A stretch of 64,000 bases of DNA from positions 1,364,001 to 1,428,000 of the forward strand of contig NZ_PTJC01000006.1 in assembly GCF_002934605.1 (NCBI RefSeq). The letters run 5' to 3'. This stretch comes from Neolewinella xylanilytica. GTDB taxonomy: Bacteria > Bacteroidota > Bacteroidia > Chitinophagales > Saprospiraceae. A program made the position numbers and the translations under genes. Below the pieces are notes generated by a model that saw nothing but the letters and a program-made list of their open reading frames with translations, was not told the DNA's origin and ran no database searches. This document shows, one piece after another, positions 1 to 64,000 of this stretch (positions within the stretch are counted from its first letter, which is position 1; each line of letters starts with the position of its first letter).

Positions 1-794
1 CGGCAAGCAGCTTAGCCGCCGATCATCCCGCGCTGGATTTTTCGGACGCCATCGACGTAACGGACACGCTGAACTACCTGCTGCCGCATAATGCCGTAAA
101 ACGGTTAGAGATGGATTATTTGCGCCGGCACGACAGCCTCGGAGTCGATCGCTTCTTCGACTTTGTGGCGGAGCGGGTGCCGAATGAAGACCTACGCTGG
201 CTCTACCAGAGTGTCTATTTGAACGAGCTGCTGTCCGGCGGGGCGTACTTGCTCACTCGCAGTGGTCCGGCCGCGGCCATCCGGGCGGTGACCGAGTTTA
301 TGGAGGGCGATACCGCGAATCCCTACCGCGATCTGTACCGCTCCGCCTACACAAGTACCCTCTCCGCCGCGGAAGGCGAAGCAGCCGCGGATATCCGATT
401 GGTTAATGCCGCCGGAGATACGCTTTCGCTGCTCGGGATAGCCGATGGACCGTTGCTCCTGGATTTCTGGGCCACCTGGTGCGCACCGTGCATCGCGGAG
501 AAGCCGCAAGTTCAGGCACTCGCCACGTACGCTCTGACTGAAGAGCTCCTGACGGTCGTCAGTATCTCGGTCGACGAACGCGGTACTCCGTGGAAGGCCT
601 ACCTCGACAGGAATCCCAACGCCCTGGTGCCGCAAGAGTACCGCGCCACCGACGTAGCGGCGGTACGCAATGCTTATCATATTACCGGCATCCCCCGTAA
701 GGTTCTGGTCGATGCACGGGGACGCATCCAGGTATCCCAAGTGGAGAGCCTGAATCCGCTGCATTTCGCAGACCTCTTGGGGTATTCTCGCTGA
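1..794 (+). CDS. TlpA-type thioredoxin-fold protein, 5' end outside the window
   Basis: The reading frame is open from the first bases of the window, so only the C-terminal part of about 264 residues is seen; the ATG at 111 is internal. The last 140 residues form a TlpA/AhpC-type thioredoxin domain with the redox motif WCAPC after LLDFWAT, followed by VVSISVDE and a cis-proline region GIPRKVLVD. Proteins of this family in Bacteroidota are exported and reduce or oxidise thiols in the periplasm, often behind a helical N-terminal domain. The visible part before the thioredoxin domain is helical and not recognised. The gene ends 55 bases before the convergent hydrolase. The family is clear; the substrate is unknown. 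Confidence 0.85.
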   Translation, partial: ASSLAADHPALDFSDAIDVTDTLNYLLPHNAVKRLEMDYLRRHDSLGVDRFFDFVAERVPNEDLRWLYQSVYLNELLSGGAYLLTRSGPAAAIRAVTEFMEGDTANPYRDLYRSAYTSTLSAAEGEAAADIRLVNAAGDTLSLLGIADGPLLLDFWATWCAPCIAEKPQVQALATYALTEELLTVVSISVDERGTPWKAYLDRNPNALVPQEYRATDVAAVRNAYHITGIPRKVLVDARGRIQVSQVESLNPLHFADLLGYSR

Positions 795-848
795 GTCAAG
801 TTCGCCACCGCGTATTCTCGAATCGCAAGGATGACCGGTTAGGTTGGC

Positions 849-2408
849 CTACTGTTCTAATTTACGCAACTGCCGCTGAGCATTCTCGTTCCCCGGAAAC
901 AACATCAGCGACCGCTCGAAGTGGTAGATGGCCCGGTCCCGAAGCCCGCGATGGAGGTAAACCGTAGCCAGGCTGTCGTGGAGATTAGCCGACTCCGGAT
1001 ACCGCTCGACGGCAAAGTCGAGTACCGCCGTACCCGCCTGCTGCTTGGCTTCGTCATCACTCAGGCCAAGCTGTAGACCAACGGTATTGAGCACGCCCTC
1101 CGGTACGGCAAAAGCTCGATGGGCCCGTCGAAAATCGGAGTACACGCTATCAATCTGGTCGTAGCCCCGTTGCCGCACGTGATCGAAAAAATCTGCCATT
1201 CCCTGTTTGGCCGCCGGGGAGGTTACCGTGGACCGGTTCATTAGCCGGTGGCCAGTCTCGAGGATTTTCGCTACGTAGACGGTGTCGTCCCACCGTTGCT
1301 GGCGAGCGTAGGTTGCCATGTACTGCAAGGTAGTAAGCACGGCTTCGCAGAGCCCCGCGTAACCCAGGTGGATGCGTTCGACAGGCCGGTCCTGCCGTTC
1401 GTCGCGGGGCGCAAACAGCAGTCCGTAGCTGGCAAATTGTCCGTGGGTAAGGTCCGGTGCTTCGAATTCGTAAGCGGGTACGTCGCGCAGGGAATCCAAA
1501 AAGGTGAATCGCTGTGCGAGGCCGGGGTCGATTCCGTCCGCCACCAGTATCGTGTCCGGTATGGGCTTTTGCCGAAAGTGAACGAAGGGCACCCGGAAAC
1601 GGGCTAGGTCGAAACCGGGTACCGCCGCCGCGACCGACGGATTATACTTGATCGTACCGTCCAGGCTGATGACGCCGTCCACGAAGCGGTTTACCATGGT
1701 GAAGGGTACGTTGCTCAGCCCACCGAAGCTAAACCCGATCGTGTAGACGTGCTCCGGGTCGGCCTGGGGCAGGCCCGCAGCCATACCGAACAGATACGCT
1801 AAGTCGCGTTGCTGGGCGCCAGCATCCTCCGAGGTTCCCCCGGTCAGCCGGAGGTTTCGCGCACCGCGGGAGGGGGCCGCAAGCACCAGGTAGCCGTGAC
1901 TGGCCAGGTACTCGCCGAGCATAAAGTTTTCGGTGGAGGAAGCTTGGTAGCTGGGCGCATATAGCACGACCGGGAATCGCCCCAACGCCGGGGTGGCCCG
2001 GCTAAACGCGCGGGTGGGGTAGGTAGCGTTCCGTTCGGTAACGCCATTGCGCGGGTAATAGAACCAATCGAGCGTGTATTCAGTAGGCAATTCCTCCCAT
2101 TCCTCCTCGTCCTTCAGCACCGATAGGTAGTCGCCGACGTGCATGCGTTCCTGCCCCGTTCCGCTGGCAGGATACCACCGACTCACCGGGATCTCCCGAA
2201 ACTGCAGGCGTTCGGTATAGTCCTGTTCCCGGCGTTACACGCGGCTACTGTCGATCCGAACTTGATGGTCAAAACCAACGGCATAATCACCGTAAGTCAG
2301 CGGGCTATTGACATAGTCTGCCTGGCCGCTAAGGGGGGTGAAGTTAACCAATGCAAAGAATGCCAAAACTCGAAGCATGGCGAACCGGTGGCGACGATAT
2401 TGTAACAT
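849..2408 (-). pseudogene. Exported alpha/beta hydrolase with C-terminal TPR, broken by one in-frame TAA
   Basis: The main part (849-2186) is an alpha/beta hydrolase of the PAF-acetylhydrolase/dienelactone hydrolase type, with the nucleophile elbow GFSFGG, a likely acid and His (DLTHGQF), and two TPR-like helices at the C-terminus (LHDSLATVYLHRGLRDRA). Its ATG/GTG lacks a signal peptide. Upstream, in the same frame, lies a signal peptide (MLRVLAFFALVNFTPLSGQA) and the usual family N-terminus (YGDYAVGF...IDSSRV). The two parts are joined across a single TAA at 2235-2237, where related proteins commonly have SR-x-Y, so a Tyr codon probably became a stop. Possible starts are 2408 or 2378. It is either a recent pseudogene, a sequencing error, or a truncated cytoplasmic product restarting near 2186. 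Confidence 0.7.
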
Positions 2409-2742
2409 GGTGGACCCGATTAGGGTATAATAATACCCTAGATCCTCCGAAAACCCCCGCTGCGCCACCTTGAAAATCATGGTGCATAGCAGTCTGTGGC
2501 CGAAACCAGCAGCCATCCATCACTGCGGAGCGCCTCGACCTGGCAAAAGGCTCGCCGAAAATGGATGGCCAGCGTGGGAATGCCTTTAGACACGGACACT
2601 GCCACTGACACGGGGGCGGTCGGGGCGCCAAAAAGTGGAGATCGCCAGTCGCGAACCCTGGGTCGGGAGTGCAATGAAATGGTCCGGCGGGGGAAGCCTG
2701 AAAATCCCCTAGTTTACATGATGAACGTACGGGTTCTACGCC
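2409..2742. other. Intergenic region between two divergent broken hydrolase genes
   Basis: No convincing gene was seen. It contains a 20-base palindrome at 2421-2440 next to the hydrolase start and, at the far end, the promoter of the M28 peptidase gene. Short open frames here are antisense to each other and resemble nothing known. Confidence 0.5.
2421..2440. promoter_or_regulatory. 20-base palindrome upstream of the alpha/beta hydrolase gene
   Basis: Arms TAGGGTAT (2421-2428) and ATACCCTA (2433-2440) are perfectly complementary around a 4-base AT spacer. It lies 12 bases before the upstream start codon at 2408, where an operator is expected. No T-run follows, so it is less like a terminator. 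The binding protein is unknown. Confidence 0.4.
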
Positions 2743-2774
2743 CTTGTCGCATATCGCTCATCCAGCTATCTTTG
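2743..2774 (+). promoter_or_regulatory. Bacteroidota-type promoter of the M28 peptidase gene
   Basis: CTTG (2743-2746), 20 bases, then TATCTTTG (2767-2774) match the -33/-7 pattern of the primary sigma factor in Bacteroidota. The ATG at 2780 follows only 5 bases later, so the transcript would be nearly leaderless. Confidence 0.55.
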
Positions 2775-2779
2775 GAAGC

Positions 2780-4720
2780 ATGAGCCTCACCCATTTGATC
2801 TGCACTCTGGTAGTTCTTGGCTTGGTGGTAAGTGGATACGCCCAGTACCGTTGCGTCCCCTGTGACTTAACTTGTGATACGCTGTATTTTCGCAACCCTG
2901 GTCGGTGTCCCCACTGTGACATGGAAGTAGTAGCCGAGGCAGGACCGAGCGTGTCTTCCACTTCCTTAGAATCGATTCAGCAAAAGGTCGACGGTGACAG
3001 ATTGATGCGCACCATCAGCTACCTGGCTGATGTACATGGTCCCCGACTACTTGGTACGCCCAACTATTACAATGCCGTGGAGTGGCTGCGCGGGGAACTG
3101 AAAACCTACGGTGTCGATACCGTATAAACTGAAACCTTTGATGATGGTCACCGGGGGTGGAATGTACTCGATCACCACCTCGCCGTCACAGCTCCCGCTC
3201 GATTCTCGGTGCGCGGCTATCCTCTTGCTTACAGTTCCGGCACGAACGGGCAGCAGGAGGGGGAAGTTCTGATCGTCGACCAACTTCAAGACCTGCATAA
3301 TTTTCCGGGAACGCTGGATGGAAAGGTAGTACTGGTCAACGGTAGCTACCGACCAAACCGCAGCCTGGAAGGGGAGGTGACGCGCAGACTCTCGGTGACT
3401 GACCGCCTGGCAATTACGGCCAACCCCGACCCGAATGATGTTCAGGTGGGCTACCACGGTCGACGTTCCACTACCGATGTCTTCGACTACCGGGAAAAGA
3501 GGAAAAAAGAGCGGCAGGAGATCCTACAGTTCGCGGCCAACCAGGGGGTGATCGCGTTGGTGGAAGCCAGTTCAGCGCCCTATGGTGTGCTCCATGCTGA
3601 TGGCAACACGCTGCTTCCATCATTTGATAAAGTGGGAGACTTCAAGCCGCTGCCATCCTTCGTGATCAGCAATGAAAGCTTCGGGCGGATTACCCGTCTG
3701 GTCGATATGGGGCTACCGGTACGGCTGTCTCTGCAATCCAAAGTCACATACTTTGAAGAGCCGAAATTTAATGTCAATCTCATCGCGGAAATCCGGGGGA
3801 GGGACCATTCATTAGGTACCGAAGTCATCACCGTAGGAGCACATCTAGATAGTTGGCACGCAGGCACCGGTGCGGTAGATAACGCTTCTAACTGTGCAGT
3901 ACTAGTGGAGGCCTTCAGAGTACTTCAAGTCCTCAACGTCCAACCTAAGCGAACCATCAGGCTGATGCTGTGGGGCGGCGAGGAACAGGTCTTTGCGGGC
4001 TCCCGGCGCTACGTTGAGGATAACATCGGCAGCTTCACTACCGGCCTTGCTCAGCCGGGCAATCACGACCATTCCGTGTACTTAAACCTGGACAATGGCG
4101 CTGGCAAGGTCAGGGGACTCTACCTCATGGGCAACCGGGAGATCGAGCCCTACTTGAAGGCCTATCTGGCGCCCTTTCCGGAGAGTAATACGCTGACCAT
4201 ACAGTACGCGAACCAGACGGATCACGAACTCTTTGACTATCACAACGTCCCGGCCTTCCAGTTCATTCAGGACCCGCTAGACTACATTCCCCTGGTGCAT
4301 CACACCGATTTGGATCTCTACGAGTACGTTCCCGAAAAGGATCAGGTGTACAATGCTCAATTAGTCGCCTACCTATTGATACAACTGGCAAATGAGCAAG
4401 AAGCGATGCCGCGTAAGCGGTACAACCATCCCGTAGCCAGTCGTACGGGTAACTCCCGGTTTTTTCTCCCGGGTTATGCAGGCAGTGAGCGCGTGTACCT
4501 TACCGGTAGCTTTAATAATTGGGCCATGTTTTCGACGCCAATGTACCGAGTGAATGGCGGGTGGGAAACGTACCTTGATCTAGACGCCGGCAAACATTAC
4601 TACAAATTCATTGTAGATGAAAACTGGACGAGCGAGCCGACGGTTCCAGCGGACGAGCTCGAGCGGGACGGGAAGGGTCACGGAGGGCTGTCAGTGATTC
4701 ACGTCGCCAGGGAAAAGTAG
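2780..4720 (+). pseudogene. Exported M28 aminopeptidase with zinc-ribbon start and CBM48-like end, broken by one in-frame TAA
   Basis: A signal peptide (LICTLVVLGLVVSGYAQ) is followed by a small Cys cluster (CVPCDLTC...CPHC) of the zinc-ribbon type and the start of an M28 peptidase. A TAA at 3125-3127 interrupts the frame after GVDTV, and the same frame continues with TETFDDGHRGW and the whole metallopeptidase. Metal-site segments are GAHLDSWHAGTGAVDNA, GGEEQVFAGSRRYV, YLNLDNG and PLVHHTDLD. The last 90 residues (VYLTGSFNNWAMFS...GKHYYKFIVDENW) are an AMPK/CBM48-like glycogen-binding fold, an unusual partner for this peptidase. Without readthrough the 3' part could start only at an internal codon near 3209 and would lack a signal peptide. 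Confidence 0.7.
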
Positions 4721-5404
4721 GGGATAATTCGATTGGTGGGGAAGCCCCTTCCACCCCTGCTTAACACCCGGGTACTTCTAAGCTCGACTCAAGTACGTAA
4801 GTTTCAACCAAGCCTGCCCACTATAATTATACTAGGTAAATATAAATCGCCCTGTTTAGTAGTGGCGGAGTAGGACACGTCTATTCTGATTCGAGGAGCA
4901 CTTGGAAACCGGGACATCGAATAAGACAGCAACGCCATCAAACCTTTGGTACGGCCACTAGCGCTAGGGTGGAAACACTGCTTGTTCTTCGGCCTTACCG
5001 CTACGGGAAAAGGAGCCATCCGCTACACCTTGCTAACGACCTGAGAAGCCATGCGCATGGGAAAAATGGGGGTGGCTGACAACTTCCGCATCAATCACGA
5101 GCAACTGTTTTGTCAATAGACACGAGACCGGCGGGTGGCTCAACAACGGGGTAGATGACCACCTCACTGACAACCAGTTACCTCCCGCCGGCACTCCTCC
5201 TGCGGTGATCATTCTCCAGCCGATTCGAGCGGGGTGGTAAGAAAGGAATCGCTCTTGAGAGGTCCCAAACATATGCGTAATGTGAACTGTACATAGTTTT
5301 GCCCGCCCCAGGCACCTCGTTTGGGCGATGGGGCCACTTCAGAAATTGTGTTACCTTACTACCGGCGCATCAGCGTCAAATAAAAAAAGCATAAAATTTA
5401 AGAC
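4721..5404. other. 684-base gene-poor region
   Basis: Both strands were read and no recognisable protein or RNA gene was found. The open frames of 71 and 79 codons on the minus strand resemble no family, and their start regions have no promoter-like element. Composition is locally AT-richer than the core genes. An imperfect GGTGG/CCACC hairpin at about 4735-4757 could terminate the upstream gene. Confidence 0.5.
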
Positions 5405-6031
5405 ATGAAGCTTGATAAGATCTTTGAGAAGAATAGTGCATGGGTAAGTGAAAAATTAAATGTCGATCCAGACTACTTCACCAACATGTCAAAAGGACAA
5501 AGTCCTGAAATTCTTTATGTCGGTTGCTCCGACAGCAGAGTTTCGGCAGAGGAACTAATGGGACTCGGCCCCGGTGATGTATTTGTACATCGAAACATCG
5601 CCAATATGGTTCCCAACACCGATTTAAGTTCGATGTCGGTGATTGATTATGCAGTCTCCCATCTTAAAGTCAAACACGTTGTAGTATGTGGCCATTATTA
5701 CTGTGGGGGAGTAAAGGCAGCCATGGAATCTGCTGACCTCGGCATTTTGAACCCCTGGTTAAGAAATATCCGTGATGTATACCGGACGCATAGAGCGGAA
5801 TTAAACGGTATTACGGACGAAGAAGCAAAATACAAGCGTTTAGTGGAGCTGAATGTACAGGAGCAATGCGTGAACGTAATTAAAACGGCGTCGGTCCAAA
5901 AGGCGAATAACGAACGGGGCATACTTGTCCACGGATGGGTGTTTGACATTCATTCCGGCAAACTTATCGATCTTAAAATCGACTTCGGGAAGATTTTACA
6001 AGATATCATGGAGATTTATCGCCTTGCCTAA
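5405..6031 (+). CDS. can: Beta-class carbonic anhydrase
   Basis: This 208-residue protein interconverts CO2 and bicarbonate in the cytoplasm. The zinc site is complete: Cys41 and Asp43-Arg45 in CSDSR, then His97 and Cys100 in GHYYCGG. The length matches bacterial Can/CynT proteins. The ATG follows an A-rich leader, a common arrangement in Bacteroidota. Codon choice (many AAA, ATT, TTA, GAA) is clearly more AT-rich than the genes around 6500-12000, and the gene stands alone between two gene-free stretches, which suggests a separate history such as recent acquisition. It has no operon partner, so nothing in the context narrows its role. Confidence 0.93.
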   Translation: MKLDKIFEKNSAWVSEKLNVDPDYFTNMSKGQSPEILYVGCSDSRVSAEELMGLGPGDVFVHRNIANMVPNTDLSSMSVIDYAVSHLKVKHVVVCGHYYCGGVKAAMESADLGILNPWLRNIRDVYRTHRAELNGITDEEAKYKRLVELNVQEQCVNVIKTASVQKANNERGILVHGWVFDIHSGKLIDLKIDFGKILQDIMEIYRLA

Positions 6032-6437
6032 TGGTCGAGAAGCTAAGCTGGGCGAGCGAATAAAAACCGCGCATACCAATAGCTACCTGAGGCTTACAGT
6101 TGGGAAGGCCAACGTTACGTTGGGAACCCAAAGCCCGTATTTACTTCGGCTTTCAACCATTATATATACATACGGGCATTAAAAATGCAGTAAGGTTGTA
6201 GCTTTTCATAGCTCACAAAGCTGAAATGGTAAATACATGCCTCGGCCGCATGACTTCCTTCTCAAAAGCTTCGGAAAATTCGTAACGAACTTCATTAATT
6301 ATTTTTTCCCTGATCCGCTGCGTTGCCCGTTCGATCGGCCCACGAGAAAAGCGACTTGCTAGCCGGCCGAACCTCCAGCTAGGTTGCCGTCTACTATGTC
6401 GAGCACCCCGCTCCAAGCCGTAGGAGGTACCCCAACC
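6032..6437. other. Gene-poor spacer between carbonic anhydrase and moaE
   Basis: No reliable gene. A 67-codon minus-strand frame at 6213-6416 starts 21 bases after moaE and has a plausible helical, charged sequence (RIREKIINEVRYEFSEAF), but it matches nothing recognised and its N-terminal half is low-complexity Arg/Ser. It could be a degraded gene end. Confidence 0.4.
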
Positions 6438-6872
6438 TTACGGTCGCGCATTCAGCCAGTGACTGCCGTCCGGCCGGAATTCTTTTTTCCAGATCGGAAC
6501 GTGCTTTTTCAGCTCGTCGATCACGAATTCGCATCCTTCGAAGGCGGGTTTGCGATGGACGCTGCTGACGGCTACGATCACGGCCACGTCACCGATCGCC
6601 AGATCGCCGGTACGGTGGTATAGGGCTACGGCGTGTAGGCCAAATTTTTCCCGGGCGGCAACGGCAATCTTGCGCATCTCCTTGATGGCCATGGGGGCGT
6701 AGGCTTCGAATTCGAGGTGGGTGACCGTTTCACCCAGGTTGAGGTCGCGGATGGTGCCGACGAAGAAACACAGGCCGCCGCAGGATGGGTGTGCTACGAA
6801 GTCGCGACACTGATCCAGGGAAAGCGGCTGGTCGCTGAGCAAAATATCGTGGTGTACGTCGGGCTTATCCAC
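6438..6872 (-). CDS. moaE: Molybdopterin synthase catalytic subunit MoaE
   Basis: MoaE is the large subunit of molybdopterin synthase, which adds two sulfurs carried by MoaD to cyclic pyranopterin monophosphate. The 144-residue protein has the family pattern: GGLCFFVGTIRD, LEFEAYAPMA, LYHRTGDLAIGD, then VSSVHRKPAFEGCEF and VPIWKKE, which supply the catalytic lysines and basic pocket. The start is GTG at 6872, overlapping the end of moaD by 8 bases, so the two are translationally coupled as expected for a heterotetramer. It is last in the TauE-moaD-moaE operon. Other moa genes are not in the window. Confidence 0.95.
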   Translation of the reverse strand: MDKPDVHHDILLSDQPLSLDQCRDFVAHPSCGGLCFFVGTIRDLNLGETVTHLEFEAYAPMAIKEMRKIAVAAREKFGLHAVALYHRTGDLAIGDVAVIVAVSSVHRKPAFEGCEFVIDELKKHVPIWKKEFRPDGSHWLNARP

Positions 6873-7101
6873 CGGCTACGGGAGGTATGATGACCAATTC
6901 GTCGCCGGGGGTAATCCGTTCCTCGTCGCGGGCGTATTCCTCATTGCGGGCGATGGCGAAAGAAACCAATTCGCCAAATCCGGGGTAAGCCGTCACGAGC
7001 CTTTGCCGGAGGTCACCGATGGTAATCCCCTCGAGGTCTTCCAGGTGCAGGCTGGAGCCGCCGGCGATGTCGCGGGCCGCGCCAAAGCAGTGAATCTTCA
7101 T
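6865..7101 (-). CDS. moaD: Molybdopterin synthase sulfur carrier subunit MoaD
   Basis: A 78-residue ubiquitin-fold sulfur carrier beginning MKIHCFGAARDIAGG and ending in the diagnostic VAGG. The terminal Gly is adenylated and thiocarboxylated, then donates sulfur in the MoaE active site. The ATG at 7101 overlaps the TGA of the upstream membrane protein gene as ATGA, and its own stop overlaps moaE, so all three genes form one tightly coupled operon. Longer readings upstream of 7101 have no conserved sequence and overlap the TauE gene in another frame. Confidence 0.93.
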   Translation of the reverse strand: MKIHCFGAARDIAGGSSLHLEDLEGITIGDLRQRLVTAYPGFGELVSFAIARNEEYARDEERITPGDELVIIPPVAGG

Positions 7102-7877
7102 AGGTTGATGAGCCAGTTCGACCATACTAACCGGGTGCCCACCAAAAGGATGAGCAGGGCGGCTACATTTCGGATGGTCCGGGGGGTGAAACGATCGAGG
7201 GTCAGTCGGGTGCCGAGGTAGCCACCGGCCCCCACCGCCAGGACCAGGACCGCGGTAAGTCCGGGGCGCCACTCCAATCCAACGCTGAACTGACCGGCCA
7301 GGCCCGCCAGGGAGTTAAGTGCAATGAACAGGCTTGTCGTCGCCGCGATGGCCCGCGCTTCCGCCCAGCGGCTAAGAAACAGCATCGGGGAGAGGAAAAT
7401 TCCGCCCCCGATGCCGACCACTCCCGAAGCGAAACCAACCAGCACGCCGATGGCAACGGCTACGGCACCCGCGCCCCGGCGCCCCCCTTTTTCTGCCGCT
7501 TTGGCCGTTTTGGCCGTACCGAATAGCATGAGCAGCCCCGCCAGCAAGAGCAGCAGGCCGAGCATCAATAAGTACTGTTGACGGGGTAACACCACCCGCC
7601 CCCCCAAAAAAGCCGCGGGCATGCTGGCCAGGATGAGGGGCAAGGCCCGGCGCCACGGGGTCACCCCCGCACGGGCGAAGGACCAGCTGCCACTGCCGGT
7701 GACGACCAGGTTGCAGATGAGCGCGATGGGACGAATGGCACCGGTCGGCAGCCCGGATAAGGCGAGGACGGCCAGGTAGCTGCTCCCGCCACCGAAGCCG
7801 GCCGATGCGTAGAGCAACGCGATACAGAAGAAAGCGGGCAGCAGCCAGTAGTCCACGAAGAAGGAATTTCGTTCCAA
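7098..7877 (-). CDS. TauE/SafE-family membrane transporter
   Basis: A polytopic inner-membrane protein of about 259 residues with the internal duplication typical of TauE/SafE (DUF81): ASAGFGGGSSYLA near the N-terminus and GFASGVVGIGGGIFLSP in the second half, each followed by hydrophobic helices. The family exports sulfite, sulfoacetate or other organosulfur compounds. Here the gene is the first of an operon with moaD and moaE, suggesting a link with sulfur or molybdenum metabolism, but the substrate cannot be read from sequence. The first codon at 7877 is TTG; a GTG at 7856 is an equally good start. It diverges from nth with 57 bases between them. Confidence 0.85.
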   Translation of the reverse strand: MERNSFFVDYWLLPAFFCIALLYASAGFGGGSSYLAVLALSGLPTGAIRPIALICNLVVTGSGSWSFARAGVTPWRRALPLILASMPAAFLGGRVVLPRQQYLLMLGLLLLLAGLLMLFGTAKTAKAAEKGGRRGAGAVAVAIGVLVGFASGVVGIGGGIFLSPMLFLSRWAEARAIAATTSLFIALNSLAGLAGQFSVGLEWRPGLTAVLVLAVGAGGYLGTRLTLDRFTPRTIRNVAALLILLVGTRLVWSNWLINL

Positions 7878-7934
7878 ACCTAATCAAAGCCGGGCAATCC
7901 GGAACCTGGGGCCCCGCTTGCGACATCGGCTAGT

Positions 7935-8615
7935 ATGGATGAGCGGCTGCGTGCTTTGGAAATCGATGACATACTGTGCACGACCTACGGTGCCCCCTTC
8001 GTACCATTCAGTACCCGTGACCCGCTGAGCGAACTGGTCAACGCCCTGCTGTCGCACCGGACGAAGAACGCCGTGACCCGGATGGCGTACGGCCGGCTGC
8101 TAGAGGTTTTTCCCGACTGGGAACAAGTGATCGACGCGCCCACGGACCGGCTGCAGGAAGCCATCGCCGCGGTGACCTATCCCGAGGTCAAAGCCCCGCG
8201 GATCCAGGAAGCATTGCGGCAGGTGAAAGCGCGCAGCGGGCGGGGCCTCTCACTGGATTTTCTGGCTGACCTTTCGGTGCAGGAGGCCCGCGACTGGCTG
8301 GAAGCCATTCCCGGGGTAGGGGCAAAGACCAGCGCGGCCGTGCTGAGCTTCAGCCGCCTGCGCATGCCGGCGCTGGTAGTGGATACCCACCACCTCCGGG
8401 TGGCCCAGCGCATCGGCCTGGTGCCCCCGAAAGCAACCCTGGACAAGGCCGCCGGAATGCTTCAGGCTTACCTCCCGGCCGATTGGGACGGGCAACGGGT
8501 GTACGATTCTCACCAGGGGTTCATGCGCCATGGCCAGCGGGTATGCCACTGGAAGGGCCCCGACTGTGCGCACTGTGTGGTAAACCGGCTTTGTGACTTT
8601 GCGCGGAAGGAATAG
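7935..8615 (+). CDS. nth: Endonuclease III-like DNA glycosylase/AP lyase
   Basis: A 226-residue HhH-GPD protein that removes oxidised pyrimidines in base excision repair. The helix-hairpin-helix is IPGVGAKTSAAVLSF with the catalytic Lys, and the catalytic Asp lies in VVDTHHLRV. The C-terminus carries the 4Fe-4S loop C-x6-C-x2-C-x5-C (CHWKGPDCAHCVVNRLC). The usual LLSxQTxD segment reads LLSHRTKN, so it belongs to a branch of the family and its substrate preference may differ from E. coli Nth. It is transcribed away from the molybdopterin operon and is followed by asnS on the same strand after 42 bases. Confidence 0.9.
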   Translation: MDERLRALEIDDILCTTYGAPFVPFSTRDPLSELVNALLSHRTKNAVTRMAYGRLLEVFPDWEQVIDAPTDRLQEAIAAVTYPEVKAPRIQEALRQVKARSGRGLSLDFLADLSVQEARDWLEAIPGVGAKTSAAVLSFSRLRMPALVVDTHHLRVAQRIGLVPPKATLDKAAGMLQAYLPADWDGQRVYDSHQGFMRHGQRVCHWKGPDCAHCVVNRLCDFARKE

Positions 8616-8630
8616 CCGCCGCCCGTTTGC

Positions 8631-8638
8631 TACCTTTG
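8631..8638 (+). promoter_or_regulatory. -7 element upstream of asnS
   Basis: TACCTTTG matches the Bacteroidota -7 consensus TAnnTTTG and ends 19 bases before the asnS ATG. No TTTG at the proper -33 spacing was seen. Confidence 0.4.
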
Positions 8639-8657
8639 CGGGCCAAAATCAGCCTCC

Positions 8658-10091
<1,434 letters not shown>

Positions 10092-10098
10092 ACGACAG

Positions 10099-10187
10099 AA
10101 TGGGTGAATGACTGAGTAAGTGAATGGGACCGCAGCTACTGCGCGTAATTCACCAATTCAGTCCTTCACTAATTCACCAATTGAAAG
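10099..10187. repeat. Short-period repeats between asnS and hemC
   Basis: On the plus strand GTGAATGACTGAGTAAGTGAAT is followed 30 bases later by two copies of AATTCACCAATT separated by CAGTCCTTCACT. The first part is roughly complementary to the second, so the region could fold as an imperfect hairpin, and within each half the unit GTGAAT-n-A recurs. It may act as a terminator of asnS or simply be an intergenic repeat of this genome. Confidence 0.4.
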
Positions 10188-10189
10188 AT

Positions 10190-11092
10190 ATGATCCGAAT
10201 AGGAACCCGCGGCTCCCGGCTCGCCCTCTGGCAAGCCCACTTCGTACAGGCCGAGCTCAGGAAGCACGGTATCGAGAGCGAGCTGGAGATCATCAAGACC
10301 CAGGGCGACCGGGTGCAGCACCTCGGGTTCGATAAACTGGAGGGTAAAGGCTTTTTCACCAAGGAGATCGAGGATGCCCTGCTGGAGGGCAGGATCGACT
10401 GTGCGGTCCACAGCCTCAAGGATCTGCCGACGAACCACCCCGAGGGGCTGGTGCTTGCCGCGCTGAGTTACCGCGCCTCGGTGGGTGACCGCATCCTCGT
10501 CCACCCGGATCGGGTAGTCAAGGGCAAACCCTTCGGCCTAGCTGATAATGCCACCATCGGTACCAGCAGTAACCGTCGCAAAGCCATCCTGAAGGATCTC
10601 CATCCCGGCCTCTTACCCGTCGATATCCGGGGCAACGTGCCGACGCGCATGAAGAAGGCCCTGAGCGGCGAACTGGACGCCGTGGTGCTGGCCGCCGCCG
10701 GGCTGGAACGGCTGGACCTGGATCTCTCCGGCCTCCACGTTATCGAGCCTTCACCGCGGGAATTCGTACCCGCTCCGGGACAGGGCGTAATGGCGGTACA
10801 GTGCCGGGAGGAAGATATCGAGATCCGGAAAAGACTCTCCCTGTTCCATCATCCCGTGGTAGGGGAGTGCACCAACGTTGAACGGACCGTGCTCAATCTC
10901 ATGGAGGGAGGCTGCTCCATGCCGTTAGGCGTCTACTGTGAGCAGGATCAGCTCGGCAATTACCACGTTTGGGCTGCTTTCGCCCAGACGGCCAATGAGC
11001 CCCTGCGGCGGGTGCAGTTGAGTCAGTCGACCCGCGCGGGACTGGCGGAAGCCGTGGTCGAGCGTCTGCTTAGCGCCCCGTCAGCTCGCTAA
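10190..11092 (+). CDS. hemC: Hydroxymethylbilane synthase (porphobilinogen deaminase)
   Basis: HemC condenses four porphobilinogens into hydroxymethylbilane on the way to heme. The 300-residue protein starts MIRIGTRGSRLALWQA, the conserved N-terminus, which fixes the start at 10190 rather than the in-frame ATG at 10124. Other landmarks are CAVHSLKDLPT, the Arg-rich RGNVPTRMKKA, PAPGQGVMAVQCR, and the dipyrromethane-attachment loop EGGCSMPLGVYC, whose Cys carries the cofactor. The 3' end overlaps the convergent DUF5683 gene by 23 bases. Other hem genes are absent, though the heme it supports is needed by the cytochromes encoded later in the window. Confidence 0.96.
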   Translation: MIRIGTRGSRLALWQAHFVQAELRKHGIESELEIIKTQGDRVQHLGFDKLEGKGFFTKEIEDALLEGRIDCAVHSLKDLPTNHPEGLVLAALSYRASVGDRILVHPDRVVKGKPFGLADNATIGTSSNRRKAILKDLHPGLLPVDIRGNVPTRMKKALSGELDAVVLAAAGLERLDLDLSGLHVIEPSPREFVPAPGQGVMAVQCREEDIEIRKRLSLFHHPVVGECTNVERTVLNLMEGGCSMPLGVYCEQDQLGNYHVWAAFAQTANEPLRRVQLSQSTRAGLAEAVVERLLSAPSAR

Positions 11093-11744
11093 CCCGATTT
11101 TCCTGACGGATTCTATTCCGGTCGGCACCCAATGGCAGCGTCAGCCCCGCGCCGGCGCCGGTTTCCGGGCTGATGACGGGACCGATGCGCAAGCTGAGGT
11201 CGTCATCAATGTCGAAATCTTTCAGGTGGGCGTCCGTGAAGGCCTCCACCGCCTGGAGTACGTAGCCGGCGATAATGAAAACGTAGGCGGTCTGGCGGTT
11301 CCGATTCACGTTATTCTTCTCTGCGATCAGCGCCTGGGTGGAGACTTCCACGAGGCCGGGCTCGTTAGGCGTGGTGATGCAATTTTCGTAGGGGACCACG
11401 ATAACGAAGCCATCGCCGAGGCAGCGCTGCTCGATGGCCCGGTTGTACCGACCGAAGAGATTCTGATTGTAGTCGGCTACGGCCACGATGCCCAGCAGAC
11501 CGCCGTAGACGATGGGCACCTTCCACCAGGCGCGGTTGTAAACCTGGCCGCCGCCGGGGATGATGGACCAGAGCAGGGCCCGTTTCGGGCTGGCGTTTAT
11601 TTCCTTAAGGGTCAGGGGTTCGTCGGAGATCTGGAGGGTATCCCGTTCCAGATCGTATTGCGCGGACGCAGGAGCGGCGCCTGCCAGCAACAGCATGCCG
11701 ACCAATACCCAAGGACCTCGTATCCAGCTTCCCATATAGTTCAT
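11070..11744 (-). CDS. DUF5683-family membrane protein next to parB
   Basis: A 224-residue protein with a signal peptide (VGMLLLAGAAPASAQ) and a central DUF5683 domain: SPKRALLWSIIPGGGQVYNRAWWKVPIVYGGL, then further hydrophobic helices and DVDAHLKDFDI-type ending. The family is common in Bacteroidota and usually sits beside parB, as here; its role is unknown. The start at 11744 (MNYMGSW) is chosen because the longer frame reads into parB with Ser/Arg-rich sequence of no family. It lies 46 bases after parB on the same strand and overlaps hemC at its 3' end. Confidence 0.8.
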   Translation of the reverse strand: MNYMGSWIRGPWVLVGMLLLAGAAPASAQYDLERDTLQISDEPLTLKEINASPKRALLWSIIPGGGQVYNRAWWKVPIVYGGLLGIVAVADYNQNLFGRYNRAIEQRCLGDGFVIVVPYENCITTPNEPGLVEVSTQALIAEKNNVNRNRQTAYVFIIAGYVLQAVEAFTDAHLKDFDIDDDLSLRIGPVISPETGAGAGLTLPLGADRNRIRQENRVSELTGR

Positions 11745-11790
11745 TGATACCCCTTTCCGGGTTTTGGTTGCCCATCGGCTGGCCCCCCGC

Positions 11791-12702
11791 TCATTCGACC
11801 GCCTTAAAAAATTGATCGAGTTGTTCCCTGCTCTCGAAGCGGAGGGTGACCGTTCCGGAGCGACCCTCGGCGTTATCGAGTTTGACCTTGACCTTCTTGG
11901 TGCCGAAGAACTCCGCGAAGGACTGCTCGACCCGGCGGGCGTCGTCGTTGCTGGGGGGTGCGGCACGGTTGGCCTTGTTCTTATTCTTGTACACCCGGCT
12001 TTCCCGTTCGATGTCGCGCACCGACCAGTTGGGGTGGGAGAGGATGTCGTCGAGGAAAGTTTCCTGCTGGCCGATGTCCTTGATGCCGGAGAACGTCTTC
12101 GCCGCGCCGATGCTGATCTTGCGGTCCTTGATGGCCTGCCGCACCCGGTTGGAGGTGCTTAGTATGGTCAGGTAGTTGGTAATCGTCGACCGCTTTTTCC
12201 CTACCCGACGGGCCAGCTCTTCCTGCGTCAGGTCGAATTCCTCCTGGAGGCGGAGGTAGGAGTAGGCCACCTCCATCGGGTTCAGGTCTTCTCGCTGAAT
12301 GTTCTCGATCAGCGCCATCTCGAGCAGCGTCTGGTCGTTGGCGGTGCGAATAAAGGCGGGAACCTCGCGGAGCCCGGCGAGTTGGCTGGCGCGGAATCGC
12401 CGCTCACCGCTGATGATCTGGTAGGAGCCGTCACCCATGTGGCGGACGGTCATCGGCTGGATGATGCCGTGGACGCGGATGCTGTCGGCCAATTCCTTCA
12501 GCGACTCCTTCTCAAACTCCTGGCGGGGTTGGTCGGGGTTGGGGCTGACGTTATCGATGGGGAGCATGGCGAAGTTGCGGCTCAGGGCCTTGATCGTTTC
12601 CTCCTCGCTGGCCTTATCGAGCCGCTGGCCCGGGAAAAGGGCGCTGAGGCCATTCTTCAGGTCGCTGCTGCTGGGTTTACCCCGTTGTAATTTTTTGGCC
12701 AT
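11791..12702 (-). CDS. parB: ParB/Spo0J-family chromosome partitioning protein
   Basis: A 303-residue ParB that binds parS sites and slides on DNA as a CTP-dependent clamp. The N-terminal domain shows VSPNPDQPRQEFEKESL, the CTP-binding GERRFRAS and ENIQREDLNPMEVA; the helix-turn-helix is LTQEELARRVGKKRSTITNYL; the C-terminal dimerisation domain ends LDQFFKAVE. The start at 12702 (MAKKLQRGK) is supported by a promoter at 12725-12732; a longer frame from 12855 would begin upstream of that promoter. parA, usually immediately upstream, is not here: the neighbour is a divergent glycosyltransferase gene. No parS palindrome was found in the window. Confidence 0.94.
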   Translation of the reverse strand: MAKKLQRGKPSSSDLKNGLSALFPGQRLDKASEEETIKALSRNFAMLPIDNVSPNPDQPRQEFEKESLKELADSIRVHGIIQPMTVRHMGDGSYQIISGERRFRASQLAGLREVPAFIRTANDQTLLEMALIENIQREDLNPMEVAYSYLRLQEEFDLTQEELARRVGKKRSTITNYLTILSTSNRVRQAIKDRKISIGAAKTFSGIKDIGQQETFLDDILSHPNWSVRDIERESRVYKNKNKANRAAPPSNDDARRVEQSFAEFFGTKKVKVKLDNAEGRSGTVTLRFESREQLDQFFKAVE

Positions 12703-12724
12703 GGTAAGCTGTGCGTTTCGGGGG

Positions 12725-12732
12725 CAAAGATA
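12725..12732 (-). promoter_or_regulatory. -7 element of the parB promoter
   Basis: On the minus strand the sequence reads TATCTTTG, the exact Bacteroidota -7 pattern, 22 bases before the parB ATG at 12702. A clear -33 element was not found. Confidence 0.5.
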
Positions 12733-12959
12733 GCAAACCAGGGCTGGGCCAGAAAAATGCGCGGTTGTCGACGGACGAATAGCTAAAACCAACGGGAACA
12801 AAATTTCGCATATCTCAGAAGTGAGTGCCAGCCACGCTCTGAGTATAAAATGCACATTTTCGAAGGCGGTACCCTAGTCCGAGCTCGAACCAACCCTTGA
12901 AAAAGGGGGTTGGACATATTGTATTGCCTTACCAAACAGAACAACACCGTCCTACGCCA

Positions 12960-15308
12960 ATGAAGATCGCCTTACTGGGAAATTACCCTCCAAAAGCCTG
13001 CGGAATCGGCACCTTTACTCACAGTCTCGCTCTGGCCATCCTGAGCAACCTGAAGGCTGGTGAAGTAAGTGAGTTTGCCGAAATCATCGCCATGGAGGAC
13101 CCGGCAGACGACCATCAGTACCCCGAGGAAGTAAGCCGGTGTATTCCTCCGCAGCTTATCCAGGATTACCGGGATACCGCAGATTACCTCAACGAAAACG
13201 ATTTCGATCTCCTCCTCCTCCAGCACGAGTACGGCATCTTCGGTGGGGATGACGGGGCCTACATTCTTCACTTGCTGGACCGCGTTCGTATCCCGGTGAT
13301 CGTAACCTTCCACACCGTACTTAAAGAACCGAGCTACGGTCAACGGAGCGTCCTGCGCCGCATCGGTCGCCGCGCCCAGTCCATCGTGGTAATGTCCCAG
13401 TTGGCCCGCGAACTGCTACGCGACGTTTTCCGGATCGAGGAGGAGAAAATCGACGTGATCGAGCACGGTGTTCCGGTTATCGAATCCGACCCGATAGACC
13501 TCATCCGCCAACGTCACGGCTGGCAGGATCGTCGGGTATTGTTTACGTTCGGTTTGTTGGGCCGGGGCAAGGGTATTGAAACGTCCATTCGGGCGCTGCC
13601 AGCCATCGTAGCACGGCACCCCAATACCTTGTACGTAGTACTGGGCAAAACCCACCCCCACGTGCTACGCAGCAATGGCGAAGAATACCGAAATTATCTT
13701 CAGGAGCTGGCCAGCGAATTAGGCGTTGCCGATAACCTTCGCATGATCAGCAAATTCGCCGACGAACAGGAGCTATTCGACTGTCTACGGGCAGCCGACG
13801 TCTACGTCGTGCCCTATCCGAATGAGGCCCAGATCACCAGTGGCACCCTCGCTTACGCGGTAGGTGCCGGCGCGGCGATCGTCAGCACGCCCTTTTGGCA
13901 CGCCACCGAACTACTACAGGGGGGCAGGGGAAAGCTTTTCCCCTTCAACGACAGCGCGGCGTTGGCGGACCAAATACTCGAACTGCTGGATAACGAGACG
14001 GAACGGTCCGCCATGCGGGAACGAGCGGCCACCTACGGCGAGCATCTGCTGTGGCCCCGCATCGGGAAGCAATACCTGCGGGTGTTCGGGAAGGCCAAGG
14101 TCGCCTACGCCCGCTTCCGCCAGGAAACAGCGGTCACCGTATCCCTCCCTCAGCTGAAACTGGATCACCTGCTTCGCTTGACCGACGATTGCGGCATCCT
14201 GCAGCACGCTAAGTATGCCACGCCGAATCGTCATGAAGGCTACTGCCTTGACGACAACGGGCGCGCGCTGCTGCTTACCGGGATGCTGCTCCGGAAGGGG
14301 CTCGGCGACCGCGAAGCCTTGCTGAAACTGGCCGATACCTATATCGCCTACGTTTACCACGCCCAGAATCAGGACGGTACCTTCCGGAATTTCATGAGTT
14401 TCGACCGGCGCTTCCTCGACAAGCTCGGCTCCGAAGACAGCTACGGTCGTGCCCTGTGGGGGGTTAGCTACTGCTATGCCAATCCCCCGCGCCCCGATCA
14501 ACGGCAGTTGCTGGAGGAAATCTTCATCCGCGCCATCGGCCATCTGGAATCGATGCGCAGCCCGCGGACGCTAGCCTACGGAATCATCTCGCTCACGTAT
14601 TTCCTGGATCACAAGCCCGGCGACGAAGCCATGCTGGATTTGCTGGACCGCAGCTGCAACCGTCTCGTAGATCACTACCAGGATTCCCGGACCGACCAGT
14701 GGCACTGGTTCGAGAATTACCTGACCTACAGCAACGGTATCCTTCCGATGGCCCTTTTCCGCGCGTTGCGCCATCTCAATAAGGATCGCCTGCGCGTGGT
14801 TGCCGCCGAGGCTACCGATTTTCTGGTTGCCGAATCCATTACGGATGGCGTCCTCTACCCGGTTGGCTGCCACGAACCCTACATCCAGGATTGCGACCGC
14901 CCCCGCTTCGATCAACAGCCGGTGGACGCGATGGCCATGGTATTGTTGCTGAGTGAGGCCTGCATGCATCCGGAAACCCGGCACCATGGCAAGAATCTGA
15001 AGACGGCCTTCGCCTGGTTTACCGGGCAGAATGAAATGATGGCGTCGATGTACAATCCGCAGTCGGGCGGTTGCTACGATGGGCTGATGGAGGCGGGTGT
15101 TAATTACAATCAGGGGGCAGAAAGCCTGCTCGCTTACCTGATCAGTCGGGTAGAAATGGACAACTACTGCCGGAAGGATCCCGCCGAGCCGTGCTACGAA
15201 GGGGACGAGGACACCGACAGCGCACTGAAAAAACTACTGAACGGTTTCGCCCTGCCCGAACAGTTGGCATCGCTGGCCGAGGAAGTGAAGAAAATTACGG
15301 CCGGGTGA
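12960..15308 (+). CDS. GT4 glycosyltransferase fused to an alpha/alpha-toroid glycosidase-like domain
   Basis: A 782-residue two-domain protein. Residues 1 to about 390 are a GT-B fold GT4 enzyme (MKIALLGNYPPKACGIGTFT; EHGVPVIE; TFGLLGRGKGIET; VVPYPNEAQITSGTLAYAVGAG). The remainder is a helical-toroid domain resembling six-hairpin glycosidases (DDNGRALLLTGML, WHWFENYLTYSNGILPMAL, FDQQPVDAMAMVLLL, NYNQGAESLLAYL). It should transfer a hexose from a nucleotide sugar; the second domain may trim or bind the product. The ATG at 12960 starts the conserved first strand; an upstream TTG at 12897 adds no conserved sequence. Its TGA overlaps the GTG of the next glycosyltransferase, so the two are coupled. 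Confidence 0.85.
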   Translation: MKIALLGNYPPKACGIGTFTHSLALAILSNLKAGEVSEFAEIIAMEDPADDHQYPEEVSRCIPPQLIQDYRDTADYLNENDFDLLLLQHEYGIFGGDDGAYILHLLDRVRIPVIVTFHTVLKEPSYGQRSVLRRIGRRAQSIVVMSQLARELLRDVFRIEEEKIDVIEHGVPVIESDPIDLIRQRHGWQDRRVLFTFGLLGRGKGIETSIRALPAIVARHPNTLYVVLGKTHPHVLRSNGEEYRNYLQELASELGVADNLRMISKFADEQELFDCLRAADVYVVPYPNEAQITSGTLAYAVGAGAAIVSTPFWHATELLQGGRGKLFPFNDSAALADQILELLDNETERSAMRERAATYGEHLLWPRIGKQYLRVFGKAKVAYARFRQETAVTVSLPQLKLDHLLRLTDDCGILQHAKYATPNRHEGYCLDDNGRALLLTGMLLRKGLGDREALLKLADTYIAYVYHAQNQDGTFRNFMSFDRRFLDKLGSEDSYGRALWGVSYCYANPPRPDQRQLLEEIFIRAIGHLESMRSPRTLAYGIISLTYFLDHKPGDEAMLDLLDRSCNRLVDHYQDSRTDQWHWFENYLTYSNGILPMALFRALRHLNKDRLRVVAAEATDFLVAESITDGVLYPVGCHEPYIQDCDRPRFDQQPVDAMAMVLLLSEACMHPETRHHGKNLKTAFAWFTGQNEMMASMYNPQSGGCYDGLMEAGVNYNQGAESLLAYLISRVEMDNYCRKDPAEPCYEGDEDTDSALKKLLNGFALPEQLASLAEEVKKITAG

Positions 15309-16315
15309 AGGTAGCCATGTTGGCCCCCATCGCCTGGTCTACTCCGCCGGCCGCCTACGGTCCGTGGGAGCAGGTAACCAGCCACTTGACCGAAGGGCTG
15401 GTGAAGCGAGGAATTGATGTGACGCTGTTCGCCACCGCGACCAGTCGTACCGCCGGAAAATTGGTAGCCACGACGGCGGCGGGCTACGCAGAACGGGAGG
15501 GCCAGGACCCAAAAGTCCTGGAATACCTCCACATCAGTCAGGTTATGGGAGTCGCGAACGCATTCGATATTATTCACAACCAGTTCGATTTTATGCCTTT
15601 GGGGTACGCCCCGCTGGTAAACACGCCGATGGTCACCACCATCCATGGGTTCAGCAGTGAGCAAATCGTCCCGGTATACGAGCGATACAACGATTCGACG
15701 GATTACGTTTCCATCAGCGATTCGGACCGTGACGATCGGATCGACTACATCGCCACGGTCTACAATGGCGTGGACCCCGACCAATTCACCGTCAACCGGG
15801 AGGGTGGTGATTACCTGCTCTATTTCGGCCGGATCCATCCCGATAAGGGGGCGGCGGAAGCGATCGCCATCGCGAAACGCGCTAAGCGACCCCTGTGGAT
15901 TGCCGGCCTGATTCAGGATCACGACTACTTTCGGGATAAGGTGGCCCCGCACATCGACGACGAGAACGTGCGCTATCTGGGCAACGTGGGCCCCGACGAG
16001 CGTGATCGGATACTCGGTGGTGCGTACGCCCTCCTGCATCCTATTTCCTTCGAGGAGCCCTTCGGACTCAGCGTAGCCGAAAGCATGATGACCGGCACAC
16101 CGGTAATTGCCTTCGATCGCGGCAGCATGCCCGAGCTCATCGACCACGGTAAAACCGGTTACCTCACCGATTCGGTGGAAGGAGCCGTTGACCTGGTATC
16201 AGCCTGTGGAGATCTTCATCGGCGGGAAATTGCGGATTCGGCCCGCGACCGGTTCAGCGTGGAACGGATGGTAGACAATTACATCGATGTCTACGACAAG
16301 ATCCTGAGCCGCTAG
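15305..16315 (+). CDS. GT4-family glycosyltransferase
   Basis: A 336-residue GT-B enzyme: the N-terminal strand KVAMLAPIAWSTPPAAYGPWEQ, TIHGFSSEQ in the middle, and the nucleotide-sugar half with LLYFGRIHPDKGAAEAI and EEPFGLSVAESMMTGTPVIAF, which includes the conserved E-x7-E. The start is the GTG at 15305, overlapping the preceding TGA by four bases; starts further upstream lie inside the previous gene in another frame. Its partner is the fused GT4-toroid enzyme, and a GH130 gene ends three bases after it on the other strand. Together these three probably build and turn over one glycan, possibly beta-mannoside, which is an inference from GH130. Confidence 0.88.
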   Translation: MKVAMLAPIAWSTPPAAYGPWEQVTSHLTEGLVKRGIDVTLFATATSRTAGKLVATTAAGYAEREGQDPKVLEYLHISQVMGVANAFDIIHNQFDFMPLGYAPLVNTPMVTTIHGFSSEQIVPVYERYNDSTDYVSISDSDRDDRIDYIATVYNGVDPDQFTVNREGGDYLLYFGRIHPDKGAAEAIAIAKRAKRPLWIAGLIQDHDYFRDKVAPHIDDENVRYLGNVGPDERDRILGGAYALLHPISFEEPFGLSVAESMMTGTPVIAFDRGSMPELIDHGKTGYLTDSVEGAVDLVSACGDLHRREIADSARDRFSVERMVDNYIDVYDKILSR

Positions 16316-16318
16316 TCT

Positions 16319-17782
16319 TTAAGCCGTCAGGGCATCGAGCAGCTTATCCAGTTTCACCGTAGCGAAGCGTGCCGCCTCGTCGCTGATTCCGTAGGGGATG
16401 AATACTTCGCCGTTGTGGATGATGCTGCCGCAGCTATACACCACGTTGGGTACGTACCCTTCCCGCTCATCGTCCATGGGACTGATCAGCGGCTCTTCGA
16501 GTTCCCCAATGATCTTGGTCGGGTCGTCCAGGTCCAGTAGCATAGCTCCCAGGCAGTACCGCCGCATCGGCCCTACGCCATGGGTGATTACCAGCCATCC
16601 TTTTTCCGTCTCAAGGGGTGCCCCGCAGTTGCCGACTTGGAAGAGCTGCCAGGAGAATTTCGGTTCGGAGAGCTTAACCGCGTCGTCCCACACCTGGAGG
16701 CGGTCGCTGCTGACGATGAAATTATTGATGCCGTCGACGCGGCAGAGCACGTAATACTTGCCGTTGATCTTCCGGGGAAAGATGGCGTGGTTCTTATTGA
16801 CCGCGGCATCCCCGTATACCGGACGTATGGTGAAGCTGTAAAAATCCGTCGTTTCGATGATCATCGGCCGGATCTGCTTGCCATTGTAGGCGGTGTAGGT
16901 GCCGTAATAGACGGTACTGCCGTCCTCGTTCACGAATTGTAGGAAGCGGGCGTCCTCCATTCCATTCATTTCGAAGTCGATCATGGGGTAGAGTACCCGT
17001 TCGCTGATGTCGGTGTCGAGGCTGAAGTGCGACTCGTAGTAGCGGTCGGCAACCGTCATCAGGTGATTCAACTGGTCGCGTTCGTCGCTGTCACTGTCCA
17101 ACTGGTTCCACAGGTGCCAGTATCTTTCGTACAGCTCCCGGTGGTTGAAATTATCGGGCAGCTCGCCGATCAGTTTTTCGTACATCGCCTCGTCCACCGC
17201 CTCGTTGGCGTGGCAGCGCGTGTAGAATTCTTTCTTCGTGTACTGGGAGTAGTAGATGCGCTCGGCCAGCCCGACGAAGGGGTTGGTAGGTTCCGCGCGG
17301 GGGTTGTTGTCTTTGTCCAGGACGATATTGCGAAAGACGATGGAGGAGGTATGCCCTTCCCCTACCGCCCGCATGCTCATGACGATGCGCATTTGCCCTT
17401 CCTCCAGTCCGGTCTGATCGAGCGCCGCAACGACCGATGGATTGAAGAAGGCGGCGGACTCTATGCTATATTCATGGGTAAAGTAGGCGCCGATCAGGGC
17501 CTGCTTTTCCTCGCTGAGCCGTAAGACCTTTTCCCGCTGTTCCGGCACCCGGTCGAGCGCCGCGGTAAGGTGGCGGCGGAAGATACCGATGGTATTCCGG
17601 TGGCGGCGGGCAAAATCCCGGAGCGTACGCATGAGCGTGTCGTGAGTTTCCTGCTCGTCCATATCGATGATGCGATCGATCAGTTGGTAGGCGCGGTCCT
17701 TCCCCGCCCAAAAGAACCGACCGATTACGCGACTGGAGTCACCGAAGAGACGAAGCGGCTTACGCTCAACAGATAATTGCAT
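16319..17782 (-). CDS. GH130-family glycoside phosphorylase/hydrolase
   Basis: A 487-residue protein whose C-terminal 300 residues form the five-bladed propeller of GH130 (YPMIDFEMNGMEDARFLQF, YYGTYTAYNGKQIRPMIIET, NKNHAIFPRKINGKYY, RVDGINNFIVSS, GNCGAPLETEKGWLVITHGVGPMRRY). The Asp in MEDAR corresponds to the family's general acid. GH130 enzymes act on beta-mannosides, mostly by phosphorolysis and in some subfamilies by hydrolysis. The first 170 residues are a helical extension. No signal peptide is present, so it acts in the cytoplasm. It is convergent with the two GT4 genes with a 3-base gap. The specific substrate is not predictable. Confidence 0.88.
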   Translation of the reverse strand: MQLSVERKPLRLFGDSSRVIGRFFWAGKDRAYQLIDRIIDMDEQETHDTLMRTLRDFARRHRNTIGIFRRHLTAALDRVPEQREKVLRLSEEKQALIGAYFTHEYSIESAAFFNPSVVAALDQTGLEEGQMRIVMSMRAVGEGHTSSIVFRNIVLDKDNNPRAEPTNPFVGLAERIYYSQYTKKEFYTRCHANEAVDEAMYEKLIGELPDNFNHRELYERYWHLWNQLDSDSDERDQLNHLMTVADRYYESHFSLDTDISERVLYPMIDFEMNGMEDARFLQFVNEDGSTVYYGTYTAYNGKQIRPMIIETTDFYSFTIRPVYGDAAVNKNHAIFPRKINGKYYVLCRVDGINNFIVSSDRLQVWDDAVKLSEPKFSWQLFQVGNCGAPLETEKGWLVITHGVGPMRRYCLGAMLLDLDDPTKIIGELEEPLISPMDDEREGYVPNVVYSCGSIIHNGEVFIPYGISDEAARFATVKLDKLLDALTA

Positions 17783-17837
17783 AGACGTTTTTTATCAATG
17801 GGGCGCGAAACTACAATAGCGTTCGCATTATGCTGCG

Positions 17838-18899
17838 TCAAACGGCCGGATTGGGAAATCTATTCTGTACTTCCTCTAAATCCTTTAACACTTCCTCGTT
17901 CAGGTAAAGGGAGATGCTATGGATATTCACGGTGAGTTGCTCCAGATTCGTCGCACCGATAATGGTACTTGCGGTGAAGGCGCGATCGGTGACGAATGCC
18001 AGGGCCATCTGGCTCATGTTCAGGCCGTGTTTCTCGGCGATTGCCGCATAGGCTTGGGTCGCGGCCAGGGAATTCTCGCTATTGTAGCGGGTATAGTGGG
18101 TAAACTGGTTCAAGCGGCTCGAGGGGTCGGCCTCCCCGCGCAGGTACTTCCCCGACAGTCGCCCCATCGCCAACGGCGAATAGGGGAATCCGGCCACGTT
18201 CTCCCGCAAACAAACTTCCGCCAGGCCTACTTCGAAACCCCGCGCCAGGAGACTGTAGGGGTTCTGGATGCTGACCGGTCGGGGCAGGTCGTTGACCTCC
18301 GCCAGGTGCAGGGCCCGCATGAGCCCCCAGGCGGTTTCGTTGCTCATGCCCCATTCGCGGATCAGCCCTTCCCGTTGCAGGGCCTGTAGGTCCTGCATCA
18401 CGGTCAGGAAGTTGTCCTCCCATCCATCAAGGGCGGAGACGCCGCGGGTGCCGAAAAAGTTGGCTTGCCGTTCCGGCCAGTGGAGCTGGTAGAGGTCGAT
18501 GTAATCCGTCTGCAAACGTTCCAGGCTACGGTTAACGGCGGAGCGGAGCTGACCGCCGGCGTACCCCATGTCTGGCCGGATATGGTCGGCCATTCCGCCC
18601 GGGCCCGCGATCTTCGTCGCCAGGTAGAAATCCTGCCGCCGCTTGCGTGCGCGGTTCCAGGTACCGATGATGCGTTCGGTACTTCCCTGGGTTTCGGCCC
18701 GGGGTGGGATGGAGTACATTTCGGCCGTGTCGATGATATTGATCCCGCGTTCCAGCGCGAAATCCAATTGCCGGTGCCCCTCCTGTTCCGTATTCTGCTG
18801 CCCGAAAGTCATGGTGCCGAGCGCAATCTTGGACACCTGCCAGCCGGTGGTGCCGAAGGCATTGTAGCGCATCGTAGCGTTGAAATTCTTGATATCCAT
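17838..18899 (-). CDS. Aldo/keto reductase, Tas-like
   Basis: A 353-residue NADP-dependent aldo/keto reductase with the (beta/alpha)8 fold. The catalytic tetrad is visible: Asp in INIIDTAEMY with its Tyr, Lys in YLATKIAGP, His in LYQLHWPER. The cofactor end is FVTDRAFTASTIIGATNLEQL. Overall length and the insert after the WPER segment match the Tas/YghZ branch. The substrate is unknown. An alternative start at 18872 (MRYNAFGTTG) matches the family start better than MDIKNFNAT. It lies between the GH130 gene and the Nudix regulator on the same strand and is 56 bases from the former. Confidence 0.88.
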   Translation of the reverse strand: MDIKNFNATMRYNAFGTTGWQVSKIALGTMTFGQQNTEQEGHRQLDFALERGINIIDTAEMYSIPPRAETQGSTERIIGTWNRARKRRQDFYLATKIAGPGGMADHIRPDMGYAGGQLRSAVNRSLERLQTDYIDLYQLHWPERQANFFGTRGVSALDGWEDNFLTVMQDLQALQREGLIREWGMSNETAWGLMRALHLAEVNDLPRPVSIQNPYSLLARGFEVGLAEVCLRENVAGFPYSPLAMGRLSGKYLRGEADPSSRLNQFTHYTRYNSENSLAATQAYAAIAEKHGLNMSQMALAFVTDRAFTASTIIGATNLEQLTVNIHSISLYLNEEVLKDLEEVQNRFPNPAV

Positions 18900-18955
18900 G
18901 TCGCTGTAACGTATTCGGCTTCCAAAGTTCGGTCCGGCGAGCGTAGCCCGGCCGA

Positions 18956-19669
18956 TTAGCTGTCGCTTTCTCCGGTAAAGCTGTAGAGGTAGGGTGCTTT
19001 GTGGGCCTTTCCTTCCTGGAGTTTTTCGTGTCGGCGGAGGTGGCCGGAGGCGAGCATCTTGCGCTGGAAACTGGAACGGGGTAGGGGTTCTCCCAGGATT
19101 GCCTCGTAGACGAGCTGCAGTTCCTTCATCGTAAACCGGCCGGGTAGCAAGTTTTTACCCACCAGATTGGCTTCCAGGTTTTGCCGCAGGGTGGCCAGTG
19201 CCTGCTCCACCATCTTGGCGTGGTCGAACAGCAGCGGGGGTAGCCGATCGATATCGTACCATCCAATGGAATCGGAGAGGGCGTCGGGGCGCAGGTGAAC
19301 GGAGCGGAAATCGATCAATGCATAGTACCCGATGGAAACGAAGCGGTCGAGCATCCAGCCGTAGTCGTCCACCGAATAGCCACTCCGCTCGATGATTTGC
19401 CGCATGGCCGCCGGGTCGTGGCGCTCCAGGCTCCCGAATGTTTGAAATTGGCGCAGGAAGATATCCTTTAGGCCGGTCCGCTCGTAAAGCCCGCGGCGTA
19501 CCGCCCGGTCGAGGGGCTCGTCCACTCCAACGAAGCCGCCCGGCAGGGCAAACCAGTTGGTACGGTGGTACTCCATCACCAGGATCTTCAGCTTCAGGTC
19601 CGAATAGCCGAAAATGACCGAATCGTAAGCCAGGTGGGGCAGGAAAGCGGGAGGAGGGTCAAGGCGCAT
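18956..19669 (-). CDS. Nudix-fold transcriptional regulator (NrtR/AraR-like)
   Basis: A 237-residue protein with an N-terminal Nudix domain and a C-terminal winged helix (LLPGRFTMKELQLVYEAILGEPLPRSSFQRKML, then the family ending APYLYSFTG). The Nudix box (GGFVGVDEPLDRAVRRGL) has lost catalytic glutamates: the usual REUxEE reads RGLYER, so it is a ligand sensor rather than a hydrolase. Known relatives include NrtR and the AraR repressor of arabinose genes in Bacteroides. The neighbouring arabinose-polysaccharide locus fits AraR. A perfect palindrome at 19724-19748 lies in its divergent promoter and probably serves as its operator, giving autoregulation. Confidence 0.85.
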   Translation of the reverse strand: MRLDPPPAFLPHLAYDSVIFGYSDLKLKILVMEYHRTNWFALPGGFVGVDEPLDRAVRRGLYERTGLKDIFLRQFQTFGSLERHDPAAMRQIIERSGYSVDDYGWMLDRFVSIGYYALIDFRSVHLRPDALSDSIGWYDIDRLPPLLFDHAKMVEQALATLRQNLEANLVGKNLLPGRFTMKELQLVYEAILGEPLPRSSFQRKMLASGHLRRHEKLQEGKAHKAPYLYSFTGESDS

Positions 19670-19711
19670 GCGGCCGTAAGATAGACAGGAGGAGGATGGG
19701 GGCGAATTCGC

Positions 19712-19719
19712 GAAAGATA
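19712..19719 (-). promoter_or_regulatory. -7 element for the Nudix regulator gene
   Basis: On the minus strand it reads TATCTTTC, one base off the Bacteroidota -7 consensus, 42 bases before the ATG at 19669. The palindrome at 19724-19748 covers the stretch where the -33 element would be. Confidence 0.4.
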
Positions 19720-19723
19720 CGTA

Positions 19724-19748
19724 TCATTGTCTCACGGTGAGACAATGA
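19724..19748. promoter_or_regulatory. Perfect 25-base palindrome in the divergent promoter region (likely operator)
   Basis: Arms TCATTGTCTCAC and GTGAGACAATGA are exactly complementary around a single central G. It lies 54 bases from the Nudix regulator start and 29 bases from the start of the carboxylesterase gene, so one bound dimer could control both. Such long, perfect symmetry is rare by chance. The best candidate ligand is the adjacent NrtR/AraR-like protein. Confidence 0.75.
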
Positions 19749-19777
19749 CCGAATCCTTCGTTTCTACATCCCCTGCC

Positions 19778-21412
19778 ATGAAATTCACTTACCTCCTTTT
19801 ACTCCTCTCCCTGATGACACACGCATCGGTCACCGCCCAACACAACTACGGTATTCCGGTTCGGGCAACCACCGCGGCCGGTACGGTAGAGGGACTGTAC
19901 GATACGCGCAACGGCGTGCAAACCTATTTGGGCATTCCCTTCGCCGCTCCCCCCGTCGGCGACCTGCGGTGGCGGGCACCCCGGCCGGTGGAAGCATGGG
20001 AAGGCGTTCGGGAGACCAAGGCTTTCGGGGCCCGTGCGGTGCAGCCTCCCGTCTTCGGGGATATGGACTTCCGTTCCTCCGGAATGAGCGAAGATTGCCT
20101 CTACCTCAATGTTTGGTCGCCCGCCGCGTCCGACACCGCCGCCTTACCGGTGATGGTATACTTTTACGGTGGCGGATTCGTAGCCGGCGATGGTAGCGAG
20201 CCCCGCTACGACGGCAGCAGCATGGCGGAGAAGGGTATCGTGGCCGTCACCGTCAATTACCGGCTGAACATCTTCGGCTTCCTGGCCCATCCGGAGCTCA
20301 GCGCCGAAGCGGACTACGGTGCCTCCGGCAACTACGGCCTCCTGGATCAGCAAGCCGCCCTGCAGTGGGTCCACGACAACATCGCGGCTTTCGGTGGCGA
20401 TCCCGACCGCGTAACCATCGCCGGGGAATCGGCGGGCTCGGTATCGGTAAGCATTCAGATGGCCTCCCCCCTGTCGCGGAATCTTATCGCCGGGGCCATC
20501 GGGGAAAGCGGTGCCGGCATTCAGCCCACGCTGGCTCCCGTACCGCTCTCCGAGGCGGAACGAACCGGCCGGGAGTTTGCCGAAGCCGCAGGCTACACCA
20601 GCCTGGCCGAACTCCGTAAACTCAGCACCCTGGAAGTCTACCGGCTGTACACGGCATCCGGCCGCTTCGGTTTTCCGCTGGTTGTTGACGGCTACCTGCT
20701 GCCCGGCACTCTACCGGAAATTTTTGCCGCGGGGGAGCAAGCACAGGTCCCCTTACTACTGGGCTGGAACTCGGCCGAGATCCCCGGAATGGCCCTGATG
20801 CAGGGGCAAGCCTACTCCGAGGAAAATTATTCCGCGCGGGTCCGGGCCACCTATCCGGAGCGCCACGCGGAAGTGCTGAAGTTGTATCCCCACGGTTCGC
20901 CGGAGGAGATCGAGCAATCGGCCACCGACCTGGCGTCCGACCGCTTCATCGTCTACAGTACCTGGCGGTGGTTCGACCTACACCGGAAGAACAGCGACGC
21001 GGCGGTTTACCGCTATCTCTTCAGCCGGGTGCGTCCGCCCCTGGTCGACCAGAGCCGGATGAGCGCGCTGGCGGGCGGTACCGTCGAGCGGGACGAGAGC
21101 GCGCCGCCGCCGCCCCAACCCATTGGTGCCCCCCACGCCAGCGAGATCGAATACTGCCTGGGTAACCTCCCCCTCGTGGACGATTACGCCTGGACCGAAA
21201 CCGACTACGAAGTATCCCGCGTCATGCAGGAATACTTTGCCAATTTCATCAAAACCGGTGATCCAAATGCGGCTGCATTGCCCGATTGGCCGGCTGCGGC
21301 GGCAGACGAGCAATCTCCCCCCGTGATGGTTATTGACGCCGCAACGGAAATGAAAGCGGCGGAAAACGACGCCCGCTACCGATTCCTGCAACAGACTTAC
21401 CCGGAGGGGTGA
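19778..21412 (+). CDS. Exported type-B carboxylesterase
   Basis: A 544-residue alpha/beta hydrolase of the COesterase family with a signal peptide (YLLLLLSLMTHASVTAQ). Features are TYLGIPFAAPPVGDLRW, EDCLYLNVWSP, the oxyanion loop YFYGGGFVAGD, nucleophile Ser218 in GESAGS, and the His region PHASEIEYCLGN. Such enzymes split carboxylic esters; in a plant-polysaccharide locus a likely role is removing feruloyl or acetyl groups from arabinose-containing glycans, but this is inferred from context. The ATG at 19778 starts the signal peptide; an upstream TTG lies inside the palindromic operator. A second esterase gene follows after 37 bases, probably co-transcribed. Confidence 0.88.
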   Translation: MKFTYLLLLLSLMTHASVTAQHNYGIPVRATTAAGTVEGLYDTRNGVQTYLGIPFAAPPVGDLRWRAPRPVEAWEGVRETKAFGARAVQPPVFGDMDFRSSGMSEDCLYLNVWSPAASDTAALPVMVYFYGGGFVAGDGSEPRYDGSSMAEKGIVAVTVNYRLNIFGFLAHPELSAEADYGASGNYGLLDQQAALQWVHDNIAAFGGDPDRVTIAGESAGSVSVSIQMASPLSRNLIAGAIGESGAGIQPTLAPVPLSEAERTGREFAEAAGYTSLAELRKLSTLEVYRLYTASGRFGFPLVVDGYLLPGTLPEIFAAGEQAQVPLLLGWNSAEIPGMALMQGQAYSEENYSARVRATYPERHAEVLKLYPHGSPEEIEQSATDLASDRFIVYSTWRWFDLHRKNSDAAVYRYLFSRVRPPLVDQSRMSALAGGTVERDESAPPPPQPIGAPHASEIEYCLGNLPLVDDYAWTETDYEVSRVMQEYFANFIKTGDPNAAALPDWPAAAADEQSPPVMVIDAATEMKAAENDARYRFLQQTYPEG

Positions 21413-21449
21413 TCCCCGTGCCTGGCTTACCTTAACTCAATGTTCGATC

Positions 21450-23060
21450 ATGCAAAAGCTCTATGTTCTCCTTATTTTCCTGCTTATGGCGGTAGGTACC
21501 CACGCACAGGTGCAGACCGGGCGGGACGTCGCCGTGACGGACACCAAGTCCGGCAAGGTGCGCGGCTTCATCCGCGACGGCATCTACACCTATAAGGGCA
21601 TTCCCTACGGTCGGGCCGCCCGCTTCGAGACCGCCACGCCCCCCGAGCCCTGGCAGGAAACGCGGAGCTCCATGGCCTGGGGGCCGGTAGCTCCCCTGAT
21701 GACGCCGACCACCACAGTGAACGATGAGAGCGAGTTCGTTTTCGACCACGATTGGGGCTACCCCAACGAAGACTGCCTGGTACTGAACGTCTGGACCCCC
21801 GCCATTGACGATGGCAAGAAGCGGCCCGTGATGGTCTGGTTACACGGCGGCGGCTTCACTGCCGGCTCCTCGCAAGAGTTACCTTCTTACCACGGAGAAA
21901 ATCTGGCCAAGAACGGTGACGTGGTCGTAGTTTCCATTAATCACCGACTCAATATTCTCGGCTTCCTCGACCTGTCCGCTTACGGAGAGCAATACGCCAC
22001 CTCCGCCAACAACAGCATGGTCGACGCCCGCCTGGCCCTCGAGTGGGTACGCGACAACATCGCCAACTTCGGTGGCGACCCCGACAACGTGCTGATTTTC
22101 GGTCAGTCCGGCGGGGGAGCCAAGGTCAATACGCTGATGGCCATGCCCTCCGCGCAAGGCTTATTTCACAAGGCCGTCAATCAGAGCGGCGCCTTCCGCG
22201 GCGGCTTCCTGACGCGGGAAACTACCCGGGCGCTCGGCGCGGAAACGGTCGCCCAGCTCGGCCTGGATGCGGGCAGCATCGACCGGATTCAGTCTGTGCC
22301 CTTCGATACGCTGGTGGCCGCCGGGCAGCGGGCCATTCAGGTCGTCTCGAAGCGCCTCGCGGATGGCGGCGAAACCGTTCCCGGCTTCGGACTGAGCTGG
22401 GGCCCCAGCGTAGACGGGGAAGTCCTTCCCTACCAGATGTACGCGCCGGAAGCCCTGGCGTTATCTAAAGACATTCCCCTGCTCATCGGTACGGTCAAGA
22501 ACGAATTCATGCCATCGTTGCGCAGCCGGGAGATGTCCTACGCGGAAGAGGAGGCCGTACTGGAATACCTGGGCAACCAATACGGCGAAAACCTGGAGAA
22601 CTACCTGGCCGCCGTTAAGGAGGCCTACCCCGACGATACCCGCCCCACCGATTTGATGGACGTCGACATGCTTTTCCGGCCCGGGGCGGTCCACCAGGCC
22701 AACCTCAAATCGGCCATTCCCGGCGGAGCACCCGTCTACATGTACCTCTTCACCTGGCAATCTCCGGTCATGGACGGCCGCTTCAAGGCCATGCACTGTA
22801 TGGAGCTGCCCTTCGTCTTCGACAACATCGACCGCTGCGACCAGATGACCGGGGGTGGGGAGGAAGCTCACGCCCTGGCCGAAGACGTGAGCCAGGCCTG
22901 GATCAACTTCGCCCGCACCGGCGATCCGAATCATCCGGGTTTGCCGCAGTGGCCGAAGTACACCGAAGCGGAAGGCGCCAACATGATCCTGGACACGCAA
23001 AGTGAGGTCCGTAACCACCCGGATCAGGCGTTACTAGACTTCACGTCGCAGAACCAATAG
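21450..23060 (+). CDS. Exported type-B carboxylesterase, second copy
   Basis: A 536-residue COesterase with signal peptide (LYVLLIFLLMAVGTHAQ), YKGIPYGRAARFE, EDCLVLNVWTP, oxyanion loop WLHGGGFTAGSS, nucleophile Ser220 in GQSGGG, and a His segment AMHCMELPFVF. The nucleophile motif is GQSGG where the neighbour has GESAG, and overall similarity is only at family level, so the pair looks like two specialised enzymes rather than a recent duplication. It follows the first esterase after 37 bases and shares its presumed regulation. Substrate unknown; an ester on arabinoxylan or arabinan is a contextual guess. Confidence 0.87.
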   Translation: MQKLYVLLIFLLMAVGTHAQVQTGRDVAVTDTKSGKVRGFIRDGIYTYKGIPYGRAARFETATPPEPWQETRSSMAWGPVAPLMTPTTTVNDESEFVFDHDWGYPNEDCLVLNVWTPAIDDGKKRPVMVWLHGGGFTAGSSQELPSYHGENLAKNGDVVVVSINHRLNILGFLDLSAYGEQYATSANNSMVDARLALEWVRDNIANFGGDPDNVLIFGQSGGGAKVNTLMAMPSAQGLFHKAVNQSGAFRGGFLTRETTRALGAETVAQLGLDAGSIDRIQSVPFDTLVAAGQRAIQVVSKRLADGGETVPGFGLSWGPSVDGEVLPYQMYAPEALALSKDIPLLIGTVKNEFMPSLRSREMSYAEEEAVLEYLGNQYGENLENYLAAVKEAYPDDTRPTDLMDVDMLFRPGAVHQANLKSAIPGGAPVYMYLFTWQSPVMDGRFKAMHCMELPFVFDNIDRCDQMTGGGEEAHALAEDVSQAWINFARTGDPNHPGLPQWPKYTEAEGANMILDTQSEVRNHPDQALLDFTSQNQ

Positions 23061-23151
23061 CAGGGCGCCGGGGCGCAGGAATTCGCCTAACCTTAACACC
23101 GCGGATAAATGGTTTAACGTTGCCGTAAGGGGTGGAGGTGCTGACTGCGGC

Positions 23152-23159
23152 TATGTTTG
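23152..23159 (+). promoter_or_regulatory. -7 element upstream of a small lipoprotein gene
   Basis: TATGTTTG matches TAnnTTTG and lies 16 bases before the ATG at 23176. No upstream TTTG at the right distance was seen. Confidence 0.4.
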
Positions 23160-23175
23160 GGCAAACCAATGCCCT

Positions 23176-23697
23176 ATGCATAGCAAACCTCTACTCCTGA
23201 TCGTACTCGCTTTTCTTTTCTCCTCCTGCCTGCCGGTCTACCTGGCACGAAACTATCGGCCGGCCCGGGAAATGAACCTGCTCGACATACCACGGGGTGG
23301 GACGGTACGCGCCGTCCACGGTGACCCGGGCAATCCGGTACAACTGTTCGTAGAGCGGGCCCTGGCCGATGCGGGGTTCACCGTGTATTCCAACGGTTTG
23401 GTCAGCGCGAGCGTGCCGGTAGCGTCGCTGCGTTACGAAACGGGTGACACCACCGTTTTTCGCACCGAACGGGGCACTGTCTATCAGCGCCTGTACGAAG
23501 ATCCGGACGTACAGTACCTGCTCAAGTACAGTTATTCCGGTGAAGGGGCGTCCCTTTACTCCTTTTCCGCATCACTAGTGTACGCCGACAACGGGGAATT
23601 GATCGGAAGCTATTCCGACACTTACGCCATGGCCCGGGGTGCAGACCGGGTCATGGAGGATTTCACGGAAAGCCTGATTCGATCCCAAGCTGAATAG
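23176..23697 (+). CDS. Predicted lipoprotein of unknown function
   Basis: A 173-residue protein with a lipoprotein signal (LLIVLAFLFSSC) and no recognised domain. The body alternates short beta-like segments (GFTVYSNGLVSASVPVASL, YLLKYSYSGEGASLYSFSASLVY) and ends with a helix, a pattern seen in small outer-membrane lipoproteins that bind neighbours rather than catalyse. It has its own -7 element and lies 115 bases after the esterase genes, followed by a strong hairpin. No function can be assigned. Confidence 0.7.
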   Translation: MHSKPLLLIVLAFLFSSCLPVYLARNYRPAREMNLLDIPRGGTVRAVHGDPGNPVQLFVERALADAGFTVYSNGLVSASVPVASLRYETGDTTVFRTERGTVYQRLYEDPDVQYLLKYSYSGEGASLYSFSASLVYADNGELIGSYSDTYAMARGADRVMEDFTESLIRSQAE

Positions 23698-23799
23698 CCA
23701 CCACCTGGCCGGTACGATCTCCGCAACGGGTACCTTATTGCTCGACTGGAACCTTCTCGGCGGGCTGTAAATGGCCGCTTAACACCCTGACGGATTTAA

Positions 23800-23836
23800 G
23801 GGACGCGGTAGATAGCAGCGCTATTTACCGCGTCCC
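23800..23836. terminator. Bidirectional hairpin between convergent genes
   Basis: GGGACGCGGTA (23800-23810) pairs with TACCGCGTCCC (23826-23836), and the interior ATAGC/GCTAT extends the stem with one mismatch around an AGC loop. T-runs on either side are short (GTTT on plus, TTAAAT on minus). It lies between the lipoprotein gene and convergent galM. Confidence 0.6.
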
Positions 23837-23894
23837 GTTTCCAAGCAGGTCGCCATTTGATCCAACGACCGGAGCGGAAAACCCAAACAGGCGC

Positions 23895-25055
23895 TTACTT
23901 CGATTCCTCGCGGGTAGAGAAGCGGTAAACCGTTTCGGAAGAGTAGGTATCGCCCGGCTCGAGGGTAGTGGAGGGGAATTCCGGCTGATTGGGGGAATCG
24001 GGGAAGTGCTGGGTCTCCAGGCAGAGGCCGGTCCGCAGTTCATAGTTGATACCATCCTTACCGGTCAGGGAGCCGTCGAGGAAGTTACCGGAGTAAAACT
24101 GGAGGCCGGGCTCGGTGGTGAGTACTTCCATCACCCGTCCGGAAGAAGGATCGTAAAGCGTGGCGACCGAAGCGAGACCGCCACCGCCGCTGTTCAGTAC
24201 CCAGTTGTGGTCGTAGCCCTGTCCGAAGCCCAATTGCTCGTTGTCGGCCTCGATGCGCTCGCCGATCGGGGTGGGCTCCCGGAAGTCGAAGGGGGTGCCT
24301 TCCACCGCGCGCAGTTCGCCGGTGGGAATCAGGGTGTTATTGACGGGCGTAAAGGCGTCGGCGTCGATCGTGAGAACGTGGTCCAGGATAGAGCCTTCGC
24401 CGCTGAGGTTGAAGTAGCTGTGGTTGGTCAGGTTGACGGGGGTAGCCTGGTCGGAGGTGGCCGTGTATTCGATCCGCAGTTCGTTATCGTCGGTGAGGGT
24501 GTAGCGGACGGTTACGTCCAGGTTGCCGGGGAAGCCTTCCTCGCCGTCGGGGCTGGTTCGCTGCAATTCTACGCCGTTGCCATCTTCGGTGGGGGTGGCG
24601 TTCCAGATCTTGGTGTGGAAGCCTCCGGGACCTCCGTGTAGGGTGTTGGGACCGTCGTTGGCGGGGAGCTCGTAGGATTCCCCTTCCAGTTGGAAGGTAG
24701 CGTTGGCGATGCGGTTGCCGAAGCGGCCGATGAGGGCGCCGAAGTAGGGGTCCTCACCGAGGTAGCCTTCCAGTGTCGGGAAGCCGAGCGCTACGTCAGC
24801 GATATTTCCCTCCCGGTCGGGCACGCGGATGCTCGTGACGATGCCCCCGTAATTGGTGATGTCGACCTCCATGCCGGTCGCATTGGTGAGTGTGAACAGC
24901 CTGGCTTCTCCCTCGGGGGCGGTGCCGAAGGTGGTGACGGTTACGGAATCCTGTGCGGCGGCTGCTTCGGTAGCAGCGGCCGGTTCCGTATTCGTATCGC
25001 CCCCACAGGCGTACGTCAGGCAGAGAAAAAGATAGAGGGGAAGAAATTTTCGCAT
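23895..25055 (-). CDS. galM: Aldose 1-epimerase (mutarotase), predicted lipoprotein
   Basis: A 386-residue mutarotase that interconverts alpha and beta anomers of aldoses. Conserved parts are PYFGALIGRFGNRIANATF, NDGPNTLHGGPGGFH (substrate His), NLTNHSYFNLSG (catalytic His) and the C-terminal glutamate in LCLETQHFPDSPNQP. A lipoprotein signal (LYLFLCLTYACGG) places it in the periplasm or outer membrane, so it acts before sugar uptake. It lies 67 bases after the sodium/sugar symporter gene on the same strand, which fits preparing the right anomer for the transporter. The locus suggests arabinose as substrate. Confidence 0.93.
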   Translation of the reverse strand: MRKFLPLYLFLCLTYACGGDTNTEPAAATEAAAAQDSVTVTTFGTAPEGEARLFTLTNATGMEVDITNYGGIVTSIRVPDREGNIADVALGFPTLEGYLGEDPYFGALIGRFGNRIANATFQLEGESYELPANDGPNTLHGGPGGFHTKIWNATPTEDGNGVELQRTSPDGEEGFPGNLDVTVRYTLTDDNELRIEYTATSDQATPVNLTNHSYFNLSGEGSILDHVLTIDADAFTPVNNTLIPTGELRAVEGTPFDFREPTPIGERIEADNEQLGFGQGYDHNWVLNSGGGGLASVATLYDPSSGRVMEVLTTEPGLQFYSGNFLDGSLTGKDGINYELRTGLCLETQHFPDSPNQPEFPSTTLEPGDTYSSETVYRFSTREESK

Positions 25056-25122
25056 GTCTTGGATTGATTGCTCCTGCGCTCCGGCGCAAAAAAGAAGCGG
25101 TGAGGGAGGATTATAGTCGGAA

Positions 25123-26877
25123 TCAGCCGCTAAAGTAAACGTAGGCGATCAGAATGAGTACCACGACCACGCCCGACCAGATCACGTCTCCCTTCGAATA
25201 GCTGGCTTTCGTCTCCGCACGGTCGGCGTCCGACAGCGTGCCATAAGTGAGTCCGGCGATCTTTTCGTAAGCCGGGGCGGGGGTGGCGTAACTGACGCCC
25301 ACCATCACGGCGGCACAAACGAGGAAGATCAGCAAACTGTAGTACTGGAAGAAGATGTTGTTGACGAACCAGAAGAAGGAGCCTTCCGTGTAGGCGAAGT
25401 TTTCGCCCAGGGCAACGGGGGTGTCGATGGCCAGGCGAAACAAGCCCATGGCAAAGCCGACCCCCAGGGCCCAAAGGCACCCCTGCGCATTGAGCCGTTT
25501 GTTGAACACCCCGAAGAAGAAGACCACGAATATAGGGGGCGCCAGGTAGCCCTGCACGCTCTGCAGGTAATCGTAAAGTCCGCGGCTGCCCTGGATAACC
25601 GGGATCCACGCCAGGCCGATCACCACCATGGCGGCCGTAGCGAAGCGGCCGATGCGAACGAGGCTGGCTTCACTGGCGTTGGGCCGGAACTTCGAGTAGA
25701 AGTCCATGGTGAACAGGGTAGAGGAGGCATTAAACACGCCGGCCAGGGAGCTCATCAGCGCGGCCAGTAGTCCGGCCACCACGATGCCGCGCATACCCAC
25801 CGGCAAGACGGTGGCCACCAGCAGCGGAAAGGCCTGCTGGGCGTTTTCCGTCACCAGCTCGCCGTTGCTATCGAGCAGGGCGTCGCTGATGACTTGCATC
25901 TTCCCACTGCTGGCGAGGGCGAAGGAAATCATGCCGGGAATGATGAAGATGAAGACCGGTAGCAGTTTGAGGAGGGAGGCGGCGATGGTACCGCGACGCG
26001 CCTCGGTGAGGCTTTCCGCCCCGAGGGTACGCTGCACGATGTACTGATCGGTACACCAGTACCACAAGCCGATAATGGGGGCGCAAAATAGCATCCCCAG
26101 CCAGGGGTAGTTACTGTTGAAGTACCAGGCCATCCGGGTTTCGGAAATGACCGGCTCCCAGGTGCTTTCTATTCCTTCCGGCACCATCGGCTTCCAGAGG
26201 TTGAACATCTCGGTACCCGCGATGCGCCGGAGTTCGCCCCAGCCCCCCAGGGCGTCGAGGCCGTAGTAGGTCACCAGGACGGAGCCGAGGATCAGGATCA
26301 CCGTCTGAATGGATTCCGTATAGGCTACGGCCTTCAACCCACCCAGAATGGTGTAGACTCCGGTGAGGATGATCACCAGGATCGAGCCGATCCAGAAGCT
26401 GTCGAGCCCCATAAAGGAGATTTCGGGCATGAGGACGCCGAAGACGATGCCCCCCGCGAAGATGCCCACCGCGACCTTGGTAAGTACGTAAGCCACCAGA
26501 CTGATCAGCGACAGCACCACCCGGGCGGCGGGGGAGAAGCGCCGTTCCAGGAACTCCGGCATGGTGAAGACCTTCGACCGCATGTAGAAAGGCGCCAGCA
26601 CCCACCCCAGCACTAGGAGGCACCAGGCGTGTAACTCGTAATGGGCCATGGCGACCCCGTCCGTGGCTCCGGAACCGGCCAGCCCCACCAGGTGCTCCGA
26701 GCCGATATTGGAAGCGAAGATCGAGGCGCCGACCACGAACCAACCGAGGTTCCTGCCCGCGAGAAAGTAGTCGTCGGAGGTGTCGGACTTCTGGCTGATG
26801 ACCCACCAGGCGATGCCCAGAATCAGGGTGAAATACGCGACGATGATGATCCAGTCGATGGTAGCGAGTACGGTCAA
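25123..26877 (-). CDS. Sodium/solute symporter, SSS (SGLT-like) family
   Basis: A 584-residue inner-membrane transporter with about 14 hydrophobic helices. Typical parts are the N-terminal DDYFLAGRNLGWFVVGASIFASNIGSEHLVGLAGSGA and YCTDQYIVQRTLGAESL, MSSLAGVFNASSTLFTMDFY, all of the sodium/glucose branch of SSS. It would import a monosaccharide with sodium. Position in an operon with a periplasmic mutarotase and next to arabinosidase genes makes arabinose or a related sugar likely. A promoter on the minus strand lies at 27060-27090, leaving a leader of about 175 bases. Confidence 0.92.
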   Translation of the reverse strand: MTVLATIDWIIIVAYFTLILGIAWWVISQKSDTSDDYFLAGRNLGWFVVGASIFASNIGSEHLVGLAGSGATDGVAMAHYELHAWCLLVLGWVLAPFYMRSKVFTMPEFLERRFSPAARVVLSLISLVAYVLTKVAVGIFAGGIVFGVLMPEISFMGLDSFWIGSILVIILTGVYTILGGLKAVAYTESIQTVILILGSVLVTYYGLDALGGWGELRRIAGTEMFNLWKPMVPEGIESTWEPVISETRMAWYFNSNYPWLGMLFCAPIIGLWYWCTDQYIVQRTLGAESLTEARRGTIAASLLKLLPVFIFIIPGMISFALASSGKMQVISDALLDSNGELVTENAQQAFPLLVATVLPVGMRGIVVAGLLAALMSSLAGVFNASSTLFTMDFYSKFRPNASEASLVRIGRFATAAMVVIGLAWIPVIQGSRGLYDYLQSVQGYLAPPIFVVFFFGVFNKRLNAQGCLWALGVGFAMGLFRLAIDTPVALGENFAYTEGSFFWFVNNIFFQYYSLLIFLVCAAVMVGVSYATPAPAYEKIAGLTYGTLSDADRAETKASYSKGDVIWSGVVVVLILIAYVYFSG

Positions 26878-27059
26878 GGCCTAGCAATTTGGGTGGAGGA
26901 AGGATTCGACCAGCAAGCAGGGCGCTTCCGAATAGCGCGCCCACCGGCACTGTCGCCGGAACCGGAGGCCCCCGTCGGCCGGTAGGATGGTATGCGGAAT
27001 CGGGAATGCTGCATGATCGGTAAGGGCCGGCGACCGAAGGAGCCGGTGCGCGGTGATTA

Positions 27060-27090
27060 CAAAGATATACTAAAGTGTCTCTTTGACAAT
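27060..27090 (-). promoter_or_regulatory. Bacteroidota-type promoter of the symporter-galM operon
   Basis: Read on the minus strand: ATTG at 27090-27087, 19 bases, then TATCTTTG at 27067-27060. Spacing and both elements fit the primary sigma factor pattern. The region around it is AT-rich compared with its surroundings. Confidence 0.55.
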
Positions 27091-27140
27091 TGTAAATATT
27101 TTTTGTGTTTCCGTGTGCGTGGCCGTTGCATCGCGCCGGC

Positions 27141-30100
27141 TCAATTGAGGCGATCTTTCAGGCCGGCCGGGTCGATAACGTCGGGCGAAACGTTGCGCTG
27201 CAGATATTCGCTGGGCGGATAACCGTACGCTTTCCTGAATACGCGGCTGAAGTATTTCGGATCGGAAAAGCCGCACTGATAGGCGATCTCGGCGATCGTC
27301 ATCCGCTCGGCAGCCAGCAAGTGGCGGGCCTTTTCCAACTTAAAAAAGTTGACGAAGTCGGTGACGGAACGGTCAGTCAGCGATTTGATCTTTTTATAGA
27401 GCAGACTTCGGCTGATAAACAGCGCTTCGGCCAGGTGCTGTTGGTTGAAGTCCGGGCGCGCGTAATTTTCTTCCAGCACATCGTAGACGGCCTGCAGGAA
27501 CCGTTGGTCGACCGGGTTGGGCGTCGCGGTTTGCGGTGGGGGAGTGGCCTGTTTGCCAAATAGCTTGCGCAGCCGCCGGCGCGTACGGATGAGGTTGTCG
27601 ATACGTGCCGTGAGAATCTTTAGGTTGAAGGGCTTCGCCACGTAGTCGTCGGCGCCGGTTTCCAATCCCTCTACGAAGTTCTCGACCATGGCTTTGGCCG
27701 TGAGCAGGATTACGGGGATGTGGCTGGTCGTAATGTCGGTCTTAAGGTGGCGACAGAGCTCGATACCGTCCATGCGCGGCATCATGATATCGCTGATGAT
27801 GAGATCCGGTGCCTCCGCTTCGGCTAGCTCTCGCCCCCGTACGCCGTCTTCGGCAACGACGATCCGGTATTTCTTTCCGAGCCGCTGGGTGAGCAGAAAA
27901 CGGAGGTCGGCGTTATCTTCCACGACCAGCACCAGTGGGGCGTCTTTCCGTTTCGGCGGGGCGGGCGTCGGTTCGGGCGTCCCGGGCGGCGGGAGCGGCC
28001 GGTTCGGCAGCACGCTTCTGGAAGGTGCTCCCGGGCTGGTATCGGCAATTTCCGCCGACAAAAAGGAACGTCGTAGGTAGGGTAGGCGAACGGTGAAGGT
28101 AGCGCCCTTGCCGACTTCGCTTTCCAACTGTATGCTGCCGTGCATGAGTTGCACCAGTTCCCGGACCAGCGCCAGCCCGATGCCCGAACCGACCATGGAA
28201 TGCTGACCCGTACCCGAAACCTGGTAAAAGTGATCGAATACCAGCGGCTGATCCGATTTAGCGATGCCGATCCCGGTGTCGCGGACGGCGATTTCGAGGT
28301 GGGGGTCCGTCTCTCCCGTCCCGGGAGAATCCAGAAAGCGCAGCTCCAGGGATACCTGGCCGCCTTTGGGCGTGAATTTGAGGGCGTTGGAGAGCAGGTT
28401 GTACAGAATATGCTCCAGTTTTTCCGCGTCAAACCAAGTTTGTTGGCGGGGATTCGTCAGGGCAAACCGGTAGTCGATCTGCTGGTGGTGGGCCAGATCC
28501 TGAAAGGACAGGAATATTTCCTTGACGAAGTGGACGACGTCGCCCCGGGTGATGCGGGCTACCTGTTGCCCTTCCTCGATCCGCCGGAAGCTCATCAATT
28601 GATTGATGAGGTGCAGTAAACGCTGAGCGTTGCGGTTCACGATCCGGATCCGGTGCTTTACCTCTTCATTGTGGTCGAACCGTTCCAGCAGGCCTTCCAG
28701 CGGGTCGAGGATGAGGGTCAAAGGGGTGCGGAATTCGTGGGAAATATTGGTGAAGAAGCGCAGGCGGGTCTGGTTGACCTCCCGGACTTGCTTATTGAGT
28801 TCGATCAGGCGGTCGCGCTGCTGGCTGATCTCCCGGTTTTTGAATTCCAGTTCGTCCTTCTGTTCGGCGATCTCCTTTTGCCGGTGCGCCAGCGTAGTGT
28901 TGGTAGCGTGCAGGTGGGCTTTCTGGCGCTCGATCTCGGCGGTCCGCACGCTGACCAGCCCTTCCAGTTTTTTCGTTTGTTTCCGCAAGAAATTGAAGCG
29001 CCACCGCATGTAACAGAACACCGCGCCGACGAGCAGCACGCCGATCAAGATGCGAAACCAGGCCGTCTGGTAAAATGGGGGAAGAATCACGAACCGCAGC
29101 CGGGTAGGTGCTGGTTGCCAGCTTCCGTGACCGTTAGAGGCTTTCACCTCGAAGGTGTATTCCCCGCCCCCGAGGTTGGTGTAGGTCGCGAAACGCCGGT
29201 CGGCACCTACGATAACCCAGTCTTTATCTACGCCGACCATCCGGTACGCGAAGCGCGTCTGCTCGGGTAAGAAATAATCCAGGGCCGAGAAAGTGAGGGA
29301 AAAAACGTTGTCGCGGTAGGACAGCCTCACCTCGTCGGCCCGGTTGATCACCGTAGGAAGCGGAACGGTACCGTGATAGGCTTGTCCGACACCTACCGGC
29401 TCATTAAGAATCTGCAGGGAAGTGAGTACCGCCGGCGCGGGATCGGGATAATCGCCGATCGCGCTGGGGCGGAAATAATTCAATCCCTCCACCGACCCGA
29501 AATACAAATAGCCGTCGCTGCCCCGGTGGGAGGCCGACCAGTAAAACTGATTGCTTAGGAGGCCGTCGGCGCGGTAGTAATTTTTGAACGTGATCGTTTC
29601 CGGATTGAGCGACGATAATCCATGGTCCGTCCCTAGCCAGAGGTATCCCCGATCGTCGATTTCAATGGTGTACACGACATTGTTTCCCAGGCCGTCCCCC
29701 TCGTCGTAAGCGGTGAAGGCCGGTTTGTTTCGGCCCGGCGGAGGCGTCACGGCGAGCCCCCTGCCGTAAGTACCCACCCAGATCCGGCCGCGGTGATCCT
29801 CCCGGAGACTCAGGATATAATCACCGGGTAGTCCCTCACCGGATGTACGGGTATATCGCTCGATATCGTCGGGTTTAATGGATTCTCCCCTCCGATCCAG
29901 GGCGCTGGCCGGGAAGCGGAACAGCGCCTTGCGTGTTCCGATCCAGTAGACGTTCTTAGCGTCTAGCAGAATGCAACCTACTTCGCGGATGGTAGCCAGG
30001 GGGTGGTCGCCCGTGAAGAGCAAGAGCTCGCCGGTCTCCGGATCCACGGTGGCCAGCCCCTCTTCGGATCCGATCAGCAAAAAGCCCCTGGGATCCGCGT

Positions 30101-31499
30101 GCAATGACGATATGAAGCGCACGCTATTGGTTGGGTGCTGCCCCTTGCCGACAAGAAATGGCTCGAAGCGACCATTGCGGGTATTCATGCGATTAACGCC
30201 GGCTCCCCAGGTGCCTAACCAAAGGTCGTCGCCCTGCCCCCGGAGGATAGCGGTTACAAAGTCGCTGCTGATGCCCGCGGTCGCTTTGGGGTCGTGGGTA
30301 TAGTGGCGGACGGTGCCGCTCTTCCGGTCGATCCGGTTCAGTCCGCCCCCGGCGGTGCCCACCCAGAGCGTATTGCCCTCCTCCAGCACGGAATTGACGG
30401 TGGGATGGCTCAGGGTTCCGGCCTTGCCCGCCTGGTGGGTGAGCGCGCCGAAGCGGTGCTGGTGCAGGTTGTATTTATTCACCCCGCCTTTGTCCGTACC
30501 GATCCAGACGTTGCCGAGGGTATCGGTGAGCAAGGCGTTAACGAAGCGGTTGTTTAATTCCTGCGCGCCGGCGCCCCGCTGCGTAAGGGAGCGAAAATCG
30601 CCACGAAGGGGTTGAAAGTAACTGATGCCGCCTAAGGTTCCTACGAGCAAATTCCCCTCGACGTCACGGCAAATCGAGGTAACCGTGTTGTGGAGGAGCG
30701 TGGCTTCGTCTTGCGGATCGTGTACGAAAGCGGTAATGCGGCGGTCGGCCCACCCGTAGCGGATTAAGCCGGTGTGCGTGCCGATCCAAAGTTCCGCTCC
30801 GTCGTGGTAGAGCGTGGTGGCATTCAAGCTGCCCGCCGCTCCGGGCAGGCGGCTCAGTTCTTCCCCCTCGCTGGTAAACACCCCGGAGGTGGTCCCGATG
30901 ATCACGGTGTTTTGGTTGCCGCCCGTCAGGGAAGTTATGCTCCCGGCCGGGGGGGGCATGCGGAATTTCGTAGCCACCCTTATGGTGGCCGGATCTTCCG
31001 GGTCGATTGTGAGGACGTAGAGGCCGTCGTACTTGGTGGCCACCCATACGCTCCCGGACGAATCCGTGTAGAGGGCGGATATGTCGGCGGTGCGCAGGAT
31101 CGGATCGCCCGCCCCGAAACTGACGAATCGCGCCCGTTCCATATCGTAAACCGCCAGGCCCTTAGCGGTACCGATCCAGATCTTCCGGTCGTGGTCTTCC
31201 GCTAGCGCGTGGATGCCATTGTCGGGCAGGCCCGCCGCTTCCTCCGGCTGGGATCGATAGTTTTCGAAACCGTAGCCGTCGTAGCGGGACAATCCGTTCC
31301 AGGTCGCGAACCACATGAATCCATCACTATCCCTGAGGAGGGCGTCCACGGTATTCTGGGCCAGGCCGTCGTCCGTGGTGAGGTACTGCAGCTGAAAAGG
31401 AAAGGGCTGCTGGGCCGAAAGCGCGTCGTACGGTGGCCACCACAGCAGTAGGGCGAGGAGCGCCCGGGGGCCAAGGAGCTTAGCTACGTAGTAGTGCAT
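27141..31499 (-). CDS. Hybrid two-component system sensor/regulator (HTCS)
   Basis: A 1452-residue one-protein sensor and regulator. After a signal peptide or anchor (LLALLLWWPPYDALSAQ) come two sets of propeller repeats (residues about 25-760, e.g. DSDGFMWFATWNGLSRYDG), a Y_Y_Y domain, one membrane helix (WFRILIGVLLVGAVFCYM), HisKA with His921 in ISHEFRTPLTL, HATPase, a receiver with Asp1237 in IISDIMMPRMDG, and a C-terminal AraC helix-turn-helix. Such proteins bind oligosaccharides in the periplasm and activate the neighbouring susC promoter. The gene diverges from susC. The start at 31499 gives the signal peptide; earlier starts add only unconserved sequence reaching into the susC promoter. 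Confidence 0.94.
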   Translation of the reverse strand: MHYYVAKLLGPRALLALLLWWPPYDALSAQQPFPFQLQYLTTDDGLAQNTVDALLRDSDGFMWFATWNGLSRYDGYGFENYRSQPEEAAGLPDNGIHALAEDHDRKIWIGTAKGLAVYDMERARFVSFGAGDPILRTADISALYTDSSGSVWVATKYDGLYVLTIDPEDPATIRVATKFRMPPPAGSITSLTGGNQNTVIIGTTSGVFTSEGEELSRLPGAAGSLNATTLYHDGAELWIGTHTGLIRYGWADRRITAFVHDPQDEATLLHNTVTSICRDVEGNLLVGTLGGISYFQPLRGDFRSLTQRGAGAQELNNRFVNALLTDTLGNVWIGTDKGGVNKYNLHQHRFGALTHQAGKAGTLSHPTVNSVLEEGNTLWVGTAGGGLNRIDRKSGTVRHYTHDPKATAGISSDFVTAILRGQGDDLWLGTWGAGVNRMNTRNGRFEPFLVGKGQHPTNSVRFISSLHADPRGFLLIGSEEGLATVDPETGELLLFTGDHPLATIREVGCILLDAKNVYWIGTRKALFRFPASALDRRGESIKPDDIERYTRTSGEGLPGDYILSLREDHRGRIWVGTYGRGLAVTPPPGRNKPAFTAYDEGDGLGNNVVYTIEIDDRGYLWLGTDHGLSSLNPETITFKNYYRADGLLSNQFYWSASHRGSDGYLYFGSVEGLNYFRPSAIGDYPDPAPAVLTSLQILNEPVGVGQAYHGTVPLPTVINRADEVRLSYRDNVFSLTFSALDYFLPEQTRFAYRMVGVDKDWVIVGADRRFATYTNLGGGEYTFEVKASNGHGSWQPAPTRLRFVILPPFYQTAWFRILIGVLLVGAVFCYMRWRFNFLRKQTKKLEGLVSVRTAEIERQKAHLHATNTTLAHRQKEIAEQKDELEFKNREISQQRDRLIELNKQVREVNQTRLRFFTNISHEFRTPLTLILDPLEGLLERFDHNEEVKHRIRIVNRNAQRLLHLINQLMSFRRIEEGQQVARITRGDVVHFVKEIFLSFQDLAHHQQIDYRFALTNPRQQTWFDAEKLEHILYNLLSNALKFTPKGGQVSLELRFLDSPGTGETDPHLEIAVRDTGIGIAKSDQPLVFDHFYQVSGTGQHSMVGSGIGLALVRELVQLMHGSIQLESEVGKGATFTVRLPYLRRSFLSAEIADTSPGAPSRSVLPNRPLPPPGTPEPTPAPPKRKDAPLVLVVEDNADLRFLLTQRLGKKYRIVVAEDGVRGRELAEAEAPDLIISDIMMPRMDGIELCRHLKTDITTSHIPVILLTAKAMVENFVEGLETGADDYVAKPFNLKILTARIDNLIRTRRRLRKLFGKQATPPPQTATPNPVDQRFLQAVYDVLEENYARPDFNQQHLAEALFISRSLLYKKIKSLTDRSVTDFVNFFKLEKARHLLAAERMTIAEIAYQCGFSDPKYFSRVFRKAYGYPPSEYLQRNVSPDVIDPAGLKDRLN

Positions 31500-31591
31500 G
31501 ATGGGGTCGACTTCCGTGCGGGAGGACTCGAATATCGGTAATATTAAATAGTCCACCGTGGAAGGGGAACACGATCCGGCAGGAATACGGT

Positions 31592-31629
31592 ATTGTCCAC
31601 TATTCGTACGGATTCGTCCACCCTTCGGA
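31592..31629 (+). promoter_or_regulatory. Direct repeat upstream of susC, candidate HTCS binding site
   Basis: GTCCAC-nn-TTCG-n-A occurs at 31595-31608 and again at 31616-31629, exactly 21 bases apart, about two helical turns, as expected for AraC-type regulators. A third GTCCAC is at 31551. The inner copy overlaps where the -33 element of the susC promoter would lie. Confidence 0.55.
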
Positions 31630-31643
31630 AGCCAGTACGCTTC

Positions 31644-31651
31644 TATCTTTG
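31644..31651 (+). promoter_or_regulatory. -7 element of the susC promoter
   Basis: TATCTTTG is an exact match to the Bacteroidota -7 consensus. No good TTTG lies 19-21 bases upstream, as expected for a promoter that needs an activator. It leaves a leader of about 135 bases before the susC ATG at 31789. Confidence 0.5.
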
Positions 31652-31788
31652 GAAGTATAATACTGCGATCCGGTCCGTCAATCAAATTTTATCGAACAGG
31701 AATCTTGTTTGGCCCAATATCCTTCTATATAGAGTAGTTGATGACGGTCCGCTGGTTGCTTTGTTTTTTCTTACTTAATCGACGAATC

Positions 31789-34700
31789 ATGCAAACCTAC
31801 CTTCATCCAGCGCGCGCCTTCGCGCCGTTTACCCACCGGTCAGCGGGACGGTGGACTCTCTGGTCCCTTCTCCTGTTCGTAGCCGGGGCATTGACCGGAC
31901 AGGAGTCGACCGTTTCCGGCTACGTCACGTCGATGGACGACGAGCCACTGATCGGTGCTACCGTCTCGGTCAAAAACACCACCACGGGAACGGTAACCGA
32001 CGTGGACGGCAGCTACCGCATCCGTGCCGTACCCGGAGATACCTTATTATATACCTACATCGGTTTCCTGAACGAGGAGCGGGTGGTGGGCCCCGGAGAG
32101 ACGCGCATCAATGTGTTGTTGACGGGCGACATTGCCGAGCTGGATGAAATCGTCGTAGTCGGCTACGGTACCCAGCGCAAATCCGATCTGACCGGATCGG
32201 TTTCCGTCATCAGTACGGAGGATATTGAAAAGTATGCTACCAATGACGTCGCCCAGCTATTACAGGGCCGCGCGGCCGGAGTGAACGTGAACAGCGACGG
32301 GGAACCGGGATCGATCCCCCGGGTCCGGATCCGGGGTGTTGGGACCTTTGGAAACGCGGAACCCCTTTACGTTATTGACGGGGTGCCCATCGGTACGACG
32401 CCCCGGGACTTCAACCCCAACGATATTGCTTCCGTCCAGATCCTGAAAGATGCGTCCGCGGGCGCGATCTACGGTTCCCGGGCGGCGAACGGCGTCGTTA
32501 TCATTACCACCAAAAAGGGTAGCCGCAACACGCCGTTACAGATTACCTATACCGCCTACTACGGCCTTGACCAAGTGTGGCAGGATATTCCGGTACTGGG
32601 GCGGGAGCAGTACCAGTTGCTGAACAACGAATCGCAGCTGAACGGCGGGGAAACCGTCGCCCCGGGCAACGACCCTAACGACCCGCTCTACATCGACAAC
32701 ATCGACACCGACTGGCAGGCCGAAGGCTTCAAGAACGGTAACCGGATGAACCATAACCTGCGCTTTGCCGGAGGGGGAGAGAACGTGACCTATAACCTGT
32801 CGCTGGACTATTTCGACAACGAAGGCACCCTGGTGGGCAACGGGCCGGACTACACCCGCTATTCAGTCCGTGCCAACACGGAGGCGGAGAAAGGCATCTT
32901 CAAGGTCGGCCAATCCCTTTATTACAGCCATTCCAACGAGAGCCCGCTGACCTACGAAGGCCTGCTGCTGGCCGGCGGGCGGCCGTCGTTGATCGGCGAC
33001 CTGGTGGTGGCCGTGCCTACGATGCCGGTTTTGGATCCCAACCGGCGGGGCGGCTTCGGAGGCACTTCTTCCGCGGTGGAGCGAGCCATCAGTCTGAACG
33101 TCATCGGGCTAAACAGCCTGATCGACAACCGGGTGGAGGCCGACCGCATTTTCGCGGTTACCTACGGGGAACTTACCCTCCTGGAGCGGGCGGGCACCTC
33201 GCTGAAGTACAAGCTGAACCTAAGCTACGATCGGACCTTCACCCGTGACTTCAGCTTCCAGCCGGGCTTCGACCTGGGCTTTTTCTTCCAGAAGGACATT
33301 CCCGCCCTTACCGACGGGTCGCGCTCCTTTTCGACCGGATTGGTAGAGAATACGCTGAACTTCGAGAAGGATTTCGGCAACCAGCAGCTCAGCGTACTGG
33401 TGGGCCAAATGTACCAGCAGGGCAACTTCCTGTTCCGCAACGGCTACACCGAACAGCTTACCGAGCCCTACTTCCCGGTCCTCAACAACGGTACCAACCA
33501 GACGGCCAGCGGCTTCGAAACCCGCAACGTGCTGCTGTCCTATTTGGCGCGGGTGAACTACAGCTACGACGATCGGTACCTGATCACGGGTACCATCCGC
33601 CGGGACGGATCCTCGCGCTTCGCCCCCGAAAACCGCTACGGGAACTTCCCGTCCATTGCCGTTGGCTGGAAACTGCACAATGAGGACTTCCTGAACCTAC
33701 CGGAGGCGATCGCCGAACTCAAGCTCCGCGGTAGCTACGGCAAGCTCGGCAACCAGGAGATCGGCGACTACCTTTACACCACCAGCATCAACTCCAACAT
33801 CGTCTACAATTTCAACGGCGAGCGGGTAATCGGCGGATTGCAGACGCAAATCGTCTCGGAGGACATCAAGTGGGAAACCAAAACCACGACGAACGTCGGA
33901 TTGGATCTAGCGCTCTTCGAAGGAAAAGTGACCTTTTCCGGAGAATACTACAGCAGTGAGACATCGGATATCCTGGTCGGGGTACCGATCGCCGAATCCA
34001 ACGGTGCTACCAACACGCCGGTCGTCAACGCGGGAATCCTGCGGAACAACGGCTTGGACTTCAACCTCGGATACCGCGACTTTTCCGGGCCGTTCAATTT
34101 CGAGGTATCGGCCAATATGGCGACCCTCAACAACGAAGTTGTGGCCCTCGGTGGCAACAACGAGCCGATCTTCGGCATCGGATCGATCACCGAGGTAGGA
34201 AGCGAGATCGGGCAGCACTACGGCTGGGACGTCGTCGGCGTATTCCAGAGCCAGGAGGAAATCGACGAGCACGCTTTCCAGGACCCGGGAACCGCTCCCG
34301 GCGATCTCATCTTCCGCGACATCGGTGGGGTGGACGAAAATGGAGAGCGCACCAACATTCCCGACGGTATCATCGACGCCAACGACCGCACCTACCTGGG
34401 CAGCGCGATCCCCAGCCTATACTATGGCTTCAACTTCTACGCCACCTTCAAAAATTTCGATTTCACCACTTTCGCTTCCGGGGCGACCGGCTACCAGATC
34501 AACAGCCGCCTGTACCGCGACCTGCTCCATACGCAGGGCTACATCAACTACCACGAGGATGCCCTGAACCGGTGGACGCCGGACAACCCGAGCAATGTAT
34601 ACCCGCGCCTGGTAGCGGGCGATCCCAACCAGAATGCCCGGGATTCCAACCGGGAGGGCTGGCTGCAGGACGGTACCCACCTGCGCATCAATACCGTGAG

Positions 34701-34923
34701 CCTCGGCTATACCCTTCCGCAGGGCATCATCGAGCAACTGTCCAAGTTCCGGGTGTACGCGACCATCCAGAACCTGTACACCTTCCAATCTTACAAGGGA
34801 TTCAACCCGGACTTCATCTCCCGCGACCTGGAAAACAACCCTAGCATTTTCGAGCCTGGTTTCGACTTCGGCTCCTTTCCGAAACCCCGGGTTTACCTGC
34901 TCGGACTTGAGGTCACCTTTTAA
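31789..34923 (+). CDS. SusC/RagA-family TonB-linked outer-membrane transporter
   Basis: A 1044-residue outer-membrane porin that imports oligosaccharides. After the signal peptide come a carboxypeptidase-regulatory-like domain (VSGYVTSMDDEPLIGATVSVKN), the SusC signature (DEIVVVGYGTQRKSDLTGSV), the plug (RIRGVGTFGNAEPLYVIDGVPI, LKDASAGAIYGSRAANGVVIITTKKG) and the barrel. The ATG at 31789 gives the signal peptide; an upstream TTG at 31738 does not. It pairs with the SusD gene 12 bases downstream. Neighbouring arabinosidases suggest arabinan or arabinoxylan oligosaccharides as cargo; expression is probably driven by the divergent HTCS. Confidence 0.95.
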   Translation: MQTYLHPARAFAPFTHRSAGRWTLWSLLLFVAGALTGQESTVSGYVTSMDDEPLIGATVSVKNTTTGTVTDVDGSYRIRAVPGDTLLYTYIGFLNEERVVGPGETRINVLLTGDIAELDEIVVVGYGTQRKSDLTGSVSVISTEDIEKYATNDVAQLLQGRAAGVNVNSDGEPGSIPRVRIRGVGTFGNAEPLYVIDGVPIGTTPRDFNPNDIASVQILKDASAGAIYGSRAANGVVIITTKKGSRNTPLQITYTAYYGLDQVWQDIPVLGREQYQLLNNESQLNGGETVAPGNDPNDPLYIDNIDTDWQAEGFKNGNRMNHNLRFAGGGENVTYNLSLDYFDNEGTLVGNGPDYTRYSVRANTEAEKGIFKVGQSLYYSHSNESPLTYEGLLLAGGRPSLIGDLVVAVPTMPVLDPNRRGGFGGTSSAVERAISLNVIGLNSLIDNRVEADRIFAVTYGELTLLERAGTSLKYKLNLSYDRTFTRDFSFQPGFDLGFFFQKDIPALTDGSRSFSTGLVENTLNFEKDFGNQQLSVLVGQMYQQGNFLFRNGYTEQLTEPYFPVLNNGTNQTASGFETRNVLLSYLARVNYSYDDRYLITGTIRRDGSSRFAPENRYGNFPSIAVGWKLHNEDFLNLPEAIAELKLRGSYGKLGNQEIGDYLYTTSINSNIVYNFNGERVIGGLQTQIVSEDIKWETKTTTNVGLDLALFEGKVTFSGEYYSSETSDILVGVPIAESNGATNTPVVNAGILRNNGLDFNLGYRDFSGPFNFEVSANMATLNNEVVALGGNNEPIFGIGSITEVGSEIGQHYGWDVVGVFQSQEEIDEHAFQDPGTAPGDLIFRDIGGVDENGERTNIPDGIIDANDRTYLGSAIPSLYYGFNFYATFKNFDFTTFASGATGYQINSRLYRDLLHTQGYINYHEDALNRWTPDNPSNVYPRLVAGDPNQNARDSNREGWLQDGTHLRINTVSLGYTLPQGIIEQLSKFRVYATIQNLYTFQSYKGFNPDFISRDLENNPSIFEPGFDFGSFPKPRVYLLGLEVTF

Positions 34924-34935
34924 TAGCAGCCGATC

Positions 34936-36483
34936 ATGAAGAAACTACAATACGCCATCGTCGCCCTGTGCTTCTGCGCCTGTGCCGACGATCTAGACCA
35001 AACGAACCCGAACCAGCTCACCACCGCCAACTACTGGGAAACCCCGGAACAGGCGCTGGCCGGCGCAAACGCGATCTACAACAGCATGCTCGTGGACGGT
35101 GCCTATATGCGGATTTTCCCCAGCCTGAGCGACGGGCGGGGAGACGGCGTCAAGGCCGATTCGCCCTGGGCCGATCTGGTTCAGGTCAGCAACTTTACCA
35201 TACCGACCACCTCCGCACCCGTTCAATGGGTCTGGCGGGACAGCTACCTGATGATCGGTCGCGCCAACCAGGTGCTGGCCAACGTGCCGGATATCGAGAT
35301 GGACGCCGCGCTCAAGGATCGCATTCTCGGGCAGGCGCATTTTCTGCGGGGGCTGGCCTACTTCAACCTGGCGAATAACTTTAAAGTCGTCCCGCTCGTC
35401 ACCACACCACCGGCCGGTACGGAAGATTACAATCCAGAAACCGCACCGGAAGACGCGCTGTGGGAGCTGATCCGGAATGACTTCCGGGCGGCGGCGGATA
35501 TGTTGCCCGTCAACTACCGGGACGTCAGCGGACCGGATGCCGGTGACCTCGGCCGGGCAACGAAAGGGGCCGCTACGGGCTTCCTGGCAAAGGCTGAACT
35601 TTACCGGCAGAACTGGCAGGCCGCAGCGGACGGTTTCGCCCAGTTGGTCACCGGGCCGCTGGCGGTATACAGCCTGATGCCGGACTACCGGGACAACTTC
35701 CTACAGGTCAACGAAAACAATGCCGAATCCCTTTTCGAGGTCCAGTTTGCCTCCCCTTCCGAGGTGGGTGGTGCGGATATGAATTGGGCCGGAGAGCCGC
35801 TGGCAACCTGGAAGCAGGTTTCCGCCCAAGCGGTCACGTACGGCGCCGATGAATATGGATACTCCGACTTCCTGCCCACCCAGTGGCTGTACGACGCCTA
35901 CAAATCGGAAAGGACCGTGGACGGTGGCGTAGATCCGCGGCTCCTGACCACCCTGGCGAGCTACGAGCCGGAGGCGAATTCGACCACGATTTACGGTAAC
36001 GAATGGCCCTACGCGGAGGATAAAATCTATCCGAGGAAATATACCCGGGACGGTTTTCCCGGTATCGCTAACGAATTCGATTTTAATTCCGGCATCAATT
36101 ACCGGCTGATGCGCTACGCCGACGTGCTCCTGATGTACGCCGAAGCATTGAACGAACTGGGGCGCACCGAAGAAGCGTATGGCTATATCCAGCAAGTGCG
36201 CGATCGGGCCAAACTGCCCGATCTGGCGGAGGTACATCCCAACATGACGCAGGGAGAAATGCGCGAGCGGATTGCCCACGAACGCGCCCTGGAGCTTGCC
36301 CTGGAAGGTACTCGCATCAACGACATCATCCGTTGGGGATGGCTTTACGACGGCGACAAGCTCGCCGAGTTGCAAGCCCACGACGCAGAGTTTACTTCCT
36401 GGTCACCGGGTAACGAATACCTGCCCGTTCCCCAGCGTGAGCTGGACGTGAATCCTAACCTCTCGCCGAATTCGGCCAACTAG
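34936..36483 (+). CDS. SusD/RagB-family glycan-binding lipoprotein
   Basis: A 515-residue surface lipoprotein with signal MKKLQYAIVALCFCAC, which caps the SusC barrel and binds the glycan. The helical family core is seen (TTANYWETPEQALAGANAIYN, ILGQAHFLRGLAYFNLANNF, ATKGAATGFLAKAELYRQNW) and the C-terminal NYRLMRYADVLLMYAEALNELG and RAHERALELALEGTRINDIIRWG region. It begins 12 bases after susC, so both are co-transcribed. A terminator-like hairpin follows. Confidence 0.94.
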   Translation: MKKLQYAIVALCFCACADDLDQTNPNQLTTANYWETPEQALAGANAIYNSMLVDGAYMRIFPSLSDGRGDGVKADSPWADLVQVSNFTIPTTSAPVQWVWRDSYLMIGRANQVLANVPDIEMDAALKDRILGQAHFLRGLAYFNLANNFKVVPLVTTPPAGTEDYNPETAPEDALWELIRNDFRAAADMLPVNYRDVSGPDAGDLGRATKGAATGFLAKAELYRQNWQAAADGFAQLVTGPLAVYSLMPDYRDNFLQVNENNAESLFEVQFASPSEVGGADMNWAGEPLATWKQVSAQAVTYGADEYGYSDFLPTQWLYDAYKSERTVDGGVDPRLLTTLASYEPEANSTTIYGNEWPYAEDKIYPRKYTRDGFPGIANEFDFNSGINYRLMRYADVLLMYAEALNELGRTEEAYGYIQQVRDRAKLPDLAEVHPNMTQGEMRERIAHERALELALEGTRINDIIRWGWLYDGDKLAELQAHDAEFTSWSPGNEYLPVPQRELDVNPNLSPNSAN

Positions 36484-36510
36484 CATTTTTTACCTAATTG
36501 ACTTTATTCA

Positions 36511-36556
36511 CAGGGTGGACGGCGACGGTTTATCTCCCGTGCCACCCTGCCTTTTT
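36511..36556 (+). terminator. Rho-independent terminator-like hairpin after susD
   Basis: CAGGGTGG (36511-36518) pairs with CCACCCTG (36542-36549), with an inner ACGG/CCGT pairing, followed by CCTTTTT. Because the glycosidase genes follow on the same strand without an obvious promoter, it may lower rather than stop their transcription. Confidence 0.65.
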
Positions 36557-36596
36557 CGGTCGTGTAAGCCACCAGTGGAACTGACAACTATCTACC

Positions 36597-38153
36597 ATGA
36601 TTACATCTTTTCGACTTATCGTTGCATTGGCAGTTTTCCTTGCGCCGCTGCTGCTATCCGCTCAGACTGCCCGTCTTTCCATCTCCCTTCCGGATTCCTC
36701 CCACCGGATCAGCCGCCATATTTACGGCCACTTCGCGGAGCATCTCGGGCGCTGCATTTACGGTGGCTTTTACGTCGGCGAGGGCAACGATACCATTCCC
36801 AACACCGACGGCGTACGGAACGACATCATCGATGCCCTCCAGGAGTTACAAATCCCTAACCTACGCTGGCCCGGGGGCTGCTTTGCCGATACCTACCAGT
36901 GGAAAGACGGCATCGGCCCTAAGGACGAGCGGCCGGAGATAGTGAACCGTTGGTGGGGTGGGGTAACGGAAGACAACTCCTTCGGGACCCACGATTTTCT
37001 CAATCTGTGTGAGCGCTTGGGTGCCGAACCCTACCTGGCGGCTAACGTCGGCAGCGGTACGGTGGCCGACCTCACGGACTGGGTGCAATACGTCAACTAC
37101 CAGGTGAAAAGCCCTATGTCGGATCTGCGGATCGAAAACGGCCGCGCCGAACCCTGGAACGTCAAATACTGGGGGGTAGGCAACGAGATGTGGGGCTGCG
37201 GGGGAAACATGATCCCGGAATACTACGCTAACCTGTACCGTCAGTACGCCACTTTCATGACCGACTGGACAAACAGCGACCGGCTGTACCGCATTGCCAG
37301 CGGGGCTAACGTAGCCGACTACCACTGGACGGAAGTAATGATGCGGGATATCCCCCACAACTTGCTCGAAGGGGTGGCCCTGCATTCCTACTCCTTCGTG
37401 GAGTGGAACGATAAGGGGTCGGCCTCCGACTTCGACGAAGCCCAGTATTTCTCCACCATGCAGACCGCTCTGCGCATGGAGGAACTGGTGGAGAAGCACA
37501 GCGCCATTATGGACAAATACGACCCGGCCAGGCGGGTGGGACTGATCGTGGACGAGTGGGGAGGCTGGTACCAGGTAGAGCCCGGTACCAACCCCGGCTT
37601 TCTCTACCAGCAGAACACGATGCGGGACGCCATGATCGCAGCTACCACCCTGAACATCTTCAACAACCATTCCGAGCGGGTACGAATGGCCAACCTGGCC
37701 CAGACCGTGAACGTACTGCAGGCCGTCATTTTGACGAACGGGAAGGACATGATCCTCACCCCGACGTACTGGATCATGCACTTGTACAAGGCCCACCAGG
37801 ACGCGGACTACCTGCCGATCGAACTGGATAACCTGACTTACGGGTTCGCGGACGAGGAACTGCCCGCCATCAGCGCATCCGCTTCGCGGGACTCCACGGG
37901 GACCGTGCATGTCACCCTGGCCAACATCGCGCTGTCGGAAACCCATACCGTTTCGCTGGCCATCGACGGGGTCGACCTATCCCGCGCTACCGGTACCATC
38001 CTCACCTCGGACCGCGTACAGGACCATAACACCTTTGATCATCCCGAGCGGATCGTACCCGCCGCCTTCACCGGTATGGAAGATGGGGACGGTGGCCTTC
38101 AACTAACCATCCCCCCCTTCTCGGCCGTGGTCATCGAAATACCCGGATCGTAG
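36597..38153 (+). CDS. Exported GH51 alpha-L-arabinofuranosidase
   Basis: A 518-residue retaining arabinofuranosidase with signal peptide (LIVALAVFLAPLLLSAQ). The GH51 catalytic barrel shows HIYGHFAEHLGRCIYGG, NLRWPGGCFADTYQWKDGIGP, acid/base Glu197 in GNEMWG and nucleophile Glu320 in DEWGGWY, then the small C-terminal beta domain. It releases terminal arabinofuranose from arabinan, arabinoxylan or their oligosaccharides in the periplasm. It is the first of four glycosidase genes downstream of susCD. A second GH51 (40770) is distinct in sequence, so the two may differ in linkage or chain-length preference. Confidence 0.93.
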   Translation: MITSFRLIVALAVFLAPLLLSAQTARLSISLPDSSHRISRHIYGHFAEHLGRCIYGGFYVGEGNDTIPNTDGVRNDIIDALQELQIPNLRWPGGCFADTYQWKDGIGPKDERPEIVNRWWGGVTEDNSFGTHDFLNLCERLGAEPYLAANVGSGTVADLTDWVQYVNYQVKSPMSDLRIENGRAEPWNVKYWGVGNEMWGCGGNMIPEYYANLYRQYATFMTDWTNSDRLYRIASGANVADYHWTEVMMRDIPHNLLEGVALHSYSFVEWNDKGSASDFDEAQYFSTMQTALRMEELVEKHSAIMDKYDPARRVGLIVDEWGGWYQVEPGTNPGFLYQQNTMRDAMIAATTLNIFNNHSERVRMANLAQTVNVLQAVILTNGKDMILTPTYWIMHLYKAHQDADYLPIELDNLTYGFADEELPAISASASRDSTGTVHVTLANIALSETHTVSLAIDGVDLSRATGTILTSDRVQDHNTFDHPERIVPAAFTGMEDGDGGLQLTIPPFSAVVIEIPGS

Positions 38154-38195
38154 TACCGCTTTCCTCCTACAGACACCTTCTAAACCGAATCCGTC

Positions 38196-39704
38196 ATGCC
38201 CATCCCCCCGATGTATCGTCTTCCTTTCCTTCTGATTTTTGGCTTGGTGCTGGTCCTCGGTGAGGCCTGCTCTCCGGACGAGGTGATGACCGGGGATGAC
38301 GATGGACCGGATATACCGGTGGATACGACGGATGCCGACAGCGGGGAGATCGATTTTTCCCTCCTCGGGGATACCTACTACAACATCTCCGCGGTCGAAA
38401 ATGCCCCGCGCTGGGGGGTGCATAACGTACACGATCCGTCGGTATTCAAGGACGGAGATTATTACTATTCCTACAATACCGACGTGGCTTTCGGTACCGA
38501 GGTACGTCCCGGCCTGCAGATCCGGCGATCGAAGAACCTGGTAACCTGGCAATTCCTAGGATGGGTTTTCGAAGGGTTGCCGCAGCAGGGGGCCAACTTC
38601 ATCCGACAGCACGGCGGCCTACCCAACCAATCCTTATGGGCGCCTTACGCCATGAAGGTCGGGGATAGCTATCGCCTGTACTACTCTCTGGCCTCCAACG
38701 TAGGTCGCCTGAGTGCCATGGGCTTGGCTACGGCTGACGATCCCCGCGGTCCGTGGACGGAGCGGGGGTTGGTAGTTACCTCGACCGCCGACAATTACCG
38801 GCAAACCAACGCCATCGATCCCAGTGTCGTGGTAGCGGAAGATGGAAGCCACTGGTTTTATTACGGTTCGGCCTGGGACGGCATTTACGTACTCGAACTG
38901 GATCCGGCTACCGGCCTTCCGAAGACGAGCGGTGATAAGGGGGTTCGCGTTGCACAGCGGGGATTTACCGGGGGTACGGTGAATGGCAACATTGAAGGGC
39001 CCGAGGTGATGTACCATTCGGAGCTGGATGCCTACTACCTTTTCATCGCTTACGATTGGCTGGAAACGAAGTACAACGTGCGGGTAGGGCGGTCAGGTAG
39101 TCCGACCGGCCCCTTTTTGGACTACTTCGGCAACGACGTAAATACCGAGTCGGACAATGCCCCAATGATTCTGGCACCCTACCGCTTCGCCGGCCATTCC
39201 GGATACCAGGGCGTCAGCCACCCGGCGGTCTTCCATGACGGCACGGATTGGTACATGGCGCACCAGGCGCGTCCCGGGGAGAACAAATTCTTTATGAACC
39301 TGCACGTACGGCGGATCTACTGGACGGAAGCCGGCTGGCCCATCGTGTCACCGGAACGCTACGCCGGGGTTGTTCAGGATAGCATCGGGGTAGGGGAGCT
39401 GCCGGGCGATTGGGAAATTATCGACTTCGACTATTCGGTCGTACCCGGATACGCCGAGCAACAAACGGATCCGGATTTCCAGGAATCCAACCGCGTCACT
39501 TTTTCCGAGGACGGTACTTTCGGAGCCGACTCCGGTAATACCTGGAGCTACACGGCTCCCTGGTTAGTGCTAACTTATGCTGACGGCCGTATCCACAGGT
39601 TGCGGGTTGCCCGGGGCAGAGACTGGGAGAATGAAGTTCCCAACACCTTAATCCTTACCGGTCTAAATGCGAAAGGCTACGCGGTCTGGGGTAAAAAACG
39701 TTGA
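38196..39704 (+). CDS. GH43-family arabinanase/arabinosidase, predicted lipoprotein
   Basis: A 502-residue protein with a lipoprotein signal (LIFGLVLVLGEAC) and a GH43 five-bladed propeller: catalytic base Asp in NVHDPSVFKDG, transition-state Asp in AIDPSVVV, general acid Glu in NIEGPEVMY. The extra 100 C-terminal residues (ESNRVTFSEDGTFGADSGNTW...) form a beta-rich domain of the type that follows the propeller in arabinan-active GH43 enzymes. Probable activity is on 1,5-linked arabinan at the cell surface. The start could be 38211 (MYRLPFLL). Its stop lies two bases before the next GH43 gene, so they are coupled. Confidence 0.88.
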   Translation: MPIPPMYRLPFLLIFGLVLVLGEACSPDEVMTGDDDGPDIPVDTTDADSGEIDFSLLGDTYYNISAVENAPRWGVHNVHDPSVFKDGDYYYSYNTDVAFGTEVRPGLQIRRSKNLVTWQFLGWVFEGLPQQGANFIRQHGGLPNQSLWAPYAMKVGDSYRLYYSLASNVGRLSAMGLATADDPRGPWTERGLVVTSTADNYRQTNAIDPSVVVAEDGSHWFYYGSAWDGIYVLELDPATGLPKTSGDKGVRVAQRGFTGGTVNGNIEGPEVMYHSELDAYYLFIAYDWLETKYNVRVGRSGSPTGPFLDYFGNDVNTESDNAPMILAPYRFAGHSGYQGVSHPAVFHDGTDWYMAHQARPGENKFFMNLHVRRIYWTEAGWPIVSPERYAGVVQDSIGVGELPGDWEIIDFDYSVVPGYAEQQTDPDFQESNRVTFSEDGTFGADSGNTWSYTAPWLVLTYADGRIHRLRVARGRDWENEVPNTLILTGLNAKGYAVWGKKR

Positions 39705-39706
39705 TC

Positions 39707-40726
39707 ATGATTAACAAAGGTTTATTGCTGGCCGGATGGCTCATTTGCTGGATGGGCATGGCTCCCGCGCTCGGCGCCCAAACGGAAGACTACCGGCCGC
39801 TGGATAGCATCATCGCCCACGATCCGGTGATGATGGAGGAGGACGGAACGTACTACCTTTTTATTACCGGCCGCGGTGTTGGGGTTAAGTCATCCCGCGA
39901 TCTCAAGAACTGGAAAAACGAGGCGCCGGTATTTTCGGATTCCCTTGCGTGGACGCGAGGAGTCGTGCCCGACTTTCGTCATCACTTCTGGGCGCCGGAC
40001 ATTGCTTTTCACGACGGTACCTACTACCTCTACTATTCGGTCTCCTCGTTCGCTAAGAATACCTCCGCGATCGGAGTGGCGACCACCCCGGTGCTCGATC
40101 CCGCCGATCCGCGGCACGCGTGGACCGACCATGGCATTGTGGTACAATCCGTTCCCAACCGGGACCTATGGAACGCCATCGATCCGAACCTGATTTTTGA
40201 CGAGGCGGGGGTTGCCTGGCTGGCTTTCGGTTCCTTTTGGGAGGGGCTGAAAATGGTCAGGCTGAGCGATGATCTGCTCTCCGTGGCCGAGCCCCAGGAG
40301 TGGCATACGCTGGCCCGTGTCGAGCGAAGCTTCGACCTGGCCGATGCCAACCCGGGCGACGGCGCCATCGAGGCACCGTTCCTCTTCAAACGGGGCGACT
40401 ATTATTACCTGTTTGCTTCTTACGATTACTGCTGCCGCGGAGAAAATAGCACCTACAAAGTACGGGTTGGCCGCTCCGAAACCCTGGCCGGTCCCTATTT
40501 GGATCGGGACGGCAAGTCCATGTTCGAGGGCGGCGGCAGCCTCGTGGTCGAAGGAAACGCCAACTGGGCCGGGGCGGGTCACAACAGCATCTATACGGTA
40601 GACGGGACCGATTACCTGTTCTATCACGCCTACGACCTGAATGACGGCGGAAAACCGAAGCTGCGCATCAGCGAAGTAAGCTGGCGGGACGGATGGCCGG
40701 TGGCCGATCCCGAAGCACTTAATTAA
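39707..40726 (+). CDS. Exported GH43-family endo-arabinanase-like enzyme
   Basis: A 339-residue single-domain GH43 protein with signal peptide (GLLLAGWLICWMGMAPALGAQ). Catalytic residues are Asp in IIAHDPVMM, Asp in NAIDPNLIF and Glu in GAIEAPFLF; FWAPDIAFHDGTYYLYYSVS and GHNSIYTVDG are typical of arabinan endo-1,5-alpha-L-arabinosidases. The start at 39707 (MINKGLL) is preferred over a TTG two codons earlier. Its ATG lies two bases after the previous stop. It would cut the arabinan backbone into oligosaccharides for the GH51 enzymes. Confidence 0.9.
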   Translation: MINKGLLLAGWLICWMGMAPALGAQTEDYRPLDSIIAHDPVMMEEDGTYYLFITGRGVGVKSSRDLKNWKNEAPVFSDSLAWTRGVVPDFRHHFWAPDIAFHDGTYYLYYSVSSFAKNTSAIGVATTPVLDPADPRHAWTDHGIVVQSVPNRDLWNAIDPNLIFDEAGVAWLAFGSFWEGLKMVRLSDDLLSVAEPQEWHTLARVERSFDLADANPGDGAIEAPFLFKRGDYYYLFASYDYCCRGENSTYKVRVGRSETLAGPYLDRDGKSMFEGGGSLVVEGNANWAGAGHNSIYTVDGTDYLFYHAYDLNDGGKPKLRISEVSWRDGWPVADPEALN

Positions 40727-40769
40727 CCTACCAACAGACAATCATTTTCAAGTGAATCAAAGAACAGTA

Positions 40770-42356
40770 ATGACTCGTTGCCTTACGCTAGTGGCTCTCC
40801 TAATTGCGGCCGGGGGCCTGACCGCCCAAAATGCCCGCATCAAGATCGACGTGGACCGAACCGTTGGAAACGTACACGAACACCTCTACGGCAACTTCGT
40901 GGAGCACCTGGGGCGCTGCGTGTACGGCGGCATCTACGATCCGGGCAATCCGCTGTCGGATGAGAACGGCTTTCGCACGGACGTAATGGAGGCGGTGGTG
41001 GACCTCAATCCCACCATCGTGCGCTATCCGGGTGGCAATTTCGTGTCCAATTACCACTGGAAGGACGGGGTAGGGCCGGTAGACGACCGCCCGGACCGGA
41101 TGGAATTGGCCTGGAACCGATTGGAGTCCAATCACTTCGGCACGAACGAGTTCATGGACTACGTAAAGGAGATCGGTACCGAGCCTTACTTCTCGGTCAA
41201 CATGGGTACGGGAACCATCGAGGAAGCCCAGCAGTGGGTGGAGTACACCAACGTGAAGGAGGGGCCGTACTACGCCGAGCTGCGCAAACAACACGGCTAC
41301 CCGGAACCCCACAACATCAAATACTGGAGCCTCGGTAACGAAATGGACGGTTTTTGGCAGATGGGGCACCTCAACGCCGAGGATTACGCGAAAAAGGCCC
41401 GGGAAGCGGCCAAGCTCATGCAGCTGACCGATCCCTCCATCAAACTTATCGCCGCCGGCGCGTCCAACTTCCGGCCGGACGCCAACCCGATGGAGTGGAA
41501 CCGGGTGGTGCTGGAGGAACTAAAGGACGTAGTGGACTACCTGGCCCTGCACATGTACGTCGGCAACCCGAACGATAACTACTACAACTTCATGGCTACC
41601 CCGCTGGTACTGGAGCAGCGGACGCATCTGGTGAAGGGCCTCATCGACGAGATGATGAGCCGGGCCGATCGCGGCGAGCGGGACCCCATTTACATCGCCT
41701 GGGACGAGTACAACATCTGGTACCGTTGGCGGTCGGAGGAAACCATGACCGGTACGCGCGCCCTTGAGGAGAAGTATAACCTGGAAGACGCCCTGGTAAT
41801 CAGTGGCTTTCTGAACGCGTTGGTCCGCAACGCCGACGTGGTGAAGATGGCCAACATGGCCCAGCTGGTGAACGTGATCGCGCCGATCTTCGCCGAGGAG
41901 GACGGGATCTTCCGGCAGACGATTTACTACCCCCTACAGCTTTTCGCCCAAAATATGCACGGCGGAGAGAGCCTGGACGTGTACGTCGATTCGGACACCT
42001 ACGATACGGAGCGTTTCTTCCTTGGACTGGGAGAGTCACAAGCGCAGCTCCAGGACGTTCCCTACCTGGACGTATCGGCGATGTACAAAGAAAACGGAGA
42101 GGTGTATATCGCGGTAGTCAACCGCCACCTGGAGGATGCCCTGGCTACCGATCTGATCTGCCAGACGGGCAACTTCACCGGGGAGTTTGAAGTCTACGAG
42201 GTAAATGGACCGGACATCAAGGCCGGCAACGATTTCTCCGGCGAACAGGTGCGTACGGTGAAAAAGGAGAATCTGGCAGTTGGTGACGGTGAGCGCGTAA
42301 CTTATTCCTTTCCCGCCCATTCCTTCACCCTGCTAAAGGGGAAGGTGAGCAAATAA
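40770..42356 (+). CDS. Exported GH51 alpha-L-arabinofuranosidase, second copy
   Basis: A 528-residue GH51 enzyme with signal peptide (CLTLVALLIAAGGLTAQ). Landmarks are HLYGNFVEHLGRCVYGGIYD, IVRYPGGNFVSNYHWKDGVGP, acid/base Glu191 in GNEMDG, nucleophile Glu313 in WDEYNIWY, and MANMAQLVNVIAPIF before the C-terminal beta domain. This one resembles the common bacterial AbfA type more than the first GH51. It ends the four-enzyme run and is followed by a strong terminator. The start is the ATG at 40770; an upstream GTG at 40752 adds six residues before the signal peptide. Confidence 0.93.
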   Translation: MTRCLTLVALLIAAGGLTAQNARIKIDVDRTVGNVHEHLYGNFVEHLGRCVYGGIYDPGNPLSDENGFRTDVMEAVVDLNPTIVRYPGGNFVSNYHWKDGVGPVDDRPDRMELAWNRLESNHFGTNEFMDYVKEIGTEPYFSVNMGTGTIEEAQQWVEYTNVKEGPYYAELRKQHGYPEPHNIKYWSLGNEMDGFWQMGHLNAEDYAKKAREAAKLMQLTDPSIKLIAAGASNFRPDANPMEWNRVVLEELKDVVDYLALHMYVGNPNDNYYNFMATPLVLEQRTHLVKGLIDEMMSRADRGERDPIYIAWDEYNIWYRWRSEETMTGTRALEEKYNLEDALVISGFLNALVRNADVVKMANMAQLVNVIAPIFAEEDGIFRQTIYYPLQLFAQNMHGGESLDVYVDSDTYDTERFFLGLGESQAQLQDVPYLDVSAMYKENGEVYIAVVNRHLEDALATDLICQTGNFTGEFEVYEVNGPDIKAGNDFSGEQVRTVKKENLAVGDGERVTYSFPAHSFTLLKGKVSK

Positions 42357-42381
42357 TCCACCTACGATCCTGGTTCATGTT

Positions 42382-42421
42382 AGCGCCGGCAGTCCCTATG
42401 GAGGCCGGCGCTGGCTTTTTA
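42382..42421 (+). terminator. Rho-independent terminator ending the polysaccharide utilisation operon
   Basis: AGCGCCGGC (42382-42390) pairs perfectly with GCCGGCGCT (42404-42412), followed by GGCTTTTTAT. Confidence 0.85.
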
Positions 42422-42526
42422 TAAGGGTAACCGAGGCGTTAAAGCTGCCCGCTTTCCCGGTGGGACGGCGTTATGGCCGATAACTGGCTTTTGCGCGAAC
42501 GCAGGAGCAAGGAATTTCCCGTCTTA

Positions 42527-42546
42527 ACTAGATGAAATCTAAATAA
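42527..42546. promoter_or_regulatory. Inverted repeat upstream of actA, shared with the cox operon
   Basis: TAGAT-GAA-ATCTA within ACTAGATGAAATCTAAATAA matches 15 of 20 bases of a repeat upstream of coxB (52727-52746). Its centre lies about 67 bases upstream of the predicted transcription start, a usual place for an activator site. Confidence 0.5.
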
Positions 42547-42566
42547 TGGACCGTGTTCCGTACAAG

Positions 42567-42598
42567 TTTGTTAAAGAAATGTCACCAAAGTATCTTTG
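42567..42598 (+). promoter_or_regulatory. Bacteroidota-type promoter of the actABCDEF operon
   Basis: TTTG (42567-42570), 20 bases, then TATCTTTG (42591-42598): both elements and spacing match the consensus exactly. It is the best promoter in the window. Confidence 0.75.
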
Positions 42599-42660
42599 CC
42601 CGACCAGCGGAAAGCCCGCTTAGAGGTTTTTCCTGCAACCCCCTAAATGTCAATTAGATA

Positions 42661-44190
42661 ATGACATATCTTCTAAAAACCCACCGGTTCCTACCACTTC
42701 TCTTCGGCTTACTTCTGTTAGTCGGACCGGTTTCTGCTCAGAATGAAACAGCGGATGACCCCACCGCCGAATCCGTCATCGAGGGAGACCCGGTCGACTC
42801 GGCAGCCGATTCGGCTACTGAACCGGCTCCCGCCGGAGACGTAGCCGCGGGCGAGGGTGACCCCGCCCTGGGCGCGGCCCTGTGGAAAGAGAACGTCTGT
42901 GGCTCTTGCCACGCCGCTAACATGGCGTCGGACATGACCGGACCCGCTCTGGGTGGTGTCGAAGCCCGTTGGGCGGGCGAACCACGCGAGCACCTTTACC
43001 GGTGGATTCAAAACTCTCAGCGCCTCATCGGCTCGGGGGAGAGCCAGCGGGCCCTGGCGCTGTGGAGCGAGTGGGCACCGACGGTGATGTCGAATTACAC
43101 AAATCTTAACGGCTCCGACATCGAGCACCTGCTCGCCTACATCGATGGTATTTATACGGGGAGCTACAATCCGGCCGGTCAGACGATCGGCCCCGCGGTA
43201 GCCGAGGAGGCCGATGAGACCGACAATACCTGGTTGTTCATCGTTCTCGGTGGCGTACTGCTGGTTCTTTCGCTTATTCTGGCCCGGGTAACCAGCAATC
43301 TGCAGTATATGGTGGAGGCCGGGGAGGGGGCTGCCCCCGCCCGGCGGACGTTGGCCCAGATCCTCACCAGCAAAGGGATGATCGCCTTCGTCCTGTTCTT
43401 AGTCGTCGTCATTGGCGGCTACACCACCGTCAACCACGCGATCGACCTCGGCCGGCAACAGGATTACCAGCCGGAGCAGCCCATCAAATTCAGCCACGAG
43501 CTCCACGCGGGGATCCAAAAAATCGAGTGTCAGTATTGTCACGACGGTGCCCGCCGGTCGAAGCACTCCGTCATTCCCGCGGTCAATACCTGTATGAATT
43601 GCCACCGGGCCATCAACTACGGTAGCCAGTACGGTACCGCCGAGATATCCAAAATCTTCGCTGCCGTAGGCTGGGACCCGCTCGAAGGAGCCTACATCGA
43701 GAACTACGATCAGATGAGCAACGAGCAGGCGCTGGGCATCTACCGGAAGTGGATCGAAAACCGCAACTACAACGAGGGCGTCGACGTGGACGACCTGGAG
43801 GAATTGATCGACGAGCAGGTGGAAGGTATCTACGGAGCCCTGACCAACGAGTATACCGGCGACAACCGGGTTCCCGGTCCGATCGAATGGACACGGATTC
43901 ACAACCTGCCCGACCACGCCTACTTCAACCACGCGCAGCACGTGACCGTAGGCAAGTTAAAGTGCCAGAACTGCCACGGCCCCGTCGAAGAAATGGAGGT
44001 GGTGTACCAGTACAGCCCGCTGAGTATGGGATGGTGTATCAATTGCCACCGGGAAACCGAGGTGCAGTTCCAGGACAACGAATACTACAACTCCTACGAG
44101 CGCTACCACGAGGAAATCCAGGAGGGAACCCGTAACGCGGTTACCGTAGAAGACGTTGGCGGACTTAACTGCCAGCGTTGCCATTACTAA
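42661..44190 (+). CDS. actA: Alternative complex III subunit ActA, hexaheme cytochrome c with fused N-terminal cytochrome domain
   Basis: A 509-residue protein of the quinol:electron-acceptor oxidoreductase ACIII. It has a signal peptide, a class I cytochrome c domain with CGSCH near residue 80, two membrane helices (LFIVLGGVLLVLSLILARV and MIAFVLFLVVVIGGYTTV), then the periplasmic multiheme part with CQYCH, CMNCH, CQNCH, CINCH and CQRCH. That gives six heme sites in all. ActA passes electrons from the iron-sulfur subunit toward cytochrome c or the oxidase. It is first in the operon, behind an excellent promoter. Confidence 0.94.
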   Translation: MTYLLKTHRFLPLLFGLLLLVGPVSAQNETADDPTAESVIEGDPVDSAADSATEPAPAGDVAAGEGDPALGAALWKENVCGSCHAANMASDMTGPALGGVEARWAGEPREHLYRWIQNSQRLIGSGESQRALALWSEWAPTVMSNYTNLNGSDIEHLLAYIDGIYTGSYNPAGQTIGPAVAEEADETDNTWLFIVLGGVLLVLSLILARVTSNLQYMVEAGEGAAPARRTLAQILTSKGMIAFVLFLVVVIGGYTTVNHAIDLGRQQDYQPEQPIKFSHELHAGIQKIECQYCHDGARRSKHSVIPAVNTCMNCHRAINYGSQYGTAEISKIFAAVGWDPLEGAYIENYDQMSNEQALGIYRKWIENRNYNEGVDVDDLEELIDEQVEGIYGALTNEYTGDNRVPGPIEWTRIHNLPDHAYFNHAQHVTVGKLKCQNCHGPVEEMEVVYQYSPLSMGWCINCHRETEVQFQDNEYYNSYERYHEEIQEGTRNAVTVEDVGGLNCQRCHY

Positions 44191-44264
44191 GAAACCTAAT
44201 CATTTTTCGCCTAGCGCGAAATCCCGGAGTGCGGGAATATTTCCCCACCCCAAAGTATAGTTGA

Positions 44265-47200
44265 ATGAAGAAGCCAATCAACAACGTCTGGATAGGTACC
44301 GACCAAATGGAAAACAGCCCCGAGTACCGGGAAGCTACTTCCGGTGAGGTCGCACAGGATCAGTTCGAAAATCCGCGCCTGGAAGCTACTCGGCGGGACT
44401 TTCTAAAATATTTAGGCTTTGGCATGACTGCGGCCACCATCGCCTCGTGTGATATCCCGGTACGTAAGGCCATTCCATACGTGTCTAAGCCGGACACGAT
44501 CGTTCCGGGTGTCGCGACCTACTTCGCGTCTACATTCGTTCAGGGGGGGGATTACGTCCCCGTCCTCGTCAAAACCCGCGAAGGTCGACCGATCAAGATC
44601 GAAGGCAACAGCATGAGCCCCATTACGGAGGGGGGAACCAGTGCCCGCGCGCAGGCCAGCGTACTTAGTATGTACGATACGAGCCGATTCGACGGTCCAT
44701 TCCGCGTACGGAACGGTCAAATCCAGCGGGCGCGCAATTACGCTGATAACGCAGGCTGGGAGATTTTGGACGGCGAAATCCGGGATCGCCTTCAGGACGC
44801 CCGGCAGATCCGTCTCGTTTCCCACACTATACTAAGCCCTTCGCTGAAGTCCGCGATCCGCGATTTCAAGGCGAGTATGCCGGGTAACACCGTTCTCGTA
44901 CAGTACGATCCGGTTTCGTCAGCCGCCCAACTGGACGCCTACGAAAGTGCGTTCGGCGTACGGGCGATTCCTCACTACCGGTTCGACAACGCTAACGTCA
45001 TCGTCGGCTTCAACTGCGACTTTCTCGGTACGTGGATCTCGCCGGTAGAATACGGTCGGCAGTACGCCATGGGGCGCAAGCCAACTACCGGACGGATGTC
45101 TCGCCACATTCAGGTGGAGAGCCACATGAGCCTGACGGGCTCGAATGCCGACAACCGCATTCTGGTCAAGCCAAGCCAACAGGGCCAGGCAATTCTGGCA
45201 CTGTATAACGCTATCGTTGGCGGTCGGGGAACGGCTAACCTCGACGCGACCACTACCGCCAAGATTCAGGCAGTAGCAACGGAGCTCCGCGCCGCCCGTG
45301 GCGAGGCGCTGGTAGTTTCCGGCAGCAATAACCTTTACGAGCAGCAGCTGGTGATCGCGATCAACCGCGCGCTCAACAGCTACGGCAGCACCATCGAAAC
45401 CGATCGGTGGAGCTACCAACGGCAGGGTAGTGACCAGGATATGGCCCGCTTCGTTACCGAGCTGGAATCCGGCGATATAGACGCGGTGATCGTGCTCGAC
45501 GGAGCGAATCCCGCTTTCGATAACCCCTGGGCAACTCGAATCCGTACGGCCCTACAGCGCAACGACCCGGAATGGGGCGATGATGATGCCTCCACGCCGC
45601 TGGATGCGGACGAAGTGGGAGACCGCAGCGAAGATGCCGACGTGGTGGACGAGAACGACCCCGGCATCGACCCCAACCTCGTCGAAGACCCGATCCGGGC
45701 AAGGTTCCGTAACATACTTACCATTAGTATGACCGGAGTTCCTACGGAGACCAGCCAACTCTGCGAATACATCACTCCCAACCATCACTACCTGGAAAGC
45801 TGGGGTGATGCCGAGGCGGTTCAGGGCGTCTATTCCCTCATCCAGCCCGCGATCGTACCGATCTTTGCCAGTGTCAACCGTTTCGGTACGCGGCAGGAAG
45901 GCGAAAGCCTGCTCATCTGGGCGCAAAGCGACCGCTACGACCCGACCGCGGAGCAGCCCTATATGAATTACGTGATGCGTAATTGGGAGGAGACCGCCTT
46001 CAGCGCTCAAAACCGCTTTTCCTCTTTCCGTTCCTTCTGGGACAGCGCGCTGCACGATGGTATTTTCAACGGACCAACATCCGGCTCTCTGACGGATTTC
46101 AACCTCGGCTATAATGCCAGTGCTCCCGTTCAGCCGCAGGAAGGCGAGGCAACGAATGAAGTAAAACCGGCCGACGCCGTCGTACGCTCCGTTCAGGATT
46201 TCGACGAATCGGATGCCGTAGCCCGGGTTACCGTAGCCGTAGAAGTAGAAAACGAGATCACCTTCTTTGAAACCGTCAACCTAGGCAACGGCGTGTACGC
46301 GGATAACCCCTGGTTGCAGGAATGTCCGGATCCCGTGACCCGAACTGTATGGGGCAACTACCTCACCATCCCGGTAACGTGGACGGGCGGAAACAGCTAC
46401 ACCGCTTACAAAGGACTTAACACCGAAGAGTACAAAGGTCGGGCGGATATCGTAGAACTGGCCATCGGCGATTTAGCAAAAGAGATTACGGTCGTTCGTC
46501 AGTTCGGCCAAATGCCAGGCACCTTCGGCCTCGCGCTTGGCTATGGACGGGAACTCGCCGGCGCCCCCGGCCGGGCCATTGGTCAGAACGTCGGAATCGA
46601 CGTTTACCCCTGGCTTCCACTGGACGATAACGGTTACGTGCAGTACTACTCCACCGAGGCACTGATTTCCGACAAAGTCGACACCGAGGAGGAATTTGCC
46701 AGCGTGCAGTACCATCACACGATGGGACTGACCACGACGAACGAGGGAGGCAAAGTCTACTATAACAACCGCACCGGAGAAACGGAAACCATCGCCGGAG
46801 AACTGGATGCCGACCAACGGCAGTACCTCGAGCCCTACAACGTGGACGAAGCGACCGTCATGGAAATCGGTAAGGGCATGCAGGGCGGACTGACCGACCG
46901 TTCGATCATCTTCCAGGGTAAGTTCTCGGAACTCGGTGAGCTGGAAGAGCACATCGCCGAACGACGTGCCGAAGCTCAGCACCTCAACGAGCAAACCCTT
47001 TACCCTTACGAGGAATACGTAAAAGACATCTACAGCCAGGGTCACTGGTGGGCGATGCACGTGGATCTCAACGCCTGTATCGGTTGTGCTGCCTGTGAAG
47101 TTGCCTGTGTAGCCGAGAACAACGTTCCGGTAGTTGGTAAGTACGAGGTTTCCCGCCACCACGAAATGAAATGGCTGCGCATCGACCGGTATTTCTACGG

Positions 47201-47810
47201 TGACGTAGAGAACCCCCGGGCGGTTTACCAACCCATGATGTGTCAGCACTGCGATAACGCACCCTGCGAAAACGTCTGCCCGGTTAACGCTACCCAACAC
47301 AGCGACGAGGGTGCCAACCAAATGATCTACAACCGCTGTATCGGTACGCGTTACTGCGCGAACAACTGTCCGTACAAAGTGCGGCGTTTCAACTGGCTGG
47401 ATTACACCACGGCCGACCTGTTCAGCAGCAACGAGCCCGAACTGGCCAATGAGGATCTGCCATTCGGCGCGGACAACCTTACCCGCATGGTGCTGAATCC
47501 TGACGTTACCGTTCGCAGCCGTGGGGTGATCGAGAAGTGTAGCTTCTGCGCCCAGCGACTTCAGGCAGGCAAACTCACCGCGAAAATTGAAAAGCGGGCC
47601 CTCCGCGATTCGGACGTTCGCACGGCTTGCCAGACGGCCTGTCCCACCGGGGCGATCACCTTCGGTGACCGGAATAATCAGAACGGTGACATTCCACGGA
47701 AACTGCGCAACCCGCTGAACTACCTGGCGCTCGAAGAAGTCAACACCCAGTCGTCGGTATTCTACGCCGCCCGGGTACACAATCCGATCGAAAGCCTCTC
47801 CGAAGCCTAA
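44265..47810 (+). CDS. actB: Alternative complex III subunit ActB, molybdopterin-oxidoreductase-like with iron-sulfur domain
   Basis: A 1181-residue periplasmic subunit. A Tat signal (RRDFLK at residues 43-48, then GFGMTAATIASC) is followed by a molybdopterin-oxidoreductase-like region, which in ACIII lacks the cofactor, and by a C-terminal ferredoxin domain with CIGCAACEVAC, CQHCDNAPCENVC, CIGTRYCANNC and CSFCAQR...CQTAC. These bind three 4Fe-4S and one 3Fe-4S cluster in known complexes. Electrons from quinol at ActC pass through it to ActA. An acidic stretch (DDDASTPLDADEVGDRS) near residue 445 looks like a surface insertion. Confidence 0.95.
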   Translation: MKKPINNVWIGTDQMENSPEYREATSGEVAQDQFENPRLEATRRDFLKYLGFGMTAATIASCDIPVRKAIPYVSKPDTIVPGVATYFASTFVQGGDYVPVLVKTREGRPIKIEGNSMSPITEGGTSARAQASVLSMYDTSRFDGPFRVRNGQIQRARNYADNAGWEILDGEIRDRLQDARQIRLVSHTILSPSLKSAIRDFKASMPGNTVLVQYDPVSSAAQLDAYESAFGVRAIPHYRFDNANVIVGFNCDFLGTWISPVEYGRQYAMGRKPTTGRMSRHIQVESHMSLTGSNADNRILVKPSQQGQAILALYNAIVGGRGTANLDATTTAKIQAVATELRAARGEALVVSGSNNLYEQQLVIAINRALNSYGSTIETDRWSYQRQGSDQDMARFVTELESGDIDAVIVLDGANPAFDNPWATRIRTALQRNDPEWGDDDASTPLDADEVGDRSEDADVVDENDPGIDPNLVEDPIRARFRNILTISMTGVPTETSQLCEYITPNHHYLESWGDAEAVQGVYSLIQPAIVPIFASVNRFGTRQEGESLLIWAQSDRYDPTAEQPYMNYVMRNWEETAFSAQNRFSSFRSFWDSALHDGIFNGPTSGSLTDFNLGYNASAPVQPQEGEATNEVKPADAVVRSVQDFDESDAVARVTVAVEVENEITFFETVNLGNGVYADNPWLQECPDPVTRTVWGNYLTIPVTWTGGNSYTAYKGLNTEEYKGRADIVELAIGDLAKEITVVRQFGQMPGTFGLALGYGRELAGAPGRAIGQNVGIDVYPWLPLDDNGYVQYYSTEALISDKVDTEEEFASVQYHHTMGLTTTNEGGKVYYNNRTGETETIAGELDADQRQYLEPYNVDEATVMEIGKGMQGGLTDRSIIFQGKFSELGELEEHIAERRAEAQHLNEQTLYPYEEYVKDIYSQGHWWAMHVDLNACIGCAACEVACVAENNVPVVGKYEVSRHHEMKWLRIDRYFYGDVENPRAVYQPMMCQHCDNAPCENVCPVNATQHSDEGANQMIYNRCIGTRYCANNCPYKVRRFNWLDYTTADLFSSNEPELANEDLPFGADNLTRMVLNPDVTVRSRGVIEKCSFCAQRLQAGKLTAKIEKRALRDSDVRTACQTACPTGAITFGDRNNQNGDIPRKLRNPLNYLALEEVNTQSSVFYAARVHNPIESLSEA

Positions 47811-47906
47811 CACCAAGAACCCGCAACAACAACTGAACCGATTTGCTTTAACCTCCGAAGGGACCGCCCGTCACCGTTTATCGCAATTCGAAAATCGTAA
47901 ATCTTT

Positions 47907-49433
47907 ATGAGTGGACATATAGCTCCGGTACGTCAGCCGCTGGTCACGGGTCACAAGACTTACCACCAGATTACGGAAGACATCTGCCGTCCGACGGAAA
48001 CCGCGCCTTCGCTGTCCTGGATCGTTACGTTCATCATCTCGGTGATCTGTTTAGGGCTGTTCGCCTTCAGCGTTGCCTGGACCATCTGGGTCGGCATCGG
48101 CTCCTGGAACCTGAACCGGACGGTCAACTGGGGCTGGGACATCACCAACTTCGTGTGGTGGGTGGGTATCGGTCATGCGGGTACCTTGATTTCGGCCATC
48201 TTGCTCCTTTTCCGTCAGAAGTGGCGCACGGGAGTGAACCGAGCCGCGGAAGCGATGACCATTTTTGCGGTTATGTGCGCCGGTCAGTTCCCGCTTATTC
48301 ACATGGGACGGCTTTGGTTGGCCATCTTCATCTTTCCGTATCCGAATACGCGCGGCCCGCTGTGGGTGAACTTCAATAGTCCGTTGCTCTGGGACGTGTT
48401 CGCTATCTCAACCTACTTCACGGTGTCCCTGCTATTCTGGTACGCCGGTCTGGTGCCTGACCTCGCCACCGTACGCGACCGGGCGGTCGGTTTACGCAAG
48501 AAGATTTACAGCATCGTCAGCTTCGGCTGGAACGGTTCCGCTAAACACTGGCAACGGTGGGAGAGCTTGTCGCTGATCCTGGCCGGACTGGCTACGCCGC
48601 TGGTACTTTCGGTACACACGATCGTATCGTTTGACTTCGCTACTTCGGTCATTCCGGGCTGGCACACGACGATTTTCCCTCCTTACTTCGTGGCGGGAGC
48701 TATTTTCTCCGGCTTCGCGATGGTGCTTACACTGATGCTCATTGCCCGTAAAGTGCTGCACCTGGAAGACTACATCACCATTGAGCACGTGGAATCGATG
48801 AACAAGGTAATCCTGCTGACCGGATCCATCGTCGGGGTGGCTTACCTCACGGAGCTCTTCATCGCCTGGTATTCCGGTTACATTTACGAGCAGTTTGCTT
48901 TCCTGAACCGCGTACTTGGTCCTTACTACTGGAGCTACATCGGTATGATGCTTTGTAACGTGGTATCTCCACAGATCTTCTGGAGTCGCCGGTTGCGCAC
49001 GAGCCTGTTCTGGACCTTCTTCATGTCAATCTTTATCAACATCGGCATGTGGTTCGAGCGCTTCGTGATCATTGCTACCACGCTGGCGAGGGATTACCTC
49101 CCTTCCAGCTGGAGCTACTACGTACCGACCTGGGTCGAAATTTGCATCTTCATCGGAACGCTGGGCCTGTTCTTCACGCTGTTCCTGATTTTCACCCGGG
49201 TAGCTCCGGTAGTAGCGATCGCGGAGATCAAGAGTATCCTCAAAACCGCGGGTGATCAGTACATCGGTCCGAACGCGCTGGCCCATGCCCACGCAGGAAC
49301 CCGGCATACCGCACATGCTACGGGTGCGCACCACTCCACCACCCACGGGAAAACCACGCAACCCGAAGTCAATGACATTCCGGCCGGTGGTACGGTAGAT
49401 ATCGACGGCGAGAACGACAAACCTCTAGACTAA
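47907..49433 (+). CDS. actC: Alternative complex III subunit ActC, NrfD-like quinol-binding membrane protein
   Basis: A 508-residue integral membrane protein of the NrfD/PsrC family with about ten helices, which binds quinol in ACIII. Recognisable parts are [36 protein letters not shown] and [15 protein letters not shown]-like segments. The last 50 residues form a His-rich tail ([17 protein letters not shown] at 460-476) not needed for the membrane fold. It follows actB by 96 bases. The His-rich tail recurs in other subunits of this block. Confidence 0.95.
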
Positions 49434-49454
49434 CACGCTTAACGCGACCATATC

Positions 49455-50057
49455 ATGGCAACAATAAGAATTGAAAGGGAAGGCGGAGAAGTCACCGGCG
49501 GTAGTCCGGAGGAGTCATACGTGCGCGCCGGTCAACGGGAAATATTATTCGGGCTGTACGACGATGAGGTAAAGCTGCTGGACGCGGTTCGGGCAGCCAA
49601 TGACGCTCACCTGGACATCGACGATGTATACACTCCCTTTCCGGTGCACGGATTAGACCCGCTGCTCGGTCTGGAGGAAAGCAGGCTGCACATTGCCGGC
49701 TTCATTTTCGGCACCATCGGCTGTCTCGTAGGTTTCGGTTTCATGACCTGGGTGTTCACCCGCGACTGGCCGATCATCTTCGGTGGTAAGCCGTACTGGT
49801 CCGTGCCGGCCTTTATTCCCATCACCTTCGAATTGACCGTGCTCTTCTCGGCCGTCGGTATGGTGACCGTTTTCTACATCATCAACGGACTCGGTCCGGG
49901 CGCCGAGCCGCGTCGACTGCACGATCGCATCACCGATGATAAATTCTGCATTGCCTTCGATGTTACGGAGCTAGGGACATCCGAAGTGGACCGTTTACGG
50001 GACTACTTCGACCGGACCGGCGTCGAAACCGTACACCAAAAAACGGTAGCTGCCTAA
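49455..50057 (+). CDS. actD: Alternative complex III subunit ActD (DUF3341)
   Basis: A 200-residue protein with two membrane helices (IAGFIFGTIGCLVGFGFMTWVF and AFIPITFELTVLFSAVGMVTVFY) separated by a short loop, and an N-terminal cytoplasmic part with LFGLYDDEVKLLDAVRAAND typical of DUF3341. ActD is a structural subunit that packs against ActC and ActF. It starts 21 bases after actC and ends 26 bases before actE. Confidence 0.94.
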   Translation: MATIRIEREGGEVTGGSPEESYVRAGQREILFGLYDDEVKLLDAVRAANDAHLDIDDVYTPFPVHGLDPLLGLEESRLHIAGFIFGTIGCLVGFGFMTWVFTRDWPIIFGGKPYWSVPAFIPITFELTVLFSAVGMVTVFYIINGLGPGAEPRRLHDRITDDKFCIAFDVTELGTSEVDRLRDYFDRTGVETVHQKTVAA

Positions 50058-50083
50058 GTTGGCACTGCCCCCAATTCTACCGC

Positions 50084-50998
50084 ATGAAATTGCAACATCT
50101 GATCATGTCCCTCCTATTCGCGGTCTTGCTGACAGCATGCTCCGATGCCGAAGGCGAGTTTACCGGGAGTGAATACATGCCCGATATGGCCCACTCCATT
50201 GCCATGGAGGCCAATACGTACAACTACTACTATTACAATACCTGGGACGACCGTTCGACCATCAAATTGGGAGAACTGGCTTATCCGAAGTACACCGTAG
50301 ATGGTACCGTGCCCCGCGGCTACGCCGGACAGTACATCCCCGGTATGCAGCCCCCCCGGACCCTCGACGACGCGGAAAGCATGCGGGGTTCGATCGTAGA
50401 CAACGATTATCCGAATGCCATCGCTATTCCGACTAACGGTCACGTTCCATACTACTACGACGATACCCCGGAGGGCCGCGAAGCTGCCCTTGCGGATTTT
50501 GCGTCCAACCCATTCCCGATTACCGAGGAGGGGCTAGTGCGGGGCGGTAACCTCTACCAAATCTTCTGTGCCATCTGTCATGGGGAAGCCGGTGATGGCC
50601 TCGGCTACATTTACGATACCGACAAGAATCCCCAGGCAAAGTATCCCGCGGCTCCGGCCAGCTTTCTTCGGCCGGAGTTTGTGGAGGCTAGCAACGGCCG
50701 GTACTATCATGCCATTATGTACGGATACAACGTCATGGGTGCCTACGCCGACAAGATGAACTACGAAGAGCGTTGGCAGGTCATTCACTACATTCGCGCC
50801 CTGCAAGCCCGGGACACCGAAACGGAATACAACCAACAAGTGAATACCCTCAACGCGGGATTCGGTACGCCCGCCGGGGAAATCGATCCACTGGCCCAAC
50901 AGGCTACGGATACCGAAACCCAGACCGGAGAGGCGCTGATCAGCGAAGCTGCTACCGACGAGGAAGGGGATTCCCAGTCCGGAATGCAAAAGAAATAA
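50084..50998 (+). CDS. actE: Alternative complex III subunit ActE, monoheme cytochrome c lipoprotein
   Basis: A 304-residue lipoprotein (LLFAVLLTAC) with one heme site CAICH near residue 165 and a likely axial Met in the following YGYNVMGAYADKM. The family sits on the periplasmic face and hands electrons to the oxidase or a soluble cytochrome. The C-terminal 40 residues are rich in Asp, Glu, Gln and Thr with no predicted fold. Confidence 0.93.
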   Translation: MKLQHLIMSLLFAVLLTACSDAEGEFTGSEYMPDMAHSIAMEANTYNYYYYNTWDDRSTIKLGELAYPKYTVDGTVPRGYAGQYIPGMQPPRTLDDAESMRGSIVDNDYPNAIAIPTNGHVPYYYDDTPEGREAALADFASNPFPITEEGLVRGGNLYQIFCAICHGEAGDGLGYIYDTDKNPQAKYPAAPASFLRPEFVEASNGRYYHAIMYGYNVMGAYADKMNYEERWQVIHYIRALQARDTETEYNQQVNTLNAGFGTPAGEIDPLAQQATDTETQTGEALISEAATDEEGDSQSGMQKK

Positions 50999-51050
50999 GA
51001 AACCCAACCATCCGGGCCGGCCTGCCGGTCCCCACCCGAATATCCCGTAC

Positions 51051-52715
51051 ATGGAGACTTTCGTTTTTTCTTCCCGCGCCAAGATTACCACACTCTCAAT
51101 GATGGGGGTTGGTCTATTGTGCCTCCTGATCACCTTCTTCGCAGATGGAGGTGAGGGGCACCACATGCGCTTCTGGACCAACTTCCTGCACAACTCCGTT
51201 TTCTTTGTCGGCATCGCAGCCATAGCCGGTTTCGCGTTGGCCGCCTTCACCACGGCTTATGCGGGGTGGTTCGTGCAGTTCAAGCGAGTATGGGAGAGTT
51301 TTGGCACCTTCCTCCTTCCCGGCCTGTTTTTGTTGGGGGTGATTATGGTCGGACTATTTACCCACGGCCATCACCTGTACCACTGGAATGACGATGCTGC
51401 CGTGGCTTCCGACGCGATTCTGGAGCACAAATCTTCCTTTCTCAATAAGTACTGGTACACCTTCGGCACCATCGGGTTCGTCGGGTTTTGGTACTTTATG
51501 ATTGGGAAGATGCGCAATATTAGCATCGCGGAAGATCTCGACGATCGCGATAACGAGTTCACCTACTACAAACGCTATAAGAAATACGCGGCGATCTTTC
51601 TGCCGATCTTCGGATTCACTTCCGCCGCTATGATATGGCAGTGGATCATGTCGATCGACAGCCACTGGTATTCGACCATGTTTGCCTGGTACGCCTCGGC
51701 CTCGCTGTTCGTAGCCATGACGGCCCTGACCATCATGCTGCTCATTTACCTGAAGTCACGGGGGTATTTTCCCGGGGTGAATGAAGAACACTTTCACGAT
51801 CTGGGTAAGTACCTCTTCGCGATCTCCATCTTCTGGACCTACGTGTGGTTCAGTCAGTTCATGCTCATCTGGTATGCGAACGTAGGAGAGGAAACCATTT
51901 ACTTCCGCGAGCGGATGCAAAACTACCCGGTACTGTTTTGGACCAACCTGGGGCTCAATTTCCTCTTGCCCTTCTTTGTGCTCATGCGCAACGATACAAA
52001 GCGTAAAATGGGAACCCTGTTTTTTGCCTCCGCGCTCGTCTTCTTCGGTCACTGGTTGGACTTCTTCTCCATGATCAAGCCCGGTGCCCGCCTTAGCCTT
52101 ATCGAAATGACCGAGCACGCTGGCGGTCACGCGGAAGGGGAGGAGCACGCTGAAATGGGTGCCGCCCACGCGGAGGAGGACGAATTCGGCCACGATCAAC
52201 ACGCCGAAGGCCACGATGCAGACGAAACCGCTGCCCTTGCGCAGGGTGAGGTGGTTAGCGAGGGAGACAACCTCCAGGATCCCGCGGGGCGCAACGAGGA
52301 TGCGATTGATAACGAGAATATCCACTTCGACGCATCCGAGGAAGAAGAAGGCGTACCAGTTGCTAACGAATTCCGCGGTGGACCGCCCGATACCCGTATG
52401 GGAGGCATTGACGAGCTCGCATCGGCTACCGACCGCACGGATGCGGATGTCTTCGAACCCAACCACTTCATCCAGGAGGAAAATATCGGCGACGATGAGA
52501 TGCTTGGTCACCTAGAAGCCGCTGGCGGACACAGTGAGGCGCTGAGCGTCCTCGGGTTCAAGTCTGGCTACACCTTACCCGGTCTGCTGGAAATCGGCAC
52601 CTTCATCGGCTTTCTTGGGGGCTTCCTGTTCTTCGTGCTGAGCAAGCTCAGCACCGCGAGAATGGAGCCGAAGCACGACCCATACTTGGAGGAAAGCCTG
52701 CACCACCACACCTAG
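51051..52715 (+). CDS. actF: Alternative complex III subunit ActF with a large His/acidic insertion
   Basis: A 554-residue NrfD-like subunit. Residues 1-350 carry about nine membrane helices of the ActF type (TTLSMMGVGLLCLLITFF, MSIDSHWYSTMFAWYASAS, FLLPFFVLMRND). An insertion of about 150 residues (352-505) rich in His, Glu, Asp and Ala (HAGGHAEGEEHAEMG, HAEEDEFGHDQHAEGHDAD) separates them from the last helix (LLEIGTFIGFLGGFLFFVL). Homologs have a much shorter loop there as far as I know. The insertion is hydrophilic and could bind metal. It is the last ACIII gene; the cox operon starts 130 bases on. Confidence 0.93.
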   Translation: METFVFSSRAKITTLSMMGVGLLCLLITFFADGGEGHHMRFWTNFLHNSVFFVGIAAIAGFALAAFTTAYAGWFVQFKRVWESFGTFLLPGLFLLGVIMVGLFTHGHHLYHWNDDAAVASDAILEHKSSFLNKYWYTFGTIGFVGFWYFMIGKMRNISIAEDLDDRDNEFTYYKRYKKYAAIFLPIFGFTSAAMIWQWIMSIDSHWYSTMFAWYASASLFVAMTALTIMLLIYLKSRGYFPGVNEEHFHDLGKYLFAISIFWTYVWFSQFMLIWYANVGEETIYFRERMQNYPVLFWTNLGLNFLLPFFVLMRNDTKRKMGTLFFASALVFFGHWLDFFSMIKPGARLSLIEMTEHAGGHAEGEEHAEMGAAHAEEDEFGHDQHAEGHDADETAALAQGEVVSEGDNLQDPAGRNEDAIDNENIHFDASEEEEGVPVANEFRGGPPDTRMGGIDELASATDRTDADVFEPNHFIQEENIGDDEMLGHLEAAGGHSEALSVLGFKSGYTLPGLLEIGTFIGFLGGFLFFVLSKLSTARMEPKHDPYLEESLHHHT

Positions 52716-52723
52716 GAAGAGCT

Positions 52724-52746
52724 TTGTTTAGACAAAATCTAAACAA
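52724..52746. promoter_or_regulatory. Inverted repeat upstream of coxB, shared with the actA promoter
   Basis: TTGTTTAGA (52724-52732) and TCTAAACAA (52738-52746) are perfectly complementary around CAAAA. It could be a weak terminator for actF, but there is no T-run; similarity to the actA upstream repeat argues for a regulatory site. It lies about 58 bases before the predicted coxB start of transcription. Confidence 0.5.
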
Positions 52747-52781
52747 GCATAAATAGGGTAACCATCCTCCTACGCACTCGT

Positions 52782-52789
52782 TAACTTTA
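52782..52789 (+). promoter_or_regulatory. -7-like element upstream of coxB
   Basis: TAACTTTA differs from the -7 consensus TAnnTTTG in the last base and lies 55 bases before the coxB ATG. No -33 element was identified, which fits an activator-dependent promoter. Confidence 0.35.
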
Positions 52790-52844
52790 CATCCGGCGAA
52801 CACGATATATGCCTCGCCGGTGCGAACGAAGCTAATTTAAAGCA

Positions 52845-54362
52845 ATGACTACGCTGATCGTCTTATTCTGTATCGTCTTACTCCTGTTGATCATCTTTCA
52901 GATCGCTCGGGTCCGCGACTTGGCCAAACAGCTGCGGGGAAGCGAGGAGGTGGAGGCTACCAATGTCGCCAATCAGGCCCGGGGTTTGATGGTATTCATG
53001 GCCCTGTTGCTGATCATCACCACCGCATCCGCTTATTACTTTAAGAACTACATCTTGGGTTTTGGCCCGCACGAATCCGCCTCCGTTCACGGTGCGGAAA
53101 TCGACAGCATGATGAAGTGGACGCTTGCCGTCACTTACGTGGCTTACATCCTGACCCATATTTTTCTGTTCTACTACGCTTACAAGTATCGGACCCGTAA
53201 GGGCCACCAGGCACAGTACATCAGCCACAACAATACCATCGAACTGGTATGGACCGGCATCCCCGCCATTGTGATGACCTTCTTGGTGGTCGGTGGTCTG
53301 GATGCCTGGAACACCATCATGAGTGACGTCGGGGATGATGACAACTACATGGAGATCGAAGCCACTGGGTTTCAGTTTGCCTGGACCATGCGTTACCCCG
53401 GTCCGGATGGTTTATTAGGTCGCAAAGATTTCCGGCTGATCAGCGGAGCAAACCCGCTGGGCCAGGACTGGACCGACCCGAAGAATCACGATGACATCGT
53501 AGTGAACGATGTTACGCTTCCGGTAGACCAGAAAGTTCGGGTACGTATCACGGCCCGTGACGTACTGCACGATTTCTACCTGCCTCAGTTCCGCGTTAAA
53601 ATGGACGCCGTACCCGGGCTACCGACCTATTTCGTCTTCACCCCCCGTAAAACGACCAAGGAGTGGCGTCGGGGGCTGTCGGAGTATGCCGAATACCAGG
53701 AAATCGACCCGGCTTCGGATGAAGGACTTCCCTTATGGCAAACCCAGGACTTCGAGCTTGCCTGTGCCGAACTCTGCGGTATCGGTCACTATTCCATGAA
53801 GCGTACCGTAACGATCATGGAGCAGGAAGACTTCGATCAGTGGTATTCCCAGCAGACCAGCTACTACGAAGGTAACGTGAAGGGCACCGATGACGATCCG
53901 CTCTATATGGCGGAAATGAAAGAGCAGCGGGACGCATTTACCCAATTACTCAGCCAGTCGATTGCCACCCCGAGTCTCGAAGACAACGTTGTTCCACTAC
54001 AGTACGTACGTTTTCAGGAAGCGGGAGAATTGTCCGAGGAGAGCTTTGCCCAATTGGATAACATGATTTCCTTCCTCGAAGAAAACCAGGGCTACTCGGC
54101 GATGATCATGGGACGCTCGGACAATGCGGGTGACGAAGACGTTACCGAAGACCTGAGTGGTGTACGTGCCCAAGCGGTTCGCCAGTACTTAATTGATAAT
54201 GGTATCGATGCCGAACGGCTTGGTAGCCGTGGATCCAGTGGAACTACTTCCACCGCGACAAACCTCACCGAAGGCGGTGAGAATCGCAACCCCAGCATCG
54301 AAATTTATATTACAGAGGGAGAAGTCTCCGAGCCCCAAACGGCTAATCTTTCCTCGAAGTAA
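52845..54362 (+). CDS. coxB: Cytochrome c oxidase subunit II fused to an OmpA-like peptidoglycan-binding domain
   Basis: A 505-residue subunit II. Residues 1-160 carry four membrane helices, two more than the classical protein. The cupredoxin domain has the CuA ligands His242, Cys307, Glu309, Cys311, His315 and Met318 (CAELCGIGHYSM). After residue 380 comes an OmpA/MotB-like domain: LQYVRFQEAGELSEESFAQL, GRSDNAGDEDVTEDLSGVRA, VRQYLIDNGIDAERL and a last strand NPSIEIYITEG. Asp426 and Arg441 match the pair that holds diaminopimelate in OmpA. The fusion could tie the oxidase to peptidoglycan. Two residues of the NRRVEI box are changed. Confidence 0.93.
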   Translation: MTTLIVLFCIVLLLLIIFQIARVRDLAKQLRGSEEVEATNVANQARGLMVFMALLLIITTASAYYFKNYILGFGPHESASVHGAEIDSMMKWTLAVTYVAYILTHIFLFYYAYKYRTRKGHQAQYISHNNTIELVWTGIPAIVMTFLVVGGLDAWNTIMSDVGDDDNYMEIEATGFQFAWTMRYPGPDGLLGRKDFRLISGANPLGQDWTDPKNHDDIVVNDVTLPVDQKVRVRITARDVLHDFYLPQFRVKMDAVPGLPTYFVFTPRKTTKEWRRGLSEYAEYQEIDPASDEGLPLWQTQDFELACAELCGIGHYSMKRTVTIMEQEDFDQWYSQQTSYYEGNVKGTDDDPLYMAEMKEQRDAFTQLLSQSIATPSLEDNVVPLQYVRFQEAGELSEESFAQLDNMISFLEENQGYSAMIMGRSDNAGDEDVTEDLSGVRAQAVRQYLIDNGIDAERLGSRGSSGTTSTATNLTEGGENRNPSIEIYITEGEVSEPQTANLSSK

Positions 54363-54397
54363 GCTATCCTAAAAGAAATACCTACAATCTAAATTCC

Positions 54398-56254
54398 ATG
54401 GCTACAGCAGTTCTTACGACGGCCCCACTAAAGCGCGACGACGCGCTGATTGAGGAATTTGGTTACGACGATCACTTTCACGATCACCACCATGGTGATA
54501 AGTACCGGTCCAACTTCGTCAGCCATTACGTTTTCAGCATGGACCATAAAATGATCGCCAAACAGTTCCTGATTACGGGAATGGTGTGGGCGGTTATTGG
54601 TGCTTTGATGTCCCTCGTTTTCCGGATGCAGCTCGGTTTTCCCGAGGAGAGTCTGGCGTGGATCAAGCCGGTACTAGGAAAATGGATCACCGTGAACAGT
54701 GACGGGATCGGTACGCTGCAGCCTGACTTTTACTATGCTTTGGTAACCATGCACGGTACCATCCTGGTCTTCTTCGTCCTTACGGCCGGCCTATCCGGCA
54801 CCTTCAGCAACCTGCTCATCCCCTTGATGATCGGTGCACGCGATATGGCTTCCCCGTTGTTGAACATGCTTAGCTACTGGTTCTTCTTCGTATCCGGTAC
54901 GATCATGTTCGCTTCCTTGTTCTTATCTACCGGCCCCTTTGCGGGAGGTTGGGTAGCGTATCCGCCGCTTTCCGCGCTTCCGCAGGCAATGGACGGCTCC
55001 GGTGCGGGCATGACGCTTTGGACGATCTCGCTGGTATTGCTCGTTGTATCGCTGCTGCTGGGTGGTATCAACTACATCACCACCGTACTGAACCTACGTA
55101 CCAAGGGTATGAGCATGTGGCGCCTGCCGCTTCCGATCTGGGCCTTCTTCGTTACGGCGATTCTGGGTCTGCTCTCCTTCCCCGTACTCACCTCCGCCTT
55201 TTTCCTACTGATGCTGGATCGCGGCGTGGGCACAAGCTTTTACTTGAGCGACATCTACATCGGCGGCGCTGCCCTCGACCACGTGGGCGGTAGTCCGATC
55301 CTCTACCAGCATTTGTTCTGGTTCCTGGGGCACCCAGAGGTGTACATCATCATCCTGCCCGCCTTCGGTATCGTGTCCGAAGTACTTTCGGTCAATAGCC
55401 GCAAGCCGATCTTCGGTTATCAGGCCATGGTGTTCTCCATCCTGGCCATTGCCTTCCTGGCCTTTATCGTATGGGCACACCACATGTTTATGTCCGGTGT
55501 CAACCCCTTCATCGCTAACTTCTTCGTAATCTTCACCCTGATCATCGCCGTACCCTCGGCGGTTAAGGTTTTCAACTGGATCGCGACGCTTTACGGGGGC
55601 AATATCCGGTTTAATCCGGCCAGCCTCTTTGCTATCGGCTTCGTATCCATGTTCATCTCGGGTGGATTGACCGGTATCTGGTTAGGTAACTCCGCCCTCG
55701 ATATTCAGCTGCACGATACCTACTTCGTAGTTGCCCACTTCCACATCGTGATGGGGGTAGCAGCCTTCTTCGGAATGTTCGCCGGTATCTACCACTGGTT
55801 TCCCAAGATGTACGGTCGCTTCATGAACAAGACGCTTGGTAATCTGCACTTCTGGGGTACCATGATCGGTGCGTACTGTGTTTTCTGGCCGATGCACTAC
55901 CTCGGTATGGCGGGTGTTCCCCGTCGGTACTACAGTTTCGACAACTTCCAGGCCTTCGGTCACTTCGATGGTATGAACAAGTTCATTACTATCGCTGCGA
56001 TCCTCACGTTCGGATTTCAAATGCTGTTCGTGATCAACTACTTCTACAGCATCTGGAAGGGCAAGAAAGTGACCGAGCGCAACCCATACCAGGCCAATAC
56101 TCTTGAATGGACCACGCCGATTCTTCCCGGACACGGCAACTGGCCCGGTAAACTCCCAACAGTACAGCGTTGGGCGTATGACTACAGCAAGGACGGTATC
56201 GACCACCTTTCTCAACTCCAGCCACCGCTGGAGGAAGAAAGCGCAGCGCATTAA
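54398..56254 (+). CDS. coxA: Cytochrome c oxidase subunit I
   Basis: A 618-residue heme-copper oxidase subunit with 12 core helices. Ligands and channels are clear: GHPEVYIIILPAFG (CuB His and cross-linked Tyr), WAHHMFMSGV (two CuB His), and DTYFVVAHFHIVMG (heme His pair). It reduces oxygen to water and pumps protons, and is of the aa3/type A kind. The N-terminus carries a His-rich stretch (FHDHHHGDKY at 27-36) before the first helix. It follows coxB by 35 bases. Confidence 0.97.
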   Translation: MATAVLTTAPLKRDDALIEEFGYDDHFHDHHHGDKYRSNFVSHYVFSMDHKMIAKQFLITGMVWAVIGALMSLVFRMQLGFPEESLAWIKPVLGKWITVNSDGIGTLQPDFYYALVTMHGTILVFFVLTAGLSGTFSNLLIPLMIGARDMASPLLNMLSYWFFFVSGTIMFASLFLSTGPFAGGWVAYPPLSALPQAMDGSGAGMTLWTISLVLLVVSLLLGGINYITTVLNLRTKGMSMWRLPLPIWAFFVTAILGLLSFPVLTSAFFLLMLDRGVGTSFYLSDIYIGGAALDHVGGSPILYQHLFWFLGHPEVYIIILPAFGIVSEVLSVNSRKPIFGYQAMVFSILAIAFLAFIVWAHHMFMSGVNPFIANFFVIFTLIIAVPSAVKVFNWIATLYGGNIRFNPASLFAIGFVSMFISGGLTGIWLGNSALDIQLHDTYFVVAHFHIVMGVAAFFGMFAGIYHWFPKMYGRFMNKTLGNLHFWGTMIGAYCVFWPMHYLGMAGVPRRYYSFDNFQAFGHFDGMNKFITIAAILTFGFQMLFVINYFYSIWKGKKVTERNPYQANTLEWTTPILPGHGNWPGKLPTVQRWAYDYSKDGIDHLSQLQPPLEEESAAH

Positions 56255-56346
56255 TTCACCCACGCTTCCGACGGGGGGCGACTGACTACACGCCGAGTGC
56301 ACGAAATTTACTTTTCGGACACGGAATGCGTCGTTGTCATCTACAT

Positions 56347-57258
56347 ATGAAAAGCTCAACCACAAGTCAGGCCGTTACCTCGGATTTCAGCCGTACGCTG
56401 AATGATCTGTCCGCCCTGGTCAAGTTTCGATTATCCGCTACGGTCGTACTGTCCTCGGTGCTGGCCTACCTCGTCGCGCTCGGCGCCGGTGGCGTAAGTT
56501 GGTGGGCCATTGCCGTGCTCACGGCCGGTGGCTTCCTGACGACTGCCGCGGCCAACATTCTTAACGAAGTACTGGAGAAAGACTTCGATCGAGAGATGGC
56601 ACGTACCCGTCAACGGCCGCTAGCGGAGGGACGTATGTCTACGAGCGACGCGCTGCTAATGGCCGGTTTCTCCAGCATGGGAGGTATCGCCTTGCTGGCG
56701 CTCTTCAATCCGTGGACCGCTATTCTGGGCATGCTCTCCCTTATGAGCTATGCTTTCGTGTACACACCGCTTAAGCGGGTGGGACCCGTAGCCGTACTGA
56801 TCGGCGCTATTCCCGGTGCGCTGCCCGCCCTCATCGGCTCGGCGGCGGCGGAAGGCGCCATTACGGGACTGGGGGTGACGCTGTTTACTATCCAATTCTT
56901 TTGGCAATTACCCCACTTTTACGCGATCGGTTATCTGGGAGCGGATGATTACCGCCGTGCCGGCTTTAAACTCGTTCCCGAATTGGAGCAGGGTGGGGTG
57001 GATGCTAAAACCTTGGGCCGGGACGCTATCCTGGCTACGATAGCCCTGATTCCGCTTGCCGTTTTACCTTATTTCCTTGGTATAACGACCTGGTGGGCAG
57101 CCGCACTGGTGATCGTACTGAGCGTAATTTTTCTCCGTTTTGCCCTTTCTTTTTATCGTCGTCCGCAACGGACCACGGCCCTTCGAATGATGTTTTTCTC
57201 ATTCGCTTACCTACCCCTGGCATTTACGATTTTCTGGGCCGGTAAAATGTTACTGTAA
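56347..57258 (+). CDS. ctaB: Protoheme IX farnesyltransferase (heme O synthase)
   Basis: A 303-residue UbiA-family membrane prenyltransferase that makes heme O, the precursor of heme A for the oxidase. The two prenyl-diphosphate-binding regions are visible: NEVLEKDFDREMARTRQRPL and DDYRRAGFKLVPEL, with hydrophobic helices between. The start at 56347 (MKSSTTSQ) is preferred over an ATG at 56326. Its TAA overlaps the next ATG (TAATG), coupling it to subunit III translation. Confidence 0.93.
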   Translation: MKSSTTSQAVTSDFSRTLNDLSALVKFRLSATVVLSSVLAYLVALGAGGVSWWAIAVLTAGGFLTTAAANILNEVLEKDFDREMARTRQRPLAEGRMSTSDALLMAGFSSMGGIALLALFNPWTAILGMLSLMSYAFVYTPLKRVGPVAVLIGAIPGALPALIGSAAAEGAITGLGVTLFTIQFFWQLPHFYAIGYLGADDYRRAGFKLVPELEQGGVDAKTLGRDAILATIALIPLAVLPYFLGITTWWAAALVIVLSVIFLRFALSFYRRPQRTTALRMMFFSFAYLPLAFTIFWAGKMLL

Positions 57259-57857
57259 TGAGTGCAATTGAAACAACCCTGGATCCCCGAATGGAAGCCT
57301 TGTCCCGGCGTAGTCGGCTGCATCCGTTAAAAATGCTGATGTACATCGGACTGGGTAGCCTGGTCATGATGTTCGTCGCGCTTACGAGTGCCTATATCGT
57401 ACGCCGTGCTTCGGGAAACTGGCTGGAATTTTCTATCCCGACCATTTTCTACGTCAACACTTTGGTCATCGTCGTTAGTAGCCTAACTTTGCACGCCGCA
57501 TACGGGGCCTTCAAACGGGAGGCCATGGGTGTGTACAAGGGTCTACTACTGGTAAGCTTCCTGCTCGGCATAGCCTTCGTTGTGCTACAGTTTATGGGAT
57601 GGCAAGATTTGGCCGCCCAGGGCGTACCGCTGAAGATAAATCCTTCCGGAGACTTTATATACGCGATCAGCTGGCTGCATGCCCTGCACGTAGTTGGTGG
57701 CCTGGCAGCCTTGTTTGTCACCGTTCTGGTAGCGTACATTCGCCGCATTCGTAAAACCCCCGCCCGCCAATTACGGCTGGAGCTAACGATGATCTACTGG
57801 CATTTTGTAGATATTCTCTGGATTTACCTCATTATATTCCTTAGCCTCCAACGCTAG
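57258..57857 (+). CDS. Cytochrome c oxidase subunit III-like, short form
   Basis: A 199-residue protein with five membrane helices (LMYIGLGSLVMMFVALTSAYIV, IFYVNTLVIVVSSLTLHAAY, GLLLVSFLLGIAFVVLQFMGW) ending in the subunit III pattern LHALHVVGGLAALF and TMIYWHFVDILWIYLIIFL. The conserved WHFVD and Glu-free helix II place it in the CoxC/CyoC family. It starts on the last base of ctaB and lies 31 bases before a second, longer subunit III gene; the two may both be in the complex. Confidence 0.9.
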   Translation: MSAIETTLDPRMEALSRRSRLHPLKMLMYIGLGSLVMMFVALTSAYIVRRASGNWLEFSIPTIFYVNTLVIVVSSLTLHAAYGAFKREAMGVYKGLLLVSFLLGIAFVVLQFMGWQDLAAQGVPLKINPSGDFIYAISWLHALHVVGGLAALFVTVLVAYIRRIRKTPARQLRLELTMIYWHFVDILWIYLIIFLSLQR

Positions 57858-57888
57858 CTCGTTAGCAATTAACTAGAACCTTACCGAC

Positions 57889-58932
57889 ATGACCGAAGAA
57901 AGAGATACGGACATCATTATCGCCGAGGACGAAAAGCCCGAGTTAAATAGTGATTGGTCCGGTGGTGACCGGAAGCCCTTCCGTACTTCCTACGGGAAGC
58001 TGATGATGTGGTACTTCCTCCTTTCCGATGCCTTCACCTTCGCCGGATTCCTGATCTCTTACGGCGCGCTCCGCTTTAGCAGCCCGAGCTGGCCCGTTCC
58101 CGATAAGGTGTTTGCCACCGTTCCCTTCGGTATCAACGAGCTATTTCCAAACGGGGAAGCTCCCTTGATCTTCGTGACCTTCATGTCGTTCCTCCTCATC
58201 GTGAGTTCGGGCACCATGGTGCGTGCGGTACAGGAGGGCGCCCGGGAAAACAAACGGGGGGTCGTATTCTGGATGTTACTGACCGTAATCGGCGGGCTAG
58301 GCTTCCTCGGCTGTCAGGCCTGGGAATGGACGAATTTGATCGCAACGGAGAACATGACCGTTACTACGAATCCTTTCGGAACCTACACGGAAAACGGTTT
58401 CTACCTCGATCCGGAAACCGGCGAGGTCACCGATGAGCGGGTACTGGAGGGAGAAACCTACCTCCTTCACTTGGCGGGTGCGGAACACGGCGAAGAAGCA
58501 GCCGGAGACCATGGCGAAGAAGGCGAGCATTTCGCTTACGCCACTACGCCGGGTGATTATCCCGGATACGTCGTTGACGGTCAGCGTCCGGACGGTTCTG
58601 GGGTAGCCGGAGCAAAGCCATTCATACACCGCAAATACGTCGTCGCCGACGAAGAAGGTAATCTGCTGACGAACGAAGCCGGCAATCCCGTTCAGTTTAC
58701 CCAGGAGTTCGGTCCCGTTGCCTTTGGTGCCCTGTTCTTCGGTATCACTGGTTTCCACGGTTTTCACGTAGCTACCGGGGTCATCTTCCTACTCATCATC
58801 ATGATCAATGCGGGCGGCGGGGTATACGTAGCTCGTCAGAACGGTTACGAGATGGTCGAAAAGATTGGTCTGTACTGGCACTTCGTGGACCTTGTTTGGG
58901 TATTCGTATTCCTGGTATTCTACCTCCTCTGA
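57889..58932 (+). CDS. coxC: Cytochrome c oxidase subunit III with a hydrophilic insertion
   Basis: A 347-residue subunit III. Helices flank FAGFLISYGALRF, FVTFMSFLLIVSSGTMVRAV, FGALFFGITGFHGFHVATGVIF and YWHFVDLVWVFVFLVFYLL, the last with the family WHFVD. Residues about 153-275 are a hydrophilic, His/Glu-rich insertion (AEHGEEAAGDHGEEGEH) between two helices. Such an insertion is absent from the companion short subunit III, suggesting a role outside the membrane. The gene begins 31 bases after the short form. Confidence 0.9.
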   Translation: MTEERDTDIIIAEDEKPELNSDWSGGDRKPFRTSYGKLMMWYFLLSDAFTFAGFLISYGALRFSSPSWPVPDKVFATVPFGINELFPNGEAPLIFVTFMSFLLIVSSGTMVRAVQEGARENKRGVVFWMLLTVIGGLGFLGCQAWEWTNLIATENMTVTTNPFGTYTENGFYLDPETGEVTDERVLEGETYLLHLAGAEHGEEAAGDHGEEGEHFAYATTPGDYPGYVVDGQRPDGSGVAGAKPFIHRKYVVADEEGNLLTNEAGNPVQFTQEFGPVAFGALFFGITGFHGFHVATGVIFLLIIMINAGGGVYVARQNGYEMVEKIGLYWHFVDLVWVFVFLVFYLL

Positions 58933-58988
58933 TCCGGCACCCGATAATCGAATTATTCTCCACTACCGTGGAATAAAGCATTTACGTT

Positions 58989-59414
58989 ATGGCACAACAT
59001 CTCAGCTACGAAGAATCGGTTCGTGGAGTATGGAAGGGATTAGCCCTTCTTGCGCTCGTCACCCTCGTAGAGGTTGCTCTCTCCCTCCTCAAGGCCGCGG
59101 AGTGGGCAGAAGACATCCGTATTCTGATTTACGTCGCATCCTTGCTGATTATCGGCCTGTCGGTATACAAGGCGTACTTCATCATTTACGAATTCATGCA
59201 CATGGGGTACGAGGTGAAAGGACTGGCGATGACCGTACTGCTACCTACTATGTTGCTCATTTGGGCATTGATCGCGTTTTTCAACGAAGGCGATGCCTGG
59301 CGTAAAAGCCGGGAAAAGGTAATCTACAAGGATCAGCTTGAGGTGCCTACCGGTGATGATGTCGGCGCCATTTCTCCCCGGGAAGACGACCTTCTACTCG
59401 CACTTCCCGCTTAG
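58989..59414 (+). CDS. Cytochrome c oxidase subunit IV-like protein
   Basis: A 141-residue protein with three membrane helices (GLALLALVTLVEVALSLL, IRILIYVASLLIIGLSVYKAYFII, AMTVLLPTMLLIWALIAFF) and the segment EFMHMGYEVKG, as in prokaryotic subunit IV. It stabilises the oxidase. It follows the longer subunit III by 56 bases. Confidence 0.87.
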   Translation: MAQHLSYEESVRGVWKGLALLALVTLVEVALSLLKAAEWAEDIRILIYVASLLIIGLSVYKAYFIIYEFMHMGYEVKGLAMTVLLPTMLLIWALIAFFNEGDAWRKSREKVIYKDQLEVPTGDDVGAISPREDDLLLALPA

Positions 59415-59535
59415 CTACAGGCTGGGTTACTACCCATCCATCCCCGCATGCCTCTTTCACCTTACCGTCAAATTGACTGAAAGCTTCAGCCCTTTGCCCA
59501 AGCAGGCGTTTCCCTTTTAAAGCGCACTCTCGCCC

Positions 59536-60180
59536 ATGGCCAATAAGAAGCAGATATTCAGTTCGCTAGTAGTAGTGCTGCTGCTGGTTGGCTTTCCCGC
59601 CGTTTCCTTTTACTATCTCAAGCAGGGAGCCGATTACCGACGATCGGCTCTCGCCGAACGGGAGGATTTTGGCAACATGCCGGATCTGTACCAATTTCCC
59701 GCCGTACGCGGGGAGTTGCCCGAAACCTTACGGGGAGCTATGACGGTGGTCGGATGGCTCGATCCCACCAAAGAAGCAGGCACTCGCATCTACGGGGAAA
59801 CACTGGACAGCCTGTTCCAGCAGTTCGAGGAAAGTCCGAACTTATACTTTACCACCCTGATACTGGGAGAGAATCCGGAACAGGTAGCGGACAGCTTTGC
59901 CACGCGCTATAACCTTCCGGAAAACGACATGATTAGCTTCCTGCGTGCCGACGAACGCACCTTTGCCCGCAGTGCGGAGCAATTTAAGCTACCGCTCGGT
60001 ACCTACGATTCCCCTGGCATCCAGCCGGTCGTGGCCCTCGTAGATAGCTCGCTGACCATCGTGAAACACTACGATCTGGCCCGCCGCGATCAGACGATCG
60101 GATTGGTCCAACTCATTTCCCTGATCATTCCCCTCCCCGAAAAGCAGGAGATCATCCTCGACCGGGGCAAAGAACTGTAG
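59536..60180 (+). CDS. SCO-like oxidase assembly protein lacking all cysteines
   Basis: A 214-residue membrane-anchored protein with one N-terminal helix (SSLVVVLLLVGFPAVSFYYL) in the position usually held by SCO1/SenC, which inserts copper into CuA. The thioredoxin-like pattern is faint (MTVVGWLDPTKEA, LYFTTLILGENPEQ, IQPVVALVDSSLTIV), and there is no Cys anywhere, so the CxxxC copper site of true SCO proteins is gone. It may be a structural chaperone, or a different protein provides copper. It ends one base before the DUF420 gene. Confidence 0.65.
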   Translation: MANKKQIFSSLVVVLLLVGFPAVSFYYLKQGADYRRSALAEREDFGNMPDLYQFPAVRGELPETLRGAMTVVGWLDPTKEAGTRIYGETLDSLFQQFEESPNLYFTTLILGENPEQVADSFATRYNLPENDMISFLRADERTFARSAEQFKLPLGTYDSPGIQPVVALVDSSLTIVKHYDLARRDQTIGLVQLISLIIPLPEKQEIILDRGKEL

Positions 60181-60181
60181 C

Positions 60182-60778
60182 ATGCACGCCCGACCGCATC
60201 CCGAACTGGAAATCTATCCCGAGAAAGCGGGCTTACTAAAGATCCTCACTTACGTCTTTTCCGCCGCCGTGCTCGTGTTGGTATTCGTGATGCGTACCGT
60301 CAAAATACCCATCGACTGGGACGTCAGCTTCCTCCCCGCGGTCAACGCTACGCTAAATGCCTTCACGGCCGTAGCCCTCGTCTTTTCCCTTTACTTCGTC
60401 AAGCGTGGCCGGTTTGTGAGCCACCGGAATGCGAATATTACCGCCCTGGGATTATCGGTAGTGTTCCTACTTTGCTACGTTGCCTACCACTTTACTACCG
60501 ACGAGGTAAAGTTCGGGGATACCAATTTAGATGGTCTGCTGAGCGATGCGGAGCGGGCCGCCGTAGCGGGCATTCGGCCCTGGTACCTGGTGATTCTCAT
60601 TTCCCACATCACCCTCGCCGGCATCCTTTTGCCCTTTATTTTGTTAACTGTGGTAAGGGCCATTACCGGAAAATGGTCTCAGCACCGCAAGATGGCTCGT
60701 TATGTTTGGCCATTGTGGTTCTACGTTGCACTCACCGGCCCGATCGTTTACCTGATGCTTCGACCCTACTACCCTTAA
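60182..60778 (+). CDS. DUF420 membrane protein, oxidase assembly factor (CtaM-like)
   Basis: A 198-residue protein with about five membrane helices and conserved His residues in NATLNAFTAVALVF, YVAYHFTTDEV, LISHITLAGILLPF and QHRKMARYVWPLWFYVALTGPIVYLML, which match DUF420. In other bacteria members such as CtaM are needed to make an active heme-copper oxidase. It begins one base after the SCO-like gene and ends 10 bases before the small CxxC protein. Confidence 0.9.
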   Translation: MHARPHPELEIYPEKAGLLKILTYVFSAAVLVLVFVMRTVKIPIDWDVSFLPAVNATLNAFTAVALVFSLYFVKRGRFVSHRNANITALGLSVVFLLCYVAYHFTTDEVKFGDTNLDGLLSDAERAAVAGIRPWYLVILISHITLAGILLPFILLTVVRAITGKWSQHRKMARYVWPLWFYVALTGPIVYLMLRPYYP

Positions 60779-60788
60779 TCCACCCGTC

Positions 60789-61028
60789 ATGAAAAACTTG
60801 CTGCCCCTTTCGCTGCTTTTCCTGCTATTCCTTTTCGGCGCTCCCGAGTTGATGGCCCAGTGCCCGATGTGTCGCGCCACTGCGGAAAGCAACCTGGCCA
60901 ACGGAGGAACGGAAGGGCAGGGGCTCAACCAGGGTATTCTTTACCTCCTCGGTATGCCCTACGTGCTGGTAGGTACGGTTGCCTTCATTTGGTGGCGGAA
61001 CCGGAAGAAGGATCATGAGATGGCTTAA
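60789..61028 (+). CDS. Small membrane protein with CPMC motif, end of cox operon
   Basis: A 79-residue protein with a signal peptide or first helix (LSLLFLLFLFGAPELMAQ), then CPMCRATAESN, and a second helix (ILYLLGMPYVLVGTVAFIWW). Short proteins of this kind commonly end Bacteroidota cox gene clusters. The CxxC in the periplasm could handle copper or thiols for the oxidase, which is a guess. Its 3' end overlaps the convergent MntR gene by 44 bases. Confidence 0.8.
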   Translation: MKNLLPLSLLFLLFLFGAPELMAQCPMCRATAESNLANGGTEGQGLNQGILYLLGMPYVLVGTVAFIWWRNRKKDHEMA

Positions 61029-61671
61029 CCACGAGGAGTTGTTGTACCGTCGTTTCCGGTAGGGTCGTTTCCTTCCCGCCATAACTTAATCGCACGCTTT
61101 TGTCGTAGGCGTCTATCGCCTCGATTTTCATTAGTGTTCCCAAGCGCAACCCCTTTTCGTCGAGATACCGGAGGAAATCGGCCGATGAGTCGTTCAGTCC
61201 GGCCAGTACGACCACCGCCCCGGCTTGACATTCCCCCAGCCGCTCGCGGTCGGTACCGCGCAAGTTGCCTTCCCGGTCGGGGATAGGCGAACCGTGGGGA
61301 TCGTAATTCGGGGAACCTAATAACTGATCCATTTTCTCGAAGAAGGCGGGACTGTCGATGTGCTCGATCTGTTCCGCTATGGGGTGTACTTCCTCCCAAC
61401 CAAAGCCCATTTTCTTTACCAGGTACATTTCGGTCAGCCGGTGTTTGCGCACCACCAGGGCCGCCTGACGACGCCCCTGCTCGGTAAGCCGAAGGGGCTG
61501 GTATTTCTGGTAGTGAATCAGCCCCCTTTCACTCAGCCTGCGAATCATGTTGTTTGCCGTGGGTTTGCTTACCCCCAATTCCGTACTCAAGTCCGATATC
61601 GTCACGGCACCCGACTCCCGGGTAAGGGCGAGCATTGCCTTGAGGTAGTTTTCAACTGTGGGTGTTGCCAT
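60985..61671 (-). CDS. mntR: DtxR/MntR-family metal-dependent repressor
   Basis: A 228-residue repressor: N-terminal winged helix (VTISDLSTELGVSKPTANNMIRRL), dimerisation domain with metal site, and C-terminal FeoA/SH3-like domain (AGAVVVLAGLNDSSADFLRYL). The site AEQIEH has Glu where DtxR has Cys, the arrangement of manganese-responsive MntR. It would repress uptake when Mn(II) or Fe(II) is plentiful. It diverges from a TonB-dependent receptor, and a palindrome at 61705-61722 lies between them. Confidence 0.9.
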   Translation of the reverse strand: MATPTVENYLKAMLALTRESGAVTISDLSTELGVSKPTANNMIRRLSERGLIHYQKYQPLRLTEQGRRQAALVVRKHRLTEMYLVKKMGFGWEEVHPIAEQIEHIDSPAFFEKMDQLLGSPNYDPHGSPIPDREGNLRGTDRERLGECQAGAVVVLAGLNDSSADFLRYLDEKGLRLGTLMKIEAIDAYDKSVRLSYGGKETTLPETTVQQLLVVKPSHDPSSGSATK

Positions 61672-61704
61672 GGCCGAAAAGTAAGCAGAAAGATTTGTTT
61701 ACAG

Positions 61705-61722
61705 AGTTAGATAATGCTAACT
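61705..61722. promoter_or_regulatory. Palindrome between mntR and the TonB receptor, candidate MntR operator
   Basis: AGTTAG (61705-61710) and CTAACT (61717-61722) are complementary around ATAATG. The right arm belongs to TAACTTCG (61718-61725), a -7-like element for the receptor gene, so a bound repressor would block it. The core TTAG..CTAA resembles DtxR-family operators. Confidence 0.5.
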
Positions 61723-61743
61723 TCGTAATTACAGTAAGCTAAT

Positions 61744-64000
61744 ATGCGGCGAAAGACAGAAGGATGGCGGCGGAGCGCAGGAGGAAACGATTACCAAAAG
61801 GGAAAGCGAATAAATTCCCTCGACCGGCTCGGTTGTATCCTGGCCGTAATCCTGCTCAGTTACCTGGCCGGAGCGCAGTCGGCGACCCCGATGCCCCACG
61901 ATCGGGTGGTTGCCGGAAGGGTCGTCGGTATTGATGGAGGGGGAGTGGCGGGGGTAACGATCTCCGTAATAGGGACGGCCGTTGGCACGTACTCCGACGA
62001 AACCGGCGCGTTTACCGTTCGGGTACAGGAAGCGGCGGATTCGCTATCCATCCATTTTACCCGTATCGGGTTCCACCCACACACCGAACGGGTGACCGGG
62101 TCTCCGAAACCGCTCTACGTCGTTCTGGAAAAGACCGCCGCGCTGCTGGACGAAGTCGTTGTCAGCGGCAGCCTACGTACGGTTTCCCGGAGCCAGAGCC
62201 CGGTCGCCGTGGAAGTTTATAGTGCGGAATTCTTCCGCGCGAACCCGAGCCCCAGTGTATTTGAATCCCTCCAGAATATCAATGGCGTTCGTCCCCAGTT
62301 GAATTGCAACGTGTGCAACACCGGCGATATCCACCTGAACGGCCTGGAGGGGCCCTACACCATGGTGCTCATCGACGGAATGCCGATCGTCAGCGGACTA
62401 TCTACCGTGTACGGTCTTACGGGAATCCCGCAAAGCCTGATCGAGCGCGTCGAGGTGGTGAAGGGACCCGCTTCCACACTCTACGGCTCGGAAGCGGTGG
62501 GCGGATTGATCAACGTGATCACCAAACTTCCCGCCGATACCGACCGCTTTTCCGTCGATGTAATGGGTACGTCCTGGGGTGAGGTCAATACGGACATGGG
62601 ATACCGCACCGCCATCGGACCATCCATTACCTCGATGCTGGGGATAAACTACTTCAACTACGAGCGGCCCCGGGACGATAACGGGGATGGGTTCACGGAC
62701 ATCGCCCTCCAGAACCGGATCTCCGTTTTCAACAAGTGGTCCGTTTCCCGGCCGGACGACAGGATAATGACCTTCGCTGCCCGCTATGTGTACGAAGACC
62801 GGCTGGGCGGGGAAGTGGGTTTCGATCGCCAATTTCGCGGAAGCGACAACGTCTACGGGGAAAGCATTTACACGAATCGTTGGGAGCTCTTCGGAACCTA
62901 CGATCTCCCCCTGCCCGCAGCGTTCCGACTGAGCTACAGTCTGAACGGCCATTCGCAAAATTCGACCTACGGTACCACTATTTACCAGGCCCAACAATTC
63001 GTTGGCTTCGGGCAGCTGACTTATCATCCCGAATGGACCGGAGCCCACGATCTGTTAGCCGGCATCGCGTACCGATACACGGGATACGACGATAATACCT
63101 TCGCTACGGGAAGCGAAACAGGGAATCAACCCTCCTCCGTCTCCCTACCGGGCGCATTCGTACAGCATCATTTCACGCTGTCGCCCCGTAATCAACTGTT
63201 GCTGGGATTACGGTACGACCGGGACAGCCGGCACGGCAACATCCTAACGCCCCGCCTGAATTACAAGTGGAGCAACCACGCGGAAGACACCCAGCTCCGC
63301 GTAAGCATCGGCAACGGGTACCGGGTCGCCAACGTCTTCACGGAAGATCACGCCGCGCTCACGGGCGCGAGGGAGACGGTTTTTGCTGGCGAACTGCGAC
63401 CGGAAACCTCTTGGAACGTCAACGTCAACCTACTGCGGAAGGTGTACGACTGGGATCCGGGTATACTCACCCTTGATGCCACCATCTGGTATACCCGCTT
63501 CGGCAATCGCATCCTTCCGGATTACGATACGGATCCCAACCGGATAATTTACGCCAATCTGAATGGCCACGCCGTATCAAAAGGAAGCAGCATTAATGCC
63601 GATCTGTCAATGACCAACGGCATCACTGCCCGGATCGGGTTTACCCTCCAGGATGTGTACACCGTCGAGCAGCAGTTGCGTCAGCGGCAATTACTCACTG
63701 AATCCGTAAGTGGAGTTTGGTCCCTTAACGTTCCGGTGGCTAAGGGATGGCAGGTAGACTACACGGGTAATGTGTACGGACCGATGGACCTTCCGCTGCT
63801 GGGATCATTGGATCCGAGATCGCCGAAGTCACCGTGGTTCAGTATTCAAAACCTCCAGGTACGGAGGAGCTTCTCGGCCTGGGAACTATACGGGGGCATA
63901 AAAAACCTGCTCGACTTTACGCCGCCCGCGAACGCTATTGCCCGCGCATTCGATCCCTTCGACCGGGACGTTGACTTTCAACCCGATGGAGCGGTCGTTC
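61744..64000 (+). CDS. TonB-dependent receptor, 3' end outside the window
   Basis: The frame from the ATG at 61744 stays open to the window edge, giving at least 752 residues. It has a signal peptide (CILAVILLSYLAGAQS type), a carboxypeptidase-regulatory-like domain (VVAGRVVGIDGGGVAGVTI), then the plug: LDEVVVSGSLRTVSRSQSPV, NCNVCNTGDIHLNGLEGP, VLIDGMPIVSGL and LIERVEVVKGPASTLYGSEA, followed by barrel strands. The plug Cys pair is typical of metal-related receptors in Bacteroidota. With the divergent MntR-like repressor this suggests manganese, iron or their chelates as cargo. The start is uncertain by a few codons. Confidence 0.92.
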   Translation, partial: MRRKTEGWRRSAGGNDYQKGKRINSLDRLGCILAVILLSYLAGAQSATPMPHDRVVAGRVVGIDGGGVAGVTISVIGTAVGTYSDETGAFTVRVQEAADSLSIHFTRIGFHPHTERVTGSPKPLYVVLEKTAALLDEVVVSGSLRTVSRSQSPVAVEVYSAEFFRANPSPSVFESLQNINGVRPQLNCNVCNTGDIHLNGLEGPYTMVLIDGMPIVSGLSTVYGLTGIPQSLIERVEVVKGPASTLYGSEAVGGLINVITKLPADTDRFSVDVMGTSWGEVNTDMGYRTAIGPSITSMLGINYFNYERPRDDNGDGFTDIALQNRISVFNKWSVSRPDDRIMTFAARYVYEDRLGGEVGFDRQFRGSDNVYGESIYTNRWELFGTYDLPLPAAFRLSYSLNGHSQNSTYGTTIYQAQQFVGFGQLTYHPEWTGAHDLLAGIAYRYTGYDDNTFATGSETGNQPSSVSLPGAFVQHHFTLSPRNQLLLGLRYDRDSRHGNILTPRLNYKWSNHAEDTQLRVSIGNGYRVANVFTEDHAALTGARETVFAGELRPETSWNVNVNLLRKVYDWDPGILTLDATIWYTRFGNRILPDYDTDPNRIIYANLNGHAVSKGSSINADLSMTNGITARIGFTLQDVYTVEQQLRQRQLLTESVSGVWSLNVPVAKGWQVDYTGNVYGPMDLPLLGSLDPRSPKSPWFSIQNLQVRRSFSAWELYGGIKNLLDFTPPANAIARAFDPFDRDVDFQPDGAVV

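Follow-up and report, generated by a model that had tools for sequence, protein, structure and literature searches.

The window, by which we mean the entire 64,000-nucleotide stretch of Neolewinella xylanilytica DNA analysed here, carries genes for ACIII and for a cytochrome c oxidase in one run, with coxB sitting between the act genes and coxA. The features of this run are listed below.

42661 to 52715, forward strand: the ACIII genes upstream of coxB, namely actA, actB, actC, actD, actE and actF
50084 to 50998, forward strand: actE, the mono-heme cytochrome c of ACIII, without an OmpA domain in the window
52845 to 54362, forward strand: coxB, cytochrome c oxidase subunit II with a C-terminal OmpA-like domain, 505 residues, ATG start
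53070 to 53288, forward strand: COX2_TM domain, residues 76–148 (Pfam PF02790, E 1.8e-9)
53352 to 53621, forward strand: COX2 periplasmic CuA domain, the stretch matched by Pfam, residues 170–259 (PF00116, E 7.6e-12)
53763 to 53798, forward strand: second half of the CuA motif, C307 to M318 (CAELCGIGHYSM), with residues invariant in alignment A3
53880 to 53993, forward strand: linker, residues 346–383, with a helix predicted at 352–374 by the models
53994 to 54320, forward strand: OmpA_C-like domain, residues 384–492 (Pfam PF00691, tail model and PDB matches)
54398 to 59414, forward strand: coxA (COX1), a heme O synthase-like ORF, two COX3-type genes and a COX4_pro gene

The act genes were named by position and CxxCH motifs (actA), Fer4 domains (actB), NrfD (actC), PF11821 with E 1.5e-53 (actD), cytochrome c (actE) and position (actF, which has no Pfam match). 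We take the heme O synthase-like ORF, named without a scan, to be CtaB. The genome contains one full-length match to the window CoxB and two COX1 genes. Both ActF (51051–52715) and the second COX3-type protein (57889–58932) contain stretches rich in His, Glu and Asp, such as HAEGEEHAEMGAAHAEEDEFGHDQHAEGHD in ActF, which are possibly metal-binding or linker insertions.

A preliminary description of this locus had proposed that CoxB possesses a complete CuA domain followed by an OmpA-like domain, and both parts of the proposal hold. The Pfam scores of the window protein lie above the cut-offs for COX2_TM (38.1 bits against 22.8) and COX2 (45.7 bits against 22). The NCBIfam CoxB model TIGR02866 gave 140.5 bits (E 5e-41), slightly below its cut-off of 147.7, and we therefore regard the protein as a divergent but clear CoxB. 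The six motif residues H242, C307, E309, C311, H315 and M318, presumably the CuA ligands, are all present and do not vary among the 26 rows of A3, an alignment of 26 chosen tail-bearing CoxB proteins including that of the window. The CuA domain of CoxB faces the periplasm. Behind it, the OmpA model PF00691 matches residues 395–481 of the full protein at 41.8 bits (cut-off 27.2; E 1.4e-10), and the same model matches all 26 proteins of A3. Scanned alone, in a profile search of the kind proposed beforehand, the window tail again returns the OmpA_C-like domain, with E 7.8e-12. In the genome as a whole there are 14 OmpA-domain matches, 13 of them above the cut-off, the CoxB tail included. CoxB has no match in PADLOC.

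Structure prediction, also proposed beforehand, leads to the same assignment. An AlphaFold model of residues 346–505 built from five sequences reached a pTM of 0.75 and a mean pLDDT of 74, and showed the beta-alpha-beta-alpha-beta-beta arrangement of OmpA_C-like folds. The model of full-length CoxB, likewise from 5 sequences, had a poor core (mean pLDDT 48) and was usable in the tail only. A Foldseek search of the PDB with the tail model identified 106 matches at E ≤ 0.001. Judged by their titles, the best 50 of these 106 are of the OmpA, OprF, Pal, MotB, YiaD, YfiB and PA0833 types, or are Dot/Icm, TagL/TssL and PorE types or complexes containing such proteins; one listed match, 4zhw, is titled only as a bacterial signalling protein. 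Among the matches are OmpA with diaminopimelate (3td4), OmpA with the stem pentapeptide (3td5), PorE (6top) and TagL (5m38 and 7bba). Taken together, the predicted structure and its PDB matches indicate that the tail is a genuine OmpA_C-like domain.

The survey of CoxB homologs that had been suggested together with these analyses demonstrated that the tail is widespread in the family and no one-off; its conservation there means that the OmpA match in the window is no chance hit. The query found a match in each of the 150 genomes that were sampled from the family of the window. Fourteen were left uncounted, 10 for a weak best match (E no better than 2e-16, the level reached by OmpA-type matches) and four because coxB was broken into partial matches. 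Among the remaining 136 genomes with a readable coxB, 102 carry the tail, including two remnants and one frame-shifted gene (G043), and 34 do not. We take the family code f1 of the survey to denote Saprospiraceae in the wide sense; the taxonomy given with the surveyed loci is Lewinellaceae, the named members being Lewinella and Neolewinella, and the fusion occurs in four such named records. Within the genus of the window, 19 of 21 genomes have coxB, and all 19 bear the tail. At least six genomes from four other families of the order carry the tail as well (G200 and G310 of family f8, G172 and G184 of f4, G167 of f19, G256 of f18). Elsewhere in the order and class, most of the CoxB matches listed are without it. 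A profile search of 395 genomes of the class returned no tail-covering match outside the family among the matches listed, and the class and phylum searches returned none outside the order, again among the matches listed; the lists at class level were sorted by score, and the survey was confined to the phylum of the window. Long frames in other families of the class were considered as additional tails and discarded, as their extra length is N-terminal and 14 such proteins (L206–L219) end at 318–367 residues.

The two remnants (L139 in G048 and L140 in G148) retain only a faint OmpA signal (18.9 bits and 17.8 bits, respectively), and each terminates in a run of hydrophobic residues. One genome (G149) has two CoxB genes, L155 and L159, both with an OmpA tail. 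Seven tail-less CoxB proteins (L178, L190, L192, L195, L197, L199 and L200) have other C-terminal extensions of low-complexity or coiled-coil appearance.

The genomic position of the fusion is nearly constant. ActF lies upstream in 114 of the 116 tail-bearing family loci that have 900 bases of room, and CoxA lies downstream in 119 of 119. The distance from the CuA methionine to the first OmpA strand is 73 residues in 65 of 126 tails and 69 in the window, with a range of 59–95.

We compared the tail with OmpA-like domains for which peptidoglycan contacts are known. PorE, a type IX secretion protein from a Bacteroidetes species, has an OmpA_C-like domain in which the side chains of Asp576, Asn584 and Arg591, spaced at +0, +8 and +15, bind the stem peptide (PMC7192894). 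In TagL, Asn494, Leu497, Ser498, Arg501 and Ala502 are reported to be required for cell wall binding, and mutation of the Asn to abolish the interaction with the wall (PMC8253398). By spacing, the PorE contacts correspond to positions 426, 434 and 441 of the window CoxB, and the TagL residues to positions 434, 437, 438, 441 and 442. The window protein has Asp426, Thr434, Leu437, Ser438, Arg441 and Ala442 at these positions. The positions of most interest are the following.

54120 to 54122, forward strand: Asp426, peptidoglycan-contact position, kept (D in 122 of 127 tails)
54144 to 54146, forward strand: Thr434, third contact (Asn in PorE and TagL), lost in the window (N in 122 of 127 tails)
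54165 to 54167, forward strand: Arg441, peptidoglycan-contact position, kept (R in 125 of 127 tails)
54288 to 54296, forward strand: residues 482–484, NPS where the family has NRR (N in 124, R in 118 and R in 121 of 127)

The 127 distinct tails are the hits (E < 1e-3) of a tail model derived from the surveyed set, and they include the two remnants, one frame-shifted protein and five proteins from other families. The Asp-Asn-Arg triad is complete in 120 of them, and the median tail keeps all 25 columns that are conserved in at least 90% of the tails. The observation in the preliminary description that Asp426 and Arg441 are retained was accurate: both occupy peptidoglycan-contact positions, and their spacing of +15 equals that of Asp576 and Arg591 in PorE. 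The triad of the window is nonetheless incomplete, with Thr at position 434.

The genomes in which CoxB has no tail revealed a second site for the same domain. In 7 of 20 operons from tail-less genomes, an OmpA domain is located at the end of ActE, and all seven ActE proteins that were scanned with Pfam contain cytochrome c together with OmpA. Among 65 operons (these 20, 40 further ones, L034–L037 and the window), the domain is found on CoxB only in 31, on ActE only in 11, on both in none and on neither in 23, the last group including the two remnants and one genome from another family. We then combined the CoxB survey with a search of the 150 family genomes using an ActE-OmpA protein, counting remnants as CoxB tails. 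In the 134 genomes with both genes listed, the domain is on CoxB only in 101, on ActE only in 12, on both in none and on neither in 21; thus ActE bears it in 12 of the 33 genomes where CoxB is tail-less and in 0 of the 101 where CoxB is tailed. Counted by genus (n = 102), the states are CoxB only in 76, neither in 16, ActE only in 8 and mixed in 2. As a check for tails hidden in long ActE frames, ActE was also read directly from the DNA of 97 family genomes, giving CoxB only in 65, ActE only in 12, neither in 20 and both in 0, or 12 of 32 tail-less against 0 of 65 tail-bearing genomes. Four genomes with a CoxB tail and an unusually long ActE frame, which had looked like candidates for both (G075, G079, G106 and G108), were rejected on this direct reading because their ActE ends are of low complexity, similar to the extensions of some tail-less CoxB proteins, and without an OmpA domain. 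In the two genomes with remnants, ActE is likewise without it. The triad Asp-Asn-Arg is present in each of the 11 ActE tails that were examined, and the motif NRRTE in 10 of them.

By plain count over the 134 genomes, uncorrected for kinship, the exclusion between the two sites is strong (Fisher 8e-9). The genomes are related, and well-supported branches provide only seven independent pairs, in which ActE differs in 0.4 on average, so that this comparison has no power and the exclusion is unproven against shared ancestry. On a rapidly built tree, we count 7 changes of state for the ActE tail, of which well-supported branches force at least 2, and 15 for the CoxB tail, of which they force at least 7. 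A tree of the tails themselves (114 columns) interleaves CoxB tails, ActE tails and genomic paralogues with weak support. The distribution suggests that an anchor of the ACIII-aa3 supercomplex could occupy either partner, CoxB or ActE. Any such anchor is inessential, since the domain is absent from both proteins in 21 of the 134 family genomes, a class defined by a search for OmpA domains only.

The common picture of respiratory complexes is that they diffuse in the membrane, singly or as supercomplexes. An additional C-terminal domain on CoxB has a precedent in caa3-type oxidases, where it occupies the same position as in the window CoxB; there it is a cytochrome c passing electrons, unlike the OmpA-like tail. 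The oxidase of Rhodothermus marinus is of this caa3 type, its C-terminal fusion being a cytochrome c and no wall-binding domain. A periplasmic OmpA-like wall anchor on an inner-membrane protein is likewise familiar from the MotB stators. The TagL/TssL proteins of type VI secretion are described as inner-membrane proteins whose periplasmic OmpA-like domain anchors the machine to the wall (PMC8253398). The TagL/TssL and MotB machines exert force and need an anchor, whereas no mechanical load is known for the oxidase. PorE, a lipoprotein of the outer membrane, belongs to a secretion machine; the window tail, by contrast, is part of an oxidase in the inner membrane, and Thr replaces Asn in it. An ACIII-aa3 supercomplex has been proposed from complexes purified from Flavobacterium johnsoniae and R. 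marinus (PMC8552683). The partners there are like those in the window, with ACIII feeding an aa3-type oxidase in an ACIII-(c)aa3 assembly. In the passages considered here, neither the oxidase nor ActE is described with an OmpA-like domain; the term ompA occurs 11 times in the article, keywords included (PMC8552683). The titles and beginnings of abstracts listed by searches of open-licence literature reported no CoxB-OmpA or ActE-OmpA fusion, which is weak evidence as most subscription papers lie outside that scope.

We consider that the tail of the family serves as a peptidoglycan anchor of the ACIII-aa3 assembly, with a probability of roughly 0.6. This reading fits because the triad is strictly kept, the linker is of near-constant length, the place beside ACIII is constant and the domain alternates between two partners. 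According to this model, an inherited OmpA_C-like domain would tether the periplasmic face of the supercomplex to peptidoglycan: a pocket of Asp426, Asn434 and Arg441 would hold diaminopimelate, the linker would span the gap from the CuA domain to the wall, and the anchor might be sited on either CoxB or the ActE subunit of ACIII. Its purpose could be to fix the position of the oxidase or to couple the supercomplex to the geometry of the envelope. We are evenly divided on the broader proposal of a wall-anchored machine with one anchor, on CoxB or ActE and never on both in the examined genomes, which a few lineages are converting or discarding. If true, the respiratory chain would be immobilised on the cell wall, and an anchor in the oxidase or in its electron-donor complex would localise respiration and couple it to the wall. 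Relatives with the domain on CoxB, on ActE or nowhere exist in nature.

The suggestion in the preliminary description that the oxidase, and possibly its supercomplex with ACIII, is fixed to the wall thus stands as the best reading for the family, with the triad complete in most tails and the domain swapped to ActE in others, and becomes doubtful for the window protein itself. The window tail keeps 18 of the 25 conserved columns and has lost 7, with N434T accompanied by alterations of H424, T425, G465, P469, R483 and R484. Its sister, Lewinella sp. IMCC34191, a relation with full support, keeps all 25. Against an outgroup of three congeners (L005, L039 and L040), the window tail shows 23 changes of its own and the sister tail 1 (binomial p 3e-6); for the core the corresponding numbers are 7 and 4 (Fisher p 0.026 for the contrast between tail and core). 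Nine of the 23 fall at 424, 425, 434 and 464–469, which we place, by analogy with TagL, in two of its three crevice-forming loops. Aligned with the DNA of the sister, that of the tail shows a single gap, of 3 bases, ahead of the stop codon, and the other frames of the window tail conceal no canonical motif; with the frame intact, the divergence is therefore real. Because the third contact is replaced, other positions are altered and the tail has changed faster than that of the sister, the retention of Asp and Arg is a weak argument for the window protein. The model and the alignment together indicate a domain with its fold kept and its pocket partly eroded. Peptidoglycan binding by this particular copy seems rather doubtful from its residues, and binding has probably been weakened, lost or redirected to another ligand. 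The pocket is eroded in the window species and intact in its sister, which makes the two a natural pair for comparison.

The erosion could mean that the window tail is a fossil tether, now without a role and drifting toward loss, which would be compatible with a working tether elsewhere in the family. The excess of unique changes (23 against 1) and the loss of 7 of 25 conserved columns are what such drift would leave behind, and 34 of 136 family genomes without the tail, together with the barely recognisable remnants in G048 and G148, also speak for it. Several features count against it: the reading frame has stayed open, the tail retains Asp426, Arg441 and 18 of the 25 conserved columns, and AlphaFold continues to predict its fold. 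In the comparison of the window with its sister, the tail has a dN of 0.40 and its synonymous sites are saturated, which allows no dN/dS ratio and makes the tail unlike a freely evolving sequence. Eroded tails occur in 4 of 19 congeners, corresponding to two changes on the genus tree, and the other three, which eroded separately and lost Asp426, also have intact frames. On balance we find a roleless tail unlikely.

Less probable still, though worth weighing, is that the OmpA fold has been reused as a protein-protein module, for example for assembly or cohesion of CoxB with ACIII, with no tether to the wall. The domain occurs nearly always in the ACIII-cox operon and on two partners of one assembly, as would suit such a module, and tails of the window lineage keep the fold and lose pocket residues, which is expected if the pocket is unselected there. 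Assembly alone would not demand the contact triad, however, and the triad is kept in 120 of 127 CoxB tails and 11 of 11 ActE tails. An artefact of assembly or frame, in which coxB was wrongly fused to a neighbouring ompA-type gene, has nothing in its favour and is refuted by the fusion in 102 of 136 family genomes and in four named records and by the intact frame, leaving it a negligible chance.

Outside the ACIII and oxidase genes, two neighbours of the run were named by eye. Positions 34936–42356 resemble an arabinan-use cluster, in which a SusD-like lipoprotein gene precedes several glycoside-hydrolase-like ORFs. An ORF resembling a metal-dependent repressor lies downstream of the oxidase genes, at 60985–61671 on the opposite (reverse) strand.
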